Source: Arenibacter sp. F26102
Lineage (GTDB): Bacteria > Bacteroidota > Bacteroidia > Flavobacteriales > Flavobacteriaceae
Reading direction: 5' to 3'
DNA: 64,000 nucleotides
Assembly (NCBI RefSeq): GCF_023015865.1
Contig: NZ_JALKBC010000001.1
Coordinates: forward strand, 186,001 to 250,000
The first letter of the stretch is position 1; every line of letters starts with the position of its first letter. A model generated the notes under the pieces. That model saw only the letters and a program-made list of their open reading frames with translations. It did not search any database and was not told where the DNA came from. The translations under genes were made by a program, and so were the position numbers. Shown in pieces: positions 1 to 64,000 of the stretch.

Positions 1-619
1 GCTCGTATACTTCATCACTAATGACAATTATATCAGTTTTTTCAAGACTTTGCTGTAATTGAAGCATATCTTCTTTGGAGAATATGGTGCCACTAGGATT
101 GTGAGGAGTATTAATTATTACCATTTTGGTTTTGGAGGTAATCTTGGAACGAAATGCCTCCCAATCTATCTTAAAATCGCTATTGTTGAGTTGAACAAAT
201 ACTGGGATACCCCCATTCACCTCTATGGCGGGCTCATAACAGTCGTATGCCGGCTTAATGACTATTACCTCATCACCATGGCCTATAAATGCCGTAATGA
301 TGGTAAAAATAGCCTGAGTAGCACCAATTGTTATTGTTATTTCATTATCTGGATTATAATGCCTACCATATAATTGCTCAATCTTCTTTGAAATCTCTTC
401 CCGAAGTTCCAAAACACCTGCCATAGGGGCATATTGATTGTATCCCTGTTTCATGGCATTCGTCACCAAATTGATCAAGTTTATGTCAGGTTCAAAATTG
501 GGAAAGCCTTGGGAGAGATTTATGGCGTTGTGTTTTTGTGCCAATTGTCCCATGGTCGTAAAGATCGTGGTCTTTACGTTCGGAAGCTTGGAGGATATTT
601 TGTGTTTATAATTGGCCAT
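1..619 (-). CDS. PLP-dependent aminotransferase, methionine/kynurenine aminotransferase-like (partial)
   Basis: Class I/II aminotransferase, cut by the window edge so only the N-terminal ~206 residues are present. Reading the reverse strand from the ATG at 619 gives MANYKHKISSKLPNV, then INLSQGFPNFEPD and NQYAPMAGVLELREEIS, the typical start of the YbdL/kynurenine-oxoglutarate aminotransferase group. Near the edge are NTPHNPSGTIFS and ISDEVYE, the substrate-loop and cofactor-contact motifs. The Schiff-base lysine would lie beyond position 1. An in-frame TAA lies upstream of this ATG, so it is the first possible start. Family members transaminate methionine, glutamine or aromatic amino acids; the exact substrate cannot be read here. 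It lies 30 bp downstream of the Vsr-like gene on the same strand. Confidence 0.88.
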   Translation of the reverse strand, partial: MANYKHKISSKLPNVKTTIFTTMGQLAQKHNAINLSQGFPNFEPDINLINLVTNAMKQGYNQYAPMAGVLELREEISKKIEQLYGRHYNPDNEITITIGATQAIFTIITAFIGHGDEVIVIKPAYDCYEPAIEVNGGIPVFVQLNNSDFKIDWEAFRSKITSKTKMVIINTPHNPSGTIFSKEDMLQLQQSLEKTDIIVISDEVYE

Positions 620-649
620 TTGGGAGTAGTTATAAGTGCTGCATTTAGA

Positions 650-1123
650 TTAGGATTGCTGAGATTGTAAATGGGTAATTACTTGATCTAGGCATTCATC
701 CAATTCTTTTTTAATTTCACGCTCCCAAAATCGGAATACGGTATAGCCCAAATGTTGGAGTTCTAGGTTTACTTCTTTATCCCGTTGAATATTACGCTCA
801 ATTTTTGGGATCCAGAATTCTTTATTGGTTTTAATTTTATGTTTCCGCTCTTCCCAATTATACCCGTGCCAATATTCGCCATCAATGAAGATTGCGGTTT
901 TATATTTATTTAGGACGATATCTGGTTTGCCTATCAATTTCCTATAATCTATTCTATATCTATATCCTGCCGCCCATAGTGCTTTTCTAAATTTTATTTC
1001 GGGAATGGTGTTTTTGCCTCTGATCTTTCCCATAATCTTAGAACGTTCAGGGGTGGTATAAAAACCGGACTCTTCATTGAAACGCGGGACTATTATCCGC
1101 TCTTCCTTATATTCCTTGTTCAT
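650..1123 (-). CDS. Vsr-like very-short-patch-repair endonuclease (DUF559/Vsr fold)
   Basis: 157-residue PD-(D/E)XK nuclease of the Vsr family. Family landmarks in order: RSKIMGKIRGKNTIPEIKFR (27-46), GYRYRIDYRKLIGKPDIV (53-70) with the probable catalytic Asp68, FIDGEYWHG (79-87), and the KIERNIQRD and FRFWERE blocks (107-136). Classical Vsr nicks 5' of a T:G mismatch produced by deamination of 5-methylcytosine. The usual FVHGCFWHGHxC and vWECel motifs, which hold cysteine zinc ligands, read GEYWHGYNW and FWERE here, so the structural zinc site appears lost. No cytosine methyltransferase is adjacent. It could be a repair nuclease acting alone or a diverged relative; activity is not certain. 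Confidence 0.78.
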   Translation of the reverse strand: MNKEYKEERIIVPRFNEESGFYTTPERSKIMGKIRGKNTIPEIKFRKALWAAGYRYRIDYRKLIGKPDIVLNKYKTAIFIDGEYWHGYNWEERKHKIKTNKEFWIPKIERNIQRDKEVNLELQHLGYTVFRFWEREIKKELDECLDQVITHLQSQQS

Positions 1124-1154
1124 ATTTAAAGATACTGGAATTTTGGGATCTGGG

Positions 1155-1189
1155 TAAACAAAAACCCCATTCCTAAAAGAGAATGGGGT
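1155..1189 (-). terminator. Rho-independent terminator after sdhB
   Basis: A 9-bp perfect stem (ACCCCATTC at 1164-1172 with GAATGGGGT at 1181-1189) with an 8-nt loop. Read on the minus strand it is followed by TTTTTGTTT. It lies just after the sdhB stop and before the Vsr-like gene, so it probably closes the sdh transcript. Confidence 0.8.
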
Positions 1190-1226
1190 CTAATTTTGTG
1201 AACCACAAATTATATTTTGATCGGGA

Positions 1227-1973
1227 CTATCCTTTCATGCTGGCTTTTAAGAACTCACGATTCATACGGGCAATGTTTTCCAAGGAAATTCCTTTAGGAC
1301 ATTCTACTTCACAAGCCCCCGTATTGGTACAGTTTCCAAATCCTTCCAAATCCATTTGCGCAACCATATTTTTAACACGATCCGTAGCTTCTACCTGTCC
1401 TTGTGGCAATAAAGCGTATTGGGATACCTTAGCCCCAACAAACAACATAGCGGAGGAGTTTTTACAACTAGCTACGCATGCACCACAACCAATACAAGTA
1501 GCAGCATCCATGGCCGTATCGGCTGCATGCTTATCTATGGGAATGGCATTTGCATCCTGGGTATTTCCGGAGGTGTTGACGGAAATAAAACCACCGGCCT
1601 GTTGAATACGTTCAAAAGAACTGCGATCTATTACCAAATCTTTGATGACAGGAAACGCCTTGGCCCTAAACGGCTCAATAGTAATGGTGTCACCATCCTT
1701 GAACATGCGCATATGCAGCTGACAGGTAGTAACCCCTCTATCCGGACCATGGGCTTCCCCATTGATGTACATAGAGCACATACCACAAATACCTTCGCGA
1801 CAGTCATGGTCAAAAGCAACAGGTTCTTCGCCTTTGTTGGTGAGCTGTTCGTTTAAAACATCCATCATTTCAAGGAAGGACATGTGTTCTGAAATCTCAG
1901 TCACCTTATATTGGACCATTTTACCTTTGTCCTGTGGTCCTTTCTGTCTCCAAATTTTTAATGTAAGATTCAT
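1227..1973 (-). CDS. sdhB: Succinate dehydrogenase/fumarate reductase iron-sulfur subunit
   Basis: 248 residues, normal length. It carries electrons from the flavoprotein to the membrane quinone site of complex II. The [2Fe-2S] cysteines are C58, C63, C66 and C84 (CREGICGMC, then a later Cys). The [4Fe-4S] and [3Fe-4S] ligands are in [11 protein letters not shown] (160-170) and C215/C221/C225 ([11 protein letters not shown]). All cluster ligands are present. It is the last gene of the sdhCA-B unit but is separated from sdhA by a four-helix-bundle gene. It ends 38 nt before a strong terminator. Confidence 0.97.
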
Positions 1974-1998
1974 TCTTATAGTTTATTAGCCAAAAAGC

Positions 1999-2412
1999 CA
2001 ATAGGCATTAGTTATTTGTCTATCGATTTAATGAAGGCGTTTAACATTTTACTTTCTTCGGTTATTATACCTTGTATTTTATTATAACTATTGGTTGATA
2101 TAAAATTTAATTCTTTAGCTATTATTATTTGAGTTTCCAATTCGAACAAGGACCCTCTGGAAATTTTTAAAAATTGAATATAATTCTTTGTGTAATTTCG
2201 ACCCCATCCCTCGGCAATATTTGAAGGTATTGATATAGAGGAACGTTTGATTTGACTTTGTAATCCGAAAATTTCGTCATTTGGTATTTCTTGGCATAAT
2301 AAATAGGTCTCTTTAACTATATCTATTCCTTTTTGCCAAATTAGTAAATCTTTATACGATCTTACATCATTCATGTGGGCAATCTCCATTTATATTTGGC
2401 TTATGCCTATTG
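1999..2412. repeat. Inverted repeat bracketing the four-helix-bundle gene in sdh
   Basis: CAATAGGCAT at 1999-2008 is the exact reverse complement of ATGCCTATTG at 2403-2412; extending outward gives 12 of 14 matches. The two arms lie just outside the four-helix-bundle gene, so in the sdh transcript they could pair and close the gene into a stem-loop, as the ends of 23S rRNA intervening sequences do. Confidence 0.6.
2012..2389 (-). CDS. Four-helix-bundle protein (S23/23S rRNA intervening-sequence protein family)
   Basis: 125 residues, the usual size for the family. Hallmarks are SYKDLLIWQKGIDIVKETY near the N terminus, FGLQSQIKRSSISIPSNIAEG in the middle and FLKISRGSLFELETQI, which define the S23/IVP four-helix bundle. 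Members were first seen as ORFs inside 23S rRNA intervening sequences; their biochemical role is unresolved, and relatives act as accessory proteins of diversity-generating retroelements. The gene sits between sdhA and sdhB on the same strand, where most genomes have no gene, and a 10-bp inverted repeat flanks it. A start at the second Met (codon 6, MNDVRSYKD) is also plausible. Confidence 0.88.
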   Translation of the reverse strand: MEIAHMNDVRSYKDLLIWQKGIDIVKETYLLCQEIPNDEIFGLQSQIKRSSISIPSNIAEGWGRNYTKNYIQFLKISRGSLFELETQIIIAKELNFISTNSYNKIQGIITEESKMLNAFIKSIDK

Positions 2413-2420
2413 TCTTTTGC

Positions 2421-4436
2421 CTATTTGTAGCTTCTTTGTTTTAATTCTATATCCTTAAATTCCAATTGTTCCTTGTGTAAAACGGCGTCTGAAGGTTCTC
2501 CTTTATATTCCCAAGCAGCCACAAAAGCATAATCTTCATCGTTACGTTTTGCCTCTCCTTTTTGCTCTCCATCAATCTCCACAGACTCTTCACGGAAATG
2601 TCCTCCACAAGACTCCTCTCGCATCAAGGCATCCTTGGCGAACAATTCTCCCAATTCCAAGAAATCTGCCACTCTTCCCGCTTTCTCCAATTCCGGATTC
2701 ATCTCATTTGCCGAGCCAGGAACTTTTACTTCTTTATAAAACTCTTCGCGAATAGCCTTAATTTCTGCAATGGCTTCCTTTAGGTCTTTAGCGTTACGCG
2801 ACATACCACATTTGTCCCACATTACTTTACCTAAACGTTTATGGAAATAATCTACCGAATGGCTTCCTTTATTGTTGACAAAGAAATTAATTCTTTCGGT
2901 TACTTCTTTTTCCGCTGTGTCAAATTCGGGAGAGTCCGTTGGAATTTTACCAGTCCTAATTTCATGGGAAAGGTAATCACCTATCGTGTACGGTAGTACA
3001 AAATAACCATCGGCCAAGCCTTGCATTAATGCAGATGCTCCCAAACGGTTGGCACCGTGATCGGAGAAATTGGCCTCTCCAATACAATACAATCCCTCTA
3101 CTGTAGTCATTAGGTTGTAATCTACCCAAACACCGCCCATGGTATAGTGGGTTGCAGGATAGATCATCATTGGGGTCTTATATGGATTTTCATCTACGAT
3201 TTTTTCGTACATCTGAAATAGGTTACCATATTTTTCCTCTACTACTGCTTCGCCCAATGCGGTAATTTTTTCTTTGGAAGCATTTTGAATTCCTTGAATT
3301 TTAGCTTGTTCCAATCCGTATCTTTCAATAGCGGATTTAAAATCCAGATACACTGCTTCCCCAGTGGCGTTAACACCGTAACCGGCATCACATCTTTCTT
3401 TGGCTGCTCTGGAAGCAACGTCACGTGGCACCAAGTTTCCAAAGGCAGGATATCTTCTTTCCAAATAATAGTCCCTTTGTTCCTCGCTCAATTGGGTAGG
3501 TTTTAATTTTCCTTCCCTAATGGCCAATACATCTTCCATATTTTTGGGGACCCAAATACGTCCGTCGTTTCTCAATGACTCGGACATTAAGGTCAATTTG
3601 GATTGATAGTCTCCCGAGCGTGGGATACAGGTAGGGTGAATTTGGGTATAACATGGGTTTGCGAAAAAGGCACCCTTTTTATGTATTTTCCAAGCTGCGG
3701 TAGCGTTAGATCCCATGGCATTGGTAGAAAGGAAATATACATTTCCATAACCGCCGGATGCAATTACTACTGCGTGTGCGGAATGGCGTTCTATTTCACC
3801 AGTAACCAAGTTGCGCGCTATAATTCCTCGTGCCTTGCCATCTACCTTTACAACATCCAGCATTTCGTGCCTGTTGTACATTTCTATTTTCCCACGGGCA
3901 ATCTGTCTGTTCATGGCAGAATAAGCCCCTAGCAATAATTGTTGCCCTGTTTGTCCTTTAGCGTAAAACGTACGGGAAACCAAAACACCACCAAAAGAAC
4001 GGTTGTCCAATAATCCGCCATAATCCCGAGCAAAAGGCACCCCTTGTGCTACACATTGATCAATGATATTGGCCGAAACCTCTGCCAAACGATATACGTT
4101 GGCCTCGCGTGAACGGTAATCCCCTCCCTTTACAGTGTCGTAAAACAGGCGATAGGTAGAATCCCCATCCCCTTGATAATTTTTAGCTGCGTTTATTCCT
4201 CCTTGTGCGGCGATGGAATGTGCCCTACGTGGGGAATCCTGATAACAGAATGCTTTTACCCTATAACCAAGCTCCGCCAGGGTTGCTGCAGCAGAACCTC
4301 CTGCAAGACCTGTACCAACAACAATAACATCGATGTTTCGTTTATTGGCAGGATTTACTAAGTTTATTTTATCCTTATAGGTCGTCCATTTATCCTTTAA
4401 TGGGCCTTTTGGTACTTTAGAATCCAATACAGACAT
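2421..4436 (-). CDS. sdhA: Succinate dehydrogenase/fumarate reductase flavoprotein subunit
   Basis: 671 residues, normal for the B-type enzyme of Bacteroidota. It oxidises succinate to fumarate (or the reverse) using FAD. The dinucleotide-binding motif [12 protein letters not shown] is at 39-50; His73 in [14 protein letters not shown] is the expected covalent FAD attachment site. Substrate-site motifs include QIHPTCIP and SESLRNDGR, and [20 protein letters not shown] marks the C-terminal part of the FAD domain. It starts 12 bp after the sdhC stop, consistent with one operon. The C terminus is lysine/glutamate-rich and normal for the family. Confidence 0.97.
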
Positions 4437-4448
4437 AGAATTGTATTA

Positions 4449-5126
4449 TTAATGGTTAAAATGGTGAAAAAGTGCAATGAAAATAAATCCTAGCGGAATT
4501 AAAACAGCGTAAACCTTTCCAAATCCTTTTAACCCTTTTGTATATTTATTATTGGCACCAACAGATTGAAACGCTGAACTAAAGCCGTGAAGTAGGTGCA
4601 ATGAAAGAAAAACAAACCCTAAACAATAAAGGGCAACCCTCCAAATAGGTTCAAATTTATGGGTAAGTTCTTCGTAATAACGATAGCCTTCCCCATCGGC
4701 TAAAAGTCCCGACATATCTCCTTGAATATATTTAGTATTGATTTCGGGAAACCAGAAATCCAAGAAATGAATAACTAGGAATACAAGGATAAAGCCGCCG
4801 CTCCATATCATATTCCTACTCATCCAAGTAGAATTGGCCGCGCCATTGTTTTTGGCATAATTAATGGCACGCGCTTTCCTGTTTTTTATTTCCAGAACAA
4901 ATCCCATCGCAAAATGATAGATGACCCCAAATAACAGCACTGGTTGCAATGCGTATTGTATTAGGGCATTGGTGCCCATAAAATGTGAGGTTTCATTAAA
5001 AGTATCCGGACTTAAAACGGATAGGATATTAATGGCAAAATGTTGAAGGATAAAAATCATTAAGAAAAAGGCGGAAAGGGCCATGGTGTACTTCCTGCCT
5101 ATTGAAGAGTTTAAAAATCCACTCAT
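4449..5126 (-). CDS. sdhC: Succinate dehydrogenase cytochrome b subunit (b558-type)
   Basis: 225 residues with five hydrophobic segments, as in the single-subunit B-type membrane anchor. It binds haem b and menaquinone and anchors SdhAB at the inner face of the inner membrane. Candidate haem-ligand histidines lie in the helices (LQHFAIN near residue 29, VIYHFAMG near 81, VIHFLDFW near 119, SLHLLHGFSSAF near 177). It is the first gene of the sdhCAB operon, preceded by a good Bacteroidota promoter. Confidence 0.93.
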   Translation of the reverse strand: MSGFLNSSIGRKYTMALSAFFLMIFILQHFAINILSVLSPDTFNETSHFMGTNALIQYALQPVLLFGVIYHFAMGFVLEIKNRKARAINYAKNNGAANSTWMSRNMIWSGGFILVFLVIHFLDFWFPEINTKYIQGDMSGLLADGEGYRYYEELTHKFEPIWRVALYCLGFVFLSLHLLHGFSSAFQSVGANNKYTKGLKGFGKVYAVLIPLGFIFIALFHHFNH

Positions 5127-5145
5127 TGGTTATTTGTTTTGATTG

Positions 5146-5177
5146 CAAATTTACTCTAGAATCGAGTTATTAACAAA
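5146..5177 (-). promoter_or_regulatory. Bacteroidota-type promoter of sdhCAB
   Basis: On the minus strand a TTTG (-33 element, 5174-5177) is followed after 20 bp by TAAATTTG (-7 element, 5146-5153), matching the TTG-N17-23-TAnnTTTG consensus of Flavobacterium. Transcription would start about 15 nt before the sdhC ATG. Confidence 0.65.
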
Positions 5178-5515
5178 CTTTGTTGAATTTATGTACAGTA
5201 TTTAGAACCAATTTAAAGAATTCCATAATTATAGTTCATAAATAACAGGAAAATCTTTTCGGTCAAACTATAAAAAATGTTGAACTAAGTAAGACTTTTT
5301 TGGATTTATGTTCTATAAAAAGATAATAGTCAGTGAGTTATATTTTCTTAACTAGGTGTTTGGAAAGATTTTATAGGTGTATGAATTGATCTTGGCCACT
5401 GTAATTTTAGAAGGTTTTTTCTTACATTATTTTATTAAACTGTTTGCTGTGACTATACTTTTATTGGTTTCCTGGCGTTAGAATCTAACTCAACTGTAAA
5501 AATCAAGATGACTGC
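5178..5515. other. Intergenic region between sdhC and a small membrane gene
   Basis: Very AT-rich, between two divergent genes. Apart from the sdhC promoter at its left edge I see no ORF, hairpin or repeat that I can support. The promoter of the plus-strand gene at 5516 should be here but shows no clear consensus. Confidence 0.5.
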
Positions 5516-5881
5516 ATGGTAATCTGGAAATCCTGGACTTTGAATATAAAATTCTCTTTAATTGCATTTTTTGTAACCGCAATACTAGGTCTACTAAGCA
5601 TGGGTGCATTGGGAGGAATATTATATTACCCCGTCTCTTTCCTTTTTGAACCTTATCCTAATATAAACGATTGGCATGGAGATTGGGTGTGGCCAACCGT
5701 TATTATGGTTGGCATGTTATGGTCCTTCGGTTTTGTATTTGCGGCTGTGGCCTGGTATTACTTCAATAAAATATCTGATTCCAAAGTGATGCTTATTTCC
5801 GTATATGTGGCCATACTTTGGTTATGGGCGGCCTTACTCTGGACAGGGATGATCATGGTCAATATAGATCAATTAACCTAG
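5516..5881 (+). CDS. Small membrane protein of unknown function
   Basis: 121 residues with three clear hydrophobic helices: LNIKFSLIAFFVTAILGLLS and what follows (~9-37), VIMVGMLWSFGFVFAAVAWYY (~63-83) and MLISVYVAILWLWAALLWTG (~92-111). A loop of about 25 residues with NINDWHGDWVWP lies between the first two. No family is recognised. The gene stands alone between the sdh operon and a convergent peptidase. Its length and hydrophobicity support a real gene, but there is no independent confirmation. Confidence 0.6.
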   Translation: MVIWKSWTLNIKFSLIAFFVTAILGLLSMGALGGILYYPVSFLFEPYPNINDWHGDWVWPTVIMVGMLWSFGFVFAAVAWYYFNKISDSKVMLISVYVAILWLWAALLWTGMIMVNIDQLT

Positions 5882-5957
5882 CTGTTTCGCGCATAAATCG
5901 ACCAAAGACAATTTATGATTTTGATTTTTTAAAACACTATGGAATATTCCGGCAGCA

Positions 5958-7679
5958 TCATTTCGTCAATTCCGAAACAAAAATTTTGCACTGGGATTCA
6001 ATAATGGACTGCGCCTGTAAAATGGCCTTGTCCAAAATTACCGTATTCTCCGGTGAGGCCAAGTCCCTAGTGGAAGTAATGGCTTTTAAATACCAATCCT
6101 CCCAAGCTTTTATTATATCCACCTCATTTTCCACAGGTTTACCGGCATTTACGGATTTCTCACTGAGTAAAAATTCCTCAGCAAGACGTGTGGTAGCAGC
6201 TTCTTTTACTATTTCAACAATATCCATGGCCGTGTAGGAATCACCGTTTACTAAGGTCAATGCACTGGCCAAGGCGGCTATACTCACATTTTTAAGTGTT
6301 TCTTGAGATACCTTATCCATTCTATCGCTATCGGTATGATAAAACTGATCGGTAAAATGCCATAGCAATAATCCGGGTATATGGCTGTCCAAAAATGGGG
6401 TATGATCACTGCCCCCTTCATAAGGATTGGTATTTACCGTCCATTGTGCAGCTTTCCCTTGATTCATGAAGGTATGGATTATATAGTCGTTTAGGTAATG
6501 GGGTTTCATATCCTCCAAGGTGAGCAGTTTACCACCCCATTCCGTATGCTTATCTTTTCCTCTGGTCCAAATGGCACTGGGATCTGGCATTTTTTCGATC
6601 AAAAACGAACCTCCGGTAATGGCTGTATTTTCACCTACCATATCCAGACTAAGTCCCCATTTAACAGTTGCTGCCCTTTTCTCGTTTTCTTGGAGATACC
6701 TTTTTGTGGATATAATTTCATCTCCCCAGAGGAAGGTCATTGTTCGGTGAGCATCAATACCGCCTTTTTTAATTAATTTGGCGGCCATGGAAGCAATTTC
6801 CAATTGCGCTCCCACTCCGCTAGCATTATCATTGGCACCTGGTTCCTGTATATGGGCACTAAACACGATACGCTCCTCAGGTATTTCCGATCCCTTTATG
6901 TTGGCTACGACAGTCAGTTCTTCAGAAGGATACATTTTACTGGAAATATTCACTTTGGCAAATACTTTTCCTTTTTCCAAAGCCGCTTTCAACTTCTCTT
7001 TGGCCTGGTAGGACAGGGCTATACCCCAGGTATTTTTTGAATCATAAGGCAAACTTCTGAATTGAATGGAATTTACGTTTTTCTCTGGTTGCAAATACGC
7101 GGGATTATCATAGCTAACTATTCCCAATGCACCCTTTTTTAAAACACCTTCCTTGTAAATTTCAATGATATTGAGTTCCGTAAAAATAATTTTACCTCTT
7201 ACCGAAACCCTTTGGAGTTCATCTAAATTCTTTACAAATATTATTTCAGCGGTGGTTCCATTTTTAGGGGTCGAAGTTGAATTTTGATATACCATGTTTC
7301 TATTTGAAGCATAGGATAGCAATGGTTCATTAATACCAACAAGGCTAAGTTCCGCATCCACAATTTCCCATGTGGGAAGTTCCAAGGGTCTGTTTTCTAT
7401 TCTGTAGGTAAAACGATCGGTATTGGATGCATTATCCTCCAAGACATAACCTGCGGCCTCCAGGCCATCGGCAATTTTATAAATACTTTTGTTAAAACCT
7501 TCATTGCCCACCACGCGCCAAAACTGTTCAACGAAAGCAGTAGTCTCGTAGGCAAGCTCCCCAGTTATGTTACTCCTAAGGATATTTAAATAGTCATTTG
7601 TTGTAACTGCTGAATTTTTTACCTGGCCCCAACTTAGGGTAACCGCACTTAGAAATAAAAGAACTAGATTTTTGGTCAT
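5958..7679 (-). CDS. Secreted M28-family (aminopeptidase-type) metallopeptidase
   Basis: About 573 residues starting at MTKNLVLLFLSAVTLSWGQ, a Sec signal peptide. A TTG four codons earlier is a less likely start. A protease-associated-like insert (residues ~130-240) precedes the catalytic domain. Di-zinc site motifs are FSAHIQEPGANDNASG (His and bridging Asp), LWGDE (catalytic/ligand Glu), SLDMVGE (Asp) and FTDQFYHTDSDRMDKV (His). All ligands look present. It should remove N-terminal residues from peptides in the periplasm or outside the cell. The gene is convergent with the small membrane gene. Confidence 0.87.
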   Translation of the reverse strand: MTKNLVLLFLSAVTLSWGQVKNSAVTTNDYLNILRSNITGELAYETTAFVEQFWRVVGNEGFNKSIYKIADGLEAAGYVLEDNASNTDRFTYRIENRPLELPTWEIVDAELSLVGINEPLLSYASNRNMVYQNSTSTPKNGTTAEIIFVKNLDELQRVSVRGKIIFTELNIIEIYKEGVLKKGALGIVSYDNPAYLQPEKNVNSIQFRSLPYDSKNTWGIALSYQAKEKLKAALEKGKVFAKVNISSKMYPSEELTVVANIKGSEIPEERIVFSAHIQEPGANDNASGVGAQLEIASMAAKLIKKGGIDAHRTMTFLWGDEIISTKRYLQENEKRAATVKWGLSLDMVGENTAITGGSFLIEKMPDPSAIWTRGKDKHTEWGGKLLTLEDMKPHYLNDYIIHTFMNQGKAAQWTVNTNPYEGGSDHTPFLDSHIPGLLLWHFTDQFYHTDSDRMDKVSQETLKNVSIAALASALTLVNGDSYTAMDIVEIVKEAATTRLAEEFLLSEKSVNAGKPVENEVDIIKAWEDWYLKAITSTRDLASPENTVILDKAILQAQSIIESQCKIFVSELTK

Positions 7680-7852
7680 AACAATAGACAATATTTTAGG
7701 GTATTTACATGTGATGGAGAACTATTTTTTGCACCACTTTTTGCACCACAAAATGATGGAACGAAGATAGGCTATTTTGGAATTTAAGGCCAAGGTGCAG
7801 CTGTGTTTAAAAATGATTTTATTCTAAGTGGGGCTTTGCACTTGCTATTTAT

Positions 7853-7860
7853 TAAATTTG
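7853..7860 (+). promoter_or_regulatory. Candidate -7 element upstream of the aminopeptidase P gene
   Basis: TAAATTTG, matching TAnnTTTG, lies 18 nt before the ATG at 7879. No TTG at the canonical distance was found (a TTTG lies 14 bp upstream), so the call rests on the -7 element alone. Confidence 0.4.
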
Positions 7861-7878
7861 TCTGCAAAACAATAAATA

Positions 7879-9177
7879 ATGAAATATCAGCAAATAGATA
7901 ACGCCTTGTTTATTAAGAACCGCAAGAAATTTATGGCCCAGATGAAGCCAAGGAGTATTGCCGTTTTTAATTCTAACGACATATATCCAATTGGTGCCGA
8001 TAGCACCATGCCCTTTGAACAGAACAGGGACTTATTTTATTTAAGCGGAGCCGATCAAGAGGAAACCATTTTGTTATTGTTCCCGGATGCTGTGGACGAA
8101 AAGCACAGAGAGGTTTTATTTGTAAGGGAGACCAATGCACATATTGCGGTTTGGGAAGGGGAAAAGTTGACCAAGGAAAAGGCTACGGAAGTATCTGGAA
8201 TTGAAAAGGTATATTGGTTGACCGATTTTGATAAGATTTTCTTTGATCTAATGACCGAAACGGAAACCGTATACTTTAATACAAACGAACATTACCGCCA
8301 GGCGGTAGAGACCCAAACAAGGGAAGATCGTTTTATTTTAAAGTGTAAGCAAGATTTTCCGGCACACCAATGGGCCAAAAGCAGTCCAATATTGCAGGAA
8401 ATAAGGGGCGTAAAGGAACCAGAGGAAATTGCTATTATGCAAACGGCCTGTAATATCACTGAAAAAGGATTTAGACGCTTATTGCATTTTGTTAAACCCG
8501 GAGTTTGGGAACATGAGATTGAGGCGGAGCTCTTGCACGAATTTATCCGTAATAGGTCCAAGGGATTTGCCTATACACCAATAATTGCTTCCGGTAATAA
8601 TGCCAATGTACTGCATTATATAGAAAATAACCGCGAATGTAAGGACGGGGATATGTTATTGATGGATGTTGCGGCAGAGTACGCCAACTATTCCAGCGAC
8701 CTTACCCGTACAATTCCAGTGAACGGTAAGTTTACCCCAAGGCAGAAAGCGGTTTATGAAGCTGTGCTGCGGGTTAAGAACGATGCCACTGCTATGCTGG
8801 TGCCCGGAACCATGTGGGCTGAATACCATAAAGAGGTAGGTAAGTTAATGACCTCCGAACTTTTGGGATTGGGGTTATTGGACAAGGCCGATGTTCAAAA
8901 TGAGGATAAGGATTGGCCGGCCTATAAAAAGTACTTTATGCACGGTACCAGCCATCATATTGGCTTAAATACCCACGACTACGGGGCACTTAAAACGCCG
9001 ATGGTGGCCAATATGGTTTATACCGTGGAGCCTGGAATCTATATTCCGGATGAAAATATGGGCATTAGGTTGGAAGATGATGTGGTTATCCAAGAAAAAG
9101 GGGCTCCTTTTAACCTTATGGGTAATATTCCTATTGAGGTGGGGGAGATTGAAGAATTAATGAATGCCAAGAAATAG
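7879..9177 (+). CDS. pepP: Xaa-Pro aminopeptidase (aminopeptidase P, M24B)
   Basis: 432 residues, full length. It releases the N-terminal residue from peptides with proline in second position. The N-terminal creatinase-like domain (1-~165) contains PFEQNRDLFYLSGADQEE. The C-terminal pita-bread domain carries the dinuclear metal site: Asp in LLMDVAAEYANYSSDLTRT (two Asp), His in GTSHHIGLNTHD, Glu in YTVEPGIY and Glu in GIRLEDDVV. No signal peptide, so it is cytoplasmic. A strong terminator follows, so it is probably a single-gene transcript. Confidence 0.94.
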   Translation: MKYQQIDNALFIKNRKKFMAQMKPRSIAVFNSNDIYPIGADSTMPFEQNRDLFYLSGADQEETILLLFPDAVDEKHREVLFVRETNAHIAVWEGEKLTKEKATEVSGIEKVYWLTDFDKIFFDLMTETETVYFNTNEHYRQAVETQTREDRFILKCKQDFPAHQWAKSSPILQEIRGVKEPEEIAIMQTACNITEKGFRRLLHFVKPGVWEHEIEAELLHEFIRNRSKGFAYTPIIASGNNANVLHYIENNRECKDGDMLLMDVAAEYANYSSDLTRTIPVNGKFTPRQKAVYEAVLRVKNDATAMLVPGTMWAEYHKEVGKLMTSELLGLGLLDKADVQNEDKDWPAYKKYFMHGTSHHIGLNTHDYGALKTPMVANMVYTVEPGIYIPDENMGIRLEDDVVIQEKGAPFNLMGNIPIEVGEIEELMNAKK

Positions 9178-9245
9178 CAATAAAATTGTTGGCGCAGGAA
9201 TAGGTAAATTGTTTACATTCTAAATGCCGAGTACACTATTTGATG

Positions 9246-9280
9246 AATCCCCGACGGCTCAGCCTCGGGGATTTCTTTTT
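9246..9280 (+). terminator. Rho-independent terminator after pepP
   Basis: AATCCCCGA (9246-9254) pairs perfectly with TCGGGGATT (9265-9273) around a 10-nt loop, followed by TCTTTTT. It is a classic intrinsic terminator 69 nt after the pepP stop. Confidence 0.9.
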
Positions 9281-9435
9281 GGCTTAAATAATTATCTGTT
9301 GTCGGGAAGGGCTAATTATTGGTTATTAATTTAAATTCAGATAACTTCACTTATGTGACGGTATAGGTTTTAATGTAATTCATTACCGGATCCTTGGAAA
9401 TATTTATTTTTTCGAACCCAAAATTGATTATAGAT

Positions 9436-10338
9436 ATGGATAATAAAAGAAGAAATATTATTAGGACTCTTGCAATCGCTCCATTTTTGATGGGCATGCG
9501 TAGCCTCATGGCGAGCCCTAAAATGGTTGCAATGGCTAAAAATAGATTACAATATAGTGTCAATGCATATTCCTTTAATTCATTGTTGAAAAAGGGTGAA
9601 ATGACATTTTTTGATATGATGGAATATGCCGCAAGTATCGGTTTAGATTCTGTGGACTTGACGGGATATTATTTTTCTTCATATCCTGAACCACCTTTAA
9701 ATAGTGAACTTTTTCAATTAAAGCACAAAGCATTGGAACTTGGACTGAATATTGCTTGGACCGGCATAAGAAATGATTTTGTTAACCCTGATGCTGAATC
9801 ACGTAAAGCCGATAGTGCTATGATCAGCGAGTGGTTGGACGTTTCGTCAAGTTTAGGAGCGACAATCATGAGGGTTTTTACGGGTAAACACAATCATGAT
9901 GGATTTTCTAAAAACGAAGTAAAAAAGTGGCTTGTGGATGAGTACAAAACCTGTGCTAAATATGGTGAGGAAAAAGGTGTCATAGTAGCATTGCAAAATC
10001 ACAATGAATTTTTATTCACAAGTGAGGAAATTATTGACATAATTAAAAGGGTCGACTCCGAATGGTTTGGTCTAATTCTGGATATAGGTAGCCTCCATGC
10101 TGAAAACCCTTATGATGAAATTGAAAAGCTGGCTCCTTATGCCAATTATTGGTTTATTAAAGAACATGTATACCCAAATGGAATCAAAACCCCGGTTGAC
10201 ATGAAGAAAATTGCCAAAATAATAAATAATCAAGGTTATCAGGGGCATATTTCGTTTGAAAGCCTTTCCGATGGCGACCCGAAAGAAATTATTGCTTCAA
10301 TGTTTAATTCGTTTAAAGCAGAGTATAAAAAACTATAG
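9436..10338 (+). CDS. Exported sugar isomerase/epimerase-like TIM-barrel protein
   Basis: About 300 residues from the ATG at 9436 (MDNKRRNIIRTLAIAP). The longer frame from 9394 would hide the signal, so I prefer the later start. The twin-arginine-like N terminus followed by a hydrophobic stretch suggests Tat export. The rest is an AP-endonuclease-2/xylose-isomerase-like barrel: DSVDLTGYYF, VALQNHNEFLFTS, WFGLILDIGSLHAEN, YWFIKEHVYPNG and GHISFESLSDGD provide the usual Glu/His/Asp metal ligands. Such proteins often work with Gfo/Idh/MocA oxidoreductases in sugar or inositol catabolism, and two such oxidoreductases are in this window, though not adjacent. Confidence 0.8.
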   Translation: MDNKRRNIIRTLAIAPFLMGMRSLMASPKMVAMAKNRLQYSVNAYSFNSLLKKGEMTFFDMMEYAASIGLDSVDLTGYYFSSYPEPPLNSELFQLKHKALELGLNIAWTGIRNDFVNPDAESRKADSAMISEWLDVSSSLGATIMRVFTGKHNHDGFSKNEVKKWLVDEYKTCAKYGEEKGVIVALQNHNEFLFTSEEIIDIIKRVDSEWFGLILDIGSLHAENPYDEIEKLAPYANYWFIKEHVYPNGIKTPVDMKKIAKIINNQGYQGHISFESLSDGDPKEIIASMFNSFKAEYKKL

Positions 10339-10396
10339 ATTATTAAGTTAATCAATCATAATTATTGTAGTAATCAATTGGTACTAAGGTGCTGCA

Positions 10397-11670
10397 TTAA
10401 CTACCCCGCCTTTTTTCCATTACATTGGATATCATAAAAGTTGCCCCAGCTGGCAAAACCCATCCCAATCGGTATTCACTTAGGGGAATCCAGGAAAAGA
10501 TTTTCTTGTTGGGTGCTAAATCACCCATGCTTCCCAAAAAATCGGGAACACTGAAAATCACTGTGGTGATTACCACAGCCTTAAAGACCATTGGTGAGGC
10601 CAATTTCTCCGGGACAACGTTCAGGAGTATTAATATGATAGTGATGGGGTAAATAAACATAAGGGCGGGAAAGGCTACCGTGATAATATACGCCACATTA
10701 AATTGTCCCATAACAATCCCGAGAAGGCAACCGAGTATAGCAGTTAAGAGGTAGGCATGTCTTTTATTGGGGAGTTGGTCCTTTATAAAATCGGAAGTTC
10801 CTGTCACAATACCTACGGCAGTCGTAAAACAGGCCAGACTAACCAATAAGCTTAAAAAAATATTGGCGTTGTTGCCCAAGGTTATTTTGCTTATTCCTGA
10901 AAGCAATTCTATTCTGGTGATGCCGGATTCAAAATTATTATGGTTCAAGGATCCCATAAGGATAAGGCCCACGTATATAATAAAGAGACTTAGACCGGCC
11001 AACCATGCCGCATTGCGGACCAAAGTTTTTTTGTCTTTATAGGACGCATTAGACTTTAGGTTGATAGAGACAATGATTACACCCCCAACTACAATGGCCC
11101 CAATAGCATCAAAGGTTTGATATCCTTCCAAAATACCAGCACTGAACGGACTGACCATTGCAGTATCCCCAAAATTGAATTCCAGGGAGAATATGGTTAC
11201 CCCTATAATCATCACCAATATTAAAATAATTGCGGGAGTAAGTCCTTTTCCTAGCACGTCCAATAATTTGGAACGGTTTATAACGAAAACAAAAACCAAG
11301 GAAAAGTAGATTATACTGGTGACAAGAGCAGAAGTATTAAAGAAGGGTTGCACTGCAATTTCATGGGTAACGGCTGCGGTACGGGGGAAGGCAGACTAAT
11401 GGAAATGGCATAAATTAGGATGGAATAAACCAGACTAAATTTAGGGGAGACTTTTTTACCAAAGTCGTATATGGTCCCCTGTAATTTGGCATGGCCCAAA
11501 ATTCCCAATATGGGTATTAGAACAGCGGATAATGCAAAACCTAGAGCTACCAGCCACCACCAACTTCCGGACTGAAACCCCAAAAGTGGCGGGAGGATCA
11601 AATTCCCTGCTCCAAAGAATAAGGAGAATAATGCAAAAGAAGTAACAAGGGTTTCCTTGGTGTTCGGCAT
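10397..11670 (-). pseudogene. brnQ: Branched-chain amino acid carrier BrnQ, frameshifted
   Basis: Two overlapping frames together make one LIVCS-family sodium/branched-chain amino acid symporter. The N-terminal part (11670-~11385) reads MPNTKETLVTSFALFSLFFG and GAGNLILPPLLGFQSGS and ends correctly as YAISISLPSP. The C-terminal part resumes in another frame as RTAAVTHEIAVQPFFNTS and runs to 10397. The break falls at a run of five G (11383-11387, C on the coding strand); one more base would restore the frame. All the expected hydrophobic helices are otherwise present. It is either a recent inactivating mutation or an assembly/sequencing error in a homopolymer. It is convergent with the isomerase-like gene. 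Confidence 0.88.
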
Positions 11671-11936
11671 TTATGGCAATTTTAAGCGAAAGATAGTTTA
11701 AAAACCGATCAGTTTAAATGGGCATTTGGACACAGTATTAGCGCAGTTGGTCGAAAAAATTAAGTTTTACTAAAAAAAAACGAAAAAAAAACAGGTTGTA
11801 CCCAATAAAAGGAAGGGTGTTGGCGTTAATTATCTGAAAGTCATTTAGTAAGTGACGATCACCAATTAACCCTAAGTTTAATTTTTGCATTTTACGGTCC
11901 CTAAACCTTACCAATGCCACCCTTAAAACCTGCATT

Positions 11937-12188
11937 ATGAAGAAAGTTATCACAGATTATGGAACAAGACTCAGCGCATTTTGCTGCAGCATTTTCGGAC
12001 ACCATTATTCAGTATCCAAAAAGGTTACCTTGCACATCAAGGAATATCAATGTGTACACTGTGGTAAGGAGGTGACTACGGATGTTAGTGGTAATCTTTC
12101 CGCTTTAACTCCGGAATTACAGGACATCAACAATACTTTACAAGATATTTATCAGAAAAGACATAGGGCCACACAACAGGTAGCCTAA
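11937..12188 (+). CDS. Small conserved-looking protein with a possible zinc knuckle
   Basis: 83 residues. The centre contains GHHYSVSKKVTLHIKEYQC and VHCGKEVTT, giving a CxxC pair preceded by histidines and an earlier CC, which resembles a one-sided zinc ribbon. The C-terminal third is predicted helical (TPELQDINNTLQDIYQKRHR). No named family is recognised. The gene is isolated between brnQ and thiL and I see no clear promoter. It is probably a cytoplasmic protein of unknown role. Confidence 0.55.
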   Translation: MKKVITDYGTRLSAFCCSIFGHHYSVSKKVTLHIKEYQCVHCGKEVTTDVSGNLSALTPELQDINNTLQDIYQKRHRATQQVA

Positions 12189-12368
12189 ACTATGCTTTGG
12201 CAAATGAATTCCGACTTTAAACGGTATAGGAGTTTTTGAAGTTATTCCCGTAAATTATAAGAATGCCCATATTCTTGGCTGTCCTGCGCCCCACGACAGT
12301 TAAGTAAGGAACGTCCTTTATTTTCGGGAATTCTTTTTTACCGACGTATTAAATTTGCTTACATTCCT

Positions 12369-13412
12369 CTATTTGAAAGAATTCCAACCTTGAGCGGTAA
12401 TAGGAATTTTGGTATTGCTCCTGGAAATCAAATTAACACCTTCGTTTTTATCGGTCATATGTCCCACTACCGTGAAATGGGGATTTCCTTTTATTTTTAG
12501 AAAATCTTTCTGATCTATAGTGAATAAAAGCTCGTAATCTTCACCCCCACTTAGGGCTACCAGGGTGCTGTCCAATTTAAATTCTTCACATGCCGAAATT
12601 ACCGTTGGATCCAACGGAATTTTGTCTTCGAATAAATTGCATCCCACTTCACTTTTATCGCATAAATGTAAAATTTCAGAGGAAAGTCCATCACTAATAT
12701 CGATCATGGATGTAGGGCGGATTTCGAGTTTCTCCAACAAGTCTTTAACATCCCTTCGGGCCTCAGGTTTTAATTGTCGTTCCACAATATAGGTGTAAGG
12801 GGAAAGATCGGGTTGATTGTTTGGATTTACTTTGAAAACTTCCTTTTCCCTTTCCAGTACCTGTAGCCCACAATAGGCAGCACCTAAATCCCCTGAAACT
12901 ACTAAAAGATCATTTGGTTTGGCCCCGCTACGGTAAACAATGTTTTCTTCCACAGCTTCGCCAATAACGGTTACGCTTACCAACATTCCTTTGGTGGAGG
13001 AGGTGGTATCTCCACCCACTAGGTCTATTTTGTAGATTTCGCAGGCAAGGGCCACTCCGCTATAAAATTCTTCCAGGGCTTCCAGAGGAAATCTATTGGA
13101 AACGGCAATGGAAACTGTTATTTGGGTAGCTGTTGCGTTCATGGCGTAGATGTCGGATAAGTTTACCATGACGGATTTATAGCCCAAGTGTTTTAAGGGC
13201 ATATAGCTTAGGTCGAAATGTACGCCCTCTATCAATAAATCTGTAGATATTATAACCTTCTTGTCCTTAAAATCCAACACAGCGGCATCATCACCAATAC
13301 CTTTAAGGGTAGATTTATGCTGTAAGGTAAAATCTTTGGTAAGATGTTTTATCAGTTCAAACTCTCCCAATTGATCTAATCCGGTCTTTTCTTGATTCTT
13401 ATCTTCTATCAT
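12369..13412 (-). CDS. thiL: Thiamine-monophosphate kinase
   Basis: 347 residues, typical length. ThiL phosphorylates thiamine monophosphate to the active cofactor thiamine pyrophosphate. PurM-like signatures are clear: LTKDFT then GIGDDAAVLDF (ATP/Mg site), STDLLIEGVHFDLSYMPLKH, GYKSVMVNLSDIYAMNA, DLVGGDTTSS, LLVVSGDLGAAYCGLQVL, ARRDVKDLLEK, SMIDISDGLSSEI and ALSGGEDYELLF. No other thiamine genes are nearby, so it appears to stand alone. A TATTTTTG box (minus strand, 13417-13424) directly abuts the start and is probably too close to be a promoter. Confidence 0.95.
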   Translation of the reverse strand: MIEDKNQEKTGLDQLGEFELIKHLTKDFTLQHKSTLKGIGDDAAVLDFKDKKVIISTDLLIEGVHFDLSYMPLKHLGYKSVMVNLSDIYAMNATATQITVSIAVSNRFPLEALEEFYSGVALACEIYKIDLVGGDTTSSTKGMLVSVTVIGEAVEENIVYRSGAKPNDLLVVSGDLGAAYCGLQVLEREKEVFKVNPNNQPDLSPYTYIVERQLKPEARRDVKDLLEKLEIRPTSMIDISDGLSSEILHLCDKSEVGCNLFEDKIPLDPTVISACEEFKLDSTLVALSGGEDYELLFTIDQKDFLKIKGNPHFTVVGHMTDKNEGVNLISRSNTKIPITAQGWNSFK

Positions 13413-13484
13413 GCCGCAAAAATAAGGAGTATATCCATTATATCCTTTTTTTGGACTAAATAAAGAATCTATAAGTAAACAAAT

Positions 13485-13539
13485 AAAACGCCGGACCTAA
13501 ATAAGTATTCTTAATGATACTTACTAAGTTCGGCGTTTT
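13485..13539 (-). terminator. Long hairpin terminator after the Gfo/Idh/MocA gene
   Basis: AAAACGCCG (13485-13493) pairs with CGGCGTTTT (13531-13539), and an inner stem of TAAGTAT with ATACTTA extends it. It lies 24 nt beyond the oxidoreductase stop and before thiL, so it separates two same-strand genes. The T-rich end makes it a plausible intrinsic terminator. Confidence 0.75.
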
Positions 13540-13562
13540 AGATCAAATTATAATCAAAAGGT

Positions 13563-15017
13563 CTATCCCACAGAATATCCCGCTCTATAATTGCGTTTTA
13601 CGTACTTGTTGGCAGCCTCAAAGTTGGTAACCCTCATGTTTTCTGCATCCCATAGCAATCGTTTTCTTCCATTGTATTTTGAGCCTCCCCAGAAGCTGCC
13701 TTTATCGGCACTTGGGTCTACTTCAAAATAGGCCTTAAGAGCCAAGTTGCCAATCAGGATACTTTCGGTAAAAGGACCGGCATAATCGAATGAAGAGCTG
13801 GTTTCGGCATTGCCATAACCAGCCATACAGGCGTTAACCCATTGTAGATAGTGGCCTTCCGGAACTCTCGCAATAGTTTCTGCAACTTCAAATTGTTCGT
13901 TTAACGATAAAGGAAGTAGTCTTGGGTTGGCACCATAACAGTCAGCCAATAATTTACCTTTGGAACCAATAAATAGTACTCCGCCATCCCAGTTGCCCAA
14001 AGCTTCGTCATCGCCCATTTCATCTGGTCTTTCCGGTAGAAGTCCACCATCCATCCAAGTAACCTTTACATTCCCTTTGCCATCGGTTCTTGGATAGCTC
14101 AGGTGTATTTTACTTGAATTTGGGAAACTCTTTGGGTAATCGGCTGTTTCAAATTTCCCTTTAAAGGAATCTGAAACACTACATTCAACCTGGTTAGGAT
14201 AAAGTATAGGCAGTATTCGGTATACGGGATCCATTATGTGGCAGGCCATATCTCCAAGTGCACCTGTTCCAAAATCGGACCAACCCCTCCAATCAAAAGG
14301 AAGGTAAGCATCGTTATAATCCCGCATTTCGGCTGTACCTAACCAAAGGTCCCAATTTAACCCTTTGGGAATTTTATCTTTTTTGGTTGGTGTTTGAAGT
14401 GCTTGTGGCCAAATAGCCCTATTGGTCCAACATTTTACGGTGTGTACATCTCCTATGATACCTGTGTCATAAAGTTCCTTCATTTTTCGTACGCCATCAC
14501 CAGAGCCACCTTGGTTCCCCATTTGGGTAACGACCTTGAATTTTTTTGCTGCTTCGGTAAGCATTCTAGCCTCCCAGATATCGTGTGTTAAAGGTTTTTG
14601 AACGTAGACATGCTTGCCCATTGACATGGCCATATAAGCGGCAACGGCATGATTGTGATCTGGAGTAGATACCGAAACGGCATCAATATTGTCCTTTTCA
14701 TTTTCCAACATTTTCCTAAAATCGGCATAGTATTTTGCCTTTGGGAAAGATTTTCTGGATTCTACGGCCTGTCTGTCATCCACATCACAAAGCCCTACTA
14801 TATTAACATTGGGGCTTTCTGCAAAGGATGCTATATCACTTCTACCCTTACCGCCTGCACCAATGCCGGCAATATTTAGTTTGTCACTTGGGGCAACATA
14901 ACCCGGACCTCCCAATACATGTCTTGGTACGATCATAAATCCGGCAGTTGCCAAGCCGGTACCTTTAATAAAATCTCTTCGTGAATTGTTACTAAATGCG
15001 GTCTTTTTTTTGGACAT
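13563..15017 (-). CDS. Tat-exported Gfo/Idh/MocA-family oxidoreductase
   Basis: 484 residues. The N terminus has a twin-arginine signal (SRRDFIKGTGLATAGFMIVP), so the enzyme is probably exported folded with its NAD(P). The Rossmann part starts at LNIAGIGAGGKGRSDI (48-63), with VGLCDVDD, AVSVSTPDHNHA and VYVQKPLTHDIWEARML, the EKP-like dehydrogenase motif (here QKP). The C-terminal domain has WDLWLGTAEMRDYN, FDWRGWSDFGTGALGDMACH and SFDYAGPFTESIL, typical of the Bacteroidota oxidoreductases that often include glycosidases acting by NAD-dependent chemistry. The substrate is unknown. A paralogue is at 61299-62765. Confidence 0.88.
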   Translation of the reverse strand: MSKKKTAFSNNSRRDFIKGTGLATAGFMIVPRHVLGGPGYVAPSDKLNIAGIGAGGKGRSDIASFAESPNVNIVGLCDVDDRQAVESRKSFPKAKYYADFRKMLENEKDNIDAVSVSTPDHNHAVAAYMAMSMGKHVYVQKPLTHDIWEARMLTEAAKKFKVVTQMGNQGGSGDGVRKMKELYDTGIIGDVHTVKCWTNRAIWPQALQTPTKKDKIPKGLNWDLWLGTAEMRDYNDAYLPFDWRGWSDFGTGALGDMACHIMDPVYRILPILYPNQVECSVSDSFKGKFETADYPKSFPNSSKIHLSYPRTDGKGNVKVTWMDGGLLPERPDEMGDDEALGNWDGGVLFIGSKGKLLADCYGANPRLLPLSLNEQFEVAETIARVPEGHYLQWVNACMAGYGNAETSSSFDYAGPFTESILIGNLALKAYFEVDPSADKGSFWGGSKYNGRKRLLWDAENMRVTNFEAANKYVKRNYRAGYSVG

Positions 15018-15331
15018 AATTTTTGAAAGTTTTCTGTTTTTTAAAATGGATTTGAATTTAAATTAATTTTTTGTAATCGGCATTAATATGACATAATATA
15101 TTTTCCGAATATTTTGTTAATTTATCAAAATTCTACCCCTAGCCCTATTAAAACCTTATTTGGTTAATGGATTTTTGGGCCAATATTCAAGAATATGCCA
15201 ATTTTCTTTATTGTTGATAGGCAAATATATTGATCTTAGAAACCTATTAATCAATCAATTTTTGCTTAAATATTAACTGGAATTGTGGATCAACATCAAT
15301 AAGAGTTCGTAATTTTATAAAAAGGAAAGCC
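15018..15331. promoter_or_regulatory. Divergent intergenic region with a candidate minus-strand promoter
   Basis: The region separates the oxidoreductase (minus) from a lipoprotein gene (plus). On the minus strand TTG (15252-15254), a 22-bp spacer and TATATTTG (15222-15229) fit the Bacteroidota consensus, which would give the oxidoreductase mRNA a leader of about 200 nt. No convincing plus-strand promoter and no ORF are visible. Confidence 0.45.
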
Positions 15332-16558
15332 ATGTCTAAAGTCATTAGTTTTATTATCATAAGCCTCTTGGCCGTTGGGTGTTCCAAAAATTCGGATTCA
15401 GAGGAAATCCCAACAGATGGGCCAGTTGTGAATGTAAAAGGGACGCCTTGTTTAAATGGCAAAGCAGGGATTTATCCCTGCAAGGGTTATGATTTAATGG
15501 GGCAGGTGTCTTTGGAAACATTGGGTTCAAGTGGAGCTAATGATATATGGGGGTGGACGGACCTGACCAATAATAAGGAATATGCTATAATTGGTCTTAG
15601 AAATGGTGTAGGTTTTGTGGACATCACGGATGGTTATAATCCCATTTATTTGGGAAAATTACCAACCGCTACGGTGAATAGTGGATGGCGTGATATAAAA
15701 GTATATAAAAATCACGCATTTATAGTTTCAGAGGCGGAAGGCCATGGTATGCAGGTGTTTGATCTTGAGAAACTAAGGAATGTTACTAATTCTCCAGAGA
15801 CATTTTCAGCAGATGCACGGTATACTGGATTTGGGAATTGTCATAATATTGCCATTAATGAGGATACAGGCTTTGCCTATGCGGTTGGCACTGCACGGGA
15901 CGATATATACAATGGGGGAGTACACTTTATTAATATCCAGGACCCAAAGAATCCGTTGGGTTCTGGAGGTTATGGCGCTTCAGGCTATACTCACGATGGG
16001 CAGGTTTTAACCTATAGTGGGCCGGATCTAAATTTCACTGGAAAGGAAGTCTTTGTTGGAGCAAATGAGGATCATGTGGTATTAGTGGATGTTTCCAATA
16101 AAGCTGATCCTCAAGAAATTTCCACAATGACCTATAGTAATTTTGCCTATACCCATCAAGGGTGGTTTACACAGGACCAAAGATATTTTATCCTGGGTGA
16201 TGAATTGGACGAAGTTAATTTTGGATTCTCAACAAGGACTTTGGTTTTCGATTTCACTGATTTAGCAGCACCTCTCCTTCATCATGTTTATTTAGGGACA
16301 ACAAGTGCAGTTGATCATAATGGCTATGTTAAGGGGGATGAATTTTTCCTTTCGAACTATACTGCAGGAGTTCGTGTATTGGATATTTCGGGAATCACGA
16401 ATAAATCCATTTCCGAAGTAGGTTTCTTTGATACTTATCCGTCGGATAATAAGACCGACTTTAACGGGGTATGGAGCGTATATCCCTTTTTTCCCAGTAA
16501 TAAAATTGTTATTAGCGATATTAATTCGGGACTTTTTGTAATTAAAAAATCAAATTGA
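15332..16558 (+). CDS. LVIVD-type choice-of-anchor B lipoprotein
   Basis: 408 residues with a lipoprotein signal peptide ending LLAVGCSKNSDSE (lipobox LAVGC, modified Cys at 17). The rest is made of LVIVD-like repeats: GWTDLTNNKEYAIIGLRNGV, FVDITDGYNPIYLGKLPT, HNIAINEDTGFAYAVG, HFINIQDPKNP, VVLVDVSNKADPQ and VRVLDISGI. This is the Bacteroidota choice-of-anchor B family, a predicted beta-propeller at the cell surface. Molecular function is unknown. It is followed after 3 nt by a second repeat lipoprotein, so the two are very likely cotranscribed. Confidence 0.83.
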   Translation: MSKVISFIIISLLAVGCSKNSDSEEIPTDGPVVNVKGTPCLNGKAGIYPCKGYDLMGQVSLETLGSSGANDIWGWTDLTNNKEYAIIGLRNGVGFVDITDGYNPIYLGKLPTATVNSGWRDIKVYKNHAFIVSEAEGHGMQVFDLEKLRNVTNSPETFSADARYTGFGNCHNIAINEDTGFAYAVGTARDDIYNGGVHFINIQDPKNPLGSGGYGASGYTHDGQVLTYSGPDLNFTGKEVFVGANEDHVVLVDVSNKADPQEISTMTYSNFAYTHQGWFTQDQRYFILGDELDEVNFGFSTRTLVFDFTDLAAPLLHHVYLGTTSAVDHNGYVKGDEFFLSNYTAGVRVLDISGITNKSISEVGFFDTYPSDNKTDFNGVWSVYPFFPSNKIVISDINSGLFVIKKSN

Positions 16559-16561
16559 ACA

Positions 16562-17905
16562 ATGAAGAAAATTGCCATAATAATGTTTTGTTTTTGTGCA
16601 CTTTCTTGCTCGAATAACGACGAGGAAACCAAGTATGGGTTGAACAAATCAGTTTTTTTAGGGGAGCTGGAATGGGTAAAAAGTTTTGGAGGTTCCCTTG
16701 ACGATACAGCTCAGGCCATTATTTCAACGAATGATGGCGGATATGCCATTTTAGGATTTTCAAATAGTATTGATGGGGACATTAACGACAAGGCATTGGA
16801 GGATAATGATTATTGGATGTTAAAATTGGACCGAGAAGGTATTTTGCAATGGAGCAGGACATATGGCGGAAGTTTGGATGATATTGGTAAAAATATTGTT
16901 CAAACAGCGGATGGGGGTTATGCACTTATAGGATATAGCCAGAGCAGCGATGGGGATGCCAGTAATAATGAAGGTTTTCATGACAATTGGATTCTTAAAT
17001 TGGATGCCTCTGGAAATATAGAATGGGAGAGAAGTTTCGGATTCTCTGGGCATGATCATTCTTATGATTTGCTACAAACCTCCGATGGGGGTTTCTTTTT
17101 CTCGGGGTTTTTGGATATTACAGCGGCTAGATCGGACGGTTATTTGGAAAAGGGCAGCTACTTGACCAGGCATGGGGTTGGTGAATTTTGGGGCACTAAA
17201 TTGGATGCCCAGGGAAATTTGGAATGGCGGAAGTATTTTGGCGGTACCAACAACGATAGGTCTCACGGGGTAGTGCAGTCCATAGATGGTGGTTTTGTTC
17301 TTGCTGGGTTTTCCGAAAGTCAGGATTATGACATTTCCAATTCCAAGGGAAGCTATGATTTTTGGGTTGTAAAGATTTCGAGTGAAGGCAATTTTGTCTG
17401 GGAGCGATCTTTTGGTGGGACAGGTATAGAAATAGCCTACGACATAGAGAAAACTATGGATAATGCCTATGTAATTACAGGGAACACGTTTAGTAATGAT
17501 ACTGACGTTTCGAAAAATAATGGCGAATCGGATATCTGGCTTATAAAAATTGATGATAATGGTAGTTTAGTATGGGAAAAAAATTACGGGGGATCTAAGT
17601 TTGATGCTGCACAAAGTGTAAGTCTTGCCGGTGATGGAGGTTTTATTATTACAGGAAATTCCAAAAGCAGCGATTTGGACGCTACTTCCAACTTAGGGGA
17701 AAACGATATTTGGCTATTAAAGACCAATGCTTCCGGCGAATTGATTTGGCAGAAATCTTATGGGGGTGGTGGTATCGATTTTGGTTTTGATGCCATTGAA
17801 ACGGCTGATCATGGGATAATTTTAGTTGGAGACTCACAAAGTACAGATTTCATGGATCTACAGCAAAGGGGAAATACCGATGCTATTTTTATTAAAGTTA
17901 GGTAG
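16562..17905 (+). CDS. Seven-repeat beta-propeller-like lipoprotein
   Basis: 447 residues with a short lipoprotein signal (MKKIAIIMFCFCALSCSNND, Cys at 16). After it I count seven repeats of about 55-60 residues with the pattern W-x5-GG-x2-D-x4-(T/S)-x-DGG(Y/F)-x5-G-x-S, an acidic D/N loop, D-x-W-x-x-K-x-x-x-x-G. Examples begin LEWVKSFGGSLDDTAQ, LQWSRTYGGSLDDIGK and LVWEKNYGGSKFDAAQ. Repeat 3 has an insertion and repeat 5 has DNAY in place of DGGY. Seven repeats fit a seven-bladed propeller. It shares a transcription unit with the LVIVD lipoprotein; both probably sit at the outer membrane. Function unknown. Confidence 0.8.
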   Translation: MKKIAIIMFCFCALSCSNNDEETKYGLNKSVFLGELEWVKSFGGSLDDTAQAIISTNDGGYAILGFSNSIDGDINDKALEDNDYWMLKLDREGILQWSRTYGGSLDDIGKNIVQTADGGYALIGYSQSSDGDASNNEGFHDNWILKLDASGNIEWERSFGFSGHDHSYDLLQTSDGGFFFSGFLDITAARSDGYLEKGSYLTRHGVGEFWGTKLDAQGNLEWRKYFGGTNNDRSHGVVQSIDGGFVLAGFSESQDYDISNSKGSYDFWVVKISSEGNFVWERSFGGTGIEIAYDIEKTMDNAYVITGNTFSNDTDVSKNNGESDIWLIKIDDNGSLVWEKNYGGSKFDAAQSVSLAGDGGFIITGNSKSSDLDATSNLGENDIWLLKTNASGELIWQKSYGGGGIDFGFDAIETADHGIILVGDSQSTDFMDLQQRGNTDAIFIKVR

Positions 17906-18149
17906 AACAATGGCTGACCGTCTTCAGCGGGTAAAGAAAGCTGGATTCATCAATTATTGTAGGCAAAATTAAGGGTCTATAACAAACTTTTAAATAAAGT
18001 CTGGAATAAATCCAATAGAGGATTATATGCTTTCGAAAAAATCGGAATAACTGGGTAAGTTAAATTAAAACTTAACGAATAGCGATTAACTTAAATCATT
18101 GTATTCTTGAAGTTATTGGTATATTCGTATAAATTAAAAAAGACATTAC

Positions 18150-18356
18150 ATGAAAAAATTTATTATAACAATTTTGGTTTTGGGATTGCCTTTTTTTGCC
18201 ATTATTTCCTGTAGGGAAACCAAGGAAAAAACTGTGATTATAGAGAAGGAAGTAGAAAAGGATAAAGGTATTCTGGAAAAAGCAGGGGAAAAGGTAGATA
18301 AGGAAGTTAATGAGAAAATTGATGATGCTATTGATGAAATTGGTGATGATAATTAG
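18150..18356 (+). CDS. Small acidic/lysine-rich lipoprotein
   Basis: 68 residues. The signal MKKFIITILVLGLPFFAIISC ends in a lipobox (Cys at 21). The mature part is very charged, with VIIEKEVEKDKGILEKAGEK and then KVDKEVNEKIDDAIDEIGDD, predicted as one amphipathic helix. No named family. It has a clear terminator and lies before the SUF operon, which has its own promoter, so it is probably separate. Confidence 0.68.
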   Translation: MKKFIITILVLGLPFFAIISCRETKEKTVIIEKEVEKDKGILEKAGEKVDKEVNEKIDDAIDEIGDDN

Positions 18357-18388
18357 AATACGACCTTAATTATATCTAATTGGATTTT

Positions 18389-18438
18389 AAAATTGGCCAT
18401 AAAATTGTGATAAACAATTTTGTTGGCCAATTTTTTTT
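18389..18438 (+). terminator. Terminator after the small lipoprotein gene
   Basis: AAAATTGGCCA (18389-18399) pairs with TGGCCAATTTT (18424-18434) and an inner stem AAAATTGT (18401-18408) pairs with ACAATTTT (18414-18421). A run of eight T (18431-18438) ends it. It is a strong intrinsic terminator that isolates the upstream gene from sufA. Confidence 0.9.
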
Positions 18439-18523
18439 GAAGGGATTTTTTACAATAGAAAACCCCTATTTGGCTATACGTTATATTAATGTTAGGAAAT
18501 ATGGTAAAACCCTACATATGTAC

Positions 18524-18531
18524 TATATTTG
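18524..18531 (+). promoter_or_regulatory. Candidate promoter of the SUF operon
   Basis: TATATTTG, matching TAnnTTTG, lies 29 nt before the sufA ATG and after a terminator, so it is in the right place. A -33 TTG at the standard spacing is missing. Confidence 0.45.
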
Positions 18532-18560
18532 TAAACTATTTAGATTAAATCCAATTAAGA

Positions 18561-18890
18561 ATGATTAAAGTATCTGAAACAGCTAAGCAGAGGGTAATGG
18601 CCCTAATGGCCGAAGGAGGCTTTGATGCCAGCAAGGATTATGTGCGGGTAGGCGTTAAAAGCGGAGGCTGCAGTGGTTTGTCCTATGAGCTCGATTTTGA
18701 TAATAAAACCACTGAAACCGATAAAATTTTCGAGGACAACGCAGTGCGTATTATAGTGGATAAAAAAAGTTTTCTTTATCTGGTAGGTACGGTCCTGGAA
18801 TATTCCGGGGGACTTAATGGCAAAGGGTTTGTTTTTAATAATCCCAACGCCCAAAGAACTTGCGGTTGTGGAGAGAGTTTCTCTCTCTAA
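18561..18890 (+). CDS. sufA: A-type iron-sulfur carrier protein
   Basis: 109 residues, a standard HesB/IscA-fold protein. It receives Fe-S clusters from the SufBCD scaffold and delivers them to apo-proteins. The three cluster cysteines are C37 (VKSGGCSGL), C101 and C103 (RTCGCGESF), all in the canonical positions. First gene of the SUF operon; sufB starts 98 nt downstream. The symbol reflects operon context; IscA or ErpA would be indistinguishable from sequence alone. Confidence 0.92.
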   Translation: MIKVSETAKQRVMALMAEGGFDASKDYVRVGVKSGGCSGLSYELDFDNKTTETDKIFEDNAVRIIVDKKSFLYLVGTVLEYSGGLNGKGFVFNNPNAQRTCGCGESFSL

Positions 18891-18988
18891 TACAACAATG
18901 GGGAAATAACAAAATGTACCAATGCTTGCGTTGGAGATGATAAATAATTAGCCAATTGTTGTATTGAACAATTGATAAATTAGGAAGA

Positions 18989-20434
18989 ATGGCATATACA
19001 GAGGAAGAATTAAAAAAAGAACTGGAGACCAAGGAGTATGAGTATGGTTTCTATACAGATATAGAATCGGATACGTTTCCCAATGGTTTGAATGAGGAAA
19101 TTGTAATCGCTATTTCAAAGAAGAAGGAAGAACCGGAATGGATGACCTTATGGAGGTTGGAATCCTTTAAAATCTGGAAGGAAATGGTGGAGCCCGAATG
19201 GGCAAATGTTAAATATAAAAAACCTGATTTTCAGGCCATTTCATATTATTCCGCACCTAACAAAAAACCCAAGTATGATAGTTTGGACGAGGTAGATCCA
19301 GAATTATTGGACACTTTTAAAAAGTTGGGCATATCCTTGGATGAACAGAAGAAGTTGGCTGGAGTGGCTGTGGATATTGTAATGGATTCCGTTTCTGTAG
19401 CCACTACTTTTAAAAAGACGCTTGCCGAAAAAGGAATAATATTCTGTTCTATTTCCGAGGCCATTAAGGAGCACTCTGAACTGGTTAAAAAATATATTGG
19501 ATCTGTAGTTCCGCAAAAGGACAACTTTTATGCGGCCCTTAACTCAGCGGTTTTTTCGGATGGGTCTTTCTGTTACATTCCAAAGGGAGTACGATGCCCT
19601 ATGGAACTTTCCACTTATTTTAGAATCAATCAAGCAGGTACTGGACAGTTCGAAAGAACCTTGGTAATTGCAGATGAGGGTAGTTATGTAAGTTATTTGG
19701 AAGGATGTACCGCACCTTCCCGTGATGAAAATCAATTGCATGCCGCTGTGGTAGAATTGATTGCTTTGGATGGTGCCGAAATAAAATACTCCACCGTGCA
19801 AAATTGGTTCCCTGGAAATAAAGAGGGACTAGGGGGAGTTTTCAATTTTGTAACCAAAAGGGGATTGTGCGAAAAGAATGCTAAAATTTCTTGGACTCAG
19901 GTTGAAACTGGTTCGGCCGTTACTTGGAAGTACCCATCATGTATACTTAAAGGAGATAATTCCATAGGGGAATTTTATTCCATTGCCGTAACCAATAATT
20001 ATCAACAAGCGGATACGGGTACCAAAATGATTCATTTAGGAAAGAATACGAGGAGTACCATTATTTCTAAAGGTATCTCGGCAGGAAAGTCCCAAAATAG
20101 TTACCGTGGATTGGTACAGGTAAACAGTAGGGCTGACAATGCCAGGAACTTTTCCCAATGTGATTCCTTGTTAATGGGGAACGAATGTGGCGCACATACC
20201 TTTCCTTACATCGAAGTAAAGAATAAAACCGCACAAATAGAACATGAGGCCACTACCAGTAAAATTGGAGAGGACCAGATTTTTTATTGCAACCAGAGGG
20301 GGATCAATACGGAAAAGGCAATTGCCTTGATCGTAAACGGCTTCAGTAAGGAAGTGCTTAATAAATTACCAATGGAATTTGCGGTGGAAGCCCAAAAGTT
20401 ATTGGAAATAAGTCTAGAGGGGTCTGTAGGATAA
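18989..20434 (+). CDS. sufB: Fe-S cluster assembly scaffold protein SufB
   Basis: 481 residues, full length. SufB is the beta-helical core of the SufBC2D scaffold on which clusters form. Recognised blocks include [74 protein letters not shown] and [20 protein letters not shown]. The conserved cysteine in [10 protein letters not shown] is consistent with cluster or persulfide handling. It lies in the operon sufA-B-C-D-S-E. The 153 nt before sufC contain no gene. Confidence 0.96.
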
Positions 20435-20587
20435 GGAAAATATTTTCTGACGGCATGTCATCTTTAATAGAGGGCTCCTGTGCCATAGGAAAGAATACTA
20501 CTACCCGTTTAAAACAACAACATAGAATAAGATTTTAATAAAATGCCGAAGGCGCCCAATTATTTAAAATAATTAGAATTTAGAACA

Positions 20588-21340
20588 ATGCTGAAAATTA
20601 ACAACTTACACGCTAGAGTAGAGGATAAAGAGATACTAAGGGGAATAAACCTAACGGTGAATGCAGGTGAAGTTCATGCCATTATGGGCCCCAACGGTTC
20701 AGGTAAAAGTACCTTGGCGGCTGTAATTGCCGGGAAGGAAGAATTTGAAATTACCGAGGGAGAAATATTTTTGGAAGGTGAAAATCTAGAAGATAATTCA
20801 CCTGAAGATAGGGCGCATAAAGGAATATTTCTATCCTTTCAGTATCCTGTTGAAATTCCTGGGGTTTCCGTTACAAATTTCATGAAGACCGCCATTAACG
20901 AGTCTAGAAAAGCTAAGGGATTGGAAGATATGCCGGCTAAGGATATGTTGAAATTGATTCGTGAGAAGTCGGAAATGTTGGAAATAGACAGAAAATTTTT
21001 ATCGCGTTCCTTGAATGAAGGTTTTTCCGGAGGTGAGAAAAAAAGGAATGAGATTTTCCAAATGGCCATGTTAGAGCCTAAATTGGCCATTCTGGATGAA
21101 ACGGATTCCGGTTTAGACATTGATGCCTTGCGTATTGTAGCCAATGGTGTAAATAAATTAAAGAGCAAAGACAATGCGGTAATTGTAATTACCCACTATC
21201 AACGTCTTTTGGAATATATAGTACCTGATTTTGTTCATGTATTGCACAACGGAAAGATCGTAAAATCCGGCACTAAAGATCTTGCTCTGGAATTGGAAGA
21301 AAAAGGGTACGATTGGTTGAAACAGGAAACTGTGATATAG
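20588..21340 (+). CDS. sufC: SUF system ATPase SufC
   Basis: 250 residues. An ABC-type ATPase that drives cluster assembly on SufBD and is soluble, not a transporter. Walker A is GPNGSGKST (34-42), the signature SLNEGFSGGEKKRNE is near 142-156 and Walker B is LAILDETDSGLD, followed by the switch histidine in VIVITHYQRLLEY. The stop codon at 21338-21340 is also the first part of the inverted-repeat arm that precedes the four-helix-bundle gene. Confidence 0.96.
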   Translation: MLKINNLHARVEDKEILRGINLTVNAGEVHAIMGPNGSGKSTLAAVIAGKEEFEITEGEIFLEGENLEDNSPEDRAHKGIFLSFQYPVEIPGVSVTNFMKTAINESRKAKGLEDMPAKDMLKLIREKSEMLEIDRKFLSRSLNEGFSGGEKKRNEIFQMAMLEPKLAILDETDSGLDIDALRIVANGVNKLKSKDNAVIVITHYQRLLEYIVPDFVHVLHNGKIVKSGTKDLALELEEKGYDWLKQETVI

Positions 21341-21780
21341 TTTCAGGTTTAATTAGTTTCTGGTTATGGCGACTATAGTGAGGTTTGAAGATTTGGATAT
21401 ATGGAAAGAAGCAAGAAGTCTAAGCTGTGAAATTATTCAAATTGTAAATGTAACCGAGCTAAAGGGTGATTATAAACTAAGAGACCAAATAAAGGGCTCA
21501 TCTGGATCTGTGATGGATAATATAGCCGAAGGCTTTGAAAGAGATGGAAATTTGGAATTTAGACAATTTCTTTCAGTGGCTAAAGGATCGGCAGGAGAAG
21601 CTAGATCACAAATTTATAGAGTTTATGATTTAGGCTATATTTCAGAGAAAGAAATGATTAGACTAACTGCAGAATATGAAAAATTAAGCAGACGGATTGC
21701 AAATTTTATTACTTATTTAAATAAAAAAGACTTTAAGGGCATAAAGTTCAAATAACATTGAACAATAGAAACTTGAAACT
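21339..21780. repeat. Inverted repeat bracketing the four-helix-bundle gene in suf
   Basis: AGTTTCAGGTTT (21339-21350) and AAACTTGAAACT (21769-21780) are inverted copies, 11 of 12 positions complementary. The left arm begins in the sufC stop codon and the right arm lies between the four-helix-bundle stop and sufD. In mRNA the arms could close the inserted gene into a loop. Confidence 0.55.
21366..21755 (+). CDS. Four-helix-bundle protein (S23/IVP family) inside suf
   Basis: 129 residues. Family motifs are RFEDLDIWKEARSLSCEIIQ (6-25), DYKLRDQIKGSSGSVMDNIA and EGFERDGNLEFRQFLSVAKG, then SAGEARSQIYRVYDLGYIS. It is the same family as the gene at 2012-2389 but belongs to a different subgroup: the two proteins differ throughout and share only the motif pattern. 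It lies between sufC and sufD, 25 nt from sufC, in the same orientation, in an operon where these two genes are normally adjacent. It is flanked by a 12-bp inverted repeat. Function unknown; a selfish or regulatory role is possible. Confidence 0.9.
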   Translation: MATIVRFEDLDIWKEARSLSCEIIQIVNVTELKGDYKLRDQIKGSSGSVMDNIAEGFERDGNLEFRQFLSVAKGSAGEARSQIYRVYDLGYISEKEMIRLTAEYEKLSRRIANFITYLNKKDFKGIKFK

Positions 21781-21813
21781 GCAAACGTCAGTTTGCTAAA
21801 CGAGAAACATAAA

Positions 21814-23130
21814 ATGGATTTAAAAGAAAAATTAGTTTCCTCATTTTTGGCATTTGAAAATGGTGTGGATGTAGATAATCCGGTTCATGATATACGAACG
21901 GAGGCCATTAAAAATTTTGAGGCAAAGGGGTTTCCTACTAAAAAGGAGGAGGCCTGGAAATATACTTCCTTAAATACACTTCAGAAAATAGATTACAGCA
22001 TCTTTCCAAAAAAGGAGAACATGTTGGAATACCGGGATGTAAAGAAATATTTTATTCATGAGATAGACACCTTCAAGATTGTCTTTGTCGATGGGGTATA
22101 TAGTTCTTTTTTATCGGAGACTACCCATGATGGAGTGGATGTATGTCTAATGAGTTCGGCCTTAAACAAGCCCATGTACAAGCAAATAATAGATGTTTAT
22201 TTTAATAAAATAGCTTCTAAGGACGATTCGTTGACTACTTTGAACACTGCTTTTAGTAAGGAGGGAGCCTATATTTATATTCCCAAAAATAAGATTCCGA
22301 AAAAACCGATAGAAATCGTTCATTTTTCTACCGGTAATGAAGCCGCGCTTTTACTGCAGCCGAGAAATTTGATAATTGCGGAGGAAAATGCCGAGTTGCA
22401 AATTATTGAGCGTCATCAGAGTTTAACGGCTAATGAAGTGTTTACCAATTCGGTTACCGAGATTTATGCCGCCAAGAATTCCAACGTTGATTACTATAAG
22501 GTACAGAACGATTTAACAACTGCCTCCTTAATAGACAATACTTATATTGATCAAAAAGATGGAAGTGTTGTAAAGGTTCATACCTTCTCCTTTGGGGGTA
22601 AATTAACCCGAAACAACCTTAATTTCTATCAAAATGGGGAAAGGATAGATTCTACCATGAAAGGGGTTACCATTATTGAGGAAAAACAGCATATAGACCA
22701 TCACACATTGGTGCATCATATTCAGCCCAACTGTGAAAGCCATCAGGATTATAAAGGGATCTATGGCGAAAATGCGACAGGGGTTTTCAACGGTAAGATT
22801 ATTGTTGACAAAATTGCCCAAAAGACGAATGCCTTTCAACAGAACAATAACATTCTAATGAGTGATAAGGCTACCATTAATACAAAACCTCAATTGGAAA
22901 TTTTTGCGGATGATGTAAAATGTTCCCATGGTTGTACCATTGGGCAATTGGATGAGGAGGCCTTATTTTATCTACAGTCACGGGGAATTCCGAAAAAAGA
23001 AGCCCGTGCTTTGCTAATGTACGCCTTTGCCAATAACGTTTTGGAAAGTGTACGCATCCCGGAATTAAAGGTTAGGATCAACAAATTAATTGCCAACAAA
23101 TTGGGCGTTCGTTTAGGATTTGACCTTTAG
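21814..23130 (+). CDS. sufD: Fe-S cluster assembly protein SufD
   Basis: About 438 residues from MDLKEKLVSSFLAFENG at 21814; the seven extra codons of the longer frame start from a TTG in the inserted-gene boundary and are unlikely. SufD pairs with SufB in the scaffold. Landmarks are FPTKKEEAWKYTSLNTLQ, FVDGVYSSFLSE, HTLVHHIQPNCESHQDYKGI, GVFNGKIIVDKIAQKTNAFQ, QQNNNILMSDKATINTKPQL and CSHGCTIGQLDEEALFYLQS, the conserved C-terminal beta-helix motifs. It is directly downstream of the inserted four-helix-bundle gene. Confidence 0.95.
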   Translation: MDLKEKLVSSFLAFENGVDVDNPVHDIRTEAIKNFEAKGFPTKKEEAWKYTSLNTLQKIDYSIFPKKENMLEYRDVKKYFIHEIDTFKIVFVDGVYSSFLSETTHDGVDVCLMSSALNKPMYKQIIDVYFNKIASKDDSLTTLNTAFSKEGAYIYIPKNKIPKKPIEIVHFSTGNEAALLLQPRNLIIAEENAELQIIERHQSLTANEVFTNSVTEIYAAKNSNVDYYKVQNDLTTASLIDNTYIDQKDGSVVKVHTFSFGGKLTRNNLNFYQNGERIDSTMKGVTIIEEKQHIDHHTLVHHIQPNCESHQDYKGIYGENATGVFNGKIIVDKIAQKTNAFQQNNNILMSDKATINTKPQLEIFADDVKCSHGCTIGQLDEEALFYLQSRGIPKKEARALLMYAFANNVLESVRIPELKVRINKLIANKLGVRLGFDL

Positions 23131-23172
23131 AAAGTTTCTATTCAACGTAATTCCCAGCATTGAATTTTTACC

Positions 23173-24399
23173 ATGATACAAACTGTTTTCGATATATTGA
23201 CCATACGTAAGGACTTTCCAATCTTAAATAGGAAAGTAAACGGCTATCCTTTGGTATATCTGGACAATGCTGCTACGTCCCAGACCCCGCAAAAGGTCAT
23301 AGATGCCATTGTTGAATATTACAGTAACTATAATGCAAATATTCATAGAGGGGTGCATACACTGTCCCAAGAAGCAACAGACGTTTACGAACAGGCAAGG
23401 CAGAAGATACAAAAGCATTTTAATGCCGCTAAGTCCCATGAAATTATTTTTACTTCCGGAACAACGCATGGTATAAATTTAGTAGCCAATGGTTTTGCCT
23501 CATTTTTAAAAAAAGGTGATGAAATTATAGTTTCCGCATTGGAACACCATTCCAATATTGTTCCTTGGCAAATGCTCTGTGAGCGTACAGGAGCAGTATT
23601 GAAAGTAATTCCAATGAGTTTGGACGGAAAATTGGTTATGGAGGAATACCATAAATTACTGTCCCACCGTACAAAATTGGTGTTCTGCAACCATGTTTCA
23701 AATGCCTTGGGGACCATTAATCCAATAGAGGAAATTATAGCTGCAGCCCATAACATAGGTGCTGCGGTCCTAATAGATGGTGCTCAGGCCGCACCACATA
23801 TAAAAGCCGATGTACAGAAATTGGATGTAGATTTTTATGTGGTTTCTGCCCATAAAATGTGCGGTCCTACTGGAGTAGGTATGCTTTACGGCAAAGAGGA
23901 GTGGTTGAATAAATTACCACCTTACCAAGGAGGGGGTGAAATGATTGCAGAAGTAACTTTTGAAAAAACTACCTATGCCGATCTTCCCCATAAGTTCGAA
24001 GCTGGGACTCCAAATATATGTGGAGGTATTGCCTTTGGTGCCGCTTTGGACTACATGAATGCCATAGGATTTGATGCCATAGCCCAATACGAACACGAGC
24101 TTTTGGAATATGCAAGCAAAGAACTTCTAGCCATAGATGGTTTGAAAATATATGGAGACACAAAGGAAAAAACAGCAGTAATTTCTTTTAATATTGAAGG
24201 TCTTCATCCTTATGATATTGGGAGTATATTGGATAAACTAGGGGTCGCTGTGAGGACAGGACATCATTGTGCCCAGCCAATCATGGATTTTTATAAAATT
24301 CCCGGTACTGTAAGGGCCAGCTTTAGTTTTTATAATACCAAGGAAGAAGTGGATATATTGGTGGCAGGCGTACGGCGGGCAAAAACAATGCTGTCATAA
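23173..24399 (+). CDS. sufS: Cysteine desulfurase SufS
   Basis: 408 residues, group II cysteine desulfurase. It takes sulfur from L-cysteine as an enzyme persulfide and passes it to SufE. PLP lysine K228 is in SAHKMCGPTG and the catalytic C366 is in RTGHHCAQP. Other family motifs are YLDNAATSQTP (29-39), ANIHRGVHTLSQEAT, FTSGTTHGINLVA and LEHHSNIVPWQ. It follows sufD by 42 nt. Confidence 0.97.
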   Translation: MIQTVFDILTIRKDFPILNRKVNGYPLVYLDNAATSQTPQKVIDAIVEYYSNYNANIHRGVHTLSQEATDVYEQARQKIQKHFNAAKSHEIIFTSGTTHGINLVANGFASFLKKGDEIIVSALEHHSNIVPWQMLCERTGAVLKVIPMSLDGKLVMEEYHKLLSHRTKLVFCNHVSNALGTINPIEEIIAAAHNIGAAVLIDGAQAAPHIKADVQKLDVDFYVVSAHKMCGPTGVGMLYGKEEWLNKLPPYQGGGEMIAEVTFEKTTYADLPHKFEAGTPNICGGIAFGAALDYMNAIGFDAIAQYEHELLEYASKELLAIDGLKIYGDTKEKTAVISFNIEGLHPYDIGSILDKLGVAVRTGHHCAQPIMDFYKIPGTVRASFSFYNTKEEVDILVAGVRRAKTMLS

Positions 24400-24505
24400 C
24401 TTCATTTAGTTAATTTTCAATCTTTTAAATAGTTGATATGCAAAATTACTTATTGTATTTTTGCATGGAATTGTTACCATTGTACAATGGGCACAAAATT
24501 GGGAT

Positions 24506-24928
24506 ATGAGTATAAAAGAAATTCAAGAAGAGATCGTTGATGAGTTCTCTATGTTCGAGGATTGGATGCAGCGCTATGAGTATATGATAGAGCTAGGAAA
24601 ATCGCTGCCTATGATCAAGGAACAGTATAAAACCGACGATAATATTATTAAGGGCTGTCAGAGTAAAGTTTGGGTACATGCAGAATTGGAAGGTGATAAA
24701 TTAGTTTTTACCGCGGATAGTGATGCCATTATTACCAAAGGTATCATTGCCATTCTAATAAGGACTTTTAGCAATCAAAAACCTAAGGATATCATTGATG
24801 CCGAGACCAGATTCATAGATGAGATTGGATTAAAAGAGCATTTATCACCTACTAGGGCCAACGGTCTGGTTAGTATGATTAAACAATTGAAATTGTATGC
24901 TGTTGCATACCAAACACAATTAAATTAA
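24506..24928 (+). CDS. sufE: Sulfur acceptor protein SufE
   Basis: About 140 residues from MSIKEIQEEI at 24506. The longer frame starting at 24461 adds 15 residues unlike SufE. SufE accepts the persulfide from SufS through C51 in IKGCQSKVW and transfers it to SufB. The C-terminal region ETRFIDEIGLKEHLSPTRAN and GLVSMIKQL is typical. Its position after sufS supports the pairing. Confidence 0.93.
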   Translation: MSIKEIQEEIVDEFSMFEDWMQRYEYMIELGKSLPMIKEQYKTDDNIIKGCQSKVWVHAELEGDKLVFTADSDAIITKGIIAILIRTFSNQKPKDIIDAETRFIDEIGLKEHLSPTRANGLVSMIKQLKLYAVAYQTQLN

Positions 24929-24991
24929 TTGGTCTGGCCTTCAGTAAATTGTTGGACAAATCTTTTTTACAGACCATAAACATTTAAAATA

Positions 24992-25324
24992 ATGAGCAAA
25001 GAAATAGAAACTATAGACACACAGGAATTGGGAGAAAAGATAGTAAGGGTCCTTAAAACAATTTATGACCCCGAAATACCTGTGGACATTTATGAATTAG
25101 GCTTAATTTATGATGTTTTCGTTAATGATGAAAATGAAGTTAAAATCTTAATGACCTTAACTTCACCCAACTGTCCAGTTGCCGAGTCGCTCCCTATGGA
25201 GGTAGAGGAAAAGGTAAAGTCTATAGACGAACTAAAGGATGTTGAGGTAGAAATTACTTTTGATCCACCTTGGACTCAGGAATTAATGAGTGAAGAGGCC
25301 AAATTGGAACTAGGGATGCTATAG
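24992..25324 (+). CDS. sufT: SufT-like MIP18/DUF59 Fe-S maturation factor
   Basis: 110 residues of the DUF59 (MIP18) family, which assists Fe-S protein maturation. Motifs include LKTIYDPEIPVDIYELGLIY (17-36), LMTLTSPNCPVAESLP (with the conserved Cys in PNCP) and VEITFDPPWTQELMSEEAK. It is 63 nt downstream of sufE, a common place for this gene. No ATPase domain is attached, so it is not an Mrp-type carrier. Confidence 0.9.
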   Translation: MSKEIETIDTQELGEKIVRVLKTIYDPEIPVDIYELGLIYDVFVNDENEVKILMTLTSPNCPVAESLPMEVEEKVKSIDELKDVEVEITFDPPWTQELMSEEAKLELGML

Positions 25325-25417
25325 TTCGGGCCTCTTGACCCAACTATTAATTTGTGGAATATTTATATTACAATAATATCTGCCGATTAAATTTGATATT
25401 AAAAACCTCAAAAAATT

Positions 25418-25921
25418 ATGTCTGAAATTATAAATCGTGTCTCCCAAAGTAAATTGGTGACCTTTAACCTAGAGGACTTATACCCTAAAGGGAATAGGAT
25501 ACTTATGGATATTAAGGATTGGTTGTACGAGGGTTTAATACTTCGGGAAAAGGAATTTCGGGCCCAATTGGAGGAACATGATTGGAGTGTATATAAAGGT
25601 GCATATGTGGCCTTAACCTGCTCTTCGGATGCCATTATCCCGGGTTGGGCATACATGCTTATTTCTACCAAACTGCAACCTTATGCGCAGAAAATAATTA
25701 TTGGCGATTTGGAGATGTTAGAATCATCCCTTTATCAAACCATATTGGAAAATATGGACGTTTCCGAATATGTGGATAAGCCAGTAATAATCAAGGGCTG
25801 CTCCAATAAACCTGTTCCACCCAACGCCTACTTATGGGCCACGACCAAAATTCAGACTGTAGCCAAAAGTGTTATGTACGGGGAAGCTTGTTCTTCTGTA
25901 CCCTTGTTTAAGGCAAAATAA
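25418..25921 (+). CDS. DUF2480-family protein
   Basis: 167 residues, the whole DUF2480 domain. Recognisable blocks are LVTFNLEDLYPKGNRILMDI, LREKEFRAQLEEHDWSVYKG, AYVALTCSSDAIIPGWAYML and GCSNKPVPPNAYLWATTKIQ. The family is common in Bacteroidota and often lies next to SUF genes, suggesting a link to Fe-S assembly; its activity is unknown. It follows the sufT-like gene by 93 nt and precedes the DUF3078 gene. Confidence 0.85.
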   Translation: MSEIINRVSQSKLVTFNLEDLYPKGNRILMDIKDWLYEGLILREKEFRAQLEEHDWSVYKGAYVALTCSSDAIIPGWAYMLISTKLQPYAQKIIIGDLEMLESSLYQTILENMDVSEYVDKPVIIKGCSNKPVPPNAYLWATTKIQTVAKSVMYGEACSSVPLFKAK

Positions 25922-25958
25922 TGATCAATATCGTTCCTTCATTTTATCCAACATTCAT

Positions 25959-25966
25959 TATTTTTG
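25959..25966 (+). promoter_or_regulatory. Candidate -7 element before the DUF3078 gene
   Basis: TATTTTTG fits TAnnTTTG and lies 28 nt before the ATG at 25995. No TTG at the canonical -33 spacing. It would allow expression apart from the SUF operon. Confidence 0.35.
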
Positions 25967-25994
25967 TTTTACTATAAACAAAACACTAACTATT

Positions 25995-26927
25995 ATGAAG
26001 AAAATTGTACTAGCAATAGTCGCTTTGTTGGCTATGAACATTACTGTTGCCCAAACTTTGGAGGAGTTAAAGGCGGATAAAGCCAGTAAAAAAGACTCTA
26101 TTGCAGCAATACAAGGAAGGGTAGACGCCATTCAGGGTAAAATTAATGCCATACCCGGTTGGAAAAAGGGCGCATTTGGAACTATTGGCGCCAGTCTCTC
26201 AGGTTTTAATAATTGGTATGCCAAAGGTGCTCCAAATTCTAGTGCTGGGAACATAGGTATTACTACCAACGCCTTTGCAAATCTTAATCAACCTAAATTT
26301 TTCTGGAGAAATTCATTGAATATAAATCTTGGGTGGGTAAAAATTGATGATAAGGATATTGACACCGATGACGATAGTTTTCGTTCAGCTACGGATGTTT
26401 TTAATATAACCTCTTTGTACGGTCAGAAATTGAGCGATAAATTCGCTATATCTACTTTGGCGGAATACAGGACTACAATTATAGACAATTTTAATGACCC
26501 AGGCTATTTGGATATTGGGGTTGGAGCAACTTGGACGCCCATCACTGATTTGGTGGTGGTTATACACCCCTTAAACTACAACTTTGTGTTTAGTTCGGGT
26601 GAGAGTGTTTTTGAATCTTCCTTGGGTGCTAAGATTGTGGCCGACTATACCAGAAAGTTGGGTAAGGTTAATTTTAAGACCAATATGTCCCTATTTCAGA
26701 GTTATAAAAGTGCTGATTATTCCAACTGGACCTGGACCAATTCTTTTGGATATACCTTATGGAAAGGTATTGGTTTAGGGTTTGAATTTGGTCTAAGAAA
26801 CAATAAGCAAGAAGCATTAAATTATGCAACTGGTAATCTGGATGTGGGAGATCCAACACCTACTTTTGCATCAATCGATAATGATTTACAGACCTATTGG
26901 TTGTTTGGCCTAAACTATTCTTTCTAA
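25995..26927 (+). CDS. DUF3078-family outer-membrane-type protein
   Basis: 311 residues from MKKIVLAIVALLAMNITVAQ, a Sec signal peptide. The longer frame from 25869 overlaps DUF2480 and is not the start. After a short coiled-coil-like stretch (EELKADKASKKDSIAAIQGR) the protein shows alternating aromatic and small residues typical of an outer-membrane beta barrel, ending LQTYWLFGLNYSF with a terminal Phe as outer-membrane proteins have. DUF3078 members are Bacteroidota-specific and functionally uncharacterised. Confidence 0.82.
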   Translation: MKKIVLAIVALLAMNITVAQTLEELKADKASKKDSIAAIQGRVDAIQGKINAIPGWKKGAFGTIGASLSGFNNWYAKGAPNSSAGNIGITTNAFANLNQPKFFWRNSLNINLGWVKIDDKDIDTDDDSFRSATDVFNITSLYGQKLSDKFAISTLAEYRTTIIDNFNDPGYLDIGVGATWTPITDLVVVIHPLNYNFVFSSGESVFESSLGAKIVADYTRKLGKVNFKTNMSLFQSYKSADYSNWTWTNSFGYTLWKGIGLGFEFGLRNNKQEALNYATGNLDVGDPTPTFASIDNDLQTYWLFGLNYSF

Positions 26928-26954
26928 AAAGCGATATCAGTACGTAAAAAAAAT

Positions 26955-26982
26955 AAAATGGCCCCCTTAGAGGGCCATTTTT
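26955..26982 (+). terminator. Terminator after the DUF3078 gene
   Basis: AAAATGGCCC (26955-26964) pairs with GGGCCATTTT (26972-26981), followed by T. The symmetric A/T flanks could make it bidirectional. Confidence 0.88.
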
Positions 26983-27336
26983 GCTAAGTAGGGTTTGTCA
27001 ATTTTGGTTAAGTTATATATATTTTTAATTTCCGAGAAATTGGAATGTCGTTTTTTGAAATGCCTAAAGGTGAATCCCAAAATGTTTTTGGATATTTATC
27101 CTTTTATTGATAAGGCTAATATATCGGGAAATAAGTTTATAGATTAATATATGTTGTGTAGGGAGTGCATCATGTGGTGTACAACTCTGTTGAGGGGGTT
27201 TGCTGTTTTTAAAGTGTATTCAAGTTAATATGAATAGGCTTCACATGTTCTTGGTTGCGACAAGGAGCAACATTAATAATCTTTGGACCCTTAATAACTT
27301 GGATACATTTTGGTCGAATTTGGGATAACTAAAAAT

Positions 27337-27362
27337 GCCCCTTTTTCAAGGGGCTTTTTTTT
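27337..27362 (+). terminator. Isolated intrinsic terminator
   Basis: GCCCCTT (27337-27343) pairs with AAGGGGC (27348-27354) around TTTC, followed by eight T. It has the form of a strong plus-strand terminator but no plus-strand gene precedes it within 350 bp. Confidence 0.75.
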
Positions 27363-27752
27363 AGTTAAGTAGGTCTTTCCAGTAAAATTTGGTTTCTTGT
27401 CTAAAACTTTAACTTTTAGGTTAAGTGCTGATTTGGGGAAAAAGCACTTCGAATTAAGTTTTGCGTTCGATTTGGGGTTAAACACTATCACTTAAATACA
27501 ATGTAAAGATAGAAGGAATGGGCAGTTATGCTTAATTTTTGTTGTGAACTCCCCCGAGAATGTTGTGAAAAAAACCAACGGTATCGTTTCTTCGACAAAC
27601 GGCAATAATTTTATTCCTCTTGGATTCATTTTAGAGATTAAGAATCCTTTATAAGGACATTTAGACCTGTATAAAAAACAATATTTTATCAAAATACTCA
27701 GGAACACAGCACATTAGATTTACTTAGATTATACTGTTGTTTTAAAACCAAC

Positions 27753-27760
27753 TATCTTTG
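27753..27760 (+). promoter_or_regulatory. Candidate -7 element of the esterase/M17 unit
   Basis: TATCTTTG, a good TAnnTTTG match, 23 nt before the ATG at 27784. The nearest TTG is 13 bp upstream, shorter than the standard spacing. Confidence 0.45.
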
Positions 27761-27783
27761 TCCGCATTTGTTGGGCTAAAATT

Positions 27784-28608
27784 ATGAAAAAGAGAATGTT
27801 GGAGAATAATATTGATGGTGTTGGAAGTCACCTGGAAAATCCCATTTCCTATAACCCAGAGATTCGGATTATAGCGGAGGATTATGAAATTCCACAATTG
27901 AAAAAGAAAAGAAGGATATCGGTACTCCTTCCCCATGGCTATGAGACCAGTACTAAAAGCTACCCGGTTTTATATTTACACGATGGCCAAAATCTATTTG
28001 ATGGTGGTGGACCCTATGGTAACTGGGCCATAGATGAAAAGCTTTCGGACCTGTCCATAAAAGGAATGGGAGATATTATTGTGGTGGCCATAGACCATGC
28101 AGAGGAGGAAAGAGTGTTGGAGTTTTCTCCCTTCAAAGAAACCAAATGGGGTAAAGGGGACGGAAAGAAATATCTCAAGTTTTTGGTGGAGACCCTAAAG
28201 CCTGAAATCGACAAAAATTTTAGGACCTTAAAAGACAGGGAGTTTACCGGAGTTGGTGGAAGTTCTATGGGTGGACTAATAAGTATTTATGCTGGTTTAA
28301 GGTATCCTTCAGTATTTGGAAAATTGATGATTTTTTCACCTTCCCTCTGGATTACACCAAAGATTTATTTTGATGCCATAAATTTTCATCAACCTTATCC
28401 GACCGACATCTATCTATATGCCGGTGGGGATGAAAGCGTGAATATGGTGGGGAATGTAGAAAAGTTAAAGCAAATACTGGAAGAAAAAAATAAAGAGGGC
28501 ACCAAGGTAAATATTGAACTCCGTATTGATCCCGATGGAAAACACGAGGAATGGTTTTGGAGCCAAGAATTTCCTACGGCTCTGGAATTCCTTTATTTTA
28601 GGAATTAA
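27784..28608 (+). CDS. Alpha/beta-hydrolase esterase (IroE/Fes-like, COG2819 type)
   Basis: 274 residues with no signal peptide. The first third has RRISVLLPHGYETSTKSYPV and LYLHDGQNLFDGG, the start of this esterase fold. The nucleophile elbow is VGGSSMGGLISIYAG (~residues 158-172, Ser in GSSMGG), and the acid and His probably lie in AGGDESVN and GKHEEWFWSQEFP. Relatives cleave siderophore or acyl esters. It is the first gene of a unit with an M17 peptidase (15 nt apart) and then an ATP-grasp gene. Substrate unknown. Confidence 0.83.
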   Translation: MKKRMLENNIDGVGSHLENPISYNPEIRIIAEDYEIPQLKKKRRISVLLPHGYETSTKSYPVLYLHDGQNLFDGGGPYGNWAIDEKLSDLSIKGMGDIIVVAIDHAEEERVLEFSPFKETKWGKGDGKKYLKFLVETLKPEIDKNFRTLKDREFTGVGGSSMGGLISIYAGLRYPSVFGKLMIFSPSLWITPKIYFDAINFHQPYPTDIYLYAGGDESVNMVGNVEKLKQILEEKNKEGTKVNIELRIDPDGKHEEWFWSQEFPTALEFLYFRN

Positions 28609-28623
28609 ATATAAAGCACTTTT

Positions 28624-30120
28624 ATGGTTACAATATTAACGGAAAGGAATCATTTTTCAGAAGTACTGGTTATACCCTTTGTCCAAGGTGACAATTTGGA
28701 AGCGAACATTGTTAAAATGGCTGGGGATTTAAATTTACCAGCGGAACTTTTGACCGAACAAATAAAGGCTGAAAAAAAAGAAATTTCCCTATTTTATCCT
28801 ATTGATCAGAAAAATTTAAAGAAGGTATACTGTTTGGGCTTGGGAGCAAATCCCACGATAAAAGTGATTATCGATACTCTTAAGCGCTTTATGCAAATTG
28901 AAGCGCCCAAATTGCCATCAAATTTGAGCTTAGATCTGGGCAGTGGGAATTTTGACCCTGAATCTATTTCCATTTTGGCTGAGGGCGTAGTCAGTGGGCT
29001 AATATTGGGGACCTACAAAAAGGGTATGTATCAGACATTGGAAACAAAAACGCAGAAATGGAAATCCGACGAATTAAAATTGGGCTTTTGTGTGCCAGGA
29101 GGTTTTGAGGAAATTGTAAAAAAGGCAGCTATCAAGGGCAAGGCTACCGCGGAAACCCAACTTAAGATCTTAGGGTTGGTCAATGCACCAAGCAATAAAC
29201 TTACCCCTAATAAATTAGCCGAAGTTGCTGTAAAATCTGGGAAGGATTTTGGTTACCATGTAGAAGTCCATGATAAAAAATCCATTGAAAAACTCGGTCT
29301 AAAAGCCCTGATGTCCGTTAGTCAGGGAAGTGAGAAACCTGCGAGATTCATTATAATGGAATATAGACCAGCTAAAAGTGGTCCGGACACTCCTACTGTG
29401 GGCTTGGTGGGCAAAGGTGTTACCTTTGACACAGGAGGCATATCTATAAAAGGATCTTCCAATATGCATTATATGAAAAGCGATATGGGAGGAGCAGCAG
29501 CTGTTTTAGGGGCCATAGAATTGACTGCCAAGCTAAAATTGCCTGTACATCTTATTGCTGTAATTCCTGCAACAGAAAATTGTGTAGATGCCAAAGCTCT
29601 AAAACCGGGAGATGTTATTGGGTCATTTGCGGGGAAATCAATTGAGATTATAGATACGGATGCAGAGGGGCGCTTAATATTGGCCGATGGAATTGCCTAC
29701 TTGAATAAAAATTATCACCCAGATATAATTTTGGATGCGGCTACTTTAACGGGAAGCTGTGTACAGACCTTGGGCTATGAGGCCGGTGGATTGTTCACCA
29801 ATAATGATGAATTGGCCCTTAAATTGATAAACGCAGGGGATCAAAGTGGGGAGCGTTTGTGGCGGCTACCTTTGTGGGATTCCTACGAGGGAGATATTAA
29901 ATCTGATATTGCCGATGTAAAAAATTACAGTGGCAAGCCTATAGCAGGGGCCATAAGTGCTGCTAAATTTTTAGAATTTTTTACGGATAAACATCCAAAA
30001 TGGGCCCACTTGGACATAGCCGGGGTGGCTTTTGGGGATGCGGAATTCTATACCCAAAAAACGGCTACCGCTTTCGGCGTAAGACTGCTGACCGATTTTA
30101 TTGCTGGTTTGGTTAAATAG
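28624..30120 (+). CDS. M17-family leucyl aminopeptidase
   Basis: 498 residues, full-length M17 enzyme with the N-terminal macro-like domain (~1-170) and the catalytic domain. Metal and catalytic residues appear in GKGVTFDTGGISIK, MKSDMGGAAAVLGA, VIPATENCVDAKALKPGDV and DTDAEGRLILADGIAY, the last matching NTDAEGRL. No signal peptide, so it is cytoplasmic. It follows the esterase closely, and a 289-nt gap separates it from the ATP-grasp gene. It may be a general peptidase or may trim the product of the local ligases. Confidence 0.93.
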   Translation: MVTILTERNHFSEVLVIPFVQGDNLEANIVKMAGDLNLPAELLTEQIKAEKKEISLFYPIDQKNLKKVYCLGLGANPTIKVIIDTLKRFMQIEAPKLPSNLSLDLGSGNFDPESISILAEGVVSGLILGTYKKGMYQTLETKTQKWKSDELKLGFCVPGGFEEIVKKAAIKGKATAETQLKILGLVNAPSNKLTPNKLAEVAVKSGKDFGYHVEVHDKKSIEKLGLKALMSVSQGSEKPARFIIMEYRPAKSGPDTPTVGLVGKGVTFDTGGISIKGSSNMHYMKSDMGGAAAVLGAIELTAKLKLPVHLIAVIPATENCVDAKALKPGDVIGSFAGKSIEIIDTDAEGRLILADGIAYLNKNYHPDIILDAATLTGSCVQTLGYEAGGLFTNNDELALKLINAGDQSGERLWRLPLWDSYEGDIKSDIADVKNYSGKPIAGAISAAKFLEFFTDKHPKWAHLDIAGVAFGDAEFYTQKTATAFGVRLLTDFIAGLVK

Positions 30121-30409
30121 TTTCTGATCAATAGGGCATGGAGACATTACTTTTAAGATGCCCACTATGAAGTTTATGGGAGGTCGGATTGTTAAAATTC
30201 TTTATGGCCTGTTTAACTTTAGGTATTATTTACTTCAATATCCATTAAATATCCAATATAGGACCTAAGAGGTAATGACCTGGACAATTATAGCCCCGAA
30301 ACAAGAACAAAGGATAACCCTAAAATGGATAGGCAATTTTTTCAATTGATTTTGCGGTGTATACGGGATTAATGGGTATTTTACAGCTAATAAGTTATAC
30401 CTCAGGACC
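30121..30409. other. Spacer between the M17 gene and the ATP-grasp gene
   Basis: 289 bp without an ORF, hairpin or promoter match that I can support. It may carry a separate start for the ATP-grasp gene. Confidence 0.3.
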
Positions 30410-31609
30410 ATGACAGGAAAAGCCGATCAAACCACCTTTTTATGTATTTCCAGTTTTTTTAAGGGAGAAGATTTTTTAAAATCCTGTAAGGCTTTAGGAA
30501 ATAAGGTGTTACTTATTACCTCAAAGGGATTGGAACATAAGAACTGGCCTCGCGATTCTATTGACGAAATTTTCTACATGCAGGAAAAGCGGGAAGGGGT
30601 ATGGAATATGGACGATTTAGTTTCTGGCCTGGCTTTTTTATTGCGTAATCAAAAAATAGACAGGATTGTTGCCTTGGACGATTTTGATGTGGAGAAAGCC
30701 ACCTTGGTAAGGGAACATTTTAGAATTCCCGGTATGGGACAAACAACAGGTAGATATTTTAGGGATAAGTTGGCGATGAGAATGAAAGCTGCGGAGTCCA
30801 GTATTCCAGTTCCGCAATTCACACCATTATTCAACAATAGTGAAATAGATGAATATACAAAGAGGGTTCCTGCTCCATGGCTAATTAAGCCCAGATCCGA
30901 AGCCTCTGCAACAGGGATCAGAAAAATATTTTCGAACGAAGAGCTATGGACCGTTTTGGAGTCTTTGGGAGACCGGCGGCACGAGTACTTATTGGAGAAA
31001 TTTGCTCCTGGGGATGTTTACCACGTTGATTCTTTATCTGTTGACGGTAAAATTGTTTTTACACAGGCTTCCCAGTATTTAAGCACCCCTATGGACGTGG
31101 CTCACGGACACGGTATTTTTAGATCTATTACCCTTAAGATGGATTCCCTGGATGCCATTGGTCTTAAGGCTATCAATGAGGAAGTATTAAAAGCCTTCGG
31201 AATGCGTTTTAGTGCCTCCCATAGCGAGTATATTAAATCTCGGGAAACCGGGAAATTCTATTTTCTGGAAACCGCCTCCCGTGTAGGGGGAGCCCATTTG
31301 GCAGAAATGGTATTCTTTGCTACCGGAATTAATTTATGGAAAGAATGGGCTGTTATCGAAGATGCTATGGCCAAGGGGAAGCCATATAAGCTACCCAAAG
31401 TAAAAAATGAATACGCAGGTATTGTAGTTTCCCTGTGCCGGTTCCAATATCCAGATCCCTCCTGCTTTACAGACCATGAAATTTGTTGGCAACTACAAAA
31501 GGATTACCATATTGGCCATATAGTAAAATCTGATTGTCAGGAGAGAGTTTTGGAATTGCTTAACGCTCATACTAGACGGATCCAAATCGACTTTCACGCA
31601 AGTACCTAA
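30410..31609 (+). CDS. ATP-grasp ligase, carbamoyl-phosphate-synthetase/L-amino-acid-ligase-like
   Basis: 399 residues. N-terminal pre-ATP-grasp domain (1-~115) with FFKGEDFLKSCKALGNKVLL. The ATP-grasp core begins RYFRDKLAMRMKAAESSIPV (~120-139); PWLIKPRSEASATG is the nucleotide-binding loop, EKFAPGDVYHVDS the adenine/Mg region and FYFLETASRVGGAHLAE the ExxxRxGG metal and phosphate motif. ATP-grasp enzymes activate a carboxylate as an acyl phosphate and join it to an amine or thiol. Specificity is not visible. It converges on the reverse-strand ligase cluster, 47 nt apart, without a terminator I can see. Confidence 0.83.
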   Translation: MTGKADQTTFLCISSFFKGEDFLKSCKALGNKVLLITSKGLEHKNWPRDSIDEIFYMQEKREGVWNMDDLVSGLAFLLRNQKIDRIVALDDFDVEKATLVREHFRIPGMGQTTGRYFRDKLAMRMKAAESSIPVPQFTPLFNNSEIDEYTKRVPAPWLIKPRSEASATGIRKIFSNEELWTVLESLGDRRHEYLLEKFAPGDVYHVDSLSVDGKIVFTQASQYLSTPMDVAHGHGIFRSITLKMDSLDAIGLKAINEEVLKAFGMRFSASHSEYIKSRETGKFYFLETASRVGGAHLAEMVFFATGINLWKEWAVIEDAMAKGKPYKLPKVKNEYAGIVVSLCRFQYPDPSCFTDHEICWQLQKDYHIGHIVKSDCQERVLELLNAHTRRIQIDFHAST

Positions 31610-31656
31610 TATGTCATGGGAAGAGTTTTAAAGAGGTGAAAAACTTGAATGTATCT

Positions 31657-32850
31657 CTAGTCCTCAAAGAACCCCACGCTGGCACCCACCCAGTCCTTAT
31701 CCTTGTTAAAGCGAACCCCAACCATTTCCCCTTTGCTAATACGTACTAGATTGTTGACGACTTTGGCCTTTTTTTCACCCTTTTCCCATATCATCAACAT
31801 CCTGATTTCACATTTGGCAGGTTCCGTTGGAGTCTTTATTGCAGGTGCATAGACCACTTTTTTCTGTAGGATATAGTTTTCCCTATTTTGAACGGCATCA
31901 AGATCTTGTTTGGTGACATTTATGAGTACACCCGATCCCGCAAAAGAGAACAAGGGTTTAAGCACATAGTTTTCCAAGTCCTCCGGATACTTTTCCAGTT
32001 GGTGCAAGAAATGGCAGGGAGGAACATACGGGCTGTTGATCAAAGGCATGGTGAACTTACTTATCCTAAAAAACCAATTTGGGTGCCCTATCCATTCCAC
32101 ATTGTATTCCTTGGTAAAATCGAATTGCCTTGGGAGATCTTCCCTTTTAAAAAGTTCATCAAAAATAACCCGATTATATATCCTGCGTACCGGAATTTTC
32201 TGGCCTTTATTATTGGTATAAAACACATTTTTCCCTTCCGTAATCAATTCGCTTATGCAAACCACTTTTATGCCCAAATGGCGGGACGTAGCCAAAAAAT
32301 CTATTTGTGTGGCCTGTTTATGGGGCTCTATTTCCAAAAGAATCACATTTTCGGGAGAACAGTCGCCCACAATAATTTCCCTTAATTTCTCTACATAATC
32401 TGCAGAAGTTGTATTGTTTAAGTGATGATAGTTTGAAGGTATATTGAAGTGATTGCGATAGCCTTTGGCCATTAGCTCTTGAAAAAAATAAAGGGTCGGA
32501 AATCCTTGTACTTCCACCATTTGAGGCATAAGTTCCCCTTTCTCATCCAAACATATTCCAAAGTCCATTTGAAGAAAAGTAGTGTGTTCATCTTCCCCAG
32601 GAACGAATTGTGAGGCATCTTGAAGGGCATTTTTGGTCAGCTCCTTGAAATTTGGCTGACAGATCACATTGTTGACCTGATCGCAGGCCTCCAACAATCT
32701 TTGTTTAAGGTATTTTGGAATGAAGATAGGGGTCTCCGAAATACGAAACGGTGGTTTATGATCATAGGCGGTAGAGATACTTTCTAAAAATGCCTTGTAT
32801 TTCCCATCCGTAAATGCTGCATTGTATTGCTGACGAAGATGTTCTACCAT
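31657..32850 (-). CDS. Circularly permuted ATP-grasp-like ligase (glutathionylspermidine-synthase-like)
   Basis: 397 residues. QMVEVQGFPTLYFFQELM (~residue 109) resembles the metal-binding E-x-Q/N motif, while the glycine-rich ATP loop YVLKPLFSFAGSGVLIN comes later (~292) and YILQKKV follows. In ordinary ATP-grasp proteins the order is reversed; the order here is that of the circularly permuted glutathionylspermidine synthetase group. The C terminus VRISKGEMVGVRFNKDKDW completes the fold. It would form an amide with ATP. Last gene of a five-gene operon, 11 nt after the amidotransferase. Assignment rests on motif order, so it is moderately secure. Confidence 0.6.
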   Translation of the reverse strand: MVEHLRQQYNAAFTDGKYKAFLESISTAYDHKPPFRISETPIFIPKYLKQRLLEACDQVNNVICQPNFKELTKNALQDASQFVPGEDEHTTFLQMDFGICLDEKGELMPQMVEVQGFPTLYFFQELMAKGYRNHFNIPSNYHHLNNTTSADYVEKLREIIVGDCSPENVILLEIEPHKQATQIDFLATSRHLGIKVVCISELITEGKNVFYTNNKGQKIPVRRIYNRVIFDELFKREDLPRQFDFTKEYNVEWIGHPNWFFRISKFTMPLINSPYVPPCHFLHQLEKYPEDLENYVLKPLFSFAGSGVLINVTKQDLDAVQNRENYILQKKVVYAPAIKTPTEPAKCEIRMLMIWEKGEKKAKVVNNLVRISKGEMVGVRFNKDKDWVGASVGFFED

Positions 32851-32861
32851 AAATACCTATA

Positions 32862-33686
32862 TTAAGAGAGTTGCTTGGATAATCCAATTTTTTTAATAGC
32901 ATTTTCAATAAATCCAGGTATTATGGAATTGTAGGTAGATTCCAATTTATCCGTATCCCTAATATGGGTCATCATGTTATTATATTTTCTTTTCCCGTAA
33001 GTGGCAATTACTTTCTCTTCGTTTTCAGGTTTTGCAAAGTGCACTTCCATACTAACCGGTTCGGCCTCGGGATGAAATTGTACTCCGACAAATTCGTTCG
33101 AAAAACGTACGGCCATAATGGCCCTTTCGTATTCCACATGCGTCCTTATTTTCTCCAATGCCAATATTTTGGCCCCTTTTTCCTCAAAAACTTTCAATCT
33201 CGGTTGTATAAGTTGCCAATCCCTCGAATCTACGGCAAAGAAAGGATCGGGTAATTTGGAGAACAACTCATCGGCCCTTCCGTTTTTGGTTTTATGGATA
33301 GGCAAGATGCCGAAAGAGGGGGATTTGCGTTTTGTAATTTCTCCTAGACCAAAATGATGACAGACCATTTGATAGGAATGACAAATAAAGAACACATATT
33401 TTTTGGGATAGTGGCCATTTTTGTTGTGTTCCCATAGTTCGTCAATGAGGGAATAATACTTTTTATCCCAAATTCCATCCCCTTCCAAAGGATTTCCTGG
33501 GCCTCCAGAAGAAATATAGATATCATAACTGGTATCGGGAACTTCATTTTTTTTCCTAACGTCAAAAAATTTGTAATCGGCCTCCTCGCTATATTTATCC
33601 AATATTTCCCTAATGCATCGCAACCCTTGATTGGGAATGCCATTATATAAATCCAGAACTGCAATCTTTTTTTTTCTATCCAACAT
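32862..33686 (-). CDS. Class I glutamine amidotransferase-like protein
   Basis: 274 residues. Class I GATase fold with nucleophile Cys in FFICHSYQMVCHHFG (the GxCxGxQ elbow is altered to FICHSYQ) and His/Glu in VGVQFHPEAEP. ISSGGPGNPLEG supplies the oxyanion-loop motif. The full Cys-His-Glu triad is present, so it can release ammonia from glutamine or cleave a gamma-glutamyl bond (some relatives hydrolyse gamma-glutamyl amides). No synthetase domain is fused; the neighbouring ligases are candidate partners. It is 13 nt after the GCS2 gene. Confidence 0.87.
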   Translation of the reverse strand: MLDRKKKIAVLDLYNGIPNQGLRCIREILDKYSEEADYKFFDVRKKNEVPDTSYDIYISSGGPGNPLEGDGIWDKKYYSLIDELWEHNKNGHYPKKYVFFICHSYQMVCHHFGLGEITKRKSPSFGILPIHKTKNGRADELFSKLPDPFFAVDSRDWQLIQPRLKVFEEKGAKILALEKIRTHVEYERAIMAVRFSNEFVGVQFHPEAEPVSMEVHFAKPENEEKVIATYGKRKYNNMMTHIRDTDKLESTYNSIIPGFIENAIKKIGLSKQLS

Positions 33687-33699
33687 TTTTCTTGTTCAT

Positions 33700-34794
33700 T
33701 TAAATCCCTGCAACCGTCTCCTTCAAAATATAATCGACCACATCATTAAGGTTTTTGGTTTTTTCAAAAACGGCCAGTTGTCTGTCCGCCCCGGTCCCTT
33801 CATTTAAAATTTTATGTATTCTATTAATTTCCTCCCTACTTCCCAAGTCATCTACCACATCATCCACAAATTCGAGCAGCTCCAAAATTAATTCTTTGGT
33901 TGGTACTTCTATAGATTTTCCGAAGTCGATCATCTTGCCTTCAATCCCATATCTTGAGGCCCTCCATTTGTTTTCGTTGATCAATGCCCTTTTGTAAATA
34001 ATAAAGTTGAGGTTGCTCCTTCTTAAAATATAAAGTTTGGCTACCAAGGCCTGAATCAATGCCGTTATGGTTACAGTTTCATCTATTGTTAGGGGAACAT
34101 CGCAGATCCTAAATTCTATAGTCGGGTAGAAAGGGTGTACCCTTACATCCCACCATATTTTTTTTGCGTTGTCTATACACTTCGTTTGTACCAGAAGGTT
34201 AACATAGCGCTCGTATTCCCCAGCTCCGGTAAAGAAATCCGGGATGCCGGTACGTGGAAATTTATCAAAGACTTTGGTGCGGAACGATTTAAAGCCCGTA
34301 TTTCTGCCTTCCCAAAAGGGGGAGTTGGTAGAAAGTGCATATATATGGGGTAAAAAATAGCGCACGGAATTGTAAATGTGTATTGCCATTTCCCTATCCT
34401 CAATGCCCACGTGAACATGTAGTCCAAAGATAAGATTGGACCTGGCGGCATCCTGTAATTCCTGAACAATTTCATCATATCGTGGATGAACCGTAATCAA
34501 TTGTTTTTCCCATTCCGAGAAAGGGTGGGTACCAGCTGCGGCTATGCGAAGGTCGAGACTGGCCGCAACTTCGGATATGGTTTTTCGCAAATTGGTTACC
34601 TGCGATCGTACCTCTTTTATATCCTTGCAAATGACCGTACCAACTTCAACTACTGCCTGATGCATTTCCGCTTTTACTTGCCCTTCCAATATCTCATCAG
34701 CAATTTCTACAATTTTTTGCTCATGTGAGGTCAACTCACGGGTTTTGGGGTCTATGACCTGATATTCTTCTTCTACTCCTAATGTAAAATCCAT
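33700..34794 (-). CDS. GCS2-type carboxylate-amine ligase (YbdK-like)
   Basis: 364 residues of the glutamate-cysteine ligase family 2, which resembles glutamine synthetase. It starts with the hallmark FTLGVEEEYQVIDPKT (3-18). Then come AEMHQAVVEVGT, AAGTHPF, IFGLHVHVGIEDRE, LSTNSPFWEGRNTGFKSFRT, TIEFRICDVPLTIDETV and NKWRASRYGIEGKMIDF. These form the ATP/metal and amino acid sites. YbdK-like enzymes have weak glutamate-cysteine ligase activity; the real substrate is often unknown. The gene lies in an operon with two ATP-grasp-type ligases. Confidence 0.93.
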   Translation of the reverse strand: MDFTLGVEEEYQVIDPKTRELTSHEQKIVEIADEILEGQVKAEMHQAVVEVGTVICKDIKEVRSQVTNLRKTISEVAASLDLRIAAAGTHPFSEWEKQLITVHPRYDEIVQELQDAARSNLIFGLHVHVGIEDREMAIHIYNSVRYFLPHIYALSTNSPFWEGRNTGFKSFRTKVFDKFPRTGIPDFFTGAGEYERYVNLLVQTKCIDNAKKIWWDVRVHPFYPTIEFRICDVPLTIDETVTITALIQALVAKLYILRRSNLNFIIYKRALINENKWRASRYGIEGKMIDFGKSIEVPTKELILELLEFVDDVVDDLGSREEINRIHKILNEGTGADRQLAVFEKTKNLNDVVDYILKETVAGI

Positions 34795-34830
34795 TGGTGT
34801 CCACGTATTACAGTTTGGGCATTATCAAAA

Positions 34831-35994
34831 CTATTTTGACTTGCTTTTGGTTGTTGTGGCCTTTTTGACCGGTTTTTTAGTTGTCGGAGGTGCGACTTTT
34901 GCCTTTGTTACCGTTTTCGCTTTGGTCGCAGTTACTTTTACCGGAGCTTTTTTTGCTGCCGGGGTTTTTGCTGTAGGTGTTGTTGCCTTTGCGGGAGCTT
35001 TTTTTGTCTTTGCCACAGCCGGGGCCTTTTTAACCTCTGTTTTGGTGGGGTCGGGCGTAATAGCATTCTTAACAAATGTACCCCAGGTTAAATTCATCTG
35101 CCCTGGTTTATGTGCTTGGGCCCTTTTAATGGCCATATTTGCAGCTGTCTCCACGACCCAATCAAAATTATCCTGGCCAACGGAATTAATATCTGCATCC
35201 GGTGCCGGATTGCAAAAATCTATTGCATAAGGAATTCCGTCCCTGACCGCAAACTCCACGGTGTTGAAATCATAGCCTAAAGCCGCATTTAATTTTATGG
35301 TGTAGTCCTTAACGGTATCCAAAAGTTTTTTACTCAATGGGGGACCGTCATGTACATACCTTAAGTGATGGGGATTGCGGGGCTCATATTGCATAATGCG
35401 GACTTCATTGCCGCCAAGGCAATAGCAACGGAAATATTCATTAAACTCAATTTCTTCTTGCAACATCATAATAAGTTGCCCGGTTTCGCTGTGACTCTTG
35501 AAAAACTCCTCAGAATTATTCAGTTTATACACATTTTTCCATCCACCACCAGCATAAGGTTTCATATAGGCGGGAAAGCCAATATGATCAAAAATACTAT
35601 CCCAGTCCAAAGGGTATTTAAGATTCCGAAAAGAATTTTCGTTGGTATCGTCCGGTCTATCCTTCGAGGGCAGAAGTACTGTTTTTGGTACTGGAACTCC
35701 GGTTTTAATGGCCAGGGCATTATTGAAAAATTTTTCATCAGCGCTCCACCAAAAAGGATTGTTTAGGACCGCTGTACCAGATATGGCAGCATTCTTTAAA
35801 TATGCCCGGTAAAAGGGAACATCTTGGGAAATACGATCAATGATAACGGCATATTCGGTAGGGTCGGCCTGCTTTACCATGTCGATCATTACAGCCTCGG
35901 CCATGATCCCATTAATATTTTTTTCGTTTATTCTATCTATAAAGGCTTGAGGAAAAGTGTTTTCCTGGCCGTAGAGTATTCCAATTTTTTTCAT
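34831..35994 (-). CDS. RimK/D-Ala-D-Ala-like ATP-grasp ligase with histone-H1-like tail
   Basis: 387 residues in two parts. Residues 1-312 are an ATP-grasp domain: AYMKPYAGGGWKNVYKL (142-158) is the nucleotide loop, LQEEIEFNEYFRCYCLGG the lid/adenine region and VEFAVRDGIPYAIDFCNPAP (246-265) the metal motif with D259 and N262. Residues 313-387 are a low-complexity Lys/Ala/Pro/Thr tail (KKAPAVAKTKKAPAKA and similar), like histone H1 tails. The tail is encoded in frame with no frameshift. It may bind polyanions or be a substrate. The domain would ligate a carboxylate to an amine. It is 17 nt after the esterase gene. Confidence 0.85.
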   Translation of the reverse strand: MKKIGILYGQENTFPQAFIDRINEKNINGIMAEAVMIDMVKQADPTEYAVIIDRISQDVPFYRAYLKNAAISGTAVLNNPFWWSADEKFFNNALAIKTGVPVPKTVLLPSKDRPDDTNENSFRNLKYPLDWDSIFDHIGFPAYMKPYAGGGWKNVYKLNNSEEFFKSHSETGQLIMMLQEEIEFNEYFRCYCLGGNEVRIMQYEPRNPHHLRYVHDGPPLSKKLLDTVKDYTIKLNAALGYDFNTVEFAVRDGIPYAIDFCNPAPDADINSVGQDNFDWVVETAANMAIKRAQAHKPGQMNLTWGTFVKNAITPDPTKTEVKKAPAVAKTKKAPAKATTPTAKTPAAKKAPVKVTATKAKTVTKAKVAPPTTKKPVKKATTTKSKSK

Positions 35995-36011
35995 AGTTTA
36001 TGTGTTAAATT

Positions 36012-36716
36012 TTACATTAGCGATAAATAGTGGGGAAGCATTTCTCTCCATATGGGCCAATCGTGACTGGCGTTGGGCCTATTGTCCAACCAATGGTCGA
36101 TACCTTTATTTCTTAGAATTTCTGACATTCTAAGATTGGCTCCCAAACAAATATCATGTTCGCTGGTACCCAAAATAATCTTCATATTATAGAGCTCAGG
36201 ATTAGACATGTCCGGTAAATAATCAACAGGATTATTAAAATATACATTATCGTCGTAATATCCGTCCATTTGGTCCCTTATATCAAAGGCTGCGCTCATG
36301 GTAAATAGGTGGCTGACCGTTTCAGGATGTCTAAAGGCAAAATTGGCTGCTTGGTAACCTCCGAAACTACATCCGGAAACGGCCACCTTACCTATAGGGG
36401 ATTCGTGCCGTACTTTGGCAACTACCTCCTCCAATATCATTTTGTCGTACCAAATGTGGTTTTTAACACGGTCTGCGGGGTGAATGGATCTATTGTACCA
36501 ACTGTATTCGTCAATACTGTCCAGACAATATACCTTGACCTTACCTTGTTCTATGAACCAAGAAATAGAATCTATTAAATGAAAATCCTTGCTTTCGTAA
36601 TACCTGCCCCTAGTAGTCGGGAAAATTAATAAGGGATAGCCCCAATGGCCATAAACCATCATTTCCATTTCCTTGCCCAGATTAGGGGAATACCATTTAT
36701 GATAGTTCTCTTCCAA
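36012..36716 (-). CDS. Alpha/beta-hydrolase esterase (COG4947-like)
   Basis: 234 residues, a compact hydrolase without signal peptide. MMVYGHWGYPLLIFPTTRGR is the first strand and oxyanion loop; VSGCSFGGYQAANFAFRHPE contains the nucleophile Ser (in GCSFGG); ILGTSEHDICLGAN has a possible acid and NASHDWPIWREMLPHYL the catalytic His. It is the first gene of the reverse-strand operon. Esterases of this type recur in clusters with ATP-grasp and GCS2 ligases in Bacteroidota, so it may hydrolyse an intermediate or precursor. Confidence 0.85.
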   Translation of the reverse strand: MEENYHKWYSPNLGKEMEMMVYGHWGYPLLIFPTTRGRYYESKDFHLIDSISWFIEQGKVKVYCLDSIDEYSWYNRSIHPADRVKNHIWYDKMILEEVVAKVRHESPIGKVAVSGCSFGGYQAANFAFRHPETVSHLFTMSAAFDIRDQMDGYYDDNVYFNNPVDYLPDMSNPELYNMKIILGTSEHDICLGANLRMSEILRNKGIDHWLDNRPNASHDWPIWREMLPHYLSLM

Positions 36717-36860
36717 AAATGTAGTTGTTAATAGCCGGGGAAGTATCTCCTTGTCTTAAAGTTAGCCAAAATTATGACTCCAACAAATCTCTTTTTGGGA
36801 ATGATCTGTACTTTACAATATGGCGTAAGGGTTGCCTATCCGTACAAGGCAGTGAAAATA

Positions 36861-36893
36861 TTCAAAAGGTGTTGATTATCAACACCTTTTGAA
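36861..36893 (-). terminator. Long perfect hairpin terminator after hflX
   Basis: TTCAAAAGGTGTTGA (36861-36875) pairs perfectly with its reverse complement (36879-36893) around a 3-nt loop. Read on the minus strand it lies 70 nt beyond the hflX stop and is followed by TATTTTC. It ends the hflX transcript before the esterase operon start. Confidence 0.85.
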
Positions 36894-36963
36894 TTGTGCT
36901 GGGTACAGTAATAAATATCTATTAAATATAAAGTATTGAATTAAACGCCTATACAGCTTTTAT

Positions 36964-38181
36964 TCAATACTCATCCAAATGTTCTGGATATAGGAAGTTG
37001 TTGTAGGGAAATCGTGTTATGTGAATGTCCCTAACCTCATCATAAACGCGTTTTCTAAATTCTTCCAAATTCTCCTTATTTAATGCCGAAATAAATAAAG
37101 CCCTATCACCTACTCGTCTCATCCATGTATTCTTCCATTCTTCAATAGTAAAGTGTTTGTTGGTTTTTTCCGTAATTAGATCATCGTCATCAATAGTCTT
37201 GTGTTCGTATTGATCTATCTTGTTGAAAACCATAATGGTTTTTTTGTCGGAACTTTTTATTTCGGTCAGAATTTGGTTTACAGAATCTATGTGCTCTTCG
37301 AAATTGGGATGGGAAATATCAACGACATGTAATAATAGATCCGCTTCGCGGACTTCGTCCAAGGTGCTTTTAAAACTTTCCACCAATTGCGTGGGCAATT
37401 TTCTAATAAATCCAACCGTATCACTTAATAGAAATGGAAGGTTACCAATAACCACTTTTCTAACGGTAGTGTCCAAAGTGGCGAACAACTTGTTCTCTGC
37501 AAAGACATCGCTCTTGCTGATAACGTTCATAATGGTAGATTTCCCCACATTTGTATACCCGACCAAGGCTACACGGACCAATGCTCCACGATTTCCTCTT
37601 TGGGTCTCCATCTGTTTGTCTACCTTCAACAACTTCTTCTTTAACAGCGTAATGCGATCACGAACAATACGCCTATCGGTCTCTATTTCCGTTTCACCAG
37701 GTCCACGCATTCCAATACCCCCTTTTTGTCGCTCCAAGTGAGTCCATAAACCGGTTAGTCTTGGAAGTAAATATTCATATTGGGCCAATTCTACTTGGGT
37801 ACGGGCATAGCTGGTCTGTGCCCTTTGGGCAAAAATATCCAGAATAAGACTGGTACGATCTAGGATCTTACATTTCAGTTGTCTTTCTATATTCCGTTGT
37901 TGCCCAGGGGTAAGTTCGTCATCAAAAATAACGGACCCAATGTCATTGCTCTTTACATAGGCCTCGACTTCCAACATTTTACCACTTCCAATATATGTTT
38001 TGGGGTTGGGCAAGTCTATACGTTGTACAAATCGCTTACAAACCTCCCCACCGGCAGTGTAGGTGAGGAATTCAAGTTCATCTAAATATTCGGTGACCTT
38101 TTCCTCATTCTGATCCTTGTTCATTACTCCTATGAGTACCGCTTTCTCGTATTCTATGGTCTTCTTCTCTAGCATATTCAT
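36964..38181 (-). CDS. hflX: Ribosome-associated GTPase HflX
   Basis: 405 residues. N-terminal HflX domain with TYIGSGKMLEVEAYVKSND and VIFDDELTPGQQRNIE, then the linker AQYEYLLPRLTGLWTHLERQ and GGIGMRGPGETEIETDRR. G domain: G1 GYTNVGKSTIMN, G3 DTVGFIRKLP, G4 FNKID and G5 SALNKENL. HflX binds the 50S subunit and splits or rescues stalled ribosomes, often in stress. The gene stands alone. A TAGATTTG box (minus strand, 38192-38199) lies 10 nt before the start. Confidence 0.96.
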   Translation of the reverse strand: MNMLEKKTIEYEKAVLIGVMNKDQNEEKVTEYLDELEFLTYTAGGEVCKRFVQRIDLPNPKTYIGSGKMLEVEAYVKSNDIGSVIFDDELTPGQQRNIERQLKCKILDRTSLILDIFAQRAQTSYARTQVELAQYEYLLPRLTGLWTHLERQKGGIGMRGPGETEIETDRRIVRDRITLLKKKLLKVDKQMETQRGNRGALVRVALVGYTNVGKSTIMNVISKSDVFAENKLFATLDTTVRKVVIGNLPFLLSDTVGFIRKLPTQLVESFKSTLDEVREADLLLHVVDISHPNFEEHIDSVNQILTEIKSSDKKTIMVFNKIDQYEHKTIDDDDLITEKTNKHFTIEEWKNTWMRRVGDRALFISALNKENLEEFRKRVYDEVRDIHITRFPYNNFLYPEHLDEY

Positions 38182-38253
38182 GTTTAAAGTACAAATCTAA
38201 TCAATACTTGCCAAGGGATTTTTTGTATTTTGGCTTTCGGTTAAAAATTTTGG

Positions 38254-39228
38254 ATGAATTTTTCATTTTTTAAGAAGAAATCGGTCAATACTCTTCACAC
38301 AGTAGCCTTCTATAACTTGGAGAACCTATTCGACACTATAGATGATCTGGATACTTTGGACGATGACTTTACTCCTAATGGATCCAGAAAGTGGACCCCA
38401 AGGCGATATAAGAATAAACTTGCCAAACTAGCTAAAACCATAGGAGAAATTGGGCTGGAAGCGGTTGGACTTCCTCCAGTCCTAGTTGGGGTAGCTGAGG
38501 TTGAGAATGAGTCGGTAGTCCAGGATTTGTTGGCAACAGAGCCTTTAAATAAGTACAACTATCATTATGTTCATTACGACTCACCAGACGAAAGGGGAAT
38601 TGATAATGCCTTGCTTTACAATAAGGATAACTTTGAAGTAATAAGCTCGGAAGCCATTCCTTTGATGGTTTATAGCCTAGCAGGGCAGCGGGATACCACA
38701 AGGGATATATTATATGTACACGGTAATCTAAATGGAGAAGAGGTACATATTTTCGTGAATCATTGGCCTTCCCGTAGGAATGGCGAGGTGGAAACGGATT
38801 ACAAGCGTATTGCCGCAGCCAAAACCATAAATGAATATATGGGGCAGATCGAAGAAGGCGTGGAAAATCCCAACTACATTGTAATGGGCGATTTTAATGA
38901 CGGTCCTTCATCTACAAGTATTAAAACCTTGATGAGTAGGAATAGGCTTCATAACCCAATGGAAACATTAAAGTCTCCAAATCGTGGGAGCGCCAATTAC
39001 AGAAAATCCTGGAGTCTATTTGATCAAATTATAGTGTCCCATAACTTCCTCAATTACGAAAAGGGAACCCATAGTTTTTGTGAAGCCAATATTTTTGATG
39101 AAAACTTTTTAACCGAGTTCAAAGGAAAGTACAAAGGCAATCCACGTAGAACCTATGTAGGGACAAGATATATGGGTGGATTTAGTGATCATTTCCCTGT
39201 GTATGTGCAATTTAAGTACAATTCCTAA
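38254..39228 (+). CDS. Endonuclease/exonuclease/phosphatase (EEP) family protein
   Basis: 324 residues. EEP motifs are in order: VAFYNLENLFDTIDD (metal-binding Asn/Glu), VGVAEVENESVVQDLL (Glu), HVYVHGNL then HIFVNHWPSRRNGEVETDYK, VMGDFNDGPSSTS (GDxND) and GGFSDHFPVYV (catalytic SDH). There is no signal peptide. Members hydrolyse phosphodiesters or phosphate esters in DNA, RNA or lipids; the substrate is unknown. It is divergent from hflX. Confidence 0.9.
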   Translation: MNFSFFKKKSVNTLHTVAFYNLENLFDTIDDLDTLDDDFTPNGSRKWTPRRYKNKLAKLAKTIGEIGLEAVGLPPVLVGVAEVENESVVQDLLATEPLNKYNYHYVHYDSPDERGIDNALLYNKDNFEVISSEAIPLMVYSLAGQRDTTRDILYVHGNLNGEEVHIFVNHWPSRRNGEVETDYKRIAAAKTINEYMGQIEEGVENPNYIVMGDFNDGPSSTSIKTLMSRNRLHNPMETLKSPNRGSANYRKSWSLFDQIIVSHNFLNYEKGTHSFCEANIFDENFLTEFKGKYKGNPRRTYVGTRYMGGFSDHFPVYVQFKYNS

Positions 39229-39342
39229 ATTATTTTTTCTCAAAAGGGAACTTTTCATGTCGTTTTTTGAGCTGTTCACAACAAAACCATGCGTTTCATC
39301 GAATAAAAAGGTGCGTTAATCGATAATATTTGCTTGTTGTAG

Positions 39343-39350
39343 TATATTTG
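39343..39350 (+). promoter_or_regulatory. Candidate -7 element of the subtilase gene
   Basis: TATATTTG, a TAnnTTTG match, 28 nt before the ATG at 39379. No TTG at standard -33 spacing, but the 150-bp gap after the previous gene supports an own promoter. Confidence 0.45.
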
Positions 39351-39378
39351 TAGTCCAAATCTTACTATAAACTTTATC

Positions 39379-41583
39379 ATGGCTTACGCACACCTTACTT
39401 TGTTAAAGATTAGCAGGAGTTTACTTCCAATAGCTTTTTGCCTTGCTACCTATAGCTCGTTTGCACAAACCGACAAACAAATCCATAGCATTAAGGATAA
39501 GTACCGTAGTTCAAAATTAGGCGTGTTTACAAACGACCTAAAAAGGAATTTTGATAAAGAGAACAATACCTTGTTACAGTCCGCTAAGACCAATGGCTGG
39601 AAATTAACAGAAAGATTGGCAGATGGAAATTTCAGTGAACTTACTTCTATTGGCGACGATGGGACTCCCCTTTATTACAGTACCTTCAGTACAGAAATAA
39701 ATACTGCTACTAGGGCCAATGCTCTACATGATAATGGTTTATTGGATTTAGGTATTAACGGCGAGAACATGTTGGTAGGAGTATGGGATGCCGGATCGGT
39801 TTTAACAAACCACAATGAATTTGGCAATAGGGTACAGACTTTGGATCAGAGTGAAATAGTAGATTCCCATGCCACAAGGGTTACAGGTATTTTAGTAGCT
39901 GCAGGATTGGATAAGAAATCAAAAGGAGTAGCATATAAGGCTAAAGCTGTTTCCCATGACTGGAGGAGAGATAAAATTGAAGTTGCAGAGATGGCAGCCA
40001 ATGGTTTGCTATTATCGAACCACTCATACGGAATTATGTCCAATCGCGTTCCGGACTGGTATTTTGGATCCTATATCCAAGTTTCTAGGGATTGGGATAA
40101 GATTATGTACAATGCTCCTTATTACTTAATGGTGACTGCTGCCGGAAATTCTCAAAGAAATAAAGATAATGAGGCTCCAATTTTTGGTTCGGCTTCCAAT
40201 GGTTTTGATTTGATGTTGGGATTTGCAACTTCCAAAAATGGTGTTACAGTTGCCGCAGCTGACATTGTAACCAATGACCAAGGTCAATTGATGAGAGCCT
40301 CTGTGGCATCCTATTCCAGTTTTGGACCTGTTGATGATGGCCGTATTAAGCCGGACATTGCCGCATATGGTACAAATATCTATACCACAGGTATCGAGAA
40401 GGACAACAGTTATGAGACCGCAAATGGAACATCGGTAGCTACACCAGGTGTAACGGGTTCCATGCTTTTGATTCAAGAATATCACGAACAAATGGAAGGT
40501 AGTTTTATGAGGGCTGCTACTTTAAAGGGATTGGTTCTGCATACTGCAGACGATGTAGACGCTCCGGGACCGGATTACAAAATGGGTTGGGGAGTTATTA
40601 ATTCAAAATCCGCTGTAGAGCTAATAGCCAACAAAGGATTTTCTTCCATGATTTCGGAAGAAACCCTTTCGGAAGGTGAAACAAAGACCTATACGGTATT
40701 GGCCAATGGACAAGAACCTCTTTCAGCCTCAATTTCTTGGACAGATCCTGCTACAGGAGTGGTTAATTCAGGTACTTTAAATGATATGTCAGCGGCGTTG
40801 GTCAATGATTTGGATATTAAGATCACCAAGGACGGCAAGACTTTTTTACCATGGAAACTTAATGCGGCCAAGGCAGATTCACCGGCTGTTAACGGCGACA
40901 ATAAAGTGGATCCATTTGAAAAAATAGACATTCAGAATGCCAAGGGTGAATACATTATTACTGTAACCCATAAGAACAATTTGGACCAGGGACCACAGAA
41001 TTTTTCCATTATTGTTAATGGGATTGCCCTTACCGATTGCGTTCTTAGTACACCAGAGGATATTGAATTGACCACTTCTGATGAAACTGGGGTAACATTT
41101 AACTGGATGGCGAACACGGATGCACTGTTCCAGGTAGAGTACAAAAAGAAGGGTTCAGACCAATGGAATGTAGATACCACCTTTGATTCCTTTATTAGCC
41201 TACATAATTTGGTTGAGGGAACGGATTACTTTCTTAGGGTGAAGACCTATTGTTCCGAGAATATTAGTTCGGAATATAGCAATGAGTTCCACTTTACCTT
41301 CAAAGGAGCTGAAACCGAACTTATAGATTATATGGAATATGAAACCTTGACATTGGAAGTGCAGTTTTCTATTTTTCCTAACCCAGTACAGACTTCAATG
41401 ACTATAAATGGGGATGTCTCCGAGGATGCCATGTATAAAATTGTTTCTCTTAACGGTACAGTGGTAAGATCGGGGAAAGCGGAACAAAAGCAAATTTATA
41501 TTGCCGATCTAACTGCTGGTCTTTATGTGCTAACCGTGGCTGATCTTGAGGGTTCAAAATCGGTTAAGTTCTATAAGTCATAA
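39379..41583 (+). CDS. Secreted S8 subtilisin-like protease with T9SS tail
   Basis: 734 residues. Signal peptide ends about SSFAQ (30). The peptidase S8 domain has the catalytic D137 (VGVWDAGS), H164 (DSHATRVTG) and S352 (NGTSVATPG), with the oxyanion Asn in TAAGNSQRN. After a beta-rich region (~410-550) a fibronectin-III-like segment (~555-645) is followed by a T9SS sorting domain: FSIFPNPVQTSMTINGDVSE, MYKIVSLNGTVV and LTAGLYVLTVADLEGS. The protein should cross the outer membrane by the type IX system, often to digest external protein. It converges on an exonuclease gene. Confidence 0.94.
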   Translation: MAYAHLTLLKISRSLLPIAFCLATYSSFAQTDKQIHSIKDKYRSSKLGVFTNDLKRNFDKENNTLLQSAKTNGWKLTERLADGNFSELTSIGDDGTPLYYSTFSTEINTATRANALHDNGLLDLGINGENMLVGVWDAGSVLTNHNEFGNRVQTLDQSEIVDSHATRVTGILVAAGLDKKSKGVAYKAKAVSHDWRRDKIEVAEMAANGLLLSNHSYGIMSNRVPDWYFGSYIQVSRDWDKIMYNAPYYLMVTAAGNSQRNKDNEAPIFGSASNGFDLMLGFATSKNGVTVAAADIVTNDQGQLMRASVASYSSFGPVDDGRIKPDIAAYGTNIYTTGIEKDNSYETANGTSVATPGVTGSMLLIQEYHEQMEGSFMRAATLKGLVLHTADDVDAPGPDYKMGWGVINSKSAVELIANKGFSSMISEETLSEGETKTYTVLANGQEPLSASISWTDPATGVVNSGTLNDMSAALVNDLDIKITKDGKTFLPWKLNAAKADSPAVNGDNKVDPFEKIDIQNAKGEYIITVTHKNNLDQGPQNFSIIVNGIALTDCVLSTPEDIELTTSDETGVTFNWMANTDALFQVEYKKKGSDQWNVDTTFDSFISLHNLVEGTDYFLRVKTYCSENISSEYSNEFHFTFKGAETELIDYMEYETLTLEVQFSIFPNPVQTSMTINGDVSEDAMYKIVSLNGTVVRSGKAEQKQIYIADLTAGLYVLTVADLEGSKSVKFYKS

Positions 41584-41609
41584 TTTCCAAAGGAAAAATT
41601 TGGACCTTC

Positions 41610-42323
41610 CTAAATTCTTTTGATTTCATTATCATCCAATAGTTCTTCATTTCGAAGACGTAAAAACACCTGGGCTGTTGTAATTACATCCAATTCGCAA
41701 TATTTTACAATCCGATCCAAGTCCTTCTCTTCATAATAAACAGCTTTTACCATACTTCCGTCTATATCCTCTTTTGGAGAGGGAATGCCCAGTATATTAG
41801 CCATTAACTTAAGTGACGTATAATGCTTGTAGTCTCCAAATTTCCATAGCTCCATGGTGTCCAAATGCGCTATTTCCCATGGTTTTTTGCCAAAAAGGTC
41901 CAACTTATTGGGCAAATCTATTTTGTTGATAATCATTCGTCTGGCGATATAGGGAAAATCGAATTCTTTGCCATTGTGACCACACAGTAGATGGTGCGGT
42001 CGGTTGAAATGGGTATCCAATAAGTTTTTGAAATCTTTAAGGATCTTTGATTCTTCACCATAAAATGAAGTTACCCTAAAGTACCGGTTGTTTCCTTTAA
42101 AATTGAAATATCCAACGGAAATTGTCACAATCTTACCAAATTCTGCCCATATGCCAGCCCTGTCGTAGTATTCTTCCGCTGAGTATTCGTCTTTTCGTTG
42201 GTAGTGCGACTTATGGTCCCAAAGTTCTTTTTTGGTGTCCTCAAGCTCATTAAAATTCTCTTTTTCCGGGACGGTTTCTATGTCCAAAAAAAGTATGTGC
42301 TCCAAGTTAATTTTGTGTAACAT
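41610..42323 (-). CDS. RNase-H-fold 3'-5' exonuclease (PolB-like exo domain)
   Basis: 237 residues. Exo I reads ILFLDIETVPEKENF (Asp and Glu). Exo II reads LLCGHNGKEFDFPYIARRMI (Asp in NGKEFDFP) and the last motif is CELDVITTAQVFLR, so the ligand set DEDD is complete. It resembles stand-alone exonuclease domains related to DNA polymerase B and may trim DNA in repair or RNA. Some family members show DinG-like association, but none is nearby. It is convergent with the subtilase, 26 nt apart. Confidence 0.87.
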   Translation of the reverse strand: MLHKINLEHILFLDIETVPEKENFNELEDTKKELWDHKSHYQRKDEYSAEEYYDRAGIWAEFGKIVTISVGYFNFKGNNRYFRVTSFYGEESKILKDFKNLLDTHFNRPHHLLCGHNGKEFDFPYIARRMIINKIDLPNKLDLFGKKPWEIAHLDTMELWKFGDYKHYTSLKLMANILGIPSPKEDIDGSMVKAVYYEEKDLDRIVKYCELDVITTAQVFLRLRNEELLDDNEIKRI

Positions 42324-42630
42324 CCCAAGTTTATTATGACGAAAATGAATTGATTATAATTATGATAAAACACGGGGAATTATAAATATACAAACAAATT
42401 TAGAACTGTCGGGCAGGGCATTTTTACAATTGGTTAGCGGCAATTTTGTGGTATGCTGGGTTGGATGTACAAGAAGGTATTAACTGACCATACGGTTGGT
42501 AGGCAACTCTGAATTACTGTTGCGGATTGGGTATACTTCGATAAAGAATACAGATATGTCGATGTAAGTCAGCAAAGCCCTAGAAATAGGCCTCTAGCGG
42601 ATGATGTACCGACCGAAGGGTCTGTGAAAA
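42324..42630. other. Gene-free region between the exonuclease and AGT genes
   Basis: 307 bp, moderately mixed in base composition. A plus-strand frame from about 42514 stays open into the AGT gene but has no start codon and resembles no family I know. No hairpin, promoter or repeat can be supported. Confidence 0.35.
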
Positions 42631-43104
42631 TTAAAAGAGGGTCTGTTGTTTTACGGGACTTTCGTGTTCCAAAAGCCATTTTTTACGATGTATTCCGCCT
42701 GCATATCCCGTTAGGGAACCATCGCTTCCAATTACTCTATGGCAGGGCACAACAATCCATAATGGATTGCGACCATTTGCGGCAGCAACGGCCCTAATGG
42801 CCTTTACATCGCCCAAGGTTTTGGACAACTCAAGGTAGGAAACAGTTTTTCCATAGGGTATTTGTTGTAGCGCTTGCCAAACCTTAATTTGAAAATCTGT
42901 TCCTTCAGGGTTAAGGGTTAAACTAAATTCGGTTCGGGAGCCTTCAAAATATTCCTCTAATTGATACACTGCATCTTCGAGCACTTCAGGAATGATATCC
43001 GATACTTTTTCTTCACTATCAAAAACGGTGATAGAGATCAAACCATTTTCATCACCTTCAATTTTTGTAATTCCCAAAGGAGTGTTTACAATTGCGGTTT
43101 CCAT
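42631..43104 (-). CDS. ogt: Methylated-DNA-[protein]-cysteine S-methyltransferase
   Basis: 157 residues. Repairs O6-alkylguanine by moving the alkyl group to C121 in WIVVPCHRVIG. DNA-binding helix and Asn hinge in KAIRAVAAANGRNPLWIVVP; FQIKVWQALQQIPYGKTVSY (71-90) is the usual start of the active domain. The N-terminal Ogt-like domain (1-65) is present but there is no Ada transcription domain. The gene overlaps the end of the CNNM/CBS gene by 1 nt, so the two are translationally coupled. Confidence 0.95.
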   Translation of the reverse strand: METAIVNTPLGITKIEGDENGLISITVFDSEEKVSDIIPEVLEDAVYQLEEYFEGSRTEFSLTLNPEGTDFQIKVWQALQQIPYGKTVSYLELSKTLGDVKAIRAVAAANGRNPLWIVVPCHRVIGSDGSLTGYAGGIHRKKWLLEHESPVKQQTLF

Positions 43105-44225
43105 TACTTCTTTTTCCCTTTTTCTTGAATAATTCCCAATCTTTTAGCACGTTCATTCCAATTTGTACGTGCCAAGTGCTGTAGATCTTCCACACTATCG
43201 CTTTCGTCCATAATTTCAAGGCCCAATAAGGTCTCCAAAATGTCCTCCATGGTCACTACCCCGCTAATGGAACCATATTCATCAACAACAAGGGCAATAT
43301 GCTCACTTTTGGATATAAAGGTCTCCAAAAGCTCCGGAATGGGAGTTTGTCTATTGCTTACCAGAATCTCTCTCTTAATTGATGATAAGGGGGCATTACC
43401 ATTTTTCTTGATTATATGCTCCAGTATCATATACTTTAATACATATCCCGTAATGTTATCCATTTTCTTACTATATACGGGGATTCTTGAAAAAGGCATG
43501 TTTTGATTGGCATCGTAAAAATCTTTAATCGTGGTCAATTCATCCGCAATTTTTACCACAGCTCTGGGTGTCATAACGTCCTTTACCTTAATCTCGTCAA
43601 AATTTAAAAGATTGCGTATAATTGTGGATTCGGACTCCTGAAAAACACCTTCCTCATGGGCAATATCGGTCATGGCGCTAAAATCTTCCCGACTAAATAC
43701 GCTGCCATGCGCGCCTTTTTTCCCGACCAATCTTGTAAAAAGCTGCAATAGCCAGAGAATTCCGGTCCAACGAAGTGCCCACACCATTATTTTTAGGGAA
43801 GTTGTAGCGGCGTGCGCCAATTGCTTCCAATAGGTAGCGCCTATGGTCTTGGGGATTATTTCCGAGGCGACCAAGATTAAAATGGTCATGATGGTAGAAA
43901 CCAATCCCACCATGGCGGCTTCTGTAAATTCTATACCTAAAATGGATTTTACGGTTTTTCCATATAATTCAGCATAAGTAACCTTTGCCTGCACTCCCAC
44001 TAAAATTGCCCCAACAGTGTGCGCTATAGTGTTTAAGGTGAGAATGGCAATAAGGGGCTTGTCCACATCTTTTTTCAAGGTTTCCAATTCCAGGGCGAAG
44101 GTTTTACCTTCTTTTTTCATCAGATTGATAAAGGTTTGTGGAACACTCAGTAATACCGCTTCCAGAATAGAGCATAGAAAGGATACGAGGATGGATATAA
44201 CTGCATAAAATATAAGTAACCCCAT
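43104..44225 (-). CDS. CNNM-domain/CBS-pair membrane protein (CorC/HlyC type)
   Basis: 373 residues. The N-terminal CNNM domain (1-~175) has several membrane helices (LIFYAVISILVSFLCSILEA, IAILTLNTIAHTVGAILVGV, VSTIMTILILVASEIIPKTI). Two CBS motifs follow: VKDVMTPRAVVKIADELTTI and SRIPVYSKKMDNITGYVLKY, then HIALVVDEYGSISGVVTMED and ILETLLGLEIMDE. Members are thought to take part in Mg2+ or Co2+ transport or its control; no CorC-HlyC C-terminal domain is present. Upstream of and coupled to the AGT gene. Confidence 0.9.
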   Translation of the reverse strand: MGLLIFYAVISILVSFLCSILEAVLLSVPQTFINLMKKEGKTFALELETLKKDVDKPLIAILTLNTIAHTVGAILVGVQAKVTYAELYGKTVKSILGIEFTEAAMVGLVSTIMTILILVASEIIPKTIGATYWKQLAHAATTSLKIMVWALRWTGILWLLQLFTRLVGKKGAHGSVFSREDFSAMTDIAHEEGVFQESESTIIRNLLNFDEIKVKDVMTPRAVVKIADELTTIKDFYDANQNMPFSRIPVYSKKMDNITGYVLKYMILEHIIKKNGNAPLSSIKREILVSNRQTPIPELLETFISKSEHIALVVDEYGSISGVVTMEDILETLLGLEIMDESDSVEDLQHLARTNWNERAKRLGIIQEKGKKK

Positions 44226-44273
44226 AAAAAAGTATAAAATACTAATGTACTAATAAAATAAGAAATTCTTAAC

Positions 44274-45593
44274 TCAATCGATTATGGCATCGTAAAATAC
44301 TTGTTGTATCGCCGAGCGGATATTGTATTTGTATATATTACTATGGGTCCTACTAGGATATACGCGGTTGGATAGAAATATGTAAACCAATTGGGTTTGT
44401 GGATCCGCCCATACAAAGGTTCCCGTAAATCCACTATGTCCAAAACTGTCCGGACTGGCACTTGGGGCGGGATAGGAATCGGCCAGAGTAAGCTCATGGT
44501 TATTTAGATCAGGCTTATCAAATATTAAACCCCTTCTGTTTTCGTTTTCGGGATATTGAACTTTGGTAAATTCCTTCACAGTGGATTCGGATAGATACCG
44601 CTTACCACCATAACTACCATAATTCATGTACATCTGCATCATTTTCGCCAAGTCCGTTGCCGATGCGAATAGCCCGGCGTTTCCAGATACCCCGCCCAAT
44701 AAGGCTGCGTTTTCGTCATGGACCCAATCTTTTGTCAGTTCATGTCTAAATAGGGTATCAATTTCCGTAGGCACTAAATTGTTAGGGTAGTTTTTGGTTT
44801 TGGGATTGAATCCCAAAGTAGTTGCACCTATAGGAGCATAAAAATTTTGGGTTAAATAGGTTTCGTAATCCGTATTGGTCAATCTTGAAATGATTTCGGG
44901 GTAAAGTAAAAAAGTAAGTCCGGAATATTTGTACTTTTTTACGTCCGATACTTTTGAACGGTTGATATGACGATAAATCTTGTTCCTAAACCTATCCTTG
45001 ATATAGATGTTTTGGTATGCCCTTGTACTAAATCGGCGACTGGGTTGGTCCCTTACAAAGCGCCTTTTTATGGCCCCATTTTTTTTCATCACCTCTTGAA
45101 GGAAAATTATATAGGGAACCAATCCAGCCTGATGTGCAAAGACTTCCCTTATCGTAATCGATTTTTTATCTTTTCTTTTTTCCCATTCAGGCCATATGGA
45201 GCTGAAGGGTGCGTCCAAATTCAATTTCCCCTCATCGTGCAATTTCATTAAGGCCGGAAGTGGCCCCATTATTTTAGTGACCGATGCCAAATCGTATATA
45301 TCCGTTAAACCTACCGCTTGAACGCTGTCATAGGTATGAAATCCATAGGCTTTATGAAAAATGATATTGTTATTCTTGGCCACCAAGACTTGTGCTCCCG
45401 GGAAGGCTTCTTCCGCAATGGCAAAGGCCATTATGGAGTCTACCTTGGAGTGGATGTATAAAGAATCTATTCCTACTGTGGAGGGATTGGCATAGTCAAG
45501 TAATTCTGAACTTCCTTCTTGGGAAGCTAGGAGGTGCACATTAAAAAATATACTTATCAGTATAATAATTATAGCAGAAGTATTTTTTTTCAT
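44274..45593 (-). CDS. Secreted serine hydrolase (beta-lactamase/PBP-like)
   Basis: About 439 residues from MKKNTSAIIIILISIFFNVH, a signal peptide; 13 further codons of the frame lie upstream and overlap the DinB gene end. Family signature SVTK (in DLASVTKIMGPLPALMK) gives the catalytic Ser and Lys, and RFSTRAYQN and FGHSGFTGT (HSG-like third motif) are in place. Family members hydrolyse amide or ester bonds in the periplasm or on the cell surface, such as D-amino acid peptides or esters. It starts 10 nt after the DinB stop. Confidence 0.88.
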   Translation of the reverse strand: MKKNTSAIIIILISIFFNVHLLASQEGSSELLDYANPSTVGIDSLYIHSKVDSIMAFAIAEEAFPGAQVLVAKNNNIIFHKAYGFHTYDSVQAVGLTDIYDLASVTKIMGPLPALMKLHDEGKLNLDAPFSSIWPEWEKRKDKKSITIREVFAHQAGLVPYIIFLQEVMKKNGAIKRRFVRDQPSRRFSTRAYQNIYIKDRFRNKIYRHINRSKVSDVKKYKYSGLTFLLYPEIISRLTNTDYETYLTQNFYAPIGATTLGFNPKTKNYPNNLVPTEIDTLFRHELTKDWVHDENAALLGGVSGNAGLFASATDLAKMMQMYMNYGSYGGKRYLSESTVKEFTKVQYPENENRRGLIFDKPDLNNHELTLADSYPAPSASPDSFGHSGFTGTFVWADPQTQLVYIFLSNRVYPSRTHSNIYKYNIRSAIQQVFYDAIID

Positions 45594-45603
45594 AGAAGAT
45601 GAA

Positions 45604-46116
45604 TTACCAACCCACATATTTTGGGGGTTCAATATTATTGAGATTTAAATACACTACTAATTGGCCCCTGTGATGGGTCAAGTGATCCTGCAACAAATTT
45701 AATATCTGCAATTTAGTTTTTTTCCCGGCAAAGAATTTAACTTTTTCAGAAAGTGCAGTTGAAGGGGTGTTTTTTAGAATTGTGCTGACCCGATCAAATC
45801 CGTCAATTAGGGATAGGATGGTTTCCTCTTTTGTTAATTTGGAATTGCTATCGGTGGTATTGTTAGGTTGTTGACCACCGAAATAAGTGCTGCTTAACCA
45901 TTCCATATTACTTTTTATATGTAGTAATTGATCTTGAAATCCCATCTGCCTTTCTGTAGGCTTAAAATTATATTTCTCGGCTGGCATAGCCTCTGCCATG
46001 GCCACTAAATATGTTTTGGAGTTCTCCCATTTTTCCAAAAAGGTTGGAATAGTAATGTCTTGTGACTGTACAGAAATCATAAAAAGACCAATAAGTATAA
46101 AAAGTAAGTTTTTCAT
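45604..46116 (-). CDS. DinB-family protein with signal peptide
   Basis: 170 residues. Signal MKNLLFILIGLFMISVQSQD precedes a DinB-like four-helix bundle with the expected metal His residues: QLLHIKSNMEW, LLQDHLTHHRGQLVVY and possibly others. DinB proteins are usually cytoplasmic thiol-transferase-like enzymes; a secreted version is somewhat unusual but common in Bacteroidota. It shares a likely operon with the serine hydrolase. Confidence 0.84.
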   Translation of the reverse strand: MKNLLFILIGLFMISVQSQDITIPTFLEKWENSKTYLVAMAEAMPAEKYNFKPTERQMGFQDQLLHIKSNMEWLSSTYFGGQQPNNTTDSNSKLTKEETILSLIDGFDRVSTILKNTPSTALSEKVKFFAGKKTKLQILNLLQDHLTHHRGQLVVYLNLNNIEPPKYVGW

Positions 46117-46191
46117 ATGGCTGGATGATGGGTTAAGGTTTCATAATATTCTCTTGGAAAATTATGATTGGGCAATGACCTGAACGGCACA

Positions 46192-47229
<1,038 letters not shown>

Positions 47230-47241
47230 TTAATCCTTTTA

Positions 47242-47628
47242 TTATTCCGCCAAGCCCAAATACATCCAGAGTCCGTTTTCCTTTACAAAGCCCGACTTTT
47301 CATGAATAACCTCGACCTTGCCGTTTTCAAAAAAGTAAGCATTAAAAGTAACGGTACCTTTTTGATCAATTATTCCTCCTTTTTCCGTATTCAAAATCTC
47401 CAGTCGGATCCAGCTTACGGATTTAGCCCAAGATTCTATGGACTTCTTTTCTTTAAGTGGCCTTGTATTAGAGTGGTGACTATCCATTAAATAGTTGCCA
47501 TTGCCCAAAACGAAGGCCGAATAGCGGGAACGCATCAATTGTTCTGCTGTGGTAACCTTGGATAGGTCTTTATGTGCCCTTTCACAGCATTGGACGTAGA
47601 AATTATTGGATCCACAGGGACAATTCAT
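47242..47628 (-). CDS. YchJ-family SEC-C motif protein
   Basis: 128 residues. The N terminus MNCPCGSNNFYVQCCERAHK is a SEC-C zinc-binding motif (CxC and CC). SRYSAFVLGNGNYLMDSHHS and NTRP are the YchJ/UPF0225 landmark, and the rest is a compact NTF2-like fold ending GLWMYLGLAE. Function unknown. It lies between hemB and a small basic gene, all on the minus strand. Confidence 0.86.
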   Translation of the reverse strand: MNCPCGSNNFYVQCCERAHKDLSKVTTAEQLMRSRYSAFVLGNGNYLMDSHHSNTRPLKEKKSIESWAKSVSWIRLEILNTEKGGIIDQKGTVTFNAYFFENGKVEVIHEKSGFVKENGLWMYLGLAE

Positions 47629-47675
47629 GATTTTAATTATTATGGTTTTTCCATTAGTGATTGTGGTTCTATTGT

Positions 47676-47852
47676 CTAATCCGAATAATTCGTATCCTCT
47701 TTATTGCCCTTTTCCCGATGCTGTGCTATAATAGTTTTAAGTCGTTCCTTACGGGTTTCCTTTTCTTTTTTAAGCTTGTTTTTCTTTCTATTGAGGAGTT
47801 TGGTGTGTTTTGCCTTGTTGGCGGTATTTTTTTCTTTGCCTTTTTTACTCAT
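47676..47852 (-). CDS. Very basic small protein of unknown function
   Basis: 58 residues from MSKKGKEKNTANKAKHTKLL at 47852; a longer frame (68 residues) runs into hemF and is less likely. About half the residues are Lys, Arg or His, arranged as a single helix without a hydrophobic core, as in nucleic-acid-binding or ribosome-associated small proteins. It follows hemF by 20 nt. No family recognised; it might be spurious, but position and start context support it. Confidence 0.5.
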   Translation of the reverse strand: MSKKGKEKNTANKAKHTKLLNRKKNKLKKEKETRKERLKTIIAQHREKGNKEDTNYSD

Positions 47853-47872
47853 AATCCTAAGTTTTTGGTTTG

Positions 47873-48775
47873 TTATACCCATTCCTTGGGTTTGGCAAGA
47901 ATTTTCAATAAACGTTCTTCCTCACTTCCCTTTTCTGGGTGATGGTCATAGACCCATTGTACATGGGGAGGTAGGCTCATTAATATGCTTTCTATTCTGC
48001 CATTGGTCTTTAAACCAAAGAGTGTACCCTTGTCATGAACCAAGTTAAATTCTACATAACGTCCTCTTCTAATTTCTTGCCAATCCCGCTGTTCTTTCGA
48101 ATAGGGTAGGTCTTTTCGTTTTTCAACAATTGGGACATAGGCCTTTAAAAAACTATTGCCTACTTCGGTTTCAAAATTGTACCAATCTTCCATGGACATC
48201 TCTGTGCTGGCTTTACAGTAATCGTAAAATAGGCCGCCAACACCCCGAGCTTCGTTCCTATGGGTATTCCAAAAATAATCGTCGCACTTTGCCTTGTACC
48301 TACTGTAGAATTCCGGATTGTGTTTGTCACAGGCGTTTTTGCATATTGTATGAAAGTGCTTGGCATCCTCATCAAAAAGATAGTAAGGGGTTAGGTCTTG
48401 TCCCCCACCAAACCATTGATCAACCAATTTACCTTCCTTGTTATACATCTCGAAATAGCGCCAATTGGCATGTACCGTGGGAACCATGGGATTCTTTGGG
48501 TGGATAACTAGGCTGAGACCACAGGCAAAAAAATCGGCGTCCTTAACGCCAAAATAATTTTGCATGCTTTGAGGCAAGGCTCCGTGTACTGCAGAAATGT
48601 TAACACCGCCCTTTTCAAAAACAGCCCCATTTTCTATAACCCTTGATCGGCCACCGCCACCTTCAGGTCGGTCCCAAATGTCTTCCCTGAACTTGGCTTC
48701 ACCGTCTACTGCTTCCAATTTGGCAGTAATCCTATCCTGTAGTTGTTGAATGTATGCGTAAAATTTATCTTTCAT
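47873..48775 (-). CDS. hemF: Oxygen-dependent coproporphyrinogen III oxidase
   Basis: About 300 residues from MKDKFYAYIQQLQDRITAKL at 48775. It turns coproporphyrinogen III into protoporphyrinogen IX with O2. Conserved blocks are GGGGRSRVIENGAVFEKGGV, HPKNPMVPTVHANWRYFEMY, WFGGGQDLTPYYLFDEDAKH and GRYVEFNLVHDKGTLFGLKT. Directly upstream of its start is a palindromic REP array, so its mRNA leader carries these hairpins. The gene is separated from hemE by the RAYT/REP block and the EI24 gene. Confidence 0.96.
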   Translation of the reverse strand: MKDKFYAYIQQLQDRITAKLEAVDGEAKFREDIWDRPEGGGGRSRVIENGAVFEKGGVNISAVHGALPQSMQNYFGVKDADFFACGLSLVIHPKNPMVPTVHANWRYFEMYNKEGKLVDQWFGGGQDLTPYYLFDEDAKHFHTICKNACDKHNPEFYSRYKAKCDDYFWNTHRNEARGVGGLFYDYCKASTEMSMEDWYNFETEVGNSFLKAYVPIVEKRKDLPYSKEQRDWQEIRRGRYVEFNLVHDKGTLFGLKTNGRIESILMSLPPHVQWVYDHHPEKGSEEERLLKILAKPKEWV

Positions 48776-48804
48776 GTTTCTTTTTCTTTTCACTTTTTAG
48801 ACAT

Positions 48805-48988
48805 AGACCTGCAAGGTTTTAAAAACCTTGCAGGTCTTGTGCGTCCTGTTGGTTACCAATCCTGCAAGGTCTTCCCCACCTTGTAGGTTTTGTTCCGTTG
48901 CCATTAATAAATCATATTTTCGGTTTGCAACCCTCAGACCTACAAGGTTTTTAAAACCTTGCAGGTCTTGCCAGTCGTTCAACTTTGC
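48805..48988. repeat. REP palindrome block between hemF and the RAYT gene
   Basis: A perfect palindrome with 16-bp arms (AGACCTGCAAGGTTTT and its complement) lies at 48805-48837. A weaker one (CCTGCAAGGT with ACCTTGTAGG) follows near 48860-48887 and a third with one mismatch lies at 48936-48968, followed by a further GCAGGTC half-site. The order and linkers match one unit of the array at 49577-50277. The block is in the 5' region of hemF. Confidence 0.85.
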
Positions 48989-48991
48989 AGG

Positions 48992-49561
48992 TCAAGAATC
49001 CCAGTTCAAATTGTCATGACCTAAACTTCTTTTTTGCTCATGCAAATATTCAAAATTCCCTTGATTCTCAAAAAGATTTATTACCTCTTCCTTTGCTATT
49101 GGCACTGAATCGGTGCTGTTCTCAATGGAAATAGTGGTCTGATAAGATGAATATTTGTATGTTTTAAACTCTCTGGTGATACCATGACTTTCCGGGTTTG
49201 TATTGATATAGATTATCAGGTTTCTCAAATAATTGGTATCGCCAATTTTAATCCTTCTAAAATGTTTTTCAAAAAGACTGCCCGTTCTGTGGTGCATTTT
49301 ATTGAATGCTTTAGCATAGGCGTTGAAAAGATTTGAAATTGATTGGGTAACTATTTTTTCTTCTTCAATGACCTGGATTGCAATATGATAATGGTTGTCC
49401 ATTAAACAATATGCGAGAATAGAAACTTTGTTGGACAAATACTTATTAATCAACTTTAGAAAGTAGTTTTTGTTTTCGTTGGATTTAAATATTAGGTCAC
49501 CGTTTATTCCCCGGTTGTAAATATGATAGTAATGGTCTTTTTGGAGTTTTTCGAGTTTCAT
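48992..49561 (-). CDS. REP-associated tyrosine transposase (RAYT, Y1_Tnp)
   Basis: About 189 residues from MKLEKLQKDHYYHIYNRGIN at 49561. The 18 extra codons upstream in the frame are encoded by a REP palindrome and are not the start. It is an HUH-type nuclease: LMDNHYHIAIQV holds the HxH metal pair, GSLFEKHFRRIKI is family-typical, and LIIYINTNPESHG holds the catalytic Tyr. RAYTs act on REP hairpins, cutting one DNA strand, and spread them as non-autonomous elements. REP repeats occur on both sides. Confidence 0.93.
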   Translation of the reverse strand: MKLEKLQKDHYYHIYNRGINGDLIFKSNENKNYFLKLINKYLSNKVSILAYCLMDNHYHIAIQVIEEEKIVTQSISNLFNAYAKAFNKMHHRTGSLFEKHFRRIKIGDTNYLRNLIIYINTNPESHGITREFKTYKYSSYQTTISIENSTDSVPIAKEEVINLFENQGNFEYLHEQKRSLGHDNLNWDS

Positions 49562-49576
49562 TTTTTTTCTTGTTTT

Positions 49577-50277
49577 AGACCTACTAGGTTTTGGAAACCT
49601 TGCAGGTCCTCTCAATCACTTAACCTTGCAGGTCTTGTGCTGCGTCCTGTTGGTTACCTATCCTGCAAGGTCTTCCCGACCTTGTAGGTATTGTTCCTTT
49701 GCTATCGGCCATTCCCTATGTATGCTTCATGTTTTTAGACCTACTAGGTTTTGGAAACCTTGCAGGTCCTCTCAATCACTTAACCTTGCAGGTCTTGTGC
49801 TGCGCCCTGTTGGTTAACTATCCTGCAAGGTCTTCACGACCTTGTAGGTATTGTTCTTTTGCTATCGGCCATTCCCTATGTATGCTTCATGTTTTAGACC
49901 TACAAGGTTTTGGAAACCTTGCAGGTCCTCTCAATCACTTAACCTTGCAGGTCTTGTGCTGCGTCCTGTTGGTTACCAATCCTGCAAGGTCTTCCCGACC
50001 TTGTAGGTATTGTTTCATTGCTATCGGCCATTCCCTATGTATGTTTCATGTTTTTAGACCTACAAGGTTTTGGGAACCTTGCAGGTCCTCTCAATCACTT
50101 AACCTTGCAGGTCTTGTGCTGCGTCCTGTTGATTGCCTATCCTGCAAGGTCTTCCCGACCTTGTAGGTATTGTTCTTTTGCTATCGGCCATTCCCTAGGT
50201 ATGCTTCATGTTTTTAGACCTACAAGGTTTTGGAAACCTTGCAGGTCTTGCCAGTTGCTCAACCTTGCAGGTCTCGG
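49577..50277. repeat. Tandem REP/BIME array, four 160-bp units plus a terminal half-unit
   Basis: Units begin AGACCTAC at 49577, 49737, 49896, 50056 and 50216, giving a period of 159-160 bp. Each unit has a palindrome pair around GGTTTTGGAAACC (arms with the AAGGT and ACCTTGCAGGTC cores), a second inverted pair CCTGCAAGGT with CCTTGTAGGT, and a spacer with GCTATCGGCCATTCCCTA. The fifth, partial unit ends with the linker CTTGCCAGTTGCTCAACC, like the end of the left block. Units are nearly identical, suggesting recent expansion. Confidence 0.9.
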
Positions 50278-50278
50278 G

Positions 50279-51028
50279 TCATCCAATTTCTTTTTCCGCT
50301 TCCAAAAGTTCTACCGTCCTTATGGTTGCAGCGGTAACCGATAGCGGTAGCACTAGGATTACACCAATTACCGGAATAAAAAGAAAGAACATAAAGACAA
50401 TTCCGTTGCCTAAAGCAATGCCCTTGTTCTTGCGAACAAAATTGAGACTTTCGGCGTATTTAAAATGACGCTCCAAAGTATAATCCATATTGCCAAACCC
50501 AGCATAATAGGCCTGTATTAAAAATATAAGCATAGTTGAAACAATTCCGATAACCGGGATTAGACCGATTAATAGAATAGGGATGGTCAACAAAATTTCC
50601 ATAATCAAGTTTCTTAGGTTGATACGGATTCCACGCCATAGTTGTTCCCCGAAAGTAGTATCTCTATGTTTTTCTGCCGTGTTTCCTACTAGGTGGGTTT
50701 CTATTTTTTCTGAAACTGGGCTCATAAAAGGCGCGGAGAGTGCCATGACAATATGTTTGTACAAGATAAAACCAAACACTAAAATTAGAAAACCGCCAAA
50801 GATTTCACTGATCAGGTTTGCCGTTTGCTTTCCCCAGTCCCAAGTCCACCATTGTGAAAGAAATCCGCCAATATTGTCGGATAGCCCATAAGCAGAGGTG
50901 AAAATTATTATCGCTATTACTACACTGATCAATATGGGAATGAAAAAATATCGCCAAAGCCCCAATTGGGAAATGATTTTAAAGGTGCCAAAATAGGCTT
51001 TAATACCGCTCAGTATATGTTTGGTCAT
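50279..51028 (-). CDS. EI24-domain (CysZ-like) membrane protein
   Basis: 249 residues with four or more hydrophobic segments (YFFIPILISVVIAIIIFTSA, FGGFLILVFGFILYKHIVMA, LTIPILLIGLIPVIGIVSTM, ALGNGIVFMFFLFIPVIGVI). FMSPVSEKIETHLVG and QAYYAGFGNMDYTLERH are typical of EI24/CysZ proteins, which may transport sulfate. The gene is downstream of hemE; a role in haem metabolism is not established. A REP array begins 2 nt after its stop codon. Confidence 0.85.
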   Translation of the reverse strand: MTKHILSGIKAYFGTFKIISQLGLWRYFFIPILISVVIAIIIFTSAYGLSDNIGGFLSQWWTWDWGKQTANLISEIFGGFLILVFGFILYKHIVMALSAPFMSPVSEKIETHLVGNTAEKHRDTTFGEQLWRGIRINLRNLIMEILLTIPILLIGLIPVIGIVSTMLIFLIQAYYAGFGNMDYTLERHFKYAESLNFVRKNKGIALGNGIVFMFFLFIPVIGVILVLPLSVTAATIRTVELLEAEKEIG

Positions 51029-51165
51029 ACTATAGGTTTTGCGTAAGCGATTGTAGTGACATCCTTTTATTTTTATTTATAGGAATGCTGCTAGGGGCGC
51101 AATTTTAGTGTTTTGATCCGTGCCCCGAAATAATGCTTTCTTAAAAATAAAAGATATAACGGAAA

Positions 51166-51208
51166 GCGTGACCCTTTTTTTCTACCTTTTAGAAAAAAAG
51201 GGATACGC
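51166..51208. terminator. Long hairpin after hemE
   Basis: A 13-bp perfect stem (CCCTTTTTTTCTA, 51172-51184, with its complement, 51190-51202) is extended by GCGT and ACGC at its base. It is just beyond the hemE stop on the minus strand. It lacks a U-tract after the stem, so it may be an attenuating or processing hairpin and not a simple terminator. Confidence 0.6.
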
Positions 51209-51212
51209 CCTT

Positions 51213-52244
51213 CTAATTTTGTCTGTACTCCTTTACCGCATCTATAAAGGCCTTGGCGTTGTCCAATGGAACATTGGGCAAAATACCATGACCTAGATTT
51301 ACAACATATTTATCCTTGCCGAATTCATTGATCATTTGAGTTACCATTTTTTTGATTACTGCTGGAGGAGAAAGCAATCTTGCCGGGTCAAAATTGCCCT
51401 GTAGGGTTATATTACCTCCTGAAAGGTAACGTGCATTGCGTGCGGAACAAGTCCAGTCAACTCCAAGGGCAGCGGCTCCTGATTTGGCCATATCGCCCAA
51501 GGCGAACCAACATCCTTTGCCAAAAACTATTACGGGAGCCTCGTCCTTAAGGGCATCTATAATCTGTTGTATATATTGGAATGAAAATTCCTGGTAATCC
51601 ACTGGTGACAACATTCCTCCCCAAGAATCGAATACCTGTACGGCATCCACGCCGGCATTAACCTTTGCTTTTAGGTAGGCAATGGTTGTGTCGGTGATTT
51701 TTTGCAGTAGCTGATGCGCCGCAACTGGATTGGTAAAACAGAATTCCTTGGCCTTGTCAAAGGTTTTACTACCCTGGCCTTGTACAACATAGCATAAAAT
51801 GGTCCAAGGTGAGCCGGCAAATCCGATCAAAGGGATATCATTGTTCAAGAGTTCCTTTGTCGCTTTTATGGCCTGCATTACATAATCCAATTCCACGTTG
51901 ACATCAGGGACAATAACTTGGTCCACGCCTTTCTGGTCCGTTACCGGATTTGGCAAATAAGGGCCAAAATTAGGTTTCATCTGTACCTCTATGTTCATCG
52001 CTTGGGGGATCACCAAAATATCGCTGAACAAAATAGCGGCATCCATGCCGTAGCGGCGTATGGGCTGAACCGTAATTTCACTGGCCAATTCCGGAGTGCG
52101 ACAACGGGTAAAGAAGTCGTACTTATCGCGAATGGCCATAAATTCCGGAAGATATCTTCCTGCCTGGCGCATCATCCAAACTGGTGGGCGCTCTACGGTT
52201 TCTCCTTTTAATGCTCTTAAGAATAAATCGTTTTTAATGCTCAT
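51213..52244 (-). CDS. hemE: Uroporphyrinogen decarboxylase
   Basis: About 343 residues from [20 protein letters not shown] at 52244. The longer frame adds 71 residues unlike HemE. Removes four acetate carboxyls from uroporphyrinogen III to give coproporphyrinogen III. Signatures are [17 protein letters not shown] (N-terminal), [55 protein letters not shown] and [15 protein letters not shown]. Order is hemA-C-D-E on the minus strand with 86 nt between hemD and hemE. Confidence 0.96.
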
Positions 52245-52330
52245 AATATTTTGGTGTTCTTCTTGCCTACCCATTTTTATACTGTCCCTTGATTGTATGC
52301 CAATATGGGAAAATTGTTGCGTATGGCGGT

Positions 52331-53008
52331 TTAATTGTTTTTTATTTTTAAAGTCTCTATAGCCCTTTCCAAGACACTTTCTATCGTTGGTTTTTCGGCA
52401 ATTATAATATTTTTGGTGTGTTTTTCTGCTTCCAAGGCGGTGGTAGTACCAATGCAAAAAGCAACACTATTCTTTAAATTATTCCTAGCTACAAAGCTTT
52501 CAACGCCGCTGGGACTAAAAAACAGAATACCATCAAAAACGGTGTCAAAGGTAAGATGGTTTGGGGTATTTTGATATACGGTCTGCTCCTTAAATACAAC
52601 CTTGTGATTTGTTAGATAGGAGGGAATTTCATTCCGACGTTTATCACCACACAAAAATAAAAATGTTTCCTTTGGGTGCTTATTTATCAAAATTTCGGCC
52701 AATTCTGCTCCATAATTAGTCATTTCCAAGACATTAATTCCATTTTTCTCTAAAACCGACTTTGTTTTTTCACCCACACAAAAAGCAGAATAGGAATTTT
52801 TTTTAACGTTTTGGGGACCTATTATTTTTAGAAAAGCCTTTACGGTATTTTGGCTGGTAAATATGATATTTTTGAAAACAGGGTCTATTTTGGGTTTTAA
52901 GTATTCAATATTGATGGCATCATAGTCTTCTACTTTAATATTGGCATTGGTCAGAATTGCTTTTTGATGGGATGTTAAGATTTTTGTAGAAAGAACGGTC
53001 ATGTTCAT
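52331..53008 (-). CDS. hemD: Uroporphyrinogen-III synthase
   Basis: About 225 residues from [18 protein letters not shown] at 53008; a TTG eight codons earlier is a less likely start. HemD inverts the D ring of hydroxymethylbilane and closes it to uroporphyrinogen III. Sequence conservation is low in this family, but [49 protein letters not shown] and [17 protein letters not shown] fit the two-lobed fold. Its place between hemC and hemE supports the call. Confidence 0.9.
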
Positions 53009-53039
53009 GTTACTATGGTTTGTAATTCCCAAGCTGGGG

Positions 53040-53951
53040 TCATGCCAATTCCTTTTTTATCTCCACCATCAATTCCTTGCCACCATTGTCCAATATTTCT
53101 TGGGCACACAACTTGCCAAAGTTGATATATTCATTGGCGGGAATAGACTTTTTAACCATTAATTTCTGTTTGCCATCCAGGGAAAGCAGTACACCTTCAA
53201 AAAGGAGGTTGTCTTGTTCTATTTTTGCCAAGGCCCCTATTGGGGCTGTGCAGCCCCCTTCCAAAATTTGCAGGAACTCCCTTTCTACAAGGGTGCAAAT
53301 ATCTGTGGTGAAATCGTTTAGTTTGCGAACGGCCTCTGTTGAAAAGGTGTCATTTTCCATGCTAACTACAACCATGGCCCCTTGTGCCGGTGCGGGCACC
53401 ATCCAATCCAAGTCTATGTGGTTAGGTGGCAGTACCTCAATACGTTCCAAACCTGCCTTGGCAAAGATGGCTCCGTTCCAAGGATTGTCCTGAAGTTTTT
53501 GAAGACGGGTGTTTACGTTCCCCCGTATATCCACAACCTTATGAGATGGGTATTTATTCAACCATTGTGCCTGTCTTCGTAAGCTTCCGGTGGCAATGGT
53601 ACCGTTGGATTTTAAAAAATCCAAATCTTTGTATACTAATATATCATTGGTATTTGCCCTTGGGAGTACCGCACTCTGTACAATTCCCTTGGGAAGACGG
53701 GTAGGTACGTCTTTCATGGAATGCACGGCGATATCAACGGTGCCGTTGATCATTGCAATGTCCAATGTTTTGGTAAATATTCCGGTTATGCCAAGTTCGT
53801 ACAATGGCTTATCCAAAAGTAGGTCTCCGGTAGATTTTACTGAAATTATTTCGGTATTAAAGCCTAAAGCCTCTAATTGGTCCTGAACGGTGTGGGCTTG
53901 CCAGAGTGCCAACTGACTATCACGGGTACCAATTCGTATTGTTTTACTCAT
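53040..53951 (-). CDS. hemC: Porphobilinogen deaminase (hydroxymethylbilane synthase)
   Basis: 303 residues, full length. It joins four porphobilinogens into hydroxymethylbilane. The dipyrromethane cofactor binds C234 in LEGGCTAPIGA. Other signatures are IRIGTRDSQLALWQA, AVHSMKDVPTRLPKG, TGSLRRQAQW, VDIRGNVNTRLQKL and VPAPAQGAM. Its start overlaps the hemA end by 4 nt, so the two are coupled. Confidence 0.97.
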   Translation of the reverse strand: MSKTIRIGTRDSQLALWQAHTVQDQLEALGFNTEIISVKSTGDLLLDKPLYELGITGIFTKTLDIAMINGTVDIAVHSMKDVPTRLPKGIVQSAVLPRANTNDILVYKDLDFLKSNGTIATGSLRRQAQWLNKYPSHKVVDIRGNVNTRLQKLQDNPWNGAIFAKAGLERIEVLPPNHIDLDWMVPAPAQGAMVVVSMENDTFSTEAVRKLNDFTTDICTLVEREFLQILEGGCTAPIGALAKIEQDNLLFEGVLLSLDGKQKLMVKKSIPANEYINFGKLCAQEILDNGGKELMVEIKKELA

Positions 53952-55204
53952 CTAGGCTCCAATTCTAGTTGAAAAACTCGTTGTATAAGCTCTAAACTGG
54001 TATCGGAATCTATTTCGGTGTCTTTAAGATGATTGGCAAATTGTTTGGTGATTTTCTGAATGATGCGTTCCGAGATAATATCGGCTTGAACAGAATTGAA
54101 ATCGCTTATCTTTTTGCTTTGGAAGTCCAATTCCTCATCCTTCATAGTCTTTAATTTTTTCTTTAAAGCCTTGATGACCGGGGCAAATTTCCTGGTTTCC
54201 AACCATTTAATAAATTCTTCCTTTACTTCCTCAATAATCACTTCTGCCCGGGGTACGGATTCTTTTCTTTTTTCCAACGTATCATCGGTCATTTGGGAAA
54301 GGTGATCTAGATGAATTACAGTTACATTATCCAAATCCGATACATCGTCCGATACATTTTTGGGAATGGACAGGTCCAAGATCAACAAAGGTTTCTTAGT
54401 GTAGATCAATTCCTTTGAAATGGTGGGCGATTGGGCACCCGTGGCCACAATAAGGACGTCCGTATTGCGAATTTCTGTCTGCAGGTCCCCGTAGTTCTTA
54501 ACTATTAAATTAAATTTACCAGCTATTCGCTCCGCCTTATCCTTGGTACGGTTTATTAAGGTGATATGCGAATTTTTAGTATGCTTAATCAGGTTCTCAC
54601 AGGTATTTCTGCCAATTTTCCCGGTACCGAACAACAGAATATTTTTTTCTGAAATATCGGGGATTGTATTTATGATGTATTGTACCGAGGCAAAAGCAAC
54701 TGATGTAGCACCAGAAGAAATATCGGTTTCGTTTTTTATTCTTTTACTGGCTTGGATTACGGAATTGCACAAACGCTCCAAGAAAGGGTTGGCAATGTTT
54801 TGTTTTTTGGATCGATTGAAACTTTGTCTTAATTGACTAATAATTTCGAAATCGCCCAAAATTTGGCTGTCCAAACCTGTGCCCATCCTAAAAAGATGGT
54901 TTATTGCGTCGTTATTCTTATACACATAGGCCACCTCTTGGAATTCCTCCACGGTGCCCTGCGTATTATCGCATAATAATTTTATAAGTTCAAAGGGATG
55001 TTTGGCAAACCCATGCAATTCGGTACGGTTACAGGTAGAAGTCACCAATAGTCCGTCTACCCCAATCAGTTTAGCCTGTTCCAATAGTCGGTCTATGGCA
55101 TTTTCATCCATGCTAAATTTACCACGCACTTCGGCATCGGCCTTTTTGTAGTTAAGGCCTATGGTATATAACGAACTATGTTTGGAAATGTGATAATCTT
55201 TCAT
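53948..55204 (-). CDS. hemA: Glutamyl-tRNA reductase
   Basis: About 418 residues from MKDYHISKHSSLYTIGLNYK at 55204. An upstream M is in a frame that runs 14 codons further, but this start fits the family. It reduces glutamyl-tRNA to glutamate-1-semialdehyde, the first step of C5 haem synthesis. Catalytic C58 is in TSTCNRTE. NADPH-binding motif ILLFGTGKIGRNTCENL; GTGLDSQILGDFEIISQLRQ and SVIQASKRIKNET are conserved. It leads the hemACDE unit. Confidence 0.95.
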   Translation of the reverse strand: MKDYHISKHSSLYTIGLNYKKADAEVRGKFSMDENAIDRLLEQAKLIGVDGLLVTSTCNRTELHGFAKHPFELIKLLCDNTQGTVEEFQEVAYVYKNNDAINHLFRMGTGLDSQILGDFEIISQLRQSFNRSKKQNIANPFLERLCNSVIQASKRIKNETDISSGATSVAFASVQYIINTIPDISEKNILLFGTGKIGRNTCENLIKHTKNSHITLINRTKDKAERIAGKFNLIVKNYGDLQTEIRNTDVLIVATGAQSPTISKELIYTKKPLLILDLSIPKNVSDDVSDLDNVTVIHLDHLSQMTDDTLEKRKESVPRAEVIIEEVKEEFIKWLETRKFAPVIKALKKKLKTMKDEELDFQSKKISDFNSVQADIISERIIQKITKQFANHLKDTEIDSDTSLELIQRVFQLELEPR

Positions 55205-55224
55205 ATGTACTCTTGAGAGCGCCA

Positions 55225-55232
55225 CAAATTTA
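55225..55232 (-). promoter_or_regulatory. Candidate -7 element of hemA
   Basis: On the minus strand TAAATTTG matches TAnnTTTG, 20 nt before the hemA ATG. A -33 TTG at standard spacing is not visible. This is the intergenic region shared with the divergent AraC regulator. Confidence 0.42.
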
Positions 55233-55408
55233 GGGGCATCAGCCAAATAAAAATAACGCTAGAGGAACAATAAGTATCGTTTGTGGTTTTTTAACGCTAT
55301 TTTATATATCAAAACGCTTGAAATACTATATTTTAGCAGTGTTAAGGGGAATTACACTTCGGTTAATTTAGAATGTTTCTAAATAGGTAAATTTAATATA
55401 AAGTCGAC

Positions 55409-56299
55409 ATGGAGGAAGAAAATATCGCTCAAGGGTCTTTTGAGGAAGTATTGATTGAAGATGGTTTCTATGTATTAAAAATTCAGAACGATAGTATTTA
55501 TAACCAGACGGTTACGCGTGAGATCGATAGTTCTTTTATACAGTTTCATTTCTGTTTGAAGGGCGGAGCCAAGTTTATTTTTAATGAAGGACGATATGCC
55601 TTGGAAGTCACGGAAGATAATTCCCTCTTGTTGTACAATACCCAGGTAGACCTACCACTTAATCTTGTTCTAAATGCCAATTCTTGGATGGTCTCTATTG
55701 TAATGACCATTCGTAAGTTCCACTCTTTATTTTCGAAGGAGGCCGACTATATTCCTTTTTTGAGTTCGGACAATAAGGATAAGAAATATTATTCACAGGA
55801 AGCCGTATCCCCTGCGATAGCGGTTGTTTTGAGTCAGGTAATGAATTATAACCTACATCGTTCCATTAAGGAGTTGTATATAAAGGGAAAGGTTTACGAG
55901 CTAATTTCACTTTATTTCAATAAAAGTCAGGATGCCGATGTGGAGCAATGCCCTTTTTTGGTGGATGAGGACAATGTTAAGCGAATTAGGAAAGCCAAGG
56001 AAATAATTATTTCCAGAATGGCGGAACCACCCAGCTTACATGATCTTTCCGAAGAAATTGGACTTAGTCTAAAAAAATTGAAAGAAGGCTTCAAGCAAAT
56101 CTATGGGGATTCCGTGTATAGTTTTTTATTTGATTACAAAATGGAATATGCCCGCAAAATGTTGGAATCCGGGAAGCATAATGTAAACGAGGTGGGGCTA
56201 AAGGTGGGCTATAGTACTTCCAGTCACTTTATTGCAGCCTTTAAGAAAAAGTATAGCACCACACCTAAAAAATATCTGATGTCTTTGGCCAACGGATAG
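55409..56299 (+). CDS. AraC-family transcriptional regulator
   Basis: 296 residues. A beta-rich N-terminal part (1-~185) includes QFHFCLKGGAKFIFNEGRYA, resembling cupin-type sensing domains. The C-terminal AraC-type HTH has two helix-turn-helix units: LHDLSEEIGLSLKKLKEGFK and VNEVGLKVGYSTSSHFIAAF, then KKKYSTTPKKYL. It lies divergent from hemA with 204 nt between start codons, suggesting control of haem genes. The signal it senses is unknown. Confidence 0.88.
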   Translation: MEEENIAQGSFEEVLIEDGFYVLKIQNDSIYNQTVTREIDSSFIQFHFCLKGGAKFIFNEGRYALEVTEDNSLLLYNTQVDLPLNLVLNANSWMVSIVMTIRKFHSLFSKEADYIPFLSSDNKDKKYYSQEAVSPAIAVVLSQVMNYNLHRSIKELYIKGKVYELISLYFNKSQDADVEQCPFLVDEDNVKRIRKAKEIIISRMAEPPSLHDLSEEIGLSLKKLKEGFKQIYGDSVYSFLFDYKMEYARKMLESGKHNVNEVGLKVGYSTSSHFIAAFKKKYSTTPKKYLMSLANG

Positions 56300-56553
56300 G
56301 TTACTTATTTAAGAATTATATGGCTCCCTGGTCTATTTTACTCGTTTATGGTTTATCCAAGCTATTCTCTACCTTTTGGCTCATTAGGGTTATGGTAAGG
56401 GAGTCTATTCAAGGTTTCGGGAATTTAATTTTTAACAAGTAGGGGTATTATTGTGAAAACTGTAAGTAATTTTGGAAATATTAGTAAATTTTGTGTTTTG
56501 TTACTGTAAATTTTGGATATTTAGAAATTCTAATTTGAAAATCAATAATTTTT

Positions 56554-57363
56554 ATGAGCTTATATAAATGTACTATTACATTAATAGCACTAGTTTTTGT
56601 GGTTGGTTGTGGCAGTACTAGGATTCAGGAAGAGGTTACCATAAACCCGAATTTACATACTAAGCCAGTACAAATCCCGGAAAAAATAATATCGGCCAAT
56701 ACATTGGCCAAGGATCGAGTGTTGGTGTTTACCAAAACCAACGGATTTCGTCATAAGTCTATAGAAAAGGGGGTTGCTACTTTCGTAAAATTGGGTGTGG
56801 CCAATAATTTTGCCGTTACCCATACTGAGGATTCACTTCAGTTTAATAGCGATAATCTTAAGAAGTTTAAACTGGTGGTATTTTTAAGTACTACCATGGA
56901 TGTATTGGGAGATGAGCAGCAGACAGCTTTTGAGAAATACATTCAAAATGGAGGAAGTTTTATGGGGGTGCATGCTGCGGCTGATACAGAATATGAATGG
57001 CCATGGTACGGCAAATTGGTCGGGGCCTATTTTTTAAGTCACCCCAAACAACAAACGGCCACAATAGACGTGGTGGACCATAACCATCCTGCTACCAAAC
57101 ATTTGGCCAATATATGGACCCATTTTGATGAATGGTACAATTACAAAAATATAAATCCGGATGTTCATGTGCTCATGAAGATGGACGAAAGTTCCTATGA
57201 AGGGGGTAAAAATGGAGACAACCACCCCATTGCATGGTACCATGAGTATGACGGAGGTAGAGCCTTCTATACAGGCTTGGGACATACTGATGAGGCCTTT
57301 GACGATCTTAACTTTCGTCAACATTTGGTCGGAGGAATCGAATATTGTTTGAAGAGAAAATAA
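56554..57363 (+). CDS. ThuA-like lipoprotein
   Basis: 269 residues with a lipoprotein signal (ALVFVVGCGSTRIQ, Cys at 19). The rest is a ThuA/glutamine-amidotransferase-like domain: VLVFTKTNGFRHKSIEKGVA, LKKFKLVVFLSTTMDVL, GGSFMGVHAAADTEYEWPWY, HPATKHLANIWTHFDEWYNY and NHPIAWYHEYDGGRAFYTGL, ending GHTDEAFDDLNFRQHLVGGI. ThuA proteins accompany sugar catabolism clusters; chemistry is unknown. It is probably a single-gene unit in the run of sugar-related genes here. Confidence 0.88.
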   Translation: MSLYKCTITLIALVFVVGCGSTRIQEEVTINPNLHTKPVQIPEKIISANTLAKDRVLVFTKTNGFRHKSIEKGVATFVKLGVANNFAVTHTEDSLQFNSDNLKKFKLVVFLSTTMDVLGDEQQTAFEKYIQNGGSFMGVHAAADTEYEWPWYGKLVGAYFLSHPKQQTATIDVVDHNHPATKHLANIWTHFDEWYNYKNINPDVHVLMKMDESSYEGGKNGDNHPIAWYHEYDGGRAFYTGLGHTDEAFDDLNFRQHLVGGIEYCLKRK

Positions 57364-57906
57364 CTCTCAGGCAAATACAGCACAAAGTTTAATACCAATG
57401 CTTTGTAATTTTTAATAACCACCAACTTTTGCCTTAGTCCTGCAAGGTTTAATTGACACCGAATTAACCAACCTAAAATTCATTTTAGTGTGTCTGTAAC
57501 AACCTCGCAGGACTTTTTTTGTTTTAGATTGTAATGAAACCTGTCCAATGTTGGTGCCGAACCAGGCAAACGGATTCAATGGCAGGCAAATAATTAAGCT
57601 TAATTGCTAGTTTGATTACTTGTATCAACTTCCAATCGAACAATAATTAGTCTGAACACCCTAATAATTTAATCCATTTTACACAGTCCAATTAGACCGG
57701 GTAGTCGTTTTTCCCTATAATTTTTCATCTTAACTGTAAAATATATGTATTTCATAGATCTTCTTCTGTTTTATATCCAAGTTATATGGTTCACTTCGGC
57801 CCGTTTTAAAACGAAAACCAACCATACGGTTTAATTCCTTGTTTTGAAAGGATAATCCAAAACTACTTTGCCAATGGAATAAAAGTGCGGAACAAAGAAG
57901 TAATTT
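57364..57906. other. Convergent gene-free region with a REP-like hairpin
   Basis: 540 bp between the ThuA-like gene and the reverse-strand glycosidase-like gene. AGTCCTGCAAGGTT (57436-57449) pairs with AACCTCGCAGGACT (57501-57514), 13 of 14 positions, followed by seven T (terminator-like). Its CCTGCAAGGTT core is the same as in the REP palindromes at 48.8-50.3 kb, so it may be an old REP copy working as terminator. Nothing else is supported. Confidence 0.65.
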
Positions 57907-58872
57907 TTATTTGTTTTCGGTGGTTTTGGGAAAATGAACCTCCACCTTATCGTGCATGGTATATAATCTAAAGAGGTTTCCATCCGGGACGAGGATGCCA
58001 CTGGATCTGTTCTCTTCCATTATTGGATTCTTGGGGTATTTTTTCCAATGTACCAAGTCTTTTGAGGCAGCCACATTGGTGGACCAAAGACTCCAGTCTT
58101 CGAAAGGGGTGCCATGGTAATAAGCATAATACCATCCTTTGTATTTAATGATCTGGTTTACGGCCACACCATATTGATCATACTCTTCAGGCCCCATTGT
58201 TATTACAGGTTCATCCTGTACATTGGTCCATACTTTAAGATCGTTGGAAGTGGCGAGCCATATGCCCAAGTCATTTCGCTCATAGAACAAATACCAAGTG
58301 TCGTTTTCCCGCCAAACAGTTGGTGTGCCATAGGGTCCTTTGCTCAAAGGAGAGCCGTTGGCATTACGCATGTCTAGGGAGCCATGGTCTGTCCAATGTA
58401 TACGATCGGTGGAAGATAGTCTATGGGCCACGTCGTTTTTCCCTTCGGCAAACATGTGATAGGTATCGTCTACCTTTATTACCATCATGTCCTCCGTCCA
58501 ACTTTTATTAAAAACTGGGTTGTCCGGATAAGGGGTCCAGGTAATCCCATCCGGCGAGGTGGCATAACCTAAGGAGAGGGGCTCCTTTTCCGAGCGGAAG
58601 CCTGTATACCACATATGGTAGGTATCCCCTTCTTTTAAAATATATCCCCTTTCCCTAATTTTTTGATCCCAGGAATCCGGGCCAGAACCGGTAAAAACAG
58701 GATTTTCTGTTGGGGTTTGAAAATGGACCAATTCGGCAGGGAAGGGCACTGAGTCTCTAATATCTTTAACACTTAGCTGATTTTCCTTTATATTTTCCTT
58801 GGGTTTTTGATTGTCTTTGCAAGCCAGAATAGGAACAATAAGGGTGGCAAACAGAATGAAGCGTAATTTCAT
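57907..58872 (-). CDS. Five-bladed beta-propeller glycosidase-like lipoprotein
   Basis: 321 residues with a lipoprotein signal (ATLIVPILACKDN, Cys at 18). Repeats of the type YHMWYTGFRSEKEPLSLGYA, TSPDGITWTPYPDNPVF, YHMFAEGKNDVAHRLSS, WYLFYERNDLGIWLATS and GWYYAYYHGTPFEDWSLWST are typical of GH43/GH32/GH117-type propellers. The family cannot be fixed from reading. It probably hydrolyses a glycan outside the cell or in the periplasm. It faces the GH16 gene, from which it diverges. Confidence 0.72.
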   Translation of the reverse strand: MKLRFILFATLIVPILACKDNQKPKENIKENQLSVKDIRDSVPFPAELVHFQTPTENPVFTGSGPDSWDQKIRERGYILKEGDTYHMWYTGFRSEKEPLSLGYATSPDGITWTPYPDNPVFNKSWTEDMMVIKVDDTYHMFAEGKNDVAHRLSSTDRIHWTDHGSLDMRNANGSPLSKGPYGTPTVWRENDTWYLFYERNDLGIWLATSNDLKVWTNVQDEPVITMGPEEYDQYGVAVNQIIKYKGWYYAYYHGTPFEDWSLWSTNVAASKDLVHWKKYPKNPIMEENRSSGILVPDGNLFRLYTMHDKVEVHFPKTTENK

Positions 58873-59294
58873 ATGGCAGTTATTGGGATAATTTGGATTA
58901 AAAAAACAGGAAGATAATAATTCCTTTTCACCTAATGCCCGTTAGCCTTCAAAATAAGAATCAATAAAATTTTTCATCCTCTAGTGTAAGGGATAGCAGT
59001 GAAAAGGCCACAGGCAGAAAACCAAGGACTTGCAGTGCATTACCCGGCCCGTTGGGATACACCAAAATATTATGACTTAGGGTTAAGATTATGGCAGTTT
59101 TTGATAGAATCTGCTAGAAGATGCAGTTTCAGTTTTGTTATCTTGCTGTTGGTTATAACCCCTGAATTCTTGGGTATCTCGGCCGTGTTTTGGCAATGGC
59201 AATATGTCAGTGATTATTGATGCCGCTTGAAGTTGGAGTATAGGCCTCAAATAGTTTTTGTTTCCAAACAAGTAAGAGCTATAAATCAAATAAA
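58873..59294. other. Divergent intergenic region
   Basis: About 420 bp between the propeller glycosidase-like gene and the GH16 gene. A 73-codon plus-strand frame (58999-59220) lacks family features and I do not call it. No consensus promoter or hairpin seen, though both neighbours need one here. Confidence 0.4.
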
Positions 59295-60077
59295 ATGAAA
59301 TTAATCCCTTTATTGTGCTTCCTGTTTTTAATAAGTTTTGTCATGGCGCAGCGTCCGGCACAAGGGCCTATGTCCAAAAAGCGGTTTAATCCGGAGAAAA
59401 TGGGATATAAATTGGTATGGGAAGACGAATTTAAGGGGAAGACATTGGATACCACCAAATGGGCCGTAAGAGGTATAGGTCCTAGGGCTATTGCCTATGT
59501 TTCCGAAGAGGCGGTTAAAGTGGAAAAGGGATATCTAAAATTATATGCTCTTAAAAAGGGTGATTCCCTGTTGGGTTCAGCTGTGGGTACCCAAGGGAAG
59601 TTTATGTCCAAATATGGTTATTACGAATGTAGGGCCAAGTTACAGAAGTCAGAGGGGGTTTGGGCAGCCTTTTGGTTGCAGTCACCCGGAATTAGTAAAG
59701 GGGAGGATCCTGCCAAATTTGGGGCCGAAATAGATGTGATGGAATTTTTTAAAAAATTGGGAACCGATATAGTGTCCCACAATGTGCATTGGGCCTACGG
59801 ACGCAACCAGCAATCTACCAAGGGTATGCAGAGTTATCGCCGGGGGGTAAGTTTGGGATTTCACACCTTTGGACTGGAATGGTTTCCGGATAAATATATT
59901 TTTTATGTAGATGGCTATAAGTATTATGAGGTCACTACCGGTATTTCAAATGTTGAGGAATATATGATCTTGAGTATGGAATATCCGAGTAAAAAGGAAG
60001 AGATATTTAAAACCATTTTCCCCGATGTTTTTATGGTCGACTTTGTTAAGGTTTATCAAAAGAAGGAAGGCTATTAA
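59295..60077 (+). CDS. Secreted glycoside hydrolase family 16 enzyme
   Basis: 260 residues with a signal peptide ending SFVMAQ (19). The GH16 fold shows VWEDEFKGKTLDTTKWAVRG (41-60), YGYYECRAKLQKSEGVWAAF (107-126) and the catalytic EIDVME (E145, D147, E150) in the ExDxxE motif. FHTFGLEWFPDKYIFYVDGY follows. GH16 members cut beta-1,3 or beta-1,4 glucans or galactans (laminarin, agar, carrageenan, porphyran), fitting a marine polysaccharide diet; exact specificity is unknown. It is single-domain without a T9SS tail. Confidence 0.93.
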   Translation: MKLIPLLCFLFLISFVMAQRPAQGPMSKKRFNPEKMGYKLVWEDEFKGKTLDTTKWAVRGIGPRAIAYVSEEAVKVEKGYLKLYALKKGDSLLGSAVGTQGKFMSKYGYYECRAKLQKSEGVWAAFWLQSPGISKGEDPAKFGAEIDVMEFFKKLGTDIVSHNVHWAYGRNQQSTKGMQSYRRGVSLGFHTFGLEWFPDKYIFYVDGYKYYEVTTGISNVEEYMILSMEYPSKKEEIFKTIFPDVFMVDFVKVYQKKEGY

Positions 60078-60156
60078 GTATGACCAAATATGTTTAATTA
60101 AATTTGTAAATTATCATAACCCTAAGTTTTTAATAATAAAGAATAAACAAGAACCC

Positions 60157-60603
60157 ATGAAAATAGCCCTACTACAAGAGTCAGACGTAAACCCTGACAT
60201 GGAGCAACAATTGGCCGGATTGTTCCGCCAGTTGAATGCCGACATAAAGCAAATAGACCTTAAACAGGTGCTTGATCCAGAGAACCCCATATGTCTAGTA
60301 TATTGCAAGGATGGCAGTAGGGTTTTGGGAATGGCCTTAATGTGTACCTATACTGTTATATCCGGCATCAAAGGTTGGGTTGAGGATGTGGTTGTGGATG
60401 TAGAGCACAGGGGCCAAGGTATTGGCAGGAAGCTTATGGAAAAATTGGTGACCGTGGGGAAGGAAAAAGGCCTTACCGAAATCCTTCTTTTTAGTGCCGA
60501 CAAGAGAATTGAGGCTATTAATCTGTATAAGAGTTTAGGCTTTAAGGAAAAAGAAAGTCGTATTTATGTCCTTAAAACCGATTCTTTGATAAAGAAGGAC
60601 TAA
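60157..60603 (+). CDS. GNAT-family N-acetyltransferase
   Basis: 148 residues from MKIALLQESDVNPDMEQQLA at 60157; the longer frame from 60025 overlaps the GH16 end and is not the start. The acetyl-CoA-binding motif reads VVVDVEHRGQGIGRKLMEKL (Q/RxxGxG/A), followed by LLFSADKRIEAINLYKSLGF. It acetylates a small amine or protein N terminus; the acceptor is unknown. Its C terminus overlaps the antisense PiT remnant by about 30 nt. Confidence 0.9.
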   Translation: MKIALLQESDVNPDMEQQLAGLFRQLNADIKQIDLKQVLDPENPICLVYCKDGSRVLGMALMCTYTVISGIKGWVEDVVVDVEHRGQGIGRKLMEKLVTVGKEKGLTEILLFSADKRIEAINLYKSLGFKEKESRIYVLKTDSLIKKD

Positions 60604-60961
60604 GATCATAGGATAACAAAGAAAAGACCATTGCACTTATTAGGGCCGCAATAGGTAATGTGAATATCCAGGAAAGAACAATATTGCGGATTGCTTTTGT
60701 GTCCGACTTTTTGGGTACTCTGCTATTTCCAAAAATTGAGCCTACAGAGACATGGGTCGTAGAAATGGGCGGTCCATGTATACTTGCCGTTTTTACCAAA
60801 AGACCTTTAATAAGGTTTGCCGTAAATCCTTGCCCATGATTCAATGGCGTTATTTCTTTACTTACGGCATGGCCTACTTTTTTCGTGTTCAATAGCCTCC
60901 AATTGCCATCGCAATGGCCAGGGTTACCATGTCCGATTCTATGGATAGGTTGTTTTTTCAA
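60572..60961 (-). pseudogene. PiT-family phosphate transporter, C-terminal remnant
   Basis: The frame ends in KEITPLNHGQGFTANLIKGL and PPISTTHVSVGSIFG, then IRNIVLSWIFTLPIAALIS, the characteristic C-terminal PiT region. Upstream a second frame reads MVTLAIAMAIGG, the expected preceding sequence, but is out of frame by one base near GGAGGCTATTGAAC, and an in-frame TGA cuts it further. No N-terminal half can be found. So this is a decayed gene, not an expressed transporter. Confidence 0.85.
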
Positions 60962-61298
60962 TGAGCAAACCTACCAATTTAGGTTATGTCGTTAAAACCT
61001 CTATGCAGATCATGCAGTATAGCTGACAATTGCACTTCTAGAATATAAGCCGAAAATAAATTACAATAATTATATCTATTTTTTATAAACTTTTCATTTA
61101 CAGACGGTCAGGGTTTTAAAATAGGGTTAAAATTGTAGTAGTATTTGAGAAAATCTCGGAGATATGGCCTATTATTATGTTATATATTGCTATATCCCTA
61201 AGGCGGTTATAACTGGGGCTATAATATTGATATTGTTTTGGCTCCGGTTAAGGAAGATTTTTTGATGAATATAATTGACAATGTAATAATCAATAATT
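60962..61298. other. Gene-free region upstream of the second Gfo/Idh/MocA gene
   Basis: About 340 AT-rich bp. It should include the promoter of the oxidoreductase and perhaps lost parts of the phosphate transporter, but I recognise none. No hairpins of note. Confidence 0.35.
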
Positions 61299-62765
61299 AT
61301 GAAAAAAGAAAAACTTAAAAAGTCTGTCGATTCACGCAGATCATTTATCAAAAAAGGTGCCATGGCTTCCTCTATCTTTTTCGTGCCTAGGCATGTACTT
61401 GGAGGTGTTGGTTATACGGCTCCCAGTGACCGATTAAATATTGCGGCCATTGGCGCTGGAGGTAAAGGTGCCAGTGACATCCGCAATGCCTCTGTGGGTG
61501 GAAGGGAAAAGGTAGTAGCCTTATGCGATGTGGATTTCTCGGGGTCTGCCAAGAAATCCGTGGAACTATTTCCTAAAGCAAAGCTTTATGCCGATTTCAG
61601 GGAGATGTTGGATAAGGAAAAGGGTATTGATGCTGTTACTATTTCCACCCCTGATCATGTTCACGGACCGGCAGCGGCCTATGCTATGGAGCGAGGGATT
61701 AATGTATATGTCCAGAAACCAATGACCCATAATATACGGGAGGCAAGAATGCTGACCGAAATGGCAAGAAGTAAAAAAATCGTAACCCAAATGGGGAACC
61801 AAGGAGGTTCCAATCCATTATTGGGCATGGTTCAAAAATGGGTAGATTCCGGGGACCTTGGTAAAATATCAAAAGTACAAGTATGGACCAATAGGCCAGT
61901 TTGGCCACAGGGAGGAGCATTTCCTAAACCAGATCCAAGTGCCAAACCAAAAGACCTTAATTGGGACCTATGGTTGGGGCCATCGGAATTTAAGCCATAC
62001 ACCCCTAATTTGCATCCATTTGGATGGAGAGGATGGTGGGAATACGGTACAGGGGCTTTGGGAGATGTAGGATGTCACCTAATCGATATTCCTTTTAGAA
62101 CTTTGGGGCTAAAGTATCCAACAGATGCTGAATGTAGTGTAGGCGCGGTTTATACCGATATGTGGAATGCTGATTATCATCCTGAAGGATGTCCGGCTTC
62201 TTCATTTATAACTTTGCATTTTGGAGCTACGGAAAAGAGTCAGTCACCAATAGAAATGACCTGGAGTGATGGTGGGATTAGACCTGCACATCCAGAAATT
62301 ATACCTGCCGATCACGAAATTGGTGGTAATGGAAGCCAGAATGGGGTTTTGATCATAGGAGAAAAGGGGATTATCTCTACCAATATTAATGATAGTTCCT
62401 CCTTGATGCCAAAATTGTATATGAATGATGGCTCAACGGATTTCGGTCCGGAAGTAGAGCCTAATGATGAGCCGGAATATGGACATCAACGACTTTGGGT
62501 AGAAGCCTGTAAGGCTGGCTTTGGCAGTAAAGAACACCTTGGACTAACATCCTCTTTTGATTATGCCGGGCCTATGACAGAAACTGTACTTATGGGGAAC
62601 TTGGCCATTCGCAGCTATTTGTTGCAAAGAGAAAACGAAAAAGGTAAGATGGAGTTCTTTGCCCGTAAAAAATTGCTTTGGGACGGAGAGAACATGCGCA
62701 TTACCAACCTTGAGGAGGCAAACCAGTTTGTAACCAGAAATTACAGACCAGGCTTTGTAGTATAA
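61299..62765 (+). CDS. Tat-exported Gfo/Idh/MocA-family oxidoreductase (paralogue)
   Basis: 488 residues. Twin-arginine signal SRRSFIKKGAMASSIFFVPR followed by HVLGGVGYTAPSDRLNIAAI, almost the same as in the gene at 13563. Rossmann motif AAIGAGGKGASDI, VVALCDVDFSG, VTISTPDHVHGPAAAYAMER and NVYVQKPMTHNIREARMLTE. C-terminal parts include WDLWLGPSEFKPYTPN, FGWRGWWEYGTGALGDVGCH and LTSSFDYAGPMTETVLMGNL. Probably NAD-dependent sugar oxidation or glycoside cleavage in the periplasm. It has its own terminator. Confidence 0.9.
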   Translation: MKKEKLKKSVDSRRSFIKKGAMASSIFFVPRHVLGGVGYTAPSDRLNIAAIGAGGKGASDIRNASVGGREKVVALCDVDFSGSAKKSVELFPKAKLYADFREMLDKEKGIDAVTISTPDHVHGPAAAYAMERGINVYVQKPMTHNIREARMLTEMARSKKIVTQMGNQGGSNPLLGMVQKWVDSGDLGKISKVQVWTNRPVWPQGGAFPKPDPSAKPKDLNWDLWLGPSEFKPYTPNLHPFGWRGWWEYGTGALGDVGCHLIDIPFRTLGLKYPTDAECSVGAVYTDMWNADYHPEGCPASSFITLHFGATEKSQSPIEMTWSDGGIRPAHPEIIPADHEIGGNGSQNGVLIIGEKGIISTNINDSSSLMPKLYMNDGSTDFGPEVEPNDEPEYGHQRLWVEACKAGFGSKEHLGLTSSFDYAGPMTETVLMGNLAIRSYLLQRENEKGKMEFFARKKLLWDGENMRITNLEEANQFVTRNYRPGFVV

Positions 62766-62785
62766 GTTGGAATAACACGGAATTA

Positions 62786-62835
62786 AACACCCTTAAAACC
62801 TTATCAGTTGTGGTTTTAAGGGTGTTCTGTTTTTA
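62786..62835 (+). terminator. Terminator after the second Gfo/Idh/MocA gene
   Basis: AACACCCTTAAAACC (62786-62800) pairs perfectly with GGTTTTAAGGGTGTT (62812-62826), followed by CTGTTTTTA. It is a 15-bp stem with an 11-nt loop. Confidence 0.9.
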
Positions 62836-62899
62836 TTAATTAACTAAAATTTATAATCCGCATTAGAATTAAGGGCTTAGACGGCTTTAGGTATTTTGC

Positions 62900-62907
62900 T
62901 ATATTTG
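62900..62907 (+). promoter_or_regulatory. Candidate -7 element of the FKBP lipoprotein gene
   Basis: TATATTTG fits TAnnTTTG, 20 nt before the ATG at 62928. No -33 TTG at the standard spacing. Confidence 0.45.
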
Positions 62908-62927
62908 GCGCTTAAAAAAGAATAACT

Positions 62928-63389
62928 ATGAAGAATACACTTTTTGCTTTGGCCCTAGTGCTTTTTATTTCTTGTAATAACGATAAGAAAACCGAGGAGG
63001 ATATTGATTATGTTGCCAAGAACGAGACGGATATCCAAGCTTATGTTGAGGAGAACGACTTAACCGCCGTACGGAGTAATTCAGGGCTTTATTACGTAAT
63101 TGAAGAAGAAGGGACGGGAACACAGGCAGTGTCCAGTTCCAATGTAACGGTGGCTTATAAAGGGTATTTTCTTAATGGATCGGTCTTCGATCAAAGTGAT
63201 GCAGAGGGAATTACTTTTGGCTTAAATCAAGTAATAGCAGGATGGACAGAGGGTATTACATATTTTAAGGAAGGTGGTAACGGAATACTTTTGGTACCTG
63301 CCCATTTAGGATATGGCAGTAGGGATTATAATGGGATTCCTGGTGGATCTGTACTTATTTTTGAGGTCTCTTTGATTGCAGTAAACTAG
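62928..63389 (+). CDS. FKBP-type peptidyl-prolyl isomerase lipoprotein
   Basis: 153 residues. Lipoprotein signal MKNTLFALALVLFISCNNDK (Cys at 16). The FKBP domain (~70-153) has VTVAYKGYFLNGSVFDQSDA, GLNQVIAGWTEGITYFKEGG and LLVPAHLGYGSRDYNGIPGG then SVLIFEVSLIAV, the fold with the usual Y, D, V, I, W and Y active-site residues. It should speed proline isomerisation in proteins in the periplasm or at the outer membrane. Single-gene unit with a terminator after it. Confidence 0.92.
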   Translation: MKNTLFALALVLFISCNNDKKTEEDIDYVAKNETDIQAYVEENDLTAVRSNSGLYYVIEEEGTGTQAVSSSNVTVAYKGYFLNGSVFDQSDAEGITFGLNQVIAGWTEGITYFKEGGNGILLVPAHLGYGSRDYNGIPGGSVLIFEVSLIAVN

Positions 63390-63448
63390 AAGGTAATCCA
63401 TTATTTTTCAGTTTACCTGGGTATTTGCCCAAGTGTAGGAATATACAT

Positions 63449-63480
63449 AAAAACCAACCGATAGGTTGGTTTTTGTTTTT
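63449..63480 (+). terminator. Terminator after the FKBP gene
   Basis: AAAAACCAACC (63449-63459) pairs perfectly with GGTTGGTTTTT (63464-63474) around GATA, followed by GTTTTT. Confidence 0.9.
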
Positions 63481-64000
63481 TGTGGATTATTGTTTTTTAA
63501 TGGGGCATGGTAGTTAAATACATATTTAATCGGTGAAATGCTCACTTGGCGTTTGAAAACGGCATAAATTTTAGTCATACCGACTGATCAGTTTGTGATT
63601 GTGCTATAAATTTTGTCTTCTAGCTGACACCGATACATGCCTAAAGGTATAAATTTTGTGAGTCTCGATGATGGGCCATAGGCTCCGCATATTTTGACTA
63701 ACATCAAATTTTGGACTTTAATGATTTTGGTAAAATTTTATTCCGATTTGCCTTCTATACCTTGGGTGGACTTATATTAATTGGAAATTATAAAAGGCGA
63801 AATACGGCAAAGGCTAATAGACTTCCCTGCAAAACATTGGATCTCGGATTTGCCGTATTGCCTGATCAATACCCATCTTAATTAGGTTGGCCTTTTAAAA
63901 TTACTTTGTCCTTAATCAACTTGTCCCTATATTTAAAGATTCTAGTAATCATTGGACGGCGTTGGCCTCCCTATCTAACAAGTTGGCGGAATAGTGAAGC
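63481..64000. other. Terminal gene-free region
   Basis: About 520 bp up to the window end. A perfect 10-bp inverted repeat (ATACGGCAAA at 63802-63811, TTTGCCGTAT at 63849-63858) is present but not followed by a T-run. No ORF with recognisable features. Confidence 0.4.

Follow-up and report, generated by a model that had tools for sequence, protein, structure and literature searches.

The genome of Arenibacter sp. F26102 carries, within the 64,000-nucleotide stretch of contig NZ_JALKBC010000001.1 analysed here (hereafter the window), eight neighbouring genes for ligases, hydrolases, a peptidase and an amidotransferase-like protein. Do these genes serve one pathway and, if so, what does that pathway make and break down?

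Gene organisation

All eight predicted genes (P1-P8) are present at 27784-36716 of the window with open reading frames, as listed here together with a nearby hairpin:

27784..28608, plus strand: P1, Fes/esterase-D-like serine hydrolase (Pfam PF00756, motif GSSMG)
28624..30120, plus strand: P2, M17 (leucyl aminopeptidase family) peptidase (PF00883; 381.6 bits; Pfam/NCBIfam)
30410..31609, plus strand: P3, L-amino-acid-ligase-like ATP-grasp (PDB 4wd3, E 1.2e-15)
31657..32850, minus strand: P4, divergent glutathionylspermidine-synthase/YgiC-like permuted ATP-grasp ligase (weak GSP_synth matches, colinear motifs)
32862..33686, minus strand: P5, class I glutamine-amidotransferase-like protein (Pfam PF00117, conserved Cys-His-Glu)
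33700..34794, minus strand: P6, GCS2 carboxylate-amine ligase (Pfam PF04107, NCBIfam PRK13515, PDB YbdK)
34831..35994, minus strand: P7, RimK/R2K-like ATP-grasp ligase (sub-cut-off profile matches)
36012..36716, minus strand: P8, alpha/beta serine hydrolase (Pfam; TTG start, motif GCSFG)
36860..36894, minus strand: 16-pair hairpin 3' of hflX, a probable terminator

The minus-strand genes form an operon in the order P8-P7-P6-P5-P4, with stop-to-start gaps of 17 nt (P8-P7), 36 nt (P7-P6), 13 nt (P6-P5) and 11 nt (P5-P4), on which the plus-strand set P1-P2-P3 converges. P1 and P2 are spaced by 15 nt and P2 and P3 by 289 nt, while 47 nt separate the stops of the convergent pair P3/P4. The operon probably starts at P8, because the hairpin sits between hflX and P8, the hairpin scan itself being weak (it finds 17 sites in the region where 11.6 are expected). 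Matches to sigma-70 promoters and to the Bacteroidota promoter pattern were at chance level at the locus, and the sole match of an Rfam search near it, Flavo-1, lies elsewhere. This layout reproduces that of the first-pass annotation of this DNA, including its operon gaps of 11-36 nt and its convergent plus-strand set, and Pfam and NCBIfam agree with its esterase, M17, GCS2 and class I amidotransferase assignments. Like that annotation, we saw no NRPS or export gene among the open reading frames of 22-42 kb, which were inspected by eye.

Enzyme assignments

P6 is a full member of its family, scoring 538.8 bits against PRK13515 (cut-off 371) with YbdK as its nearest PDB entry, and its GhExE signature is invariant at G6, E8 and E10 in all 14 sequences aligned; a passage of PMC2588565 gives GhExE as the GCS2 active-site signature. 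P5 passes PF00117 (35.2 bits, cut-off 22.8), and all 17 aligned sequences retain Cys102, His205 and Glu207. P8 has a candidate triad of S117, D188 and H218, the Ser and His being conserved among its relatives. P1 shares 47-56% identity with six relatives, four of which have about 100 extra N-terminal residues. P3 falls under the family cut-offs in Pfam and NCBIfam searches, including that of ATP-grasp_4; its residues 73-312 align to the L-amino acid ligase 4wd3, indicating homology over the catalytic ATP-grasp region.

P7 weakly resembles the RimK_fam, LysX and R2K profiles, with 36.9 bits against rimK_fam TIGR00768 (cut-off 143.4) and a LysX match that is likewise sub-cut-off. A P7 profile run against PDB retrieved general ATP-grasp enzymes only, such as biotin carboxylase, and PDB sequence searches with P7 alone or P5 alone gave nothing informative. 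The motifs NNPFWWSAD and GGGW are invariant in 15 P7 sequences. A core of about residues 1-313 is followed by a tail rich in Lys, Ala and Pro, some 74 residues long; tails of at least 25 residues occur in 46 of 108 sequences, with 25% Lys over all such tails, and tails of fewer than 10 residues in 45 of 108. The tail is thus dispensable, and we rejected it as an essential carrier.

P4 matches no Pfam family at 0.001. Its score against GSP_synth PF03738 is 12.9 bits (E 0.062) for a cut-off of 29.3, and its matches to Thioredoxin_2 (E 0.0028) and CP_ATPgrasp_2 (E 0.004) are marginally stronger, both also sub-cut-off. GSP_synth matches at E <= 1 were found in 26 of 53 P4 relatives, the best (5.2e-5) being weak. 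The motifs DF..E.Q, SK..LP and KP..S..G are colinear with those of E. coli YgiC and Gss, but hhalign gives the alignment a P of 0.0028 and a probability of just 11%. P4 is probably a distant relation of these enzymes, its family assignment being weak. Two aligned positions differ, Arg to Gln and Asn to Gln, and the P4 reaction may therefore differ from that of Gss and YgiC.

Conservation and co-occurrence of the gene set

The five-gene order P8-P4 is retained in 52 of the 59 best-matching loci with enough context, far beyond chance, and the gene set is spread across several Bacteroidota orders plus Ignavibacteria. Co-occurrence was surveyed in 148 Bacteroidota genomes using strong matches only; P7 matches of 34-35% (G007, G087), a P6 match of 36% (G004), P4 in G002, P5 in G088, P8 matches above E 1e-20 and P3 matches above E 1e-90 were dropped before counting. 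P7 is present in 58 of the 148 genomes, about two in five, P6 in 51, P4 in 49, P5 in 40 and P3 in 34. All 40 P5 genomes and all 34 P3 genomes carry P7, and a P8 homologue (E <= 1e-20) occurs in every P7 genome, not always adjoining P7. P8 matches at 32-45% identity that lie distant from P7 may be paralogues. The association of P7 with P4, P5, P6 or P8 gives Fisher p values of 2e-22 to 1e-35, and that with P4, P5 and P6 remains at 6e-12 to 2e-18 at genus level, both calculations ignoring shared ancestry. One of six genomes of genus g2 has P7.

Linkage is not the only source of this co-occurrence, since P4 and P6 are both more than 6 kb from P7 in 14 of 45 genomes, some of them on split contigs; the 45 are drawn from 46 genomes with P4, P6 and P7, G066 being excluded because its P4 is divided between contigs. 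The first-pass annotation had treated the eight genes as one unit and named failure to co-occur in related genomes as a refutation. For P3-P8 the unit stands, by conserved order as well as by co-occurrence. P1 and P2 are tied in by local synteny only, because esterase (118 of 148 genomes) and M17 (102 of 148) homologues are too common for a co-occurrence test; in some genomes P3 is accompanied locally by an M17 gene, and E3, an upstream esterase related to P1, is present together with P1 in one locus (L140).

Not every member is obligatory. A P6 match is missing in 8 of the 58 P7 genomes, and P5 is absent beside P7 in four Ignavibacteria-type loci (L149, L167, L172, L181) where P7, P6 and P4 remain; GCS2 and the amidotransferase-like protein are optional members of the gene set. 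As GCS2 is not essential, the gamma-glutamyl product proposed in the first-pass annotation is not established. The ten genomes with P7 and no P4 coincide exactly with those that hold instead a close type-2 permuted ATP-grasp, of at least 52% identity. Three of them had previously been seen to hold the replacement (one being the query source); the other seven were expected to hold it and did, although this expectation had not been recorded in advance. On the P7 tree, built from 69 of 100 eligible rows, the replacement happened only once, and the ten genomes consequently count once.

A predicted pathway for a peptide-like metabolite

We posit, with a probability of roughly 60%, that the locus encodes a cytoplasmic, NRPS-independent pathway that makes and turns over a small peptide-like or amide-capped metabolite. 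Two obligatory ATP-dependent ligases would form one amide bond each, namely P7 and a permuted ATP-grasp; the latter is P4, of the glutathionylspermidine-synthase type, except in one clade, where the type-2 enzyme takes its place. In most genomes P6 could contribute another amide step, perhaps a gamma-glutamyl link, and in some P3 may supply a dipeptide. Hydrolysis, trimming or recycling of intermediates and product would then fall to P8, P5, P2 and P1 (or E3, its relative), with P5 presumably acting as a thiol hydrolase rather than as an ammonia donor. We infer the order of steps, the substrates and the retention of the product in the cell. According to a section of PMC4431377, linked peptide ligases commonly carry out consecutive ligations in metabolites of this kind. 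We recognised no carrier protein or NRPS when the first residues of the 25 most frequently recurring neighbour families were inspected by eye.

More tentatively, and at somewhat less than even odds, the product could be a new intracellular peptide-amide metabolite of Bacteroidota, kept like a cofactor or protective compound and made by a pair of obligatory stand-alone ligases, of which the second was exchanged in one clade without loss of P7, P8 or P5.

Alternative roles of the locus

RimK adds amino acids to ribosomal protein S6, and the main rival explanation, which we consider unlikely, is that P7 likewise attaches amino acids to some protein, its own Lys-rich tail being one candidate, with P6 and P4 extending or capping the addition and P8, P5 and P2 removing it. 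Because the evidence is sequence alone, it does not separate a small-molecule from a protein acceptor. The resemblance of P7 to RimK_fam, LysX and R2K fits protein modification, R2K ligases having been proposed as protein modifiers in part of PMC4431377, as do the long Lys-rich tails in 46 of 108 P7 sequences. However, the tail is all but missing from nearly as many (45 of 108), a gene for a target protein was not recognised by eye among the recurrent neighbours, and dipeptide chemistry suits P3 and the M17 peptidase better.

Each enzyme class of the locus has a counterpart in glutathione metabolism, so that GCS2 could yield gamma-Glu-Cys, an ATP-grasp could add a residue and the GspS-like enzyme an amine, with the esterase-D-like and Cys-Gly peptidase-like proteins completing a thiol pathway. 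The proximity of P6 to YbdK is consistent with this proposal, as is the sole genome without a match to BshC (G109), which has P7, P4, P6 and P5. BshC catalyses a step of bacillithiol synthesis and is present in the remaining 147 of 148 genomes irrespective of whether they carry the locus, for which reason a general bacillithiol substitute was rejected. Together with the P7 genomes that have no P6 match and the want of a glutathione synthetase Pfam match to P7 at 0.001, this makes a glutathione-like thiol improbable.

We regard as equally improbable a polyamine conjugate in which P4 caps a peptide with spermidine in the manner of E. coli YgiC. The probable kinship of P4 with YgiC and Gss argues for it, given that both YgiC and YjfC act as peptide-spermidine ligases (Pederick 2023, as cited in PMC12568646) and that the database annotation of YgiC is also peptide-spermidine ligase. 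Against this, nspC (carboxynorspermidine decarboxylase) exceeds its cut-off in five of 148 genomes and two of 49 P4 genomes, and a match is absent from the window's genome; a spermidine conjugate via the nspC route was rejected on this rarity.

A graspetide-like system, in which a ligase cross-links an encoded precursor, would account for the peptidase alongside ATP-grasp ligases, but the gaps within the operon are just 11-36 nt, and among 820 small open reading frames (20-90 aa) from the core plus 1.5 kb each side of 80 loci and the window, those of the window had no relatives at 1e-4. A 53-aa Cys-rich membrane-protein-like frame, seen in 10 loci, made up the largest group and its antisense the next (7 loci), and we consider a ribosomal precursor largely refuted and very improbable. 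Chance adjacency of unrelated enzymes from separate pathways, which the commonness of P1 and P2 homologues in the phylum would allow, is scarcely credible for the locus as a whole and is refuted for P3-P8 by their conserved order, their co-occurrence even when unlinked and the absence of P3 from any genome without P7; for P1 and P2 it is possible.

Known anti-phage defence was rejected, PADLOC matching none of the eight proteins at 0.001, as was viral carriage, none of 12 pattern matches in viral contigs being a relative.

Relation to known systems

The general theme is already known. Iyer et al. in 2009 reportedly described operons in which genes for ATP-grasp and GCS2-type ligases stand beside those for amidotransferases and hydrolases, and predicted peptide or amide products for them. 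The P4 swap, the optional GCS2 and the dependence of P3 on P7 are measured here. The locus is one copy of a widely shared Bacteroidota gene set that most likely both builds and breaks down a small peptide-like molecule inside the cell, and a search of open-licence papers found none describing the cluster or pathway or identifying its molecule.

Each ligase also departs from its closest known relatives. P6 belongs fully to the YbdK family but lies within a multi-ligase operon; P3 aligns to an L-amino acid ligase, yet stays under family cut-offs and accompanies P7 in 34 of 34 genomes; P7 falls well below the curated RimK, LysX and R2K cut-offs and forms a family of its own, often with a basic tail; and P4 has motifs colinear with those of YgiC and Gss, at a low alignment probability, but, unlike the YgiC/YjfC/Gss enzymes, has no fused amidase and scores under the GSP_synth cut-off, the polyamine link being unsupported.

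If the set serves one metabolite, this would be a common Bacteroidota small molecule missing from current maps. The compact operon and the existence of genomes without the gene set in the same genus as a carrier make its function accessible, and the set itself provides a route to the molecule. A RimK-type gene also occurs in a polysaccharide-utilisation operon, as reported in a passage of PMC11036162.

Layout of the locus

By ORF reading, eight open genes occupy 27784-36716 of the window in two convergent sets:

Plus strand: P1, esterase; P2, M17 peptidase; P3, L-amino-acid-ligase-like ATP-grasp
Minus strand, in series: P8, alpha/beta hydrolase; P7, RimK/R2K-like ATP-grasp; P6, GCS2; P5, GATase-like; P4, permuted ATP-grasp-like
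34831-35055: C-terminus of P7, a histone-H1-like tail rich in Lys, Ala and Pro

The first-pass annotation described a reverse-strand set spaced by 11-36 nt, in agreement with the gaps of 17, 36, 13 and 11 nt found from P8 to P4, and a converging plus-strand esterase, M17 peptidase and ATP-grasp set, confirmed as P1-P2-P3 with 47 nt between the stops of P3 and P4. A hairpin lies between hflX and P8. Among named proteins the closest belong to Arenibacter, that for P4 at 93%. SUF iron-sulphur assembly genes are found upstream of the locus (18989-25324), one recognised as a SufBD-core protein by Pfam and the others by eye from ORF translations.

Conserved gene order and co-occurrence

Scanning a genome collection with P7 revealed at least 581 relatives, of which the best 80 loci were kept; all belong to Bacteroidota or Ignavibacteria wherever the title names a group, the latter being included in Bacteroidota by GTDB. 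Requiring 2 kb or more ahead of the P7 core and 5.5 kb or more behind it leaves 59 of these loci. Of them, 52 carry P8-P7-P6-P5-P4 on a single strand, a proportion drawn from the best P7 matches and hence from no random sample. In the remaining seven, the core genes missing within reach of P7 were P5 (L146, L149), P5 and P8 (L161, L181), P6 and P8 (L140), P4 (L130), and P6, P5 and P4 (L112). P3 and P2 are present in 12 of the best 80 loci, eight of which also have P1, and all eight genes share the window's convergent layout in seven (L106, L120, L134, L138, L171, L174, L175). In genomes G012 and G095, which belong to the window's taxonomic order, the eight share a single direction (P1-P2-P3-P8-P7-P6-P5-P4). 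Moderate correlation was seen between the distances of the core five (Spearman 0.29-0.62, 59 loci), so these proteins are partly co-inherited and not locked together.

All eight proteins were also searched in one set of 148 phylum genomes, the window's included, which supported the expected co-occurrence for P3 to P8. Strong matches were obtained in 58 genomes for P7, 63 for P8, 51 for P6, 49 for P4, 40 for P5 and 34 for P3. P7 is present in 40/40 P5 genomes and 34/34 P3 genomes, and all 58 P7 genomes have a P8 homologue (E <= 1e-20), sometimes away from P7; some of these matches (32-45% identity) may be paralogues. A single genome, G144, encodes P4 together with P6 but no P7. Genus-level p values were 2e-18 (P4-P7), 1e-17 (P6-P7) and 6e-12 (P5-P7), and P4 and P6 both lie more than 6 kb from P7 in 14/45 genomes. 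Homologues of P1 and P2 occur in 118 and 102 of the 148 genomes, respectively, and co-occurrence is therefore uninformative for both; of the 34 genomes with P3, 11 have P2 adjoining it, and seven of these have P1 nearby as well. P7 is found in 4/15 genomes of the window's own family. Between them, loci L092-L094 encode distant homologues of P7 (34-35%) and one of P6 (36%) in other gene contexts, possibly representing related but different systems.

Replacement of P4

P4 is missing from ten of the 58 P7 genomes. Another gene sits between P7 and P5 in three loci of this group (L077, L078, L101), encoding a type-2 permuted ATP-grasp (the single protein scanned matched PF14403). Its presence was predicted for all ten and then searched for: at >= 52% identity it occurs in exactly the ten P7-positive, P4-negative genomes. 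One genome with P4 (G137, L086-L088) also encodes a 37% relative, and weak matches (24-34%) occur in 25 genomes including the window's own. The five replacement loci included in a tree of 69 P7 sequences form one clade, so the replacement of P4 was a single event; presence of GCS2 beside P7 requires six changes on the P7 tree, as does that of GATase. Together with the absence of a P6 match from 8/58 P7 genomes, the replacement leaves P7, P8 and one permuted ATP-grasp as the obligatory set.

Enzyme identities

P6 belongs fully to the NCBIfam family PRK13515 and is similar to YbdK, and P3 can be aligned with a solved L-amino acid ligase. P5 retains Cys102, His205 and Glu207 in 17/17 aligned sequences, most with the nucleophile motif ICHSxQ, while in P8 Ser117 and His218 are kept in 14/14 and Asp188 in at least 90%. 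P7 is a family of its own, with invariant NNPFWWSAD and GGGW motif residues in 15 aligned sequences and weak matches to rimK, LysX and R2K profiles. Profile scans gave no family match above cut-off for P4. The best evidence for a permuted ATP-grasp assignment is provided by motifs colinear with those of E. coli YgiC and Gss, combined with GSP_synth matches at E <= 1 in 26/53 P4 relatives; for the window's P4, Thioredoxin_2 and CP_ATPgrasp_2 slightly outscore GSP_synth, all three below cut-off. Profile comparisons of P4 with YgiC/Gss (P 0.0028) and with the type-2 permuted ATP-grasp (P 0.0061) were weak.

Proposed function

ATP-grasp enzymes convert a carboxylate to an acyl phosphate, which is then joined to an amine. 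P7 and the permuted ATP-grasp would each activate a carboxylate in this way and attach an amine, P6 would add a third amide step where present, and P3 could supply a dipeptide. Hydrolysis would fall to P8, P1 or E3 (a divergent Fes-like esterase), P2 and P5. For P5, a hydrolase seems likelier than an ammonia donor by an argument from linked ligases, similar to one in section 7 of PMC4431377. No conserved exporter was recognised, and the product would therefore stay inside the cell.

P7 may instead modify itself where it carries the tail. Tails, rich in Lys, Ala and Pro, range from 0 to >170 residues among relatives, reaching at least 25 in 46/108 sequences and falling below 10 in 45/108; the tail therefore cannot be essential. 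Two of the P7 homologues listed carry PF07382. A spermidine acceptor made via the polyamine marker nspC is unsupported, this gene scoring above cut-off in 5/148 genomes (weaker matches in 71 more) and giving no profile match in the window's genome; this covers the nspC route only. BshC, a bacillithiol synthesis step, occurs in 147/148 genomes, so the locus is not a general bacillithiol replacement; the one genome without a BshC match (G109, 160 contigs) carries the locus. PADLOC gave no match for the locus proteins, and no relatives were found on viral contigs.

The theme of amidoligase operons is already known, and this very neighbourhood may have been described in the 2009 amidoligase survey. 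The gene set is undescribed in the available portions of PMC8939145, PMC12239564, PMC2922099, PMC3597751, PMC11036162 and PMC12568646.

Esterases and other neighbours

Of the best 80 loci, 42 carry E3 upstream of the core (37 from clustering and five seen as weak P1 matches). The one E3 example scanned belongs to PF00756, and ten examples share 23-32% identity with P1 where the two align. P1 proper (>40% identity) occurs in 8/80; either kind is found in 49/80 and both only in L140. P1 relatives of L062, L063, L065 and L073 have ~100 extra N-terminal residues with PVYI(S/T)GNFNxW, resembling glycogen-binding modules; the extension is absent from the window's P1, with no tblastn match upstream of it.

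Judged by eye from first residues, the 25 most recurrent neighbour families of the 80 loci include no carrier protein or NRPS. The only conserved small ORF found with the core is a 53-aa Cys-rich, membrane-protein-like one just 3' of P4 in 10 loci (including L151, L154-L156, L158 and L159), Mucilaginibacter/Pedobacter-type among those listed. In 10 loci, most of them from Dyadobacter (L131-L133, L137, L142, L145, L152, L160, L164, L169), P4 is immediately followed on its own strand by a gene identified by eye as class-III-aminotransferase-like, and four other loci carry relatives upstream of P8; the gene could be a further partner or local neighbourhood. An ammonium-transporter-like gene ~4-6 kb from P8 in nine loci, of Dyadobacter and Arundinibacter only, is shared local neighbourhood. 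Elsewhere, the window contains a Flavo-1 RNA (51036-51177, plus strand, 51.6 bits) and two GFO/IDH/MocA oxidoreductases (13563-15017 and 61299-62765); a TAT-signal match in the first of these stays under its cut-off.
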